From a virus, in IMG/VR virus record IMGVR_UViG_3300011254_000007, positions 1 through 21,663 of that record: DNA of 21,663 nucleotides; one strand, written 5' to 3'. The notes beneath the pieces are model-generated. The model was not told the DNA's origin and did no database searches. It saw only the letters and a list, made by a program, of their open reading frames with translations. The first letter of the stretch is position 1. The number at the start of each line of letters is the position of its first letter. A program made the position numbers and the translations under genes. Shown piece by piece: positions 1 to 21,663 of the stretch.

Positions 1-86
1 TGTAGATCCATTGCAAATGTTTATTCAGTGGAAATGGTAAATATCAAGTCAATTGTTCCTGATACGCGTTTATGTATTTTTTTTTT
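1..86. other. probable post-adapter read noise, not genomic
   Basis: Positions 77-86 are ten consecutive T directly before the adapter. Read on the other strand this is insert, adapter, poly-A, then 76 further bases: the usual pattern when a sequencing read runs off the end of a short library fragment. I see no ORF, repeat or signal in 1-76. Ligation chimerism with unrelated DNA is the alternative. Either way the stretch should be trimmed. Confidence 0.75.
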
Positions 87-150
87 CAAGCAGAAGACGG
101 CATACGAGATGTAGCCGTGACTGGAGTTCAGACGTGTGCTCTTCCGATCT
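87..150 (+). other. Illumina TruSeq indexed adapter (sequencing artefact)
   Basis: Positions 87-110 match the Illumina P7 flow-cell oligo (begins CAAGCAGAAGACGG, ends CGAGAT). Positions 111-116 are the index GTAGCC, the reverse complement of GGCTAC, which is TruSeq index 11. Positions 117-150 match the TruSeq read-2 primer site, ending GCTCTTCCGATCT. All 64 bases are in the order and spacing of an indexed library adapter, so this is synthetic sequence left in the assembly. It marks the contig edge; biological sequence starts at about 151. No phage gene should be drawn across it. Confidence 0.98.
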
Positions 151-151
151 A

Positions 152-214
152 GACCCTAAAATGGTTACTTGTCCACATTGTCAAACTGAATTTGATTTAA
201 GGGAACATGAGTAA
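152..214 (+). CDS. C-terminal fragment of a small Cys-motif (zinc-ribbon-like) protein, 5' truncated
   Basis: The frame open from the adapter junction reads DPKMVTCPHCQTEFDLREHE and stops at 212-214. The TCPHC pair with a following short acidic tail looks like half of a zinc ribbon or treble-clef finger. The ATG at 161 has no ribosome-binding site in the ten genuine bases before it, so I think the beginning of the gene was lost at the adapter junction and this is the C terminus of a longer protein; a 17-residue peptide starting at 161 is less likely. The frame overlaps the start of the Mom-like gene by 8 bases, consistent with translational coupling. Function unknown. Confidence 0.45.
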   Translation, partial: DPKMVTCPHCQTEFDLREHE

Positions 215-845
215 AACAAATCTTAAAATTAATTGGGCTACATATGATTCTGCTAAATATGCTTGTTTAAATTGGCATTATTCATGTGTTATCCCAGTTG
301 GAAAATTAGTTAAAATAGGTGCTTGGGAAAATGAAAAATTTATTGGTGTTGTATTATTTGGTCGAGGTGCAAATAAACATTTAGGTATGCCATATGGTTT
401 AGAACAAACTGAATGTGTTGAATTAGTTAGGATAGCTTTAAATAGACATAAAAGTTCTGTTTCAAGGATTGTATCAATAGCTTTGAAATTTTTAAAAAAG
501 AGCAACTCTAATTTAAAATTAGTAGTTTCATATGCAGACCAATCACAAGGGCATCATGGAGGCATATATCAAGCAGGAAACTGGGTTTATACAGGTGCAG
601 GAAAAGCAGATAATTTTTATATGATTAAAGGTAAATTAACACACCCAAGAACAATAGCATCTAAAGGAGTTAAACAAAATATTTATGGAGCAAAAAAATT
701 AGACCCTCATGCTTATATTGTAAAAGTTCCCGGAAAACACAGATATTTAATGCCACTAGACAAACAAACTAAAAATGATATTATGAAATTATCAAAACCA
801 TATCCAAAGCGTGTAAAGCAGGCGATGAATGATATCCCATCATAA
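207..845 (+). CDS. Mom-like DNA modification protein (GNAT-fold acyltransferase family)
   Basis: This 212-residue protein resembles the phage Mu Mom family, which modifies adenine in phage DNA to a carbamoylmethyl (momamide) form and so protects it from host restriction enzymes. Visible family signature: residues 107-130 contain VVSYADQSQGHHGGIYQAGNWVYTG-type sequence, i.e. the YAD-x-x-x-GH-x-G-x-IYQA-x-NW-x-Y-x-G pattern typical of Mom homologues; upstream, ECVELVRIAL (69-78) fits the preceding conserved strand-helix. The start is ATG 207, preceded by AAGGGA at 199-204 and overlapping the previous frame by 8 bases. It lies just ahead of the terminase genes, a position where Mom homologues occur in other phages and suited to modifying DNA before packaging. 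No Com-like translational regulator is visible, but the truncated Cys-motif ORF directly upstream is a position where one could sit (Mu Com is a small zinc-binding protein encoded just before mom). The family assignment is strong; the exact chemical modification is inferred. Confidence 0.82.
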   Translation: MSKTNLKINWATYDSAKYACLNWHYSCVIPVGKLVKIGAWENEKFIGVVLFGRGANKHLGMPYGLEQTECVELVRIALNRHKSSVSRIVSIALKFLKKSNSNLKLVVSYADQSQGHHGGIYQAGNWVYTGAGKADNFYMIKGKLTHPRTIASKGVKQNIYGAKKLDPHAYIVKVPGKHRYLMPLDKQTKNDIMKLSKPYPKRVKQAMNDIPS

Positions 846-951
846 CAGCGGTAGTGCGACACTAACCTACACGCTCCAAAAATTTATTGAAAATATAATA
901 AAAATCCCATATCAATAAAAGTACCTTAACTCAAAGGGGAAAAAGAGGATT
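846..951. other. 106-base spacer with possible hairpin and weak -10-like element
   Basis: This is the longest gap between genes. Right after the mom-like stop there is an inverted repeat: GCGGTAG (848-854) can pair with CTACACGC (867-874) with one bulged base, or alternatively TAGTG (852-856) with CACTA (860-864). No T tract follows, so it is not a clear intrinsic terminator. A TATAAT lies at 894-899 but no convincing -35 hexamer stands 16-18 bases upstream. AGAGGA at 944-949 is the ribosome-binding site of the small terminase gene. A promoter here would make sense for a late operon but is not demonstrated. Confidence 0.35.
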
Positions 952-1254
952 ATGGCAAGACCAAAAAAATATAATATAGATACAGAACAATTAACTAAAT
1001 TAGCTACATTAGGTTGCACCAACATAGAAATGGCAGACTTTTTTGGTTGTTCAGCAGACTTATTAGAAAAGAGTTATTCGGAATTTATTACAAAAGGGAA
1101 AGCTAATCTAAAAATAAGGCTTAGACAGTTACAATGGCAATCAGCAACTAAGGGAAATGTAACTATGCAAATATTCTTAGGAAAGAATTTATTAGGTCAA
1201 CAAGATAGGATTGAAGAAACACAACTTGAAGAGCCACTTCCTTGGAATAGTTAA
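952..1254 (+). CDS. terS: terminase small subunit
   Basis: A 100-residue protein with an N-terminal helix-turn-helix: residues about 12-42 read LTKLATLGCTNIEMADFFGC and continue with SADLLEKSY, the 'GCT-x-x-E(I/M)A-x-x-FGCS' pattern seen in many phage small terminases. It should recognise the packaging site on concatemeric phage DNA and regulate the large subunit. It starts at ATG 952 behind AGAGGA, and its stop overlaps the large-subunit start by one base (TAATG). At 100 residues it is shorter than classical small terminases (about 140-180), leaving little room after the helical middle for an extended C terminus. Its position immediately before a clear large terminase makes the call secure even though the sequence is divergent. 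Confidence 0.8.
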   Translation: MARPKKYNIDTEQLTKLATLGCTNIEMADFFGCSADLLEKSYSEFITKGKANLKIRLRQLQWQSATKGNVTMQIFLGKNLLGQQDRIEETQLEEPLPWNS

Positions 1255-2471
1255 TGCCATTAACAAAACCACAAAAAGAAGTAATAGATAATAATTCAAG
1301 GTTTAGAGTATTAATAACTGGCAGAAGATTTGGCAAAACATATTTAGCTATTAATGAGTTAGCTAAGTTTGCAAGTAAATCAAATCAAAAAGTGTGGTAT
1401 GTTGCTCCTACTTATAGACAAGCAAAACAAATATGTTGGACTGAATTAAAAGATAGATTAATAGCCCATAAATGGGTTAAGAACGTCAATAATAGTGATT
1501 TAACAATAACACTTAAAAACAATTCTAAAATAACTTTAAGAGGTGCAGATAATGAACAATCCCTTAGAGGTGTTGGTTTAGATTTTATAGTTTTAGATGA
1601 GTTCGCAGATATACATAAAGAAGCATGGTATGAAGTATTAAGACCAACACTTTCAGATACAGGTGGTCATGCTTTGTTTTGTGGAAGTCCTAGAGGATTT
1701 GGTAACTGGTCATATGAGTTATTTAAACAAGGTGAAACTAATAAAGATTGGAATAGTTTTAAATATACAACTTTAGAGGGTGGTCAAGTCTCAGATGAGG
1801 AAATAGAACAGGCTAAACAGGATTTGGATATAAGAACATTTCAGCAGGAATATGAGGCTACTTTTGTTAATTATTCTGGAATGATTTATTACAATTTTAA
1901 CAGACAAAAAAATATTATAGATAAATTTGATAAAGAATACCCAGTATTACATATTGGATTAGATTTTAACGTAGACCCAATGACTGCTGTTGTTTGTTAC
2001 ATAGAAAGAGAAATCATAATTGTAATTGATGAAATACAAATCTATTCATCAAATACCCAAGAAATGTGTGAAGAAATCAGAAATAGATACAAAAATAAAA
2101 AGATAGTTGTTTACCCAGACCCTAGTGCTAGGCAAAGAAAAACCTCTGCAGGTGGATTTACTGACATAAGTATATTGAAAAATGCAGGATTTGATGTAAA
2201 ATGTAGAAATACAGCACCTCTTGTGAGGGATAGGATTAACTCAGTTAATTCAAAACTTAAAAATGTTAATGGTAAAAATAATCTGTTTATTCTAAAATCT
2301 TGCAAAAATGTAATAAAAAGCATAGAAAGACAGATATACAAAGAGGGAACACATATACCAGATAAGGATAGTGGATACGACCACATGAATGATGCTCTTG
2401 GGTATTTAGTTGAGTTTAATTTTCCCCTTAGACGGAATTTTGTTGCAAGCCCTCCTAAGAGGTGGAGTTGA
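1254..2471 (+). CDS. terL: terminase large subunit (packaging ATPase and nuclease)
   Basis: This 405-residue protein powers DNA translocation into the prohead and cuts the concatemer. The ATPase domain shows Walker A TGRRFGKT (22-29), an adenine-side strand VWYVAPTYRQAKQ (47-59), Walker B FIVLDEFA (111-118, with D115 and the catalytic E116) and the coupling motif CGSP (143-146). The RNase H-like nuclease domain begins with GLDFNVDP (235-242, metal ligand D237), continues with YPDPS (287-291, D289) and ends with DHMNDALGY (376-384). All key acidic residues are present, so the enzyme looks active. The length is normal to slightly short for the family. The gene overlaps the small subunit by one base and the portal ATG by one base. 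Confidence 0.96.
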   Translation: MPLTKPQKEVIDNNSRFRVLITGRRFGKTYLAINELAKFASKSNQKVWYVAPTYRQAKQICWTELKDRLIAHKWVKNVNNSDLTITLKNNSKITLRGADNEQSLRGVGLDFIVLDEFADIHKEAWYEVLRPTLSDTGGHALFCGSPRGFGNWSYELFKQGETNKDWNSFKYTTLEGGQVSDEEIEQAKQDLDIRTFQQEYEATFVNYSGMIYYNFNRQKNIIDKFDKEYPVLHIGLDFNVDPMTAVVCYIEREIIIVIDEIQIYSSNTQEMCEEIRNRYKNKKIVVYPDPSARQRKTSAGGFTDISILKNAGFDVKCRNTAPLVRDRINSVNSKLKNVNGKNNLFILKSCKNVIKSIERQIYKEGTHIPDKDSGYDHMNDALGYLVEFNFPLRRNFVASPPKRWS

Positions 2472-3889
2472 TGAACAAGGAATTTCTACACAATAAACAT
2501 GATTTATGGCATCAAAATATATCTAACTGGGAGTTTTATATTCGCAGTTACTTAGGTGGTAATGATTATAAAAATGGCTATTATCTTCATAGATATATAT
2601 TAGAAACGCCAGAAGAATATGACCAAAGAGTAAGGCATACACCAGTAGATAATCATTGTAAGAATGTTGTGCAGATATACACTAGTTTCCTTTGGCGAGT
2701 GCCACCTTCAAGAGATTATGGCGATTTAGATGGTGACCCACAATTAGCTTCATTTATAGAAGACGCTGACTTAGATGGTAGAAACTTTAATACTGTGATG
2801 CGAGAAGTTCAGATGAACGCTAGTATTTATGGTAATTGTTGGGTAGTAATTGATAAACCTCAGTCTAATGCTAAAACAAGAGCCGAAGAATTAGCTCAAG
2901 ACATAAGACCTTATGTTTCAATATATACACCAGAGAATATTGTTAACTGGAATTATAAAAGGTCAGCAAGTGGTAGGTTTTATTTAGATTTATTGGTTGT
3001 CATAGAAGATGTTAATTCAGAAAGAGCAATCATTAAAGTTTTTACTGAGGAAAGTATACTTACATATGAGTTTGAGGACTACACAGAAGAATATACAGAC
3101 AAAGAACCTAAACTAATTGAGGAAGTACCAAATGCTATAGGGGTTATTCCTGCAGTTAATGTTTATAATTTAAGAGGTGCTAAAAGACCTATAGGTATAA
3201 GTGATTTGGCTGATGTAGCTTATTTACAGCAATCTATTTATAATGATTACTCAGAAAAAGAACAATTAATTAGATTAGCTAATCACCCTAGTTTAGTAAA
3301 AACACCTAATGTAGAAGCTAGTGCAGGGGCAGGTGCTATCATAGAAATACCAGAGGATTTAGATTCAGCTTTAAAACCTTACATTATCCAACCTAGTGGT
3401 CAAAACCTAGAGGGTATTATGAAGTGCATACAAACAAAAGTTGATGCTATTGATAGAATAACACACATGGGTTCAGTAAGAGCTACAGGTTCACAAATAG
3501 CAAGTGGTATAGCCTTACAAACAGAGTTTCAGTTATTAAATGCTAGATTATCAGAAAAAGCCGATTATTTAGAAAATGCAGAAGAACAAATATGGGATTT
3601 ATTTGCTAAATGGCAAGATAAACAATGGAATGGCTCAGTAAATTATCCAGATACATTTGATATTAGAGATTGGGCTAATGATTTACAATACTTACAAATG
3701 GCTAAAGCTAGTGGCATAAAATCAGAAACCTTTAACAAAGAAATAGATAAGCAAATAGCTGAGGCAGTCATAGATGATAATGAAACTATGAAAACAATTA
3801 ACGATGAAATAGATGCTACCAGAACTGTTAGAGGTCAATTCCAAACAACAGAAGTAGAAGGGCAAACAGTTGGCGAAGAAGAAAGTTAG
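2471..3889 (+). CDS. portal protein
   Basis: A 472-residue portal protein, the dodecameric ring at the capsid vertex through which DNA is packaged and to which the connector attaches. Evidence is its position directly after the large terminase, its length, the N-terminal region with YLGGNDYKNG, the helical NHCKNVVQIYTSFLWR segment, and the C-terminal helical part rich in Gln and Asn (RATGSQIASGIALQTEFQLL) leading to an acidic tail, similar in layout to SPP1 gp6-type/DUF4055-type portals. I take ATG 2471 as the start, since it overlaps the terminase stop (TGATG) and has AGAGGTGGAG just upstream; an in-frame GTG at 2462 would add three residues but lies within that Shine-Dalgarno stretch. The last 20 bases overlap the next small gene. 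Confidence 0.88.
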   Translation: MNKEFLHNKHDLWHQNISNWEFYIRSYLGGNDYKNGYYLHRYILETPEEYDQRVRHTPVDNHCKNVVQIYTSFLWRVPPSRDYGDLDGDPQLASFIEDADLDGRNFNTVMREVQMNASIYGNCWVVIDKPQSNAKTRAEELAQDIRPYVSIYTPENIVNWNYKRSASGRFYLDLLVVIEDVNSERAIIKVFTEESILTYEFEDYTEEYTDKEPKLIEEVPNAIGVIPAVNVYNLRGAKRPIGISDLADVAYLQQSIYNDYSEKEQLIRLANHPSLVKTPNVEASAGAGAIIEIPEDLDSALKPYIIQPSGQNLEGIMKCIQTKVDAIDRITHMGSVRATGSQIASGIALQTEFQLLNARLSEKADYLENAEEQIWDLFAKWQDKQWNGSVNYPDTFDIRDWANDLQYLQMAKASGIKSETFNKEIDKQIAEAVIDDNETMKTINDEIDATRTVRGQFQTTEVEGQTVGEEES

Positions 3890-4052
3890 AAAAGTACCTA
3901 AAGATAAAAAAACGAAGATACCTAAAAAATATTTATCTGGGTTAAAGGGTGCTAAAAGAAATGAAAGAGCTAGGCTTATAAAGCAAGTAAGCAGATTGTA
4001 TAAATCTGGTGCAAGAATACCTTTAGCTTTGTTAAAAAGGAGAACTGGCTAA
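3870..4052 (+). CDS. very basic 60-residue protein, unknown function
   Basis: A small Lys/Arg-rich protein (by my count 15 Lys and 8 Arg against one Asp and one Glu). The N terminus is MAKKKVRKVPKDKKTKIPKK, followed by a predicted helical part with SGLKGAKRNERARLIKQ. The only possible start is TTG at 3870, because no other ATG, GTG or TTG in the frame would leave a sensible product; AGAAGGG lies about 7 bases upstream. It overlaps the portal end by 20 bases and the next gene by one. It is the first of three basic small proteins around the portal-minor head region. Proteins of this style occur beside structural genes of marine phages. Whether it is a virion component or binds DNA is not known. 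Confidence 0.68.
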   Translation: MAKKKVRKVPKDKKTKIPKKYLSGLKGAKRNERARLIKQVSRLYKSGARIPLALLKRRTG

Positions 4053-4321
4053 TGGCTGTAAAAAGAAAACCATTATCTGCTATAACTCTCAAAACATTAA
4101 AGGCTAAGGCTAAAAAATCTAAACTATTTAATTTAGCTGATTTAAAAGCATCATTTCGTAGAGGACAAGGAGCTTTTTTGTCTGGTGGAAGTAGACCTAA
4201 AATACCTATGCAAGCGTGGGCTATGGCTAGAGTAAATAAATTAATAAGCAAAGGTAGGTCTGGAACATTTGATAAAGATATTATTTCAAGGGCTAGTAAA
4301 AGAAAGAGGAAAAAGAAATGA
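4052..4321 (+). CDS. basic 89-residue conserved phage protein, unknown function
   Basis: Net charge is about +24 (18 Lys and 9 Arg against 3 Asp). The central region FRRGQGAFLSGGSRPKIPMQ followed by AWAMARVNKLISKG resembles a family of small phage proteins with the pattern 'RG-x-GA-(5-8 residues)-SRP-...-W-A-x-ARVN-x-(F/L)'. From memory this is a DUF5824-like family, a label that needs a profile search. The protein ends in KRKRKKK. It starts at ATG 4052, which shares the A of the previous TAA, and ends overlapping the next start by four bases (ATGA), indicating coupled translation. Function unknown; the conserved aromatic-basic core suggests a folded domain, not just a charged tail. Confidence 0.72.
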   Translation: MAVKRKPLSAITLKTLKAKAKKSKLFNLADLKASFRRGQGAFLSGGSRPKIPMQAWAMARVNKLISKGRSGTFDKDIISRASKRKRKKK

Positions 4322-5031
4322 CTTTTGCAAGTATCAATAATGCCCCTTTTGGCTTGGCTTTACAGCAAGGTTTAGTTAATCGGTTTAGTGGTATTCATAA
4401 GTTTGGACTTAATACTGCTGTTGGTACATCTTTTGAAACTATATGGGATGGCAATAATACTTACACATATCCATCTTCAGCAGGAACAGCCACAGCTACC
4501 TCAAGTAATACTGGTGCTGATAATAACGGAACAGTAGAAATACAAGGATTAGATGAAAATTATGACTTGGCTACAGAAACATTAACAATAGGTGGTAGTG
4601 CAGGAACAATTACATTTAGCAGGGTATTTAGAGCAATAATGAAGACTGCTAATACAGGTACTGCCAATGTTGGTGATATATCTATTACAGTTTCATCAAC
4701 TATAGTAGCAAAGATAACAGCTACCTATGGGCAAACCTTAATGTGTGTTTATACAGTCCCTAGAAACTATGTAGCCTATCTTATGCAATTAGACGTAGGT
4801 AGTTCTAAAGATTTGGAAAATGAAATCAAATTTATGACAAAAGAAATATCTAATGGTAATGTCTGGAGAACTAAAGCATTTATAACAACTAGAGGTGGAT
4901 TTATAGAAAAGAATTATGTTGTTCCAGTTAAGATAGAAGAAAAAACAGATATTGAGTTACAGGGCAAAGCTAGTGCAAATTCTGCTATATCAGCAGGTTT
5001 TGAGCTTGTTTTACAAGATAAAAATGAGTGA
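4318..5031 (+). CDS. beta-rich phage structural protein (decoration or fibre-like), function unknown
   Basis: A 237-residue protein with few charges, many Thr/Ser/Gly and alternating hydrophobic residues, consistent with all-beta architecture. The N terminus APFGLALQQGLVNR, then HKFGLNTAVGTSFETIWDG, and later FSRVFRA and GQTLMCVYTVPRNYVAYLMQ, recall a structural-protein family I associate with marine phages (glycine-rich 'KFG-N' start, 'ETIWDGG' segment, 'TVP' strand, late 'DIEL' strand). There is no enzyme motif, signal peptide or membrane segment. It sits in the head module between portal and scaffold genes, so a head decoration, head fibre or vertex role is more likely than a tail role. 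Its start ATG overlaps the previous stop (ATGA), and its own stop overlaps the zinc-ribbon gene by 8 bases. Confidence 0.7.
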   Translation: MTFASINNAPFGLALQQGLVNRFSGIHKFGLNTAVGTSFETIWDGNNTYTYPSSAGTATATSSNTGADNNGTVEIQGLDENYDLATETLTIGGSAGTITFSRVFRAIMKTANTGTANVGDISITVSSTIVAKITATYGQTLMCVYTVPRNYVAYLMQLDVGSSKDLENEIKFMTKEISNGNVWRTKAFITTRGGFIEKNYVVPVKIEEKTDIELQGKASANSAISAGFELVLQDKNE

Positions 5032-5170
5032 TGATATAAATTATATAATATGTCCTAGATGTAAAACATATGCGAAAGAAACAGAGCTTAAAGATGTTTA
5101 TAAATGTATTGGTTGTGGTTTAATAATTAACGAAAGATTAGACGATAGGAAAGAAGATGGCAAAGTATAG
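5024..5170 (+). CDS. 48-residue zinc-ribbon protein
   Basis: Two Cys pairs, CPRC (residues 10-13) and CIGC (28-31), separated by 14 residues, form a minimal zinc ribbon; the rest is short and charged (MSDDINYII at the start, ERLDDRKEDGKV at the end). I place the start at ATG 5024: it overlaps the preceding stop and is the first Met of the zinc-binding unit; an earlier ATG in the same frame (4952) would read through the end of the structural gene in another frame. The gene overlaps the next start by 14 bases. Function unknown; small ribbons of this kind may bind nucleic acid or protein. Confidence in a translated gene is good because of the Cys spacing and the coupled layout. Confidence 0.68.
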   Translation: MSDDINYIICPRCKTYAKETELKDVYKCIGCGLIINERLDDRKEDGKV

Positions 5171-5444
5171 AGGTAAAGAAGTAAAGCTAAATAAACCTTT
5201 TAGGCTATCTACTGCTGAATCTAAACGTAAAAAGTTTGGTGTTTATGTAAAAAACAAAGCTACTGGAAATGTTAAAAAGGTAACATTTGGTGCTAGAGGT
5301 ATGTCTATTAAAAAGAATATACCTGCAAGGCAAAAATCTTTCCTAGCTCGTATGGGTGGCGTTTTAAAAGAAGTAAAAGGGCAAAAAACTCTAAGTCCTG
5401 CATATTGGTCTATAAGGGCATGGAAAAAAGACTTTCCATTATGA
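5157..5444 (+). CDS. basic 95-residue conserved phage protein, unknown function
   Basis: The third basic small protein of the cassette (net charge about +22). Its core KKFGVYVKNKATGNVKKVTF followed by GARGMSIKKNIPARQKSFLAR and ending AYWSIRAWKKDFPL matches my recollection of a widespread marine phage family in which 'KKF-x-VYV-x-NK-x-TGNVKKV-x-FG' is followed by 'RKSFRARH-x-C' and a C-terminal 'ARYWSC-x-x-W'. In this copy the Cys and His positions are replaced (SFLARMGG and AYWSIRAW), so any metal or disulfide role of those residues is lost. It starts at ATG 5157 behind AGGAAAGA; the stop is followed 3 bases later by the minor head gene. Probably virion-associated, by context only. Confidence 0.72.
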   Translation: MAKYRGKEVKLNKPFRLSTAESKRKKFGVYVKNKATGNVKKVTFGARGMSIKKNIPARQKSFLARMGGVLKEVKGQKTLSPAYWSIRAWKKDFPL

Positions 5445-5447
5445 TAA

Positions 5448-6350
5448 ATGTCCAGAATATTAGATAAATTAGCTGACCAACATGAAGAACGAATTATAAA
5501 TGTTTTATATCGTTTAGAAGAAGATGTTATCAAAGAAGTAACTAGAGCCACTAAAGGGGAATTAGTTTCTCAAAGATTAGCAATACAGCTACAGCCAAAA
5601 ATCAGAACACTTATTGAATCTACATTTTTAAATGAAGCTGATTTAATTATTAATGAGGAATACAATAAAATAGCAAAAGTTGTATTAGATACTTTTGGCG
5701 AGATGCCTATTCCCAATAAATTTAAATCTTTAACAGAAGTTGACTTGGCTACAATTAATGCTCTTAAAACTCAGACATTTAGTGGTTTTGAGGATATAGC
5801 TGAAAGGTTTTTAAAAGTTATAAATGATGAGGTTTATCAAAGCACAATAGCAGGAAGACCTTTTGAGGATATGGTCAAGAATATTAGACAGCATATTAAT
5901 GGCATTTATCAACAATCAAACACTCGTGAAATAAATGAATTAGTTGATTTTATTAACGAGAATAAATTTGATAATGCTAAAAAAACCCAAGTTGATGAAG
6001 CGATAAGTAAACTGCATACACAATATGCATCAGATAGAGCAGGGAATAACCTTAGAAGATATGCAAGCCAAATAGCTCATGACTCAGTTATGCAGTTTCA
6101 TGGACAATTTACAGTATCTAAAGCTAAAGAAGCAGGATTAGAACATTATAGGTATACTGGCACATTAGTGAGGGATAGTAGACCTTTCTGTCAGACTATG
6201 CTAAATAAGGTATTAACCGAAAAAGAAATTCGGGATATTTGGAATAACCAAGCGTGGGCAGGCAAATCTACTGGAGACCCTTTTATAGTTAGAGGTGGAT
6301 ATAGATGCCGACATACTTGGATTCCCACCAACCCAGATTGGGATATATAG
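5448..6350 (+). CDS. minor head protein (SPP1 gp7 / Mu gpF-like morphogenesis protein)
   Basis: A 300-residue mostly helical protein with a conserved C-terminal domain. Residues 229-300 carry HYRYTGTLVRDSRPFCQ, then GDPFIVRGGYRCRHTWIP; C248, C287 and H289 are the likely zinc-binding residues of the Mu gpF-like head morphogenesis domain. The family binds the portal or the incoming DNA end and is needed for correct head assembly or ejection; a few copies are in each virion. Its place between portal and scaffold/capsid genes is the standard order. The start is ATG 5448, three bases after the previous stop, and the gene ends 9 bases before the scaffold gene. There is no fusion to a toxin or protease domain. 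Confidence 0.84.
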   Translation: MSRILDKLADQHEERIINVLYRLEEDVIKEVTRATKGELVSQRLAIQLQPKIRTLIESTFLNEADLIINEEYNKIAKVVLDTFGEMPIPNKFKSLTEVDLATINALKTQTFSGFEDIAERFLKVINDEVYQSTIAGRPFEDMVKNIRQHINGIYQQSNTREINELVDFINENKFDNAKKTQVDEAISKLHTQYASDRAGNNLRRYASQIAHDSVMQFHGQFTVSKAKEAGLEHYRYTGTLVRDSRPFCQTMLNKVLTEKEIRDIWNNQAWAGKSTGDPFIVRGGYRCRHTWIPTNPDWDI

Positions 6351-6359
6351 GAGACTAAA

Positions 6360-7064
6360 ATGGAAGAAAATAAAGTTGAGCAATCTGCTGAAACGACAGA
6401 AGCAACTACAGAAGTTGAAGAAGTCAAAGCTGAAAAAAAATATACACAAGACCAAGTTGCAGAAATGGTTAAAAGTAGGTTAGCCCAAGAAAGAAGCCAA
6501 GTTTACAAAAAACTAGGTGTAGAGGATTTAGACATAGCTATTAATGCTGTCAAAACTCAAAAAGAATTAGAAGAAAAGCAAAAGATACAAAAGGGCGAGT
6601 TTGAAGAAATACTCAAGAATAAGACTCAAGAATGGCACAAAGAAAGGTCAAACTTAGAAAACCAGTTAAAAGATATTAAGATAAATAAATCATTATTATC
6701 TTCTGCATCTAAGAATAAAGCCATTAATCCAGACCAAGTTGTAAGCCTTTTACAGCCACAAATTAAGCTAAATGAAAGTGGAAATGTAGAAATACTTGAT
6801 TCTAAGGGATTACCAAGGTACAATAGTAATGGGGAACTTTTGTCAACTGACGAGTTAGTACAGGAGTTTTTAACACATAACCCGCACTTTGTTAGTGCTA
6901 CTCCAAGTGGCTCTGGCTCGGTGTCAAATGTGGATAGGACAGAACTCAATAAACCTTTAAATTTGAGTGATTTAGATATGACTAACCCTAATGATAGGAA
7001 GAAGTACTCTGAATATAGAAAGCAGAGAGATTCCCAATCAAGAAGGATAGTAATTAATAATTAA
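6360..7064 (+). CDS. capsid scaffold protein
   Basis: A 234-residue hydrophilic protein with an acidic, Glu/Thr-rich N terminus (MEENKVEQSAETTEATTEVE), a long predicted coiled coil at about residues 30-115 (KKYTQDQVAEMVKSRL and the following Lys/Glu/Gln-rich heptads) and a polar C terminus with a basic end (SEYRKQRDSQSRR). This is the typical make-up of phage internal scaffold proteins, which direct shell assembly and leave before or during packaging. The position directly before the major capsid gene supports it. I see no protease motif, and no separate prohead protease gene exists in the window, so the scaffold is probably released without a phage-coded protease of a type I recognise. The ribosome-binding site is AGGAGA shortly before ATG 6360. 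Confidence 0.83.
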   Translation: MEENKVEQSAETTEATTEVEEVKAEKKYTQDQVAEMVKSRLAQERSQVYKKLGVEDLDIAINAVKTQKELEEKQKIQKGEFEEILKNKTQEWHKERSNLENQLKDIKINKSLLSSASKNKAINPDQVVSLLQPQIKLNESGNVEILDSKGLPRYNSNGELLSTDELVQEFLTHNPHFVSATPSGSGSVSNVDRTELNKPLNLSDLDMTNPNDRKKYSEYRKQRDSQSRRIVINN

Positions 7065-7090
7065 ATGGCTATAATTATAAGGAGAAAAAA

Positions 7091-7936
7091 ATGGCTAACG
7101 AAACAACCTCAACCACCATTTCGGAATTATATACCGAAATAGTCGCTGAAGCATTATTTGTGGCAAGCGAACAGTCAATTATGAGAAATCTAGTCCGCAA
7201 CTATACTATTATAGGTGGTGGAAAATCAGTTGAAGTACCAATATATTCAACAGTATCCGCCTCAGCAGTAGCAGAAGCAACAGATTTATCAAACACAGCA
7301 GTCAACCCAAGTTCAGTAACAATTACTGCATCTGAGGTTGGTATTATGACAACACTAACAGACCTAGCTAGAAACTCAGCATCAAGAAATGTTGCAGGGG
7401 ATATTGGTAGGTTATTTGGTGAAGCCATAGCTAGGAAAATGGACGCAGACTTATCTGGATTATTTACAGGTTTCTCAACAGAGAAAGGACCGGGAGCAGG
7501 TGCTGAGTTAACAATCCAAGACTTGTTTGAAGCAGGTACAGAGTTAAGGTCAGCTAATGCCCCCGGACCTTACTATGGTGTATTTCACCCAAAGCAAATC
7601 TTTAATGTTAAGAAAGCATTAACTAACACTTTTGCAGGAACAGCTAATATACCAGATTTAGGTAACGAAGCTATGAGAGCAGGATTTGTTGGTCAGATTG
7701 CAGGTATTCAAATATTTGAATCTTCAAACATTTCAGTAGATGGCTCTGATGACTCTATTGGTGGTGTATTCTCACAAGATGCTTTAGGAGTTGCTATGAT
7801 GCAAGACCTTAAGATTGAATCACAAAGAGATGCTTCACTAAGAGCAGATGAAATCGTAGCGACAGCAGTTTATGGAGTTGGTGAACTACATGACAGCTAT
7901 GGAGTTAAGTTAACAGCAGATAGCTTAGCAAACTAA
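7091..7936 (+). CDS. major capsid protein (HK97-fold)
   Basis: A 281-residue protein in the canonical place after the scaffold. The N-terminal helix (ISELYTEIVAEALFVASEQS) is followed by VRNYTIIGGGKSVEVPIYST, then TASEVGIMTTLTDLARNSAS for the long spine helix, and near the end GIQIFESSNIS and RADEIVATAVYGVGELHDSY. This pattern (spine helix, 'VFHPKQ' segment, terminal beta strand with 'R-x-DEIVATAVYG') fits HK97-fold capsids of the short, delta-domain-less type that use a separate scaffold. It forms the icosahedral shell. The ribosome-binding site ATAAGGAG (7077-7084) is the strongest in the window, and an intrinsic terminator follows the gene: both fit high expression. Confidence 0.92.
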   Translation: MANETTSTTISELYTEIVAEALFVASEQSIMRNLVRNYTIIGGGKSVEVPIYSTVSASAVAEATDLSNTAVNPSSVTITASEVGIMTTLTDLARNSASRNVAGDIGRLFGEAIARKMDADLSGLFTGFSTEKGPGAGAELTIQDLFEAGTELRSANAPGPYYGVFHPKQIFNVKKALTNTFAGTANIPDLGNEAMRAGFVGQIAGIQIFESSNISVDGSDDSIGGVFSQDALGVAMMQDLKIESQRDASLRADEIVATAVYGVGELHDSYGVKLTADSLAN

Positions 7937-7943
7937 TTTAACT

Positions 7944-7965
7944 AGGGAGGGAAACCTCCCTTTTT
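7944..7965 (+). terminator. intrinsic terminator behind the capsid gene
   Basis: GGGAGG (7945-7950) pairs with CCTCCC (7955-7960) around a GAAA tetraloop (7951-7954), extended by A7944-T7961, and a run of five T (7961-7965) follows. The perfect GC-rich stem in an otherwise AT-rich genome, the GNRA loop and the T tract make this a textbook Rho-independent terminator. It stands 8 bases after the major capsid stop and 16 bases before the next start, so it probably lowers expression of the connector and tail genes relative to the capsid by partial termination, or stabilises the capsid mRNA end. Confidence 0.9.
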
Positions 7966-7980
7966 ATCTAAGGAGTTAAA

Positions 7981-8196
7981 ATGGAAACTGTTAAATTAAT
8001 AAATAAAAAAGGCGAGATTATTGAAAGATTAAAAATACAATATGAGCCTAATGAAAAGATTTGGGCTGAAAGAGGTTGGTCTATTTATGAGGGCAAACCA
8101 AAGCCAGTAGAAACAAAGATAGAGCCTAGTGGTGACCCAGAATGGCAACCAGAAGCATCTAAACCCAAGAAGAAATCTAAAAAGAAAGCTAAATAA
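7981..8196 (+). CDS. 71-residue protein with Lys-rich tail, function unknown
   Basis: The N-terminal half (METVKLINKKGEIIERLKIQ) looks like a beta hairpin, followed by EKIWAERGWSIYEG, a short helix with the 'GW' turn often seen in small phage head-tail region proteins. The C-terminal half is low-complexity, Pro/Glu- then Lys-rich (KPKKKSKKKAK). It starts at ATG 7981 behind AAGGAG and overlaps the next gene by one base. It is the first gene after the capsid terminator. A head-related accessory role is inferred from context only. Its layout resembles that of the 51-residue protein at 9576-9731. Confidence 0.7.
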   Translation: METVKLINKKGEIIERLKIQYEPNEKIWAERGWSIYEGKPKPVETKIEPSGDPEWQPEASKPKKKSKKKAK

Positions 8197-8672
8197 TGGC
8201 AACAACAGAATTTGCAGTAGCTAACACAGATTTACAAAAGATACAGCCAGATATTTTAGGGTTTGGCATAGCTGATTTTGCAGACCAGTTACAGTTTGCT
8301 GAAAATGATGTTTTAAGACGTATTCGAGAAGAATGGTGGGAAAGATATAGGCATCAAGTCAGATACAAGGATATTACTAAAATAACTTCTGTTGAAATGA
8401 CTAATAGTAAACTAACAAATTCACAATGGACACAATCAGTAGTTTATTTGTCTTTATGGAAATATATTTATCCAATATTAACTAAATGGCGAGACCCAGA
8501 CACAGGTGAGGGTAAAGATACATTCCAAGTTCAAATTGACTTTTATAGGGATAGATACGAAGAAGAATTTCAAGCTATTCTAAGAGATGGTGTCGAATAT
8601 GATGAAGATGGTGGTGGTACTGTTTCAGATAGCGAAAAAGAAGCCCTGCACAGCCTTAGATTAGTTAGATAA
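8196..8672 (+). CDS. head-tail connector / adaptor protein
   Basis: A 158-residue, largely helical protein (DLQKIQPDILGFGIADFADQ, then ENDVLRRIREEWWERYRHQV) encoded second after the major capsid gene, where phages carry the adaptor that sits under the portal (HK97 gp6 / SPP1 gp15 type). The aromatic helix EEWWERYRHQV, the middle helix QSVVYLSLWKYIYPILTKW and the acidic C-terminal part (YDEDGGGTVSDSEKE) fit a connector subunit; no enzyme motif is present. It has one-base overlaps with both neighbours. The role is assigned from position and secondary-structure style, with no diagnostic motif. Confidence 0.68.
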   Translation: MATTEFAVANTDLQKIQPDILGFGIADFADQLQFAENDVLRRIREEWWERYRHQVRYKDITKITSVEMTNSKLTNSQWTQSVVYLSLWKYIYPILTKWRDPDTGEGKDTFQVQIDFYRDRYEEEFQAILRDGVEYDEDGGGTVSDSEKEALHSLRLVR

Positions 8673-9136
8673 TGGAAGTTTCTGTAAAGGTAAATACTAT
8701 AGAGGTCACTAACCTTTTAAAAGAAATAACTGGCAAACAAAAAGCAGTTATTAACAAGGCTTTGAAAAGAGTATCTAATATGGCTGTTTTGATGATTACA
8801 AAGCGTACACAGAGCGGAAAGTTACCAGATGGTGGTAATATGCGACCTTATGCAAGTACGACTGTCAGAGGGCGAAAAAAGAGGGGTAGGCAGACTGGTT
8901 ATGTAGATTTAACTGATACTGGTAAAATGTTTAGAAGTTTAGACTTTAGAACTGGTGGATTTAAAAGCACATTATTTTTTGCTAACAAAGAAAGAGCAAA
9001 GATAGCCAGTTATCATGACACTTTTGGTGTAGGTAGGAGAAAGATAACAAGACCTTTCTTTTCTATAGGAGACAAAGAAGAAGATAAGTTAAAAGCAGAG
9101 TTTTCAAAATTTTATTTTAAAGAAATGAGATTATGA
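8672..9136 (+). CDS. neck / tail completion protein (Mu gpG or HK97 gp10-like)
   Basis: A 154-residue basic protein. The middle section GKLPDGGNMRPYASTTVRGR followed by GYVDLTDTGKMFRSLDF and the later ITRPFFSIGDKE closely follow the signature of the phage virion morphogenesis/gp10 family ('DG-x-x-...-P-...-L-x-x-tG-x-m-...-S', then '-x-x-RPFlg'). These proteins join the head connector to the tail or cap the tail. Its position between adaptor and tail terminator agrees. The stop overlaps the next start by four bases (ATGA). Confidence 0.78.
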   Translation: MEVSVKVNTIEVTNLLKEITGKQKAVINKALKRVSNMAVLMITKRTQSGKLPDGGNMRPYASTTVRGRKKRGRQTGYVDLTDTGKMFRSLDFRTGGFKSTLFFANKERAKIASYHDTFGVGRRKITRPFFSIGDKEEDKLKAEFSKFYFKEMRL

Positions 9137-9576
9137 GCAAAAGAGAAAACATAGCTAGTGATATAATAACTAAACTTGATGCTGTAACTAGTCCTATTGA
9201 GTTTAAAAAGATAACCAGAGAACCTTTCGAGGTAGAAGAATTATCAGATGCTCAGTTTCCTGCAATGTTTGTACAAAGTGGAGATGAAACAAGAGAGGTT
9301 GCAAGTATAGGTGATACTGGTTCTGGAAGTTATAATGGCACAATAGATTTTTTAATTGTAGCCTTTGCAAAAGGTACAGATACAAATATTGATACGAAAA
9401 GAAATCAATTAATTGAAGTTATAGAAGAAACATTAGATAATGATGTAACCAGAAATGGAAACGCTATAGATACTCAAGTTATCGAAGCATCAACAGATGA
9501 GGGAACTATTTACCCTTATGGGGGTGTTAGGGTAACAGCGAGGGTTTTCTATGAATATACTAGAGGAGATTCATAA
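9133..9576 (+). CDS. tail terminator protein
   Basis: A 147-residue protein with alternating strands and helices: an N-terminal helix (ENIASDIITKLDAV), strand pairs with FPAMFVQSGDE and GTIDFLIVAFAKG, a helix NQLIEVIEETLDND and a final strand VRVTARVFYEYTRGD. This alpha/beta layout, size and position just before the tail tube gene match lambda gpU/minor tail-type terminators, hexameric rings that stop tube growth and bind the connector. There is no catalytic signature. The end overlaps the next small gene by one base (TAATG). Confidence 0.74.
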   Translation: MSKRENIASDIITKLDAVTSPIEFKKITREPFEVEELSDAQFPAMFVQSGDETREVASIGDTGSGSYNGTIDFLIVAFAKGTDTNIDTKRNQLIEVIEETLDNDVTRNGNAIDTQVIEASTDEGTIYPYGGVRVTARVFYEYTRGDS

Positions 9577-9731
9577 TGGCTAAAGACATACAAATCGTTA
9601 AAGGTAAAGATACTATTACCATAACAGCAGAGAATTTGGAGCATTTTAAAAAGCTAGGTTATAAAGAAGCCGAAAAAAATGTTGCAAATAAAACCCAAAA
9701 AAGCGATAAAGAAACCACAGATAAGGAGTAA
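9576..9731 (+). CDS. 51-residue protein with charged tail, function unknown
   Basis: A short gene filling the gap between tail terminator and tail tube. The protein begins MAKDIQIVKGKDTITITAEN, followed by LEHFKKLGYKEAEK and a Lys/Thr/Asp-rich end. The start ATG overlaps the tail terminator stop by one base, the frame is open for 51 codons, and its stop lies 3 bases before the tail tube ATG, with GGAG inside its last codons serving as the tube's ribosome-binding site. This close packing argues for a real gene. It shares the order 'beta hairpin, helix with GY/GW, Lys-rich tail' with the protein at 7981-8196. Function unknown. Confidence 0.65.
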   Translation: MAKDIQIVKGKDTITITAENLEHFKKLGYKEAEKNVANKTQKSDKETTDKE

Positions 9732-9734
9732 AAC

Positions 9735-10121
9735 ATGGCTACACATCACGGAAAAGAGGGAGTTGTAACTGTTGGCGGAACAGCCATAGGAAATGTTACA
9801 GGTTACACCCTAGACACAACTCAAGACGTTGTTGAAACTACTGCATTAGAAGATTCCAATAAATCATATTTAGTAGGTAGAGGAACATTTACAGCTTCTA
9901 TTGATATGAACTATGACGAAACTAATGCACAACAAGCATCACTAGTACAAGGTTCAAGCCTTAGCTTTGTATTTTTACCAGAGGGTAATGCAAGTGGTGA
10001 TGAAAGTTTTAGTGGAACTGGAATTGTAACTGGAATGTCAGTTGGTGTTACACTTGATGGTGTTACAACTAGAACTGTATCATTACAAGGAACTGGTGGT
10101 ATTACTATCGGTACTGTGTAA
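9735..10121 (+). CDS. major tail tube protein
   Basis: A 128-residue all-beta protein rich in Gly/Thr/Val: GKEGVVTVGGTAIGNVTGYT, then TTQDVVETTALEDSNKSY and GRGTFTASIDMNYDETNAQQ. The 'V-x-x-T-(A/S)-L-x-D' strand, the 'G-x-x-T-x-x-I-D-M-x-YD' strand and the location just before the chaperone frameshift pair identify it as the small tail tube subunit used by many siphoviruses, which stacks as hexameric rings around the tape measure. The ribosome-binding site AAGGAG lies within the previous gene's end. It is shorter than lambda gpV (246) and has no C-terminal Ig domain. Confidence 0.85.
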   Translation: MATHHGKEGVVTVGGTAIGNVTGYTLDTTQDVVETTALEDSNKSYLVGRGTFTASIDMNYDETNAQQASLVQGSSLSFVFLPEGNASGDESFSGTGIVTGMSVGVTLDGVTTRTVSLQGTGGITIGTV

Positions 10122-10124
10122 GAT

Positions 10125-10475
10125 ATGTCAGAAAAAATAGACTACTTTGATGGTGTAAGAGAACATTTTAGTACATTAGAAACTCAGATAATCGAAGTGC
10201 CAGAGTGGGGTTTAGTAGGCGATAAAGCTATTTATTGCAAACCTTTTAATATGCTTGAAAAACAGAAAATTTTTAAGGGTGCTTCTGGTACTGACCTAAT
10301 AGTTTTGATTGATGTAATTATTGAAAAAGCATTAACAAAAGATGGCGATAAAATGTTTAATGCTACTCATGTTTTGGCATTTAAAACCAAAGCTGATACT
10401 AATGTAATTGCTGACGTTGCTACTAAAATAATGGGTACAGGAAACGACAATATAGACGAGAATAAAAAAAACTAA
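10125..10475 (+). CDS. tail assembly chaperone, short form (G)
   Basis: A 116-residue protein ending by normal termination at TAA 10473-10475. It occupies the slot of lambda gpG: after the tail tube, before the tape measure. The central part PEWGLVGDKAIYCKPFNMLE and LIVLIDVIIEKALTKDGDK resemble tail chaperones of small siphoviruses. The ribosome-binding region is poor (3-base gap after the tube gene), so it is probably translated by reinitiation. The last codons run AAT AAA AAA AAC, where the slippery heptamer of the frameshift lies. The short form should coat the tape measure together with the long form described next. Confidence 0.8.
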   Translation: MSEKIDYFDGVREHFSTLETQIIEVPEWGLVGDKAIYCKPFNMLEKQKIFKGASGTDLIVLIDVIIEKALTKDGDKMFNATHVLAFKTKADTNVIADVATKIMGTGNDNIDENKKN

Positions 10476-10645
10476 AAAGTGACCCAGAATTACATAATAT
10501 TTTTGGGTTAGCCGAAAAACTTCATAAGACTGTTTCTGAAATCTTGCAAATGTCAGTAAGTGAGTTTAATATGTGGATAGCGTATTATGCTTTACAAATT
10601 GAAGAACAAGAAAGACAAAACAGATTGATGAAAGCTAGACGATAG
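10125..10645 (+). CDS. tail assembly chaperone, -1 frameshift fusion (GT)
   Basis: If ribosomes slip -1 at A AAA AAC (10466-10472), translation continues CTA AAA AGT GAC from 10472 to a TAG at 10643-10645, adding 57 residues and giving 173 in total. The added T-like domain reads LKSDPELHNIFGLAEKL, then HKTVSEILQMSVSEFNMWIA and YYALQIEEQERQNRL: the 'L-...-V-x-E-l-x-x-MS-x-x-E-x-x-W-x-AYY-x-l' pattern typical of gpT-like extensions. There is no start codon with a usable ribosome-binding site early in this frame, so it is most simply explained as a fusion. Known role of the family: GT binds the tape measure and recruits tube subunits. The ratio of G to GT is set by slip efficiency. Confidence 0.85.
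10466..10510 (+). promoter_or_regulatory. -1 programmed ribosomal frameshift signal
   Basis: The slippery heptamer A AAA AAC is at 10466-10472, inside a run of eight A (10464-10471) and in the correct phase (zero-frame codons AAA AAC). The zero-frame stop TAA follows immediately. After a 7-base spacer, 10480-10489 can pair with 10501-10510 (ten pairs, two of them G-U, core CCC/GGG) around an 11-base loop. Heptamer, spacer and stem-loop have the classic layout of a -1 frameshift site. Confidence 0.85.
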
Positions 10646-12675
10646 TGGCAACAAAACAAGTAAACATAGATATATTAGCCAAAGATAAGACTGCAAAAGC
10701 TATGCAGTCAGCCACTAAAGGTGTTAATAAACTAAAAGATAACGTTCAACAATCTGTATCTGCACAAACAAATTCATTTAATGCTTTAGGTAATACTGTA
10801 AGAAATGTTGTTGGTGGTGTTATTGTTTTCCAAGCATTAAGATTCAGCAAAGAAATGGTCAATATGGCTAGTGCTGTTGAAGAAATGCAATCTAAGTCAG
10901 CAGTTGTTTTTGGAAATTTTGTTTCAGATGTAAGGGGTCAATTAGAAAAATTTGGAGATACAGTAGGTAGAAGCACCTTTGAATTAGAGGGAATGGCATC
11001 TTCTATACAAGACACCTTTGTTCCTATGGGATTTGCTCGTAAAGAAGCATCAAAATTATCAGTACAATTAACTAAATTAGCAGTAGATGTTGCATCATTT
11101 AACAATGCTAGTGATGTAGAAACAATGATGGCTTTTCAAAGTGCATTAGTTGGCAATCATGAAACAGTTAGACGTTTTGGAGTTGTTATTACAGAAGCAA
11201 CATTAAAACAAGAACTTCTTAGAATGGGGATAACAAAAACTGCTGATGAAGTAAGTAATGCTGAGAAAGTACAAGCAAGGTTAAACTTAATAATTGCAGG
11301 TACATCAGATGCTCAAGGAGATGCAGAACGGACAAATACAAGTTTTGCCAATTCTATGAAAGCATTAAGTGCTGAATTTCAAGAGTTTATGGTTGAAGCT
11401 ATAAACCCAATGTTACCTGCACTAGCCAATATGGTTCGTTCTATAAAAGATTCAATTATACAAACAAAAGAGTTTTTAAGAAGTATTGGGCTTTTAAAAG
11501 AATTAAATGAAATAGTTCCAATAGTAGACCAATTAGAAAAAAATCAAGATTCACTTTCTATTGCCACAGCTAAATTAACAAAAGAAACTGATTTGTTAAA
11601 TGCTATTCAAACAATGACATTTTTAGAAAAAAGCAAAGAATTTGCTAAAGCCAATGGCGAATTTGGAATGTCTATATTTCAAGGTGAAAAAGCTGTAAGA
11701 GATAGAATAGAAGCGTTAAAAGAAGAAATAAATCAAATAAATGCAAATAGAGAAAGTATCATTTTTGACTCTGAAATGAGAGAAATAAATACTACTAAAA
11801 TAAATAAACAAGTAGATGCACTAAAAAATTTAAATGAACAAAAAGCTAAAGCGACTGATGGAACTGCTTTGGGAATAGATGCAAGTATGGGCGGTGTTCC
11901 TACAGCATTCACAGATGAAGAAAAGCTATCTAGTTTAAGGGATATGGCATCATTAGAACTTGCTGTTCAAAAAGAAGCATTTGAAAACAAATATAATTTG
12001 ATACAAGAACAAGACGAATTGGAAGCCGAATTAAGAAGAATTAGGGCAGATGACACACTTACAATTGCTCGTGAAACTGCACAAAAGGAATTAGAAATAA
12101 GAAAAAAACTTTATGATGATAATTTAAATTTAATAAAAAATGGTAAAGCCAACCTAATAAATTTAGAAAAAATGTCTGGCAAAGAAATGAATGAATTGGC
12201 TAAAGATACTGGAAGATTAGCCTTAGCTGAAATGGCTCAAAATAATAAAAAGGCTTTTGCTCTTAACAAAGCTTTTAATATGGCTGAAGCTATAATGAAT
12301 ACTGCTACTGGTGTGAGTAAAGCCTTATCTACTGGTAATATTCCTCTGGCTGTTTTGATTGGTGTTCTGGGTGCGGTTCAAATAGCCACAATATCCCAAC
12401 AAAAATATCAAGGCAGACGTTTAGGTGGTCGAATGAACCAAGACCAACCTTATATGGTAGGAGAAGCAGGACCCGAATTAGTCGTGCCAGATAGAGCTTC
12501 AAATGTTGTGCCAAATGGTCAGCTAGGAAATATGGGAAAACAAGTTACAGTTAATTTTAATATAACTACAGTAGATGCTAAAGGGTTTAATCAATTATTG
12601 GTTAATTCTAGGGGTACTATTATTAATATGATTAATAGTGCTGTTAATGAAAAAGGTAAAATGGCGATAATATGA
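10645..12675 (+). CDS. tail tape measure protein
   Basis: A 676-residue, mainly helical protein that sets tail length and is threaded through the tube. Recognisable parts: N-terminal helices with AKDKTAKAMQSATKGVNKL; the common tape measure segment VASFNNASDVETMMAFQSAL followed by GNHETVRRFGVVI (about 149-182); long Lys/Glu-rich coiled coils (about 290-520); a hydrophobic stretch IPLAVLIGVLGAVQIATI (about 563-581); and the C-terminal GGRMNQDQPYMVGEAGPELV (about 594-613) typical of the family. It starts at GTG 10645, which shares its G with the GT stop TAG, so translation is coupled to the frameshifted product. At about 0.15 nm per residue, a tail near 100 nm is expected. Confidence 0.93.
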   Translation: MATKQVNIDILAKDKTAKAMQSATKGVNKLKDNVQQSVSAQTNSFNALGNTVRNVVGGVIVFQALRFSKEMVNMASAVEEMQSKSAVVFGNFVSDVRGQLEKFGDTVGRSTFELEGMASSIQDTFVPMGFARKEASKLSVQLTKLAVDVASFNNASDVETMMAFQSALVGNHETVRRFGVVITEATLKQELLRMGITKTADEVSNAEKVQARLNLIIAGTSDAQGDAERTNTSFANSMKALSAEFQEFMVEAINPMLPALANMVRSIKDSIIQTKEFLRSIGLLKELNEIVPIVDQLEKNQDSLSIATAKLTKETDLLNAIQTMTFLEKSKEFAKANGEFGMSIFQGEKAVRDRIEALKEEINQINANRESIIFDSEMREINTTKINKQVDALKNLNEQKAKATDGTALGIDASMGGVPTAFTDEEKLSSLRDMASLELAVQKEAFENKYNLIQEQDELEAELRRIRADDTLTIARETAQKELEIRKKLYDDNLNLIKNGKANLINLEKMSGKEMNELAKDTGRLALAEMAQNNKKAFALNKAFNMAEAIMNTATGVSKALSTGNIPLAVLIGVLGAVQIATISQQKYQGRRLGGRMNQDQPYMVGEAGPELVVPDRASNVVPNGQLGNMGKQVTVNFNITTVDAKGFNQLLVNSRGTIINMINSAVNEKGKMAII

Positions 12676-13280
12676 GTGGTGCATTACCAAATACAAGATT
12701 TAATGCTATTAATTTCAAAAGCAACCAAAAAACTTTATTATCTGAAACTGATAGTGGAAAAACTTTTAGAAGACAAGTACAAGGTCAAAGATTTAGTTTT
12801 ACAGTAGCTTATCCACCTATGACTAGGTCTGAATTTGCACCTATAATGGCTTTCATAATGAAACAAAGAGCCAGACAAGAAAACTTTACTGTTACTTTCC
12901 CAAGCTATTTAAATGCACAGGGCAACGAAACAAATACTTTGTTAGTTAATGGGGTTCATTCTGCTACTGATACCACAATAGCGATTGATGGGTTTGCAGG
13001 TGATGGTGCAGGAAGATTAAAAGCAGGTGATTTAATCAAGTTTGCACATGATAAAGTTTATATGGTTGTTGAAGATGTAACCTCATCAAGTAATTCAGCT
13101 ACAGTTACTATAGAGCCACCATTAAGGGAAGCACTAGCGGATAATAGCTCAGTAACTTATGATTCAGTTCCTTTTAATGTACATTTAACAAGTGATACTC
13201 AAGAATTTGCTAGTGGACAAGTTGATAAAGACGGAAACCTTTTATTTAATTATGAATTTGATGTTATTGAGGCTTTGTAA
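12672..13280 (+). CDS. distal tail / tail-tip protein
   Basis: A 202-residue beta-rich protein directly after the tape measure. It opens with LPNTRFNAINFKSNQKTLLS, and the middle part FRRQVQGQRFSFTVAYPPMT suits a structural barrel. A central insertion (about 85-150: TLLVNGVHSATDTTIAIDGF, GRLKAGDLIKFAHDKVYMVV) resembles the small beta domain with 'AGD-x-(I/L)-x-F' found in tail-tip proteins of several phages, and the end VDKDGNLLFNYEFDVIEAL returns to the main barrel. It should link the tail tube end to the hub. The start overlaps the tape measure end (ATGA) and the stop overlaps the next ATG by one base. Confidence 0.72.
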   Translation: MSGALPNTRFNAINFKSNQKTLLSETDSGKTFRRQVQGQRFSFTVAYPPMTRSEFAPIMAFIMKQRARQENFTVTFPSYLNAQGNETNTLLVNGVHSATDTTIAIDGFAGDGAGRLKAGDLIKFAHDKVYMVVEDVTSSSNSATVTIEPPLREALADNSSVTYDSVPFNVHLTSDTQEFASGQVDKDGNLLFNYEFDVIEAL

Positions 13281-13846
13281 TGCCCAGAGGTTTAACAAGT
13301 GCAGTTAAAACAGAATTAACTACAGGAATAATTGAATCTATTCTTTTGGTAGAAATAGGGTTGGCAACACCAATTTATTTAACAAATGCAAGTTTTGACA
13401 TAACATCTAGTGTTTCTGGAACATCAAGAACATATTTAGCTAATGGGCATTTTAGAGGAATAACAGGGGTACAGGAAACAAATGCACCCACAAAAAACTC
13501 ATTATCCCTTAGTTTATCGGCTGTTGACCAAACTTATGTTTCCCTAGCTTTAAATGAAAATATAATTAACGATAATGTTTATATTTACCAAGGTTACTTA
13601 GATAGTAATTTAAGTGTTATAGCAGACCCTTTTTTATTGTTTTATGGAACAATAGATGAATTTAAAATATCTGATAATACTTCAACAGCTACTTTAGTTT
13701 TAGTATTAAGTTCACATTGGGGTAATTTTAGTAAAACAAGTGGTAGAACAACTACAAATAATTCACAGCAAAGATTTTTCCCAAATGATTTTGGCATGAA
13801 TTTTAGTGCTTTAACAGTTCGAGATATTAAATGGGGTAGAGAATGA
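13280..13846 (+). CDS. tail-tip hub-associated protein (lambda gpL/DUF2163-like position)
   Basis: A 188-residue beta-rich protein. The pattern IIESILLVEIGLATPIYLTN, then GTSRTYLANGHFRGITGVQE, SLSLSAVDQTYVSLALNENI and IYQGYLDSNLSVIADPFLLF followed by YGTIDEFKISDN is that of tail-tip proteins that pair with the central hub (a 'yLT-...-ng-f-...-i-...-n-...-G-x-I-...' series of strands). It follows the distal tail protein and overlaps the GNAT-like gene by four bases (ATGA). No Cys cluster of the lambda gpL iron-sulfur type is present, so it is not a straightforward gpL. Role by position and fold style. Confidence 0.66.
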   Translation: MPRGLTSAVKTELTTGIIESILLVEIGLATPIYLTNASFDITSSVSGTSRTYLANGHFRGITGVQETNAPTKNSLSLSLSAVDQTYVSLALNENIINDNVYIYQGYLDSNLSVIADPFLLFYGTIDEFKISDNTSTATLVLVLSSHWGNFSKTSGRTTTNNSQQRFFPNDFGMNFSALTVRDIKWGRE

Positions 13847-14286
13847 CCAGTACCCATATATATTATGCAGAAAGAACAGATGTTGAAAGCATCTATGAAA
13901 TGGCGATAGAATATAAAAATGTTGATTTAGCAGATGCGAATTATCCAGATATTGACAGGGGTAAATTAATACATTTTATTAATACTATGCTGAAAAAAGG
14001 CAAAATTATATTAATGAGGGATTTAGACAAAGATAAATTAATTGGTTGTTGTATGTTTAATAAATCAGAATATTTTTTTAGTAAAAGCGAAATTATGCAA
14101 ATACAAATAGTGTATATTAAAAAAGATTATAGAAATTTTAAATTAGTAAAGACTTTAATTGATAGTGTTAAAAGACAAGCTGATGGTTTGCCTATAGTTT
14201 TATCTATTACATCTGGATTAGGCATAGACCCAGTTTTTGAAAAATTAGGTTTTAAAAATATGGGTAGTAACTGGAGATTTGTGTAA
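13843..14286 (+). CDS. GNAT-like acetyltransferase-fold protein in the tail module
   Basis: A 147-residue protein with the overall GNAT layout: N-terminal helices (RTDVESIYEMAIEY), strand pair KIILMRDLDKDKLIGCCMFN, core strand plus helix IMQIQIVYIKKDYRNFKLVK followed by TLIDSVKR, and the C-terminal VFEKLGFKNMGSNWRFV typical of the family. The acyl-CoA pyrophosphate loop, normally (Q/R)-x-x-G-x-(G/A), is replaced by YRNFKLV (96-102), so CoA binding may be weak or lost. It lies between two tail-tip genes, where lambda-like phages carry the gpK peptidase and gpI. It may be a tail-tip assembly factor built on the GNAT fold or a modifying enzyme for a tail protein; the sequence does not decide. 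Overlapped start (ATGA); stop immediately adjacent to the hub ATG. Confidence 0.72.
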   Translation: MTSTHIYYAERTDVESIYEMAIEYKNVDLADANYPDIDRGKLIHFINTMLKKGKIILMRDLDKDKLIGCCMFNKSEYFFSKSEIMQIQIVYIKKDYRNFKLVKTLIDSVKRQADGLPIVLSITSGLGIDPVFEKLGFKNMGSNWRFV

Positions 14287-17271
14287 ATGGGTGGTTGGAA
14301 TCCTATTGATGACATAATAGATATTATTGACGATATTGTTGATGGTATTGGCGATATTATTGAAGATGTTATAAGTTGGCTGATACCAATGCCAGAAATA
14401 CCAGATTTTGGCACATTAAGACCAGACCAAAATGCAAGAGGAATATTAGTTAATAAATTTAGTGCTAATGCTCACATACCAATTATTTATGGAACAAGAA
14501 AAGTTGGTGGTAATGTTGTTTTTTTAGAAACTTCTGGAACTGATAATGAATATTTATATATGGCATTGGTTTTAAGTGAAGGCGAAATTGATGAAGTTAC
14601 TGCCCTTTATGTAAATGATAAAAGAGTATATTTCGATGGTGGTGCATTAAATGATAATGTGCAAAGAACTGTAGTAAGCACAGACCAAAATTTTTATGAT
14701 ACAGAAAATTCAGAAAGTTTAATAACAGCAGAAGCCCATTTTGGCTCAGATACACAGACATCATCAAGTTTATTATCATCAAGTGGAATAGGTGAACCAA
14801 CAACCTCATGGCAATCAATACATAAATTACAAGGTTTGGCTTATATTGCTTTAAGGTTTAAATGGAACGCTGATAAATTTGGCTCAATACCTCAAGTGCA
14901 AGCTCTTGTAAAAGGTAGAAAAATTTATGACCCAAGATTAGATAGTACTGTTACTGGTGGAAGTGGTAGCCATAGAAAAGATGATAAATCAACTTGGGCT
15001 TATTCAGATAATCCTATACTGCAATTACTAGATTATTTAAGAAATGATAGATTTGGTATGGGTATTAGTAACAGTTATTTTGATAGTAATTTTGCAGATT
15101 GGCAAACAGCATCAAATGTCTGCGATACACAAGTGCAACCTTTAGGGGGTGATTTCTTTGATATACACCCTTATGGAATAGGTTATGACACAGCAGTAAG
15201 CCTAAATACAATGAGCTTAATGAGCAGTAATACAGTAGTAGATACAGCGAAAAAAGCCATAGATAATGTAAAAGATTTTGTAAGGGGTTCTAGGTCTTTC
15301 CTTAACTTTTCAGCAGGAAAATATAATATATTAGTTGAAACATCTGGCACAGCATCAATTACTTTAACAGAAGATAATATTCTTGGTGGCATAACTGTTT
15401 TAAGTAAAAATAAAAATTCAAGGTTTAATAGGGTTATTGTTAATTACATAGAACCTACTAAAAATTATCAATCAGATTCAGTACAATTTCCACCTGCTAT
15501 TGAAAACCCAGAATTAATAGCTACAGCAGACCAATTTGAAACAATGAAAGCGGAAGATGGTGGTATATTATTAGAGGGTAGATTTGATTTTTCTATGATG
15601 ACTAATGGTTTTCAAGCAGAAGAAATGGCTGAAATTATATTAAGACGTTCAAGGTCAAGTTTAAATATATCGTTTAAAGCTGATGCCACAGCACTAGATT
15701 TAGCTATAGGAGATATAGTCAATGTGACTCATGCTACTACTGGATTTTCTGCTAAACCTTTTAGAGTTCAAGGAATGACTTTAAATGCTGACCATTCTAT
15801 TAGCCTAACTTGTTCAGAACATCAAGATAGCTATTATTCTTTTGGAACTAAGCAAACACCAGATGAAATAGTTGATACAACCTTACCAAACCCATTTATA
15901 GTACAATCACCAGTTTTATCAGTTTCAGACGAATTAAGGGCTTTAAATGAAGAAGCTATAAGTATTTTAATTGTAAATGTTCAAGCTACTGACCAATTTA
16001 TAACAGATTTTGAGGTTCAAGCTAAAAAGACAACAGACACCAATTATATAAACTTAGGTAGGGGTGCTAGTTCTAATTTTGAATTACCAAACGTAGAAGA
16101 TAACGCTGTTTATGATGTAAGGGCTAGGTCTGTAACTTCTGTTAGTAGGTCTGTATTTATATCAGCACAACATCAAGTAGTAGGTAAAACTGCACCACCT
16201 GCTGATGTAACAAACTTTCAAGTTAATATTATTGGAACAGAAGCCCATTTAAGTTGGACACCAGTACCAGATTTAGATTTATCGCATTACATAATTAGAC
16301 ATAGCCCATCAACTACAGGTGCAACATTTACAAATGCTATTACATTAATTGATAAAGTATCAAGACCTGCCAATACTATTACTGTTCCTGCATTAACAGG
16401 CACATATTTTGTAAGGTCAGTTGATAAAATTGGTTTAAAATCATTAAATGCAACAAGTAACGTAGCTTTAATAGAAAATGTAAAAAATTTAAATTTTATT
16501 GCTAGTTCTACACAAAACCCTACTTTTACTGGTGCGAAATCAAATGTTGTAGTTGTGGATAACTCTTTAATATTGGATACAACTATAAATTTTGAAGAAT
16601 TAACTGGTAATTTTGATGATGCTATAGGTAATTTTGATGGTGGTGGTGGTAATGTTGCATCAAGTGGTACTTATGACTTTGATACTCATATTGATGCAGG
16701 GGGTATTTACAGCAGTAGGATAACAGCTACAGTCAATATGGAAAGATTAGACTATGTAAATCTTTTTGATGATGCACAGGGCTTATTTGACTCTAGAGAG
16801 GGTGTTTTTGATGGTAGTGATATTTTTGGTGATGTAAATGTACAATTACAGATAGCTAAAACAGATGGTGACCCAGTAAGCGGAACATATACAAATTTTC
16901 AAAAATTTAATGTTGGTGATTTTAAAGGTAGGGCATTTAAATTTAGGGCTGTATTGTTAAGTGAAGATGTAGAAGCTACACCTAAAGTTACAGGTCTTTC
17001 AGTAACAGTAGATATGCCAGAAAGGGTATATTCTGAAAAAGATATAGCTAGTGGAACAGACACAAACGGAAAAGCAATAACTTTTAGCCCTGCATTTAAG
17101 GAAATATCTGGTGTAGGTATAAGTGCAAGTAACTTGGCTAGTGGTGATTATTATGCTATAACGAATAAAAGTGCTACTGGTTTCACTATAGAGTTTTTTA
17201 ATAGTTCCAATGCCACAATAGACAGAACATTTGATTATGTCGTTAGAGGTTACGGAGAATTAGCATCATGA
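14287..17271 (+). CDS. central tail hub / host specificity protein (gpJ-like)
   Basis: At 994 residues this is the largest protein in the window. The N terminus has an Ile/Asp repeat (NPIDDIIDIIDDIVDGIGDI), then a linker IPDFGTLRPDQNARGILVNK leading into the hub domain AHIPIIYGTRKVGGNVVFLE, which is the usual gpJ opening ('IPvvYG-x-rk-x-Gg'). Later parts include DYLRNDRFGMGIS, a fibronectin type III domain at about 636-725 (APPADVTNFQVNIIGTEAHL, SWTPVPDLDLSHYIIRHS), and repeated DD-x-x-G-x-FD motifs at about 772-845. The C terminus is beta-rich (GTDTNGKAITFSPAFKEISG), a domain found at the ends of marine phage hub proteins. It forms the tail tip, contacts the host receptor and opens the tube. 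Confidence 0.86.
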   Translation: MGGWNPIDDIIDIIDDIVDGIGDIIEDVISWLIPMPEIPDFGTLRPDQNARGILVNKFSANAHIPIIYGTRKVGGNVVFLETSGTDNEYLYMALVLSEGEIDEVTALYVNDKRVYFDGGALNDNVQRTVVSTDQNFYDTENSESLITAEAHFGSDTQTSSSLLSSSGIGEPTTSWQSIHKLQGLAYIALRFKWNADKFGSIPQVQALVKGRKIYDPRLDSTVTGGSGSHRKDDKSTWAYSDNPILQLLDYLRNDRFGMGISNSYFDSNFADWQTASNVCDTQVQPLGGDFFDIHPYGIGYDTAVSLNTMSLMSSNTVVDTAKKAIDNVKDFVRGSRSFLNFSAGKYNILVETSGTASITLTEDNILGGITVLSKNKNSRFNRVIVNYIEPTKNYQSDSVQFPPAIENPELIATADQFETMKAEDGGILLEGRFDFSMMTNGFQAEEMAEIILRRSRSSLNISFKADATALDLAIGDIVNVTHATTGFSAKPFRVQGMTLNADHSISLTCSEHQDSYYSFGTKQTPDEIVDTTLPNPFIVQSPVLSVSDELRALNEEAISILIVNVQATDQFITDFEVQAKKTTDTNYINLGRGASSNFELPNVEDNAVYDVRARSVTSVSRSVFISAQHQVVGKTAPPADVTNFQVNIIGTEAHLSWTPVPDLDLSHYIIRHSPSTTGATFTNAITLIDKVSRPANTITVPALTGTYFVRSVDKIGLKSLNATSNVALIENVKNLNFIASSTQNPTFTGAKSNVVVVDNSLILDTTINFEELTGNFDDAIGNFDGGGGNVASSGTYDFDTHIDAGGIYSSRITATVNMERLDYVNLFDDAQGLFDSREGVFDGSDIFGDVNVQLQIAKTDGDPVSGTYTNFQKFNVGDFKGRAFKFRAVLLSEDVEATPKVTGLSVTVDMPERVYSEKDIASGTDTNGKAITFSPAFKEISGVGISASNLASGDYYAITNKSATGFTIEFFNSSNATIDRTFDYVVRGYGELAS

Positions 17272-17280
17272 GGTTAAAAT

Positions 17281-19122
17281 ATGTCACAAAATGATTTTAC
17301 TATTGCCAATCAAAGTTTCCCTGCTTTTAGGGCTGATTTAAATTCTGCTTTGCAAGCACTAGCCAGTAATAACTCTGGAACTTCTGCACCAAGCACGACT
17401 TTTGCTAATATGTGGTGGTATGATAGCACGAATAATATCATGTATATCAGAAACGAAGATAATGATGCTTGGATAAAGTTCGCAGAATTAGACCAGACTA
17501 ATGATAAATTCGTTTTAAGTGGCACATTACAATTAGATGATGGAACAGTTTCAGCACCTGCATTAACATTTAACTCTGATACTAATATGGGTATCTATAG
17601 AGGTGGCACAGACATATTAAAGTTTGTAACAGCAGGAACAGATGCGATTACCATAGATGCTAGTCAGAATGTTGGAATTGGAATTGCGACACCTACATCA
17701 AAATTGCAACTTCTTGGTGGAACTTCTGGATTAGACCAATTAAGTTTATCATCTAATTTAACTAATAACACAATTAAATTTGCAGGTGTTATTATGACAA
17801 ATTATGCAAATACTACAACTGCATTATTAGGTGCTAAAGCAGAAAGTGGCTCAACTTCAATTTATTATGGCTCATCTGGAACAGACCATAGAGGACCGCA
17901 AAATCATATTTTTTATACTAATGTCAGTCCTACAGCTACTTCTGGTAATACTAAACGTATGCAAATAGGTAATAATGGTGACATACTTTTAGGTTACGAA
18001 GACACAGGTACAACACCTAAGTTATTTTGGGATGCTAGTGCTGAGTCTTTAGGCATAGGCACAACGACCCCATCACAAAAAGTAGAATCTTCTAGTGCAA
18101 CAAATAATATAATTAATTCTAAAACTACTTTATCTACTGCATTAAGTGGTTTTACAGCATATGGAAACTCAACTTCACATATAAAAATGTTTCAATTTGG
18201 AAGTGCTTATGGTGGAACTGCTTTTGCAGGTTTGACAGGAAACAATCAAGCAATAATTGAAGCACAAGAAGCAAGTAGTTTAGTTATATCAACACAAGGT
18301 GGAACACCAGATATAGTATTTGCTCCTGCTAGAACTGCTAGAATGACTATTACTAATGCAGGTAATGTTGGAATAGGAAATACAAATCCAGAAGACTTTG
18401 GCTCTCTTGTTGACAATTTAGTAATTGGCACAACATCTGGGGAAAATGGTATGACCATTGCTAGTGGCACTTCTAATAGTGGAAGAATACAATTTGCTGA
18501 TAATACATCTTCTCCATTTAGGGGTGCTATTGAGTATGCTCATAGTAGTGATGCTATGCTTTTTTATACTGCAGGTTCACAACGTATGCGTATTGATAGT
18601 AGTGGTCGTCTTTTGGTAAATCAAACTGCTAATACTGGGTTTAGGTTTGTTTCTACTGCATTAGGTGCAGAGGGCTGTGTGGATTGTATAAGTAGTTCTA
18701 CTAATGGATACTATGCTTTGCGTATTGATATGCACGCAAACAACAATTATGCTGTCTTGTTTAGACAAGGGGGAAGTAATGTTGGCTCTATACTAACACA
18801 AAGTGGAGCAACAAGTTATAATACATCTTCAGATTACAGATTAAAAGAATCAGTAACTTATGATTTTGATGCAACAACTAGATTAAAGCAACTCAAGCCT
18901 TGCAGATTTAACTTTAAAGCATATGCAGACACTACAGTAGATGGTTTCTTGGCACATGAGGTGCAGTCAGTTGTACCAGAAGCAATTACTGGAACACACA
19001 ATGAAGTAGATGCAAATGGTAACCCAGTTTATCAAGGCATTGACCAAAGCAAACTTGTACCTTTGTTAGTAAAGACTATACAAGAATTAGAAGCTAGAAT
19101 TACAGCATTGGAAACAGCCTAA
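17281..19122 (+). CDS. tail fibre with C-terminal S74 intramolecular chaperone
   Basis: A 613-residue fibre. The N-terminal section FANMWWYDSTNNIMYIRNED followed by DAWIKFAEL is a common virion-attachment domain. The shaft contains collagen-free beta repeats marked by VGIGIATP (131-138), LGIGTTTP (about 257) and VGIGNTNP (about 363), and strands such as FVTAGTDAITIDASQN. The C-terminal roughly 100 residues form the peptidase S74 chaperone domain: SSDYRLKESVTYDFDATTRL (516-535), then VDGFLAHEVQSVVPEAITG, and a final coiled coil LVKTIQELEARITALE. In the family, the chaperone trimerises the fibre and then cuts itself off just before the Ser of the SD-x-RLK motif (here S517). It starts at ATG 17281 with GAGG overlapping the hub stop. 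Confidence 0.92.
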   Translation: MSQNDFTIANQSFPAFRADLNSALQALASNNSGTSAPSTTFANMWWYDSTNNIMYIRNEDNDAWIKFAELDQTNDKFVLSGTLQLDDGTVSAPALTFNSDTNMGIYRGGTDILKFVTAGTDAITIDASQNVGIGIATPTSKLQLLGGTSGLDQLSLSSNLTNNTIKFAGVIMTNYANTTTALLGAKAESGSTSIYYGSSGTDHRGPQNHIFYTNVSPTATSGNTKRMQIGNNGDILLGYEDTGTTPKLFWDASAESLGIGTTTPSQKVESSSATNNIINSKTTLSTALSGFTAYGNSTSHIKMFQFGSAYGGTAFAGLTGNNQAIIEAQEASSLVISTQGGTPDIVFAPARTARMTITNAGNVGIGNTNPEDFGSLVDNLVIGTTSGENGMTIASGTSNSGRIQFADNTSSPFRGAIEYAHSSDAMLFYTAGSQRMRIDSSGRLLVNQTANTGFRFVSTALGAEGCVDCISSSTNGYYALRIDMHANNNYAVLFRQGGSNVGSILTQSGATSYNTSSDYRLKESVTYDFDATTRLKQLKPCRFNFKAYADTTVDGFLAHEVQSVVPEAITGTHNEVDANGNPVYQGIDQSKLVPLLVKTIQELEARITALETA

Positions 19123-19138
19123 CTTAAAGGAGATTAAA

Positions 19139-19450
19139 ATGGCAGTAACTTGGACAATAGGAACAATGGAACGTGATTTAGTGCAGGGAGACAACACAGA
19201 TATTGTGACTATTTTGCACTGGAGAGCGACAGACGAAGATGCAGATGGCAACACAGGTTCAGCTTATGGAACAGTGGGTGTAACTCTTGTAGGCACACCA
19301 ACACCATATGCAGATATTACTGAGACACAAGCTATAGGATGGGCTAAAGATGCTTTAGGTGAAGATGAAGTTGCATCAATAGAGGCAAGAATAGCATCAC
19401 AGATAGATGCTTTAGCAAACCCAACAACAGCAAGTGGAGTATCTTGGTAA
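19139..19450 (+). CDS. 103-residue conserved phage protein after the fibre, function unknown
   Basis: Sequence pattern: MAVTWTIGTMERDLVQGDNT, then VTILHWRATDEDADGNTGSA, YGTVGVTLVGTPTPYADITE and a C-terminal helix AIGWAKDALGEDEVASIEAR, ending NPTTASGVSW. I recognise this as a common small protein next to tail fibre genes in marine phages ('MAVTWTI-x-x-(L/M)ERD', '-HW-x-', 'SYG-x-x-G', 'PY-x-x-(L/I)TE-x-(Q)-x-(I/V)GW', final '-P-x-x-x-G-(V/L)PW'). It probably has a small beta domain plus a helix and may be virion-associated. No catalytic motif. Strong ribosome-binding site AAAGGAG before ATG 19139; the stop overlaps the next ATG by one base. Confidence 0.78.
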   Translation: MAVTWTIGTMERDLVQGDNTDIVTILHWRATDEDADGNTGSAYGTVGVTLVGTPTPYADITETQAIGWAKDALGEDEVASIEARIASQIDALANPTTASGVSW

Positions 19451-19662
19451 TGAGTGAAACAGTAACAATTAATGATAAAGAATTTAAGTTTGAAGATTTA
19501 GATGAAAGTCAAAAATATTATTATTCGCAGATAAAACTAACACAACAAGAAGCCGACACCCTAAAAATTAAGCTAGACCAGATGACAGGTTCAAATTTGT
19601 TTTTCAAAGACCAATTAGCAAAATCACTAATTAAAGAGGAAGATAATGGTCAAAGCGAGTGA
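19450..19662 (+). CDS. 70-residue conserved phage protein with coiled coil, function unknown
   Basis: MSETVTINDKEFKFEDLDES opens with a short beta hairpin, followed by a helix (QKYYYSQIKLTQQEADTLKI and the next 20 residues) with heptad-like hydrophobics, ending in an acidic tail. It looks like a small family I remember as DUF6447-like ('VTI-(N/D)-(D/G)KEY-x-x-(E/D)DLS-x-...-Q-(I/L)'); this label should be checked. I choose ATG 19450, which shares the A of the previous TAA, over the in-frame TTG at 19444 two codons earlier. The end overlaps the following membrane protein gene by 17 bases. Confidence 0.7.
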   Translation: MSETVTINDKEFKFEDLDESQKYYYSQIKLTQQEADTLKIKLDQMTGSNLFFKDQLAKSLIKEEDNGQSE

Positions 19663-19807
19663 TGTTAAGGCTCAAATTGATACTCATGAAGCTGTATGTG
19701 CTGAGAGGTGGAAAGAGACTATACTTCGCATTAAACGTATTGAGCATATCATGATAGCTACAGCAGGAACTTTAATCATTATGATGGCTACTTTGTTAAT
19801 GAGATAA
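19646..19807 (+). CDS. 53-residue single-pass membrane protein (possible accessory holin)
   Basis: A short gene: MVKASDVKAQIDTHEAVCAE, a helix WKETILRIKRIEHI, and a C-terminal transmembrane segment IMIATAGTLIIMMATLLM (residues 36-53) with a lone final Arg. The polar N-terminal helix plus C-terminal single transmembrane segment is the layout of XhlA-type haemolysin/holin accessory proteins and of many small marine phage lysis-region proteins. The start has AAAGAGGA about 6 bases upstream, inside the previous gene; the stop is 2 bases before the next ATG. Membrane location is well supported, the lysis role is inferred. Confidence 0.68.
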   Translation: MVKASDVKAQIDTHEAVCAERWKETILRIKRIEHIMIATAGTLIIMMATLLMR

Positions 19808-19809
19808 AT

Positions 19810-20541
19810 ATGGTAGTTGCTGAAATCCTTACTGGTATAGCTCTAGTCCAAAAGTCAGTAGATTTCATTAAGAGCAACATAGGTACTGTAAACGACATAA
19901 AAGACATAGCTAAACAGATTGACGGGTTCTTTCTTGGTGAAGAGCAGATGAACAAGGGTCAAGGCAAAGGTCTTTCATTAAAAGAACAATTTGGCTCAGT
20001 TGAAAATACAGCTAATGATTTCATCAATAGAAAACTTTTAGAAGAACGAAGAAACGAACTTAAACAATTAATAAATCTTAGATTTGGACCTACTGCTTGG
20101 GATTCTATACTAACTGAAAGAGCAGAAAAAATAAACCAAGCCAAAGAAGCTCAAAAGCAAGCGAGAATAAAAGCTAAAAAAGAACAAGAAGAAATATTAG
20201 AGGTTATTAAATGGGTTGGATATGGGTTTATCATAATTGGTTTAGTAATTGCTTTTATCGTTGTGGGTGTAAAAGCGTTTGCAAAAGAATACACATATGA
20301 CCAGAAAGTGCGACAAGGCTTAATAAAAGAACCCAAAATGACGACTTGCAGGTTAATGAAACAAAAAGTTTTCAAAGATAAAATGGCTTGTATTTACAGG
20401 GGTGCTAACAAAACATATGAAATGGAATTTACAGATATTAGAATTGGTTGCCCAAAACAGTATCTTTGTGTGCATAACCCTAATGGAAATGAACCCTCAA
20501 TAGACAAAGTTATGGAAAGTTTGAGGAGTATAGCTAAATGA
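19810..20541 (+). CDS. 243-residue membrane protein with C-terminal Cys domain, function unknown
   Basis: The N-terminal part includes a hydrophobic amphipathic stretch (MVVAEILTGIALVQKSVDFI), then helices with FINRKLLEERRNELKQLINL and an Ala/Lys/Glu-rich coiled coil (AEKINQAKEAQKQARIKAKK). One clear transmembrane segment (about 136-153, VGYGFIIIGLVIAFIVV) follows. By the positive-inside rule the Lys-rich side is cytoplasmic, so the roughly 90-residue C terminus should be periplasmic; it has four Cys (C180, C194, C214, C220), enough for two disulfides. This is a family I associate with marine phage lysis regions but I know no proven function. It overlaps the following Cys-containing small gene by four bases (ATGA). 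Confidence 0.72.
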   Translation: MVVAEILTGIALVQKSVDFIKSNIGTVNDIKDIAKQIDGFFLGEEQMNKGQGKGLSLKEQFGSVENTANDFINRKLLEERRNELKQLINLRFGPTAWDSILTERAEKINQAKEAQKQARIKAKKEQEEILEVIKWVGYGFIIIGLVIAFIVVGVKAFAKEYTYDQKVRQGLIKEPKMTTCRLMKQKVFKDKMACIYRGANKTYEMEFTDIRIGCPKQYLCVHNPNGNEPSIDKVMESLRSIAK

Positions 20542-20735
20542 CAGCCTTTATGCTTGCTTGCACATTAAATGGGATAGCTACTGGTGGTATATACTTTGAA
20601 AATGTTAATGTTTGTTTGCAGTACAGGGATAAACTCAACAATCAATCATATATGAAAGACGATAAGCCACAGGTTTATCAATGTATTTGTAAGCTAATGC
20701 CTTTTGTAGATACAGAGAAAGTGAGGGTTTATTAA
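20538..20735 (+). CDS. 65-residue Cys-containing, possibly secreted protein
   Basis: The N terminus MTAFMLACTLNGIATGG is hydrophobic but lacks basic residues, so a signal peptide is uncertain; Cys lie at 8, 26, 49 and 51 (VNVCLQYRDKL, VYQCICKLMPF). L-A-C at 6-8 looks like a lipobox but stands too near the N terminus for a normal lipoprotein signal. The four Cys and coupled start with the four-Cys periplasmic domain of the preceding gene suggest the two may act together in the periplasm. It overlaps the next gene by one base. Function unknown. Confidence 0.62.
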   Translation: MTAFMLACTLNGIATGGIYFENVNVCLQYRDKLNNQSYMKDDKPQVYQCICKLMPFVDTEKVRVY

Positions 20736-20944
20736 TGACAGAAGAAAAAAAGAAACTAATAAATTTAGATATTGGGCAAAATAGTTTTGAATTATCTCTT
20801 AGAATACTAGGAAATGAGTTTGTTGCAATAAAGATTGGCTCAACTAATTTTTCTGGTAAATTAATAGCAGGGGGGATTTTGTTGTTATTTTTTACTTTGG
20901 TTCTTTTAGAGGGTTTTGGATTAAATGAGGTTTTGAAACAATGA
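20735..20944 (+). CDS. 69-residue single-pass membrane protein, function unknown
   Basis: A polar N-terminal half (MTEEKKKLINLDIGQNSFEL, then SLRILGNEFVAIKIGSTNFS) with beta-strand character is followed by one transmembrane segment (about 42-59: LIAGGILLLFFTLVLLEG) and a short tail GLNEVLKQ. N-in orientation is likely. It lies between the Cys protein and a two-pass holin candidate, with one- and four-base overlaps to its neighbours. A lysis-related role is possible by position only. Confidence 0.64.
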   Translation: MTEEKKKLINLDIGQNSFELSLRILGNEFVAIKIGSTNFSGKLIAGGILLLFFTLVLLEGFGLNEVLKQ

Positions 20945-21147
20945 CTGTTGAAACATTTCTAAAATGGAAAATATTACCAAGATTTATGATGCTTGCCAGT
21001 ACTATAATGAGTTGGCGTTGTGCTGAATGGTTCATGGATTTAGATGCACCTACAGCTAGTCAATCGGCTTTTGTATCGGTTGTAATGGGTGTTATGACAG
21101 GTGTCTTTGGTATTTGGATGGGTCATGAACATAAAGGGGATAAATAA
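20941..21147 (+). CDS. 68-residue two-pass membrane protein, holin candidate
   Basis: Two hydrophobic segments: FMMLASTIMSWRCAEWFMDL (about 15-34) and AFVSVVMGVMTGVFGIWMGH (about 43-62), joined by the short polar loop DAPTASQS, with a charged end HEHKGDK. 'WF-x-x-L-x-x-PT-x-x-QS-x-FVS-x-V-x-G' recalls a small membrane family encoded beside lysozymes in marine phages. Both termini should be cytoplasmic, as in class II holins such as lambdoid S21. It precedes the lysozyme gene with a one-base overlap. A holin role is therefore plausible, but a second holin-like gene follows the lysozyme. Confidence 0.68.
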   Translation: MTVETFLKWKILPRFMMLASTIMSWRCAEWFMDLDAPTASQSAFVSVVMGVMTGVFGIWMGHEHKGDK

Positions 21148-21587
21148 TGGATATAGAACATTTAAAAAAAGATATTATGTTTGAGGAAGGTGTTAAGTAT
21201 GAGGTTTATAATGACCACCTTGGGTATAAAACTTTTGGTGTAGGGCATTTGTGTAGGGCTACAGACCCAGAAAATGAAATGGAAGTAGGCACACCAGTAT
21301 CTAAAGAAAGAGTTGATGAGTGCTTTGAGGTTGATTTATATGTTGCGATTAATGATGCTGAAAAGTTCTGCGAGGGTATGCAAGTTGACGATAATATTAA
21401 AGAATGTGTAACCCATATGGTGTTTCAGTTAGGTTTACCAAGATTAAATAAATTTAGAAATTTTAAACAAGCCTTAGTTGATGGAGATATAGCAAAAGCC
21501 CAAGAAGAAATGAAAGATTCACTTTGGTATAGACAAACAACTAATAGGGCTGAAAGACTAATAGAAAAAATGGGGCAAAGTTTATGA
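21147..21587 (+). CDS. endolysin, T4-type lysozyme (GH24)
   Basis: A 146-residue muramidase that cuts the N-acetylmuramic acid to N-acetylglucosamine bonds of peptidoglycan. The active site region reads FEEGVKYEVYNDHLGYKTFG followed by VGH: E14, D23 and T29 keep the exact spacing of the T4 lysozyme triad (E11, D20, T26). The C-terminal part has the family helices LVDGDIAKAQEEMKDSLWYR and the NRAERLIEKM end corresponding to the 'TPNRAKRVI' region. There is no signal peptide or SAR domain at the N terminus, so release to the periplasm needs a holin. The stop overlaps the next start (ATGA). Confidence 0.94.
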   Translation: MDIEHLKKDIMFEEGVKYEVYNDHLGYKTFGVGHLCRATDPENEMEVGTPVSKERVDECFEVDLYVAINDAEKFCEGMQVDDNIKECVTHMVFQLGLPRLNKFRNFKQALVDGDIAKAQEEMKDSLWYRQTTNRAERLIEKMGQSL

Positions 21588-21663
21588 TACAAGCATTAAT
21601 AGGACCAGTTACAGGGCTTTTAGATAAGTTTATAGAGGATAAAGACCAAAAGGCTAGATTAGC
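21584..21663 (+). CDS. probable 3TM-type holin, 3' truncated by window end
   Basis: Only 26 codons are visible: MIQALIGPVTGLLDKFIEDK and DQKARL. This opening ('liGp-x-x-gLldk-x-i-x-D-x-(D/E)-x-ka-x-l') is that of the 3TM holin family, whose transmembrane segments follow the first 40-60 residues, beyond the window. The start overlaps the lysozyme stop by four bases (ATGA). If correct, this is the main holin that releases the signal-less lysozyme. Confidence 0.66.
   Translation, partial: MIQALIGPVTGLLDKFIEDKDQKARL

Follow-up and report, generated by a model that had tools for sequence, protein, structure and literature searches.

It is almost certain that the window (the whole stretch of 21,663 nucleotides analysed here) opens with a sequencing artefact, in which positions 77-150 stem from an Illumina library and flow cell, escaped trimming and entered the assembly, probably by read-through, and positions 1-76 most likely lie past the end of the template. 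In an exact string search against Illumina oligos, positions 87-150 were identical at 64 of 64 bases, a match for which chance is out of the question. The block comprises, in the right order and on the plus strand, the Illumina P7 sequence at 87-110 (24/24 bases, CAAGCAGAAGACGGCATACGAGAT), printed in passages of PMC4801390 and PMC4234473; the six-base index GTAGCC at 111-116, the reverse complement of barcode GGCTAC; and the TruSeq read-2 primer site at 117-150 (34/34 bases, GTGACTGGAGTTCAGACGTGTGCTCTTCCGATCT). The GTAGCC index is number 11 in the primer tables of both papers, where the primers are named ILLPCR2_11 and Index_11R, respectively, and the index primers of PMC6972841 include an identical index 11; the blocking oligo BO3.P7.F, as given in PMC4801390, is a printed version of the P7-index-read-2 block. 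All 64 bases of the TruSeq index 11 adapter or PCR primer, GTAGCC included, are thus found in the window, which differs from the library primer in carrying ten T outside P7. The comparison with the indexed adapter set that the original prediction had suggested therefore bears out its assignment of P7, a six-base TruSeq index (GTAGCC, read as GGCTAC) and the read-2 site, with correct coordinates for the oligo, as well as its conclusion that the library was of the TruSeq type. That prediction drew the artefact too short, however, having missed the ten T at 77-86.

A search with the Mom protein encoded in the window retrieved 42 related loci, the closest of which, L122, is part of an IMG/VR contig of 29,080 bases (IMGVR_UViG_3300011258_000046, hereafter G001) that represents the same phage free of the adapter. 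Compared over two fetched pieces, corresponding to window positions 150-19344 and 19345-21663, the window and G001 agree at every one of 21,514 bases (100% identity), and the alignment contains neither mismatches nor gaps. The identity breaks abruptly, exactly at the junction between adapter and insert: base 150 is T in both the adapter and G001 by chance, and the phage sequence starts at window position 151, equivalent to position 5807 of G001. Where the window carries the adapter, G001 has a natural ParB-like gene, and the P7 sequence, a 13-base adapter core and the run of ten T are all absent from L122 and the fetched stretches of G001. The contig edge is thus an artefact and 87-150 is synthetic, both as originally claimed, since the block is a published oligo and natural phage sequence takes its place in an identical contig. 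That the block truly resides in the phage, for instance as part of its natural genome or as an insert introduced by engineering, is so improbable as to be negligible: its presence in the record is all that speaks for it, against which stand the identical contig that lacks it and its confinement to contig edges, with a library-specific barcode, across unrelated contigs. No adapter was seen at the right end of the window, past which G001 continues.

Scanning IMG/VR for the 64-base block, whichever index it carried, yielded at least 119 stretches, holding 120 matches listed, so the adapter artefact is common in this database. Among the matches listed, the distance between P7 and the contig edge has a median of 21 nt and is within 202 nt in 119 of 120 cases, the largest values being 183, 202 and 627. 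The contig ends in the T run or at P7 in 55 of the 120 listed matches and runs on beyond it in the other 65. A single index per metagenome was found in 27 of the 28 metagenomes represented among these matches, the exception being 3300007351, where the indices are split 10 to 1. The block therefore recurs in other public contigs, as the suggested search was meant to reveal, and it does so with the contig-edge position and the library-specific barcode of a read-through artefact. All 21 other IMG/VR stretches that contain the exact GGCTAC-barcoded block come from metagenome 3300011254, and the window therefore very probably derives from that library. These 21 stretches resemble the window in having the same block and index at a contig edge, in most cases with a T run in front, and differ from it in the length of sequence past the T run, which ranges from 0 to 189 nt compared with 76 nt in the window. 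In one further contig of the scan (IMGVR_UViG_3300021247_000834), the adapter block occurs again in the tail past the adapter, and this additional copy shares about 86-97% identity with the copies in other contigs.

Positions 77-86, on the plus strand, consist of exactly ten T and are most likely part of the construct that includes 87-150. The window has no second run of eight or more T, nor any other run of T or A as long as this one, and ten T would be expected by chance with a probability of about 4e-6 at the T frequency of the window. Exactly ten T adjoin P7 in 44 of the 120 adapter matches listed from IMG/VR, and nine or more in 97; the run is shorter than nine in the remaining 23, eight of which have no T at all. 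We take the P7 oligo grafted on the flow cell to carry a spacer of ten T, matching 77-86, and the peak at ten T among the IMG/VR matches would follow from it; a literature search found no paper that states the T10 spacer or the T10-P7 string. The variation of the T run from 0 to 22 across other adapter-bearing contigs could indicate a poly-T stretch native to the phage or a miscalled homopolymer, with only 87-150 being synthetic, a reading that we consider very unlikely given the exact length of the run, its single occurrence in the window, its low chance expectation and its recurrence at this length in the other contigs. The run is thus best read as the poly-T spacer of the grafted P7 oligo.

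The sequence beyond the outer end of the adapter, at positions 1-76, most likely consists of erroneous base calls past the template end, that is, noise or bleed from other clusters, and not of phage DNA. Nothing along the full length of G001 matches it, where a control query of equal length did find its match; exact pieces of 23-27 bases are absent from viral_contigs and genome_contigs; comparison with phage records gave nothing significant (best E-value 2); and the 25-residue peptide of frame 1 gave no Pfam result. The original prediction had called gene calls and terminal-repeat analyses that use 1-150 invalid, and given the absence of 1-76 from G001, that warning holds. The composition of the segment is intermediate. 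Its log-likelihood ratio of tails versus phage body is 0.9. The mean is -9.0 (sd 5.2) for 283 76-mers from the phage body, 1.8% of which reach the score of the segment, and 9.3 (sd 5.8) for 37 tails from other adapter-bearing contigs, 2 of which fall to that score or below it. A lower share of T also sets the segment apart from the pooled tails. This composition, together with a G+C content of 33%, near the window value, and a frame 1 that is open through all 25 codons, is compatible with 1-76 being real DNA that comes from a different organism or from elsewhere in a phage, attached either in a chimeric library molecule or by mis-joining at the poly-T run, with 77-150 still being adapter. We regard this origin as unlikely, considering the lack of any match in the identical phage contig, of any exact match in the two contig sets and of any significant match among phage records, and because the poly-T spacer is expected to be the physical end of the sequenced molecule. 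The narrower version, in which a chimeric library molecule linked the adapter to real DNA of an unknown organism, seen here as 1-76, appears slightly less probable still; if true, it would be a technical curiosity about how chimeras arise past the flow-cell spacer and would mean nothing for the biology of the phage. The possibility that 1-76 encodes the N-terminus of the ParB-like protein continuing at position 152 was rejected, since the ParB-like gene is intact in G001 and its product starts differently, and 1-76 has no counterpart in that contig.

Taken as base calls past the template end, 1-76 would fit the following route. The insert of the library molecule would have been shorter than the read length, so that the read crossed the phage insert (the reverse complement of 151 onwards) and then the read-2 adapter, the index GGCTAC and P7. 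It would next have covered the poly-T spacer of the surface oligo, ten bases long, before running off the template, after which base calls would reflect noise or bleed from other clusters. Left without adapter trimming, the read would then have been retained by the assembler to form the left contig end.

The first genuine phage bases, at 151-213 on the plus strand, are the 3' end of the ParB-like gene, which is cut by the artefact; its frame runs from 152 to a stop codon at 211-213, as in G001 from position 5807 onwards, and only its last codons remain in the window. The intact open reading frame in G001 (L122:1914-2417) encodes 167 amino acids and overlaps the Mom gene. The designation of this protein as ParB-like is putative, drawing on gene adjacency, on likeness to the ParB-like gene of Enterococcus phage phiEf11 and on the fold, which we presume to be that of ParB. 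Just inside the artefact, the Mom-family gene is intact at 207-845 on the plus strand (Pfam PF25680, E 1e-49). In all 42 related IMG/VR loci (L122-L163, tblastn), the Mom gene has a ParB-like gene as its immediate upstream neighbour, and the same adjacency is found in phiEf11, which suggests that the two form a conserved pair; a literature search found no paper evidently devoted to this pairing. The window also encodes terminase, portal and capsid proteins in addition to Mom, and this marine phage is related to the Pelagibacter phages HTVC202P, HTVC026P, HTVC111P and HTVC112P, sharing 67-69% nucleotide identity across 36-41% of the first 8 kb. Rfam and tRNA scans of the window gave no result.

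The adapter artefact is also present in deposited phage genomes, once within an annotated terminal repeat. The record of Staphylococcus phage Andhra (KY442063.1) has TruSeq read-2 adapter with index CACTGT at both ends (1-55 and 18493-18546), and its annotated terminal repeats (14-168 and 18380-18534) take in about 42 adapter bases per end. Among 50,697 deposited phage records, 17 match the 77-150 block at an E-value of 1e-5 or better, several of them at record ends. Of 5,426 complete E. coli genomes, two (NZ_AP046542.1 near 2224670 and NZ_AP040990.1 near 4842132) also have a match to the whole T10-P7-index-read-2 block, at 93% identity, inside the chromosome record, apparently as an assembly artefact. 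Literature searches for the read-through adapter artefact gave only unrelated papers; the relevant sections of PMC7111523 contain nothing specific about adapters at contig ends, and among adapter-derived peptides, KQKTAYE occurs in two papers, in one of which the passage in question does not concern adapters.

The first 150 bases of the window are therefore an ordinary assembly artefact, fully explained, and the finding holds no biology of the phage. Its significance is one of quality control alone: positions 1-150 should be trimmed before gene calling, terminal-repeat tests and clustering.

Follow-up and report, generated by a model that had tools for sequence, protein, structure and literature searches.

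Organization of the Tail Gene Region

We analyzed a linear virus record of 21,663 nucleotides (IMGVR_UViG_3300011254_000007), hereafter the window, in which two overlapping reading frames stand between the tail tube and tape measure genes, as in the lambda-type G/GT arrangement. The gene order was tail tube, G, T, and tape measure, and the features of this region were as follows.

9735 to 10121, + strand: tail tube (major tail) protein gene, directly 5' of G (phrog_10528, E 6e-12; weak Pfam tail tube matches)
10125 to 10475, + strand: gene G, tail assembly chaperone, 116 aa, zero frame (open reading frame, phrog_16513, 2OB9, pN/pS 0.14)
10463 to 10465, + strand: TAA in the -1 frame, the 5' limit of the shift window (sequence)
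10466 to 10472, + strand: slippery heptamer A_AAA_AAC (phase read from the sequence; in phase in 329 of 330 loci)
10472 to 10645, + strand: T extension, -1 frame, 57 codons plus TAG (translation, pN/pS, phrogs, three-helix model)
10473 to 10475, + strand: zero-frame stop TAA, adjoining the 3' end of the heptamer (sequence)
10480 to 10510, + strand: predicted hairpin, candidate stimulator, with arms 10480-10489 and 10501-10510 (-10.9 kcal/mol)
10645 to 12675, + strand: tape measure protein gene, its GTG start overlapping the T stop (phrog_1535, E 4e-13; tblastn to annotated tape measure proteins)

Gene G ended with the codons GAG AAT AAA AAA AAC TAA, of which the last four began at 10464 (AAA), 10467 (AAA), 10470 (AAC), and 10473 (TAA), and the heptamer sat inside a run of eight A residues (10464-10471). 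The preliminary description had claimed an in-phase slippery heptamer directly before the zero-frame stop, and this was borne out by A_AAA_AAC at 10466-10472 followed by TAA at 10473. The interval that it gave, 10464-10475, contains the site and comprises two Lys codons, an Asn codon, and the stop; the heptamer proper is confined to 10466-10472. Because a TAA occupies 10463-10465 in the -1 frame, a frame change is possible only within 10466-10475, and this -1-frame overlap was only 7 nt long in 77 of the 81 sequences closest to the window. Downstream, the -1 frame read LKSDPELHNIFGLAEKLHKTVSEILQMSVSEFNMWIAYYALQIEEQERQNRLMKARR (57 residues, open from 10472 to 10642) and ended at TAG 10643-10645, with many stops in the other two frames across the same stretch. 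This TAG and the tape-measure GTG share one base, the G at 10645 (TAGTG), and the claim of a -1 frame open for 57 codons up to that GTG thus held on translation. A G-T fusion would comprise 173 aa, with T as its C-terminal part.

The major capsid protein was 64-69% identical to those of the Pelagibacter phages HTVC112P, 111P, 026P, and 202P, which relates this virus to known SAR11 phages. Recognizable genes encoded a terminase, portal, capsid, tail terminator, tail tube, tape measure, and lambda J-like protein, a set that would specify a siphovirus-like tail. A Mom family protein (PF25680, E 1e-49; 207-845, + strand), Mom being a Mu-type DNA modification protein, was encoded beside the packaging genes, and a GNAT-type acetyltransferase (PF00583, E 2e-4; 13843-14286, + strand) amid the tail tip genes. 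The protein encoded at 17281-19122 (+ strand) carried a terminal Peptidase_S74 (endosialidase chaperone) domain (PF13884, E 6e-6) and is probably a self-cleaving tail fibre.

Identity of the G and T Proteins

The preliminary description had identified the product as a GT tail chaperone, and family membership, fold, and gene order all agreed with that identification. G matched phrog_16513 (tail assembly chaperone) with an E value of 9e-9, and T matched this family at its far end, together with phrog_337, 14766, and 25875. When the two were joined, the G-T fusion aligned collinearly with residues 9-156 of phrog_16513 at 60.6 bits; taken singly, G scored 36.7 bits and T 16.9 bits. The known tail assembly chaperones to which G and T showed homology were those of phrog_16513, 344, and 25875. 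The match of T to Pfam Phage_tail_T was weak and sub-threshold (E 0.03), searches of the fusion against Pfam and NCBIfam returned no accepted family, and a PDB sequence search gave no match for G and only spurious ones for T.

AlphaFold2 modeled G (pLDDT 82.5) as an alpha/beta fold of which one end was of low confidence. Among PDB structures, this model matched 2OB9, the HK97 tail assembly chaperone, best, at a probability of 0.99 and an E value of 0.016; YqbN (3KLU) came next. With 12% identity and a TM score of about 0.5, the predicted likeness to 2OB9, taken alone, is suggestive and not conclusive. T was modeled as a confident three-helix domain (pLDDT 93.7); in a fold search no solved structure matched it significantly, which can occur with a helical domain of 57 residues. 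Thus, family, fold, and gene order supported the assignment of G and T as a tail assembly chaperone.

Conservation of the Shift Site across Relatives

In the window, whose GC content is 33.5%, AAAAAAC occurred 12 times against 13.9 expected, and the heptamer count by itself was therefore dropped as evidence. The open reading frames of the window contained 64 in-phase heptamers of the form X_XXY_YYZ. At the one at 10466 the -1 frame overran the gene end by 170 nt, the next longest overrun among the 64 being 23 nt. It is the comparative data, rather than the motif, that place the shift site beyond chance.

We assembled a close set from the window and the 80 IMG/VR relatives that matched G-T best, and added loci from three more clades, for which HTVC202P, HTVC111P, and Roseobacter phage CRP-831 served as seeds, together with annotated phage records. 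In all 81 sequences of the close set, T was in the -1 phase, and A AAA AAC stood at the end of G. In total, 329 of the 330 loci having both G and T (261 distinct sequences) placed T at -1 with an in-phase heptamer, which was A_AAA_AAC in 246, A_AAA_AAG in 82, and G_GGA_AAC in one; the preliminary description had named conservation of the heptamer and T frame in related phages as a check, and both were conserved. Additional contigs related to RcRhea also carried G_GGA_AAC, and a genome-collection scan with the phi3LM21 protein yielded two hits, both rhizobial genome loci related to phi3LM21 and both with A_AAA_AAC. Because the loci kept were the best-scoring ones, favoring complete G-T genes, and many are closely related, the counts over 330 loci do not represent independent events. 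The switch of heptamer between clades with the phase always kept is stronger evidence than the locus counts.

These comparisons also bear on whether the frame break might be a homopolymer sequencing or assembly error, with G and T truly forming one gene. Homopolymers are error-prone, and one contig (L131:1501-1920) has G and T in a single frame; the same break, however, recurred in 329 loci, and since these include independent contigs as well as the finished genomes of cultured phages, a miscounted A-run is no explanation. The fusion in L131 arises from a deletion that took the end of G including the heptamer, and is either an assembly artefact or a natural variant without the frameshift. We consider the probability of an error at this site to be negligible.

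Variation in the A-run itself was informative about a second alternative, in which RNA polymerase slips on the eight A residues, adding one or losing two, and T is then translated normally. The eight A of the window and the nine A of the HTVC202P clade are long enough for conceivable slippage in an AT-rich genome. The HTVC111P clade, however, keeps the site with seven A; six A were found in some Roseobacter-phage-like contigs (CACACAAAAAACTAA) and in phi3LM21 (GCAAAAAACGAC); and the RcRhea-like site is GGGAAAC, the phase for tandem slippage being kept in every case. No long homopolymer was thus conserved across homologues, the run being 9, 8, 7, or 6 A or GGGAAAC. Since the heptamer form and its phase persist as the A-run varies, the pattern is that expected of ribosomal slippage. 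Some transcriptional contribution is possible in the clades with 8-9 A, and we assign only a small probability to polymerase slippage as the source of T.

Coding Selection on T and the Shift Site

Among the close relatives, pN/pS was 0.27 in the T frame, compared with 1.24 and 1.31 in the other two frames, and 0.14 for G in its own frame. These substitution patterns show that the T frame is protein-coding and under purifying selection. The terminal AAA AAA AAC of G did not vary in 60 distinct sequences; AAG makes up 19% of Lys codons in the G genes of close relatives, yet the terminal Lys codons stay AAA. Similarly, synonymous change was about 0.4-0.8 over most of G and fell to 0.12 across its last five codons.

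A coding T frame might also be translated independently, by re-initiation past the G stop or by internal initiation, and such a route would fit both the operon-like array in which T lies, flanked by G and the tape measure gene, and the frequency of re-initiation near stops in phages. Yet none of the 81 sequences offered a start codon in the interval from the upstream -1 stop to the heptamer; in 69 of them T had its first start codon, a TTG, at codon 25, and a product begun there would omit the conserved SDPEL..LAEKL part. Independent initiation moreover leaves the conserved heptamer unexplained, and we regard it as very improbable, in contrast to a -1 ribosomal shift at that heptamer.

A Candidate Stimulatory Hairpin

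A predicted 10-bp hairpin followed the heptamer after a 7-nt spacer (-10.9 kcal/mol, z -3.2 compared with dinucleotide shuffles). Its pairs were formable at 80% in 41 distinct close relatives, compared with 32-69% for slid registers; all ten pairs were intact in only 8 of these 41. Two inner pairs were broken in about half of the close relatives, and the hairpin was broken or replaced in approximately half. In the HTVC111P clade, a 7-bp stem was present in almost all sequences, with variation too low to reveal covariation, and the Roseobacter-phage clade had an inner stem with one compensated pair. RNAalifold on the clade alignments returned almost no consensus structure, and base pairs were therefore counted directly; an Rfam search of the window gave no match. 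On these predictions, the window probably has a stimulatory hairpin, and one is plausible across the family.

Comparison with Known Frameshift Systems and Proposed Mechanism

A conserved -1 frameshift in tail assembly genes was reportedly described by Xu, Hendrix, and Duda in 2004, and the subject is reviewed in PMC5009743. The locus shares with lambda gpG/gpGT a two-part chaperone encoded between tail tube and tape measure, with T reached through a -1 heptamer near the end of G; it differs in that A_AAA_AAC sits directly at the stop, in that no significant sequence similarity to lambda G was shown, and in that T is only weakly like Phage_tail_T. The lambda heptamer is G_GGA_AAG and is more distant from the stop. 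Among closer systems, Rhodobacter phage RcRhea (Cronusvirus) has homologous, collinear G and T of phrog_16513 with a joined CDS annotated, but its heptamer is G_GGA_AAC in GC-rich sequence. The Pelagibacter phages HTVC026P, HTVC202P, HTVC111P, and HTVC112P share a homologous G, the heptamer, the T frame, and the gene order, but are only 35-40% identical in G-T, with A_AAA_AAG in 111P and 112P. The HK97 tail assembly chaperone (2OB9), the best fold match of the G model, has just 12% identity to it.

In lambda, gpG is made together with a low-level -1 shift product, gpGT, at a ratio near 30:1, G binding the tape measure and T the tail tube protein, and the G/GT arrangement is widespread among long-tailed phages (PMC5009743). 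In E. coli, A_AAA_AAC is far less shift-prone than A_AAA_AAG (PMC5009743), which counts against the frameshift reading. The haloarchaeal virus HCTV-2 is reported to use A_AAA_AAC for its g-t frameshift (PMC5009743); it shares the heptamer with the window but has an archaeal host, and is likened here by description. Two cloned genes from a phage tail assembly chaperone cluster gave 6 and 7% shifting (PMC3711429), and such a shift has been speculated on in the SAR11 siphovirus Kolga (PMC8163748). In the open-licence literature, we found no description of a shift in HTVC-type pelagiphages, which is a weak absence.

Taken together, the results well support a genuine frameshift site like that of lambda G/GT and of a sort that is usual in tailed phages, and we consider it highly probable that G and G-T are made as a lambda-type chaperone pair through a -1 ribosomal shift at A_AAA_AAC. 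The majority of ribosomes would terminate at the TAA at 10473 and yield G, and a minority would slip back one base, with tRNA-Lys and tRNA-Asn on A_AAA_AAC (10466-10472), and continue for 57 codons to give the 173-residue G-T protein, possibly helped by the hairpin. By analogy with lambda, G would coat the tape measure protein, the T part would recruit the tail tube protein, and the shift rate would set the G:GT ratio required for tail assembly. It is conceivable, if rather unlikely, that A_AAA_AAC has been retained because the tRNAs and ribosomes of SAR11 and related marine alphaproteobacteria shift well there, and that related clades retuned the G:GT ratio through A_AAA_AAG and a strong hairpin.

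Annotation of T in Cultured Pelagiphages

The shift kind is well known; what is new is this member itself and the annotation gap for T in cultured pelagiphages. The preliminary description had expected standard gene finding to miss T, and T was indeed unannotated in the records of four cultured pelagiphages (HTVC026P, HTVC111P, HTVC112P, and HTVC202P), but the joined CDS of RcRhea shows that the gap is not general. Our analysis thus adds a missing gene product for a widespread marine phage group with relatives among cultured SAR11 phages, and it corrects annotations in which T is absent and, in two cases, a minus-strand gene lies over it. The clades moreover differ naturally in their shift site (A_AAA_AAC, A_AAA_AAG, or G_GGA_AAC) and in whether a hairpin follows it, a series that could be used to ask how alphaproteobacteria tune the frameshift rate.

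The two minus-strand genes drawn across the T frame, HTVC111P gp45 (L085:2894-3046) and HTVC112P gp41 (L086:2894-3040), are probably spurious. The records L083-L086 belong to phages with the suffix P (podovirus), and the tail tube, tail chaperone, and tape measure genes that they carry point to a long tail.
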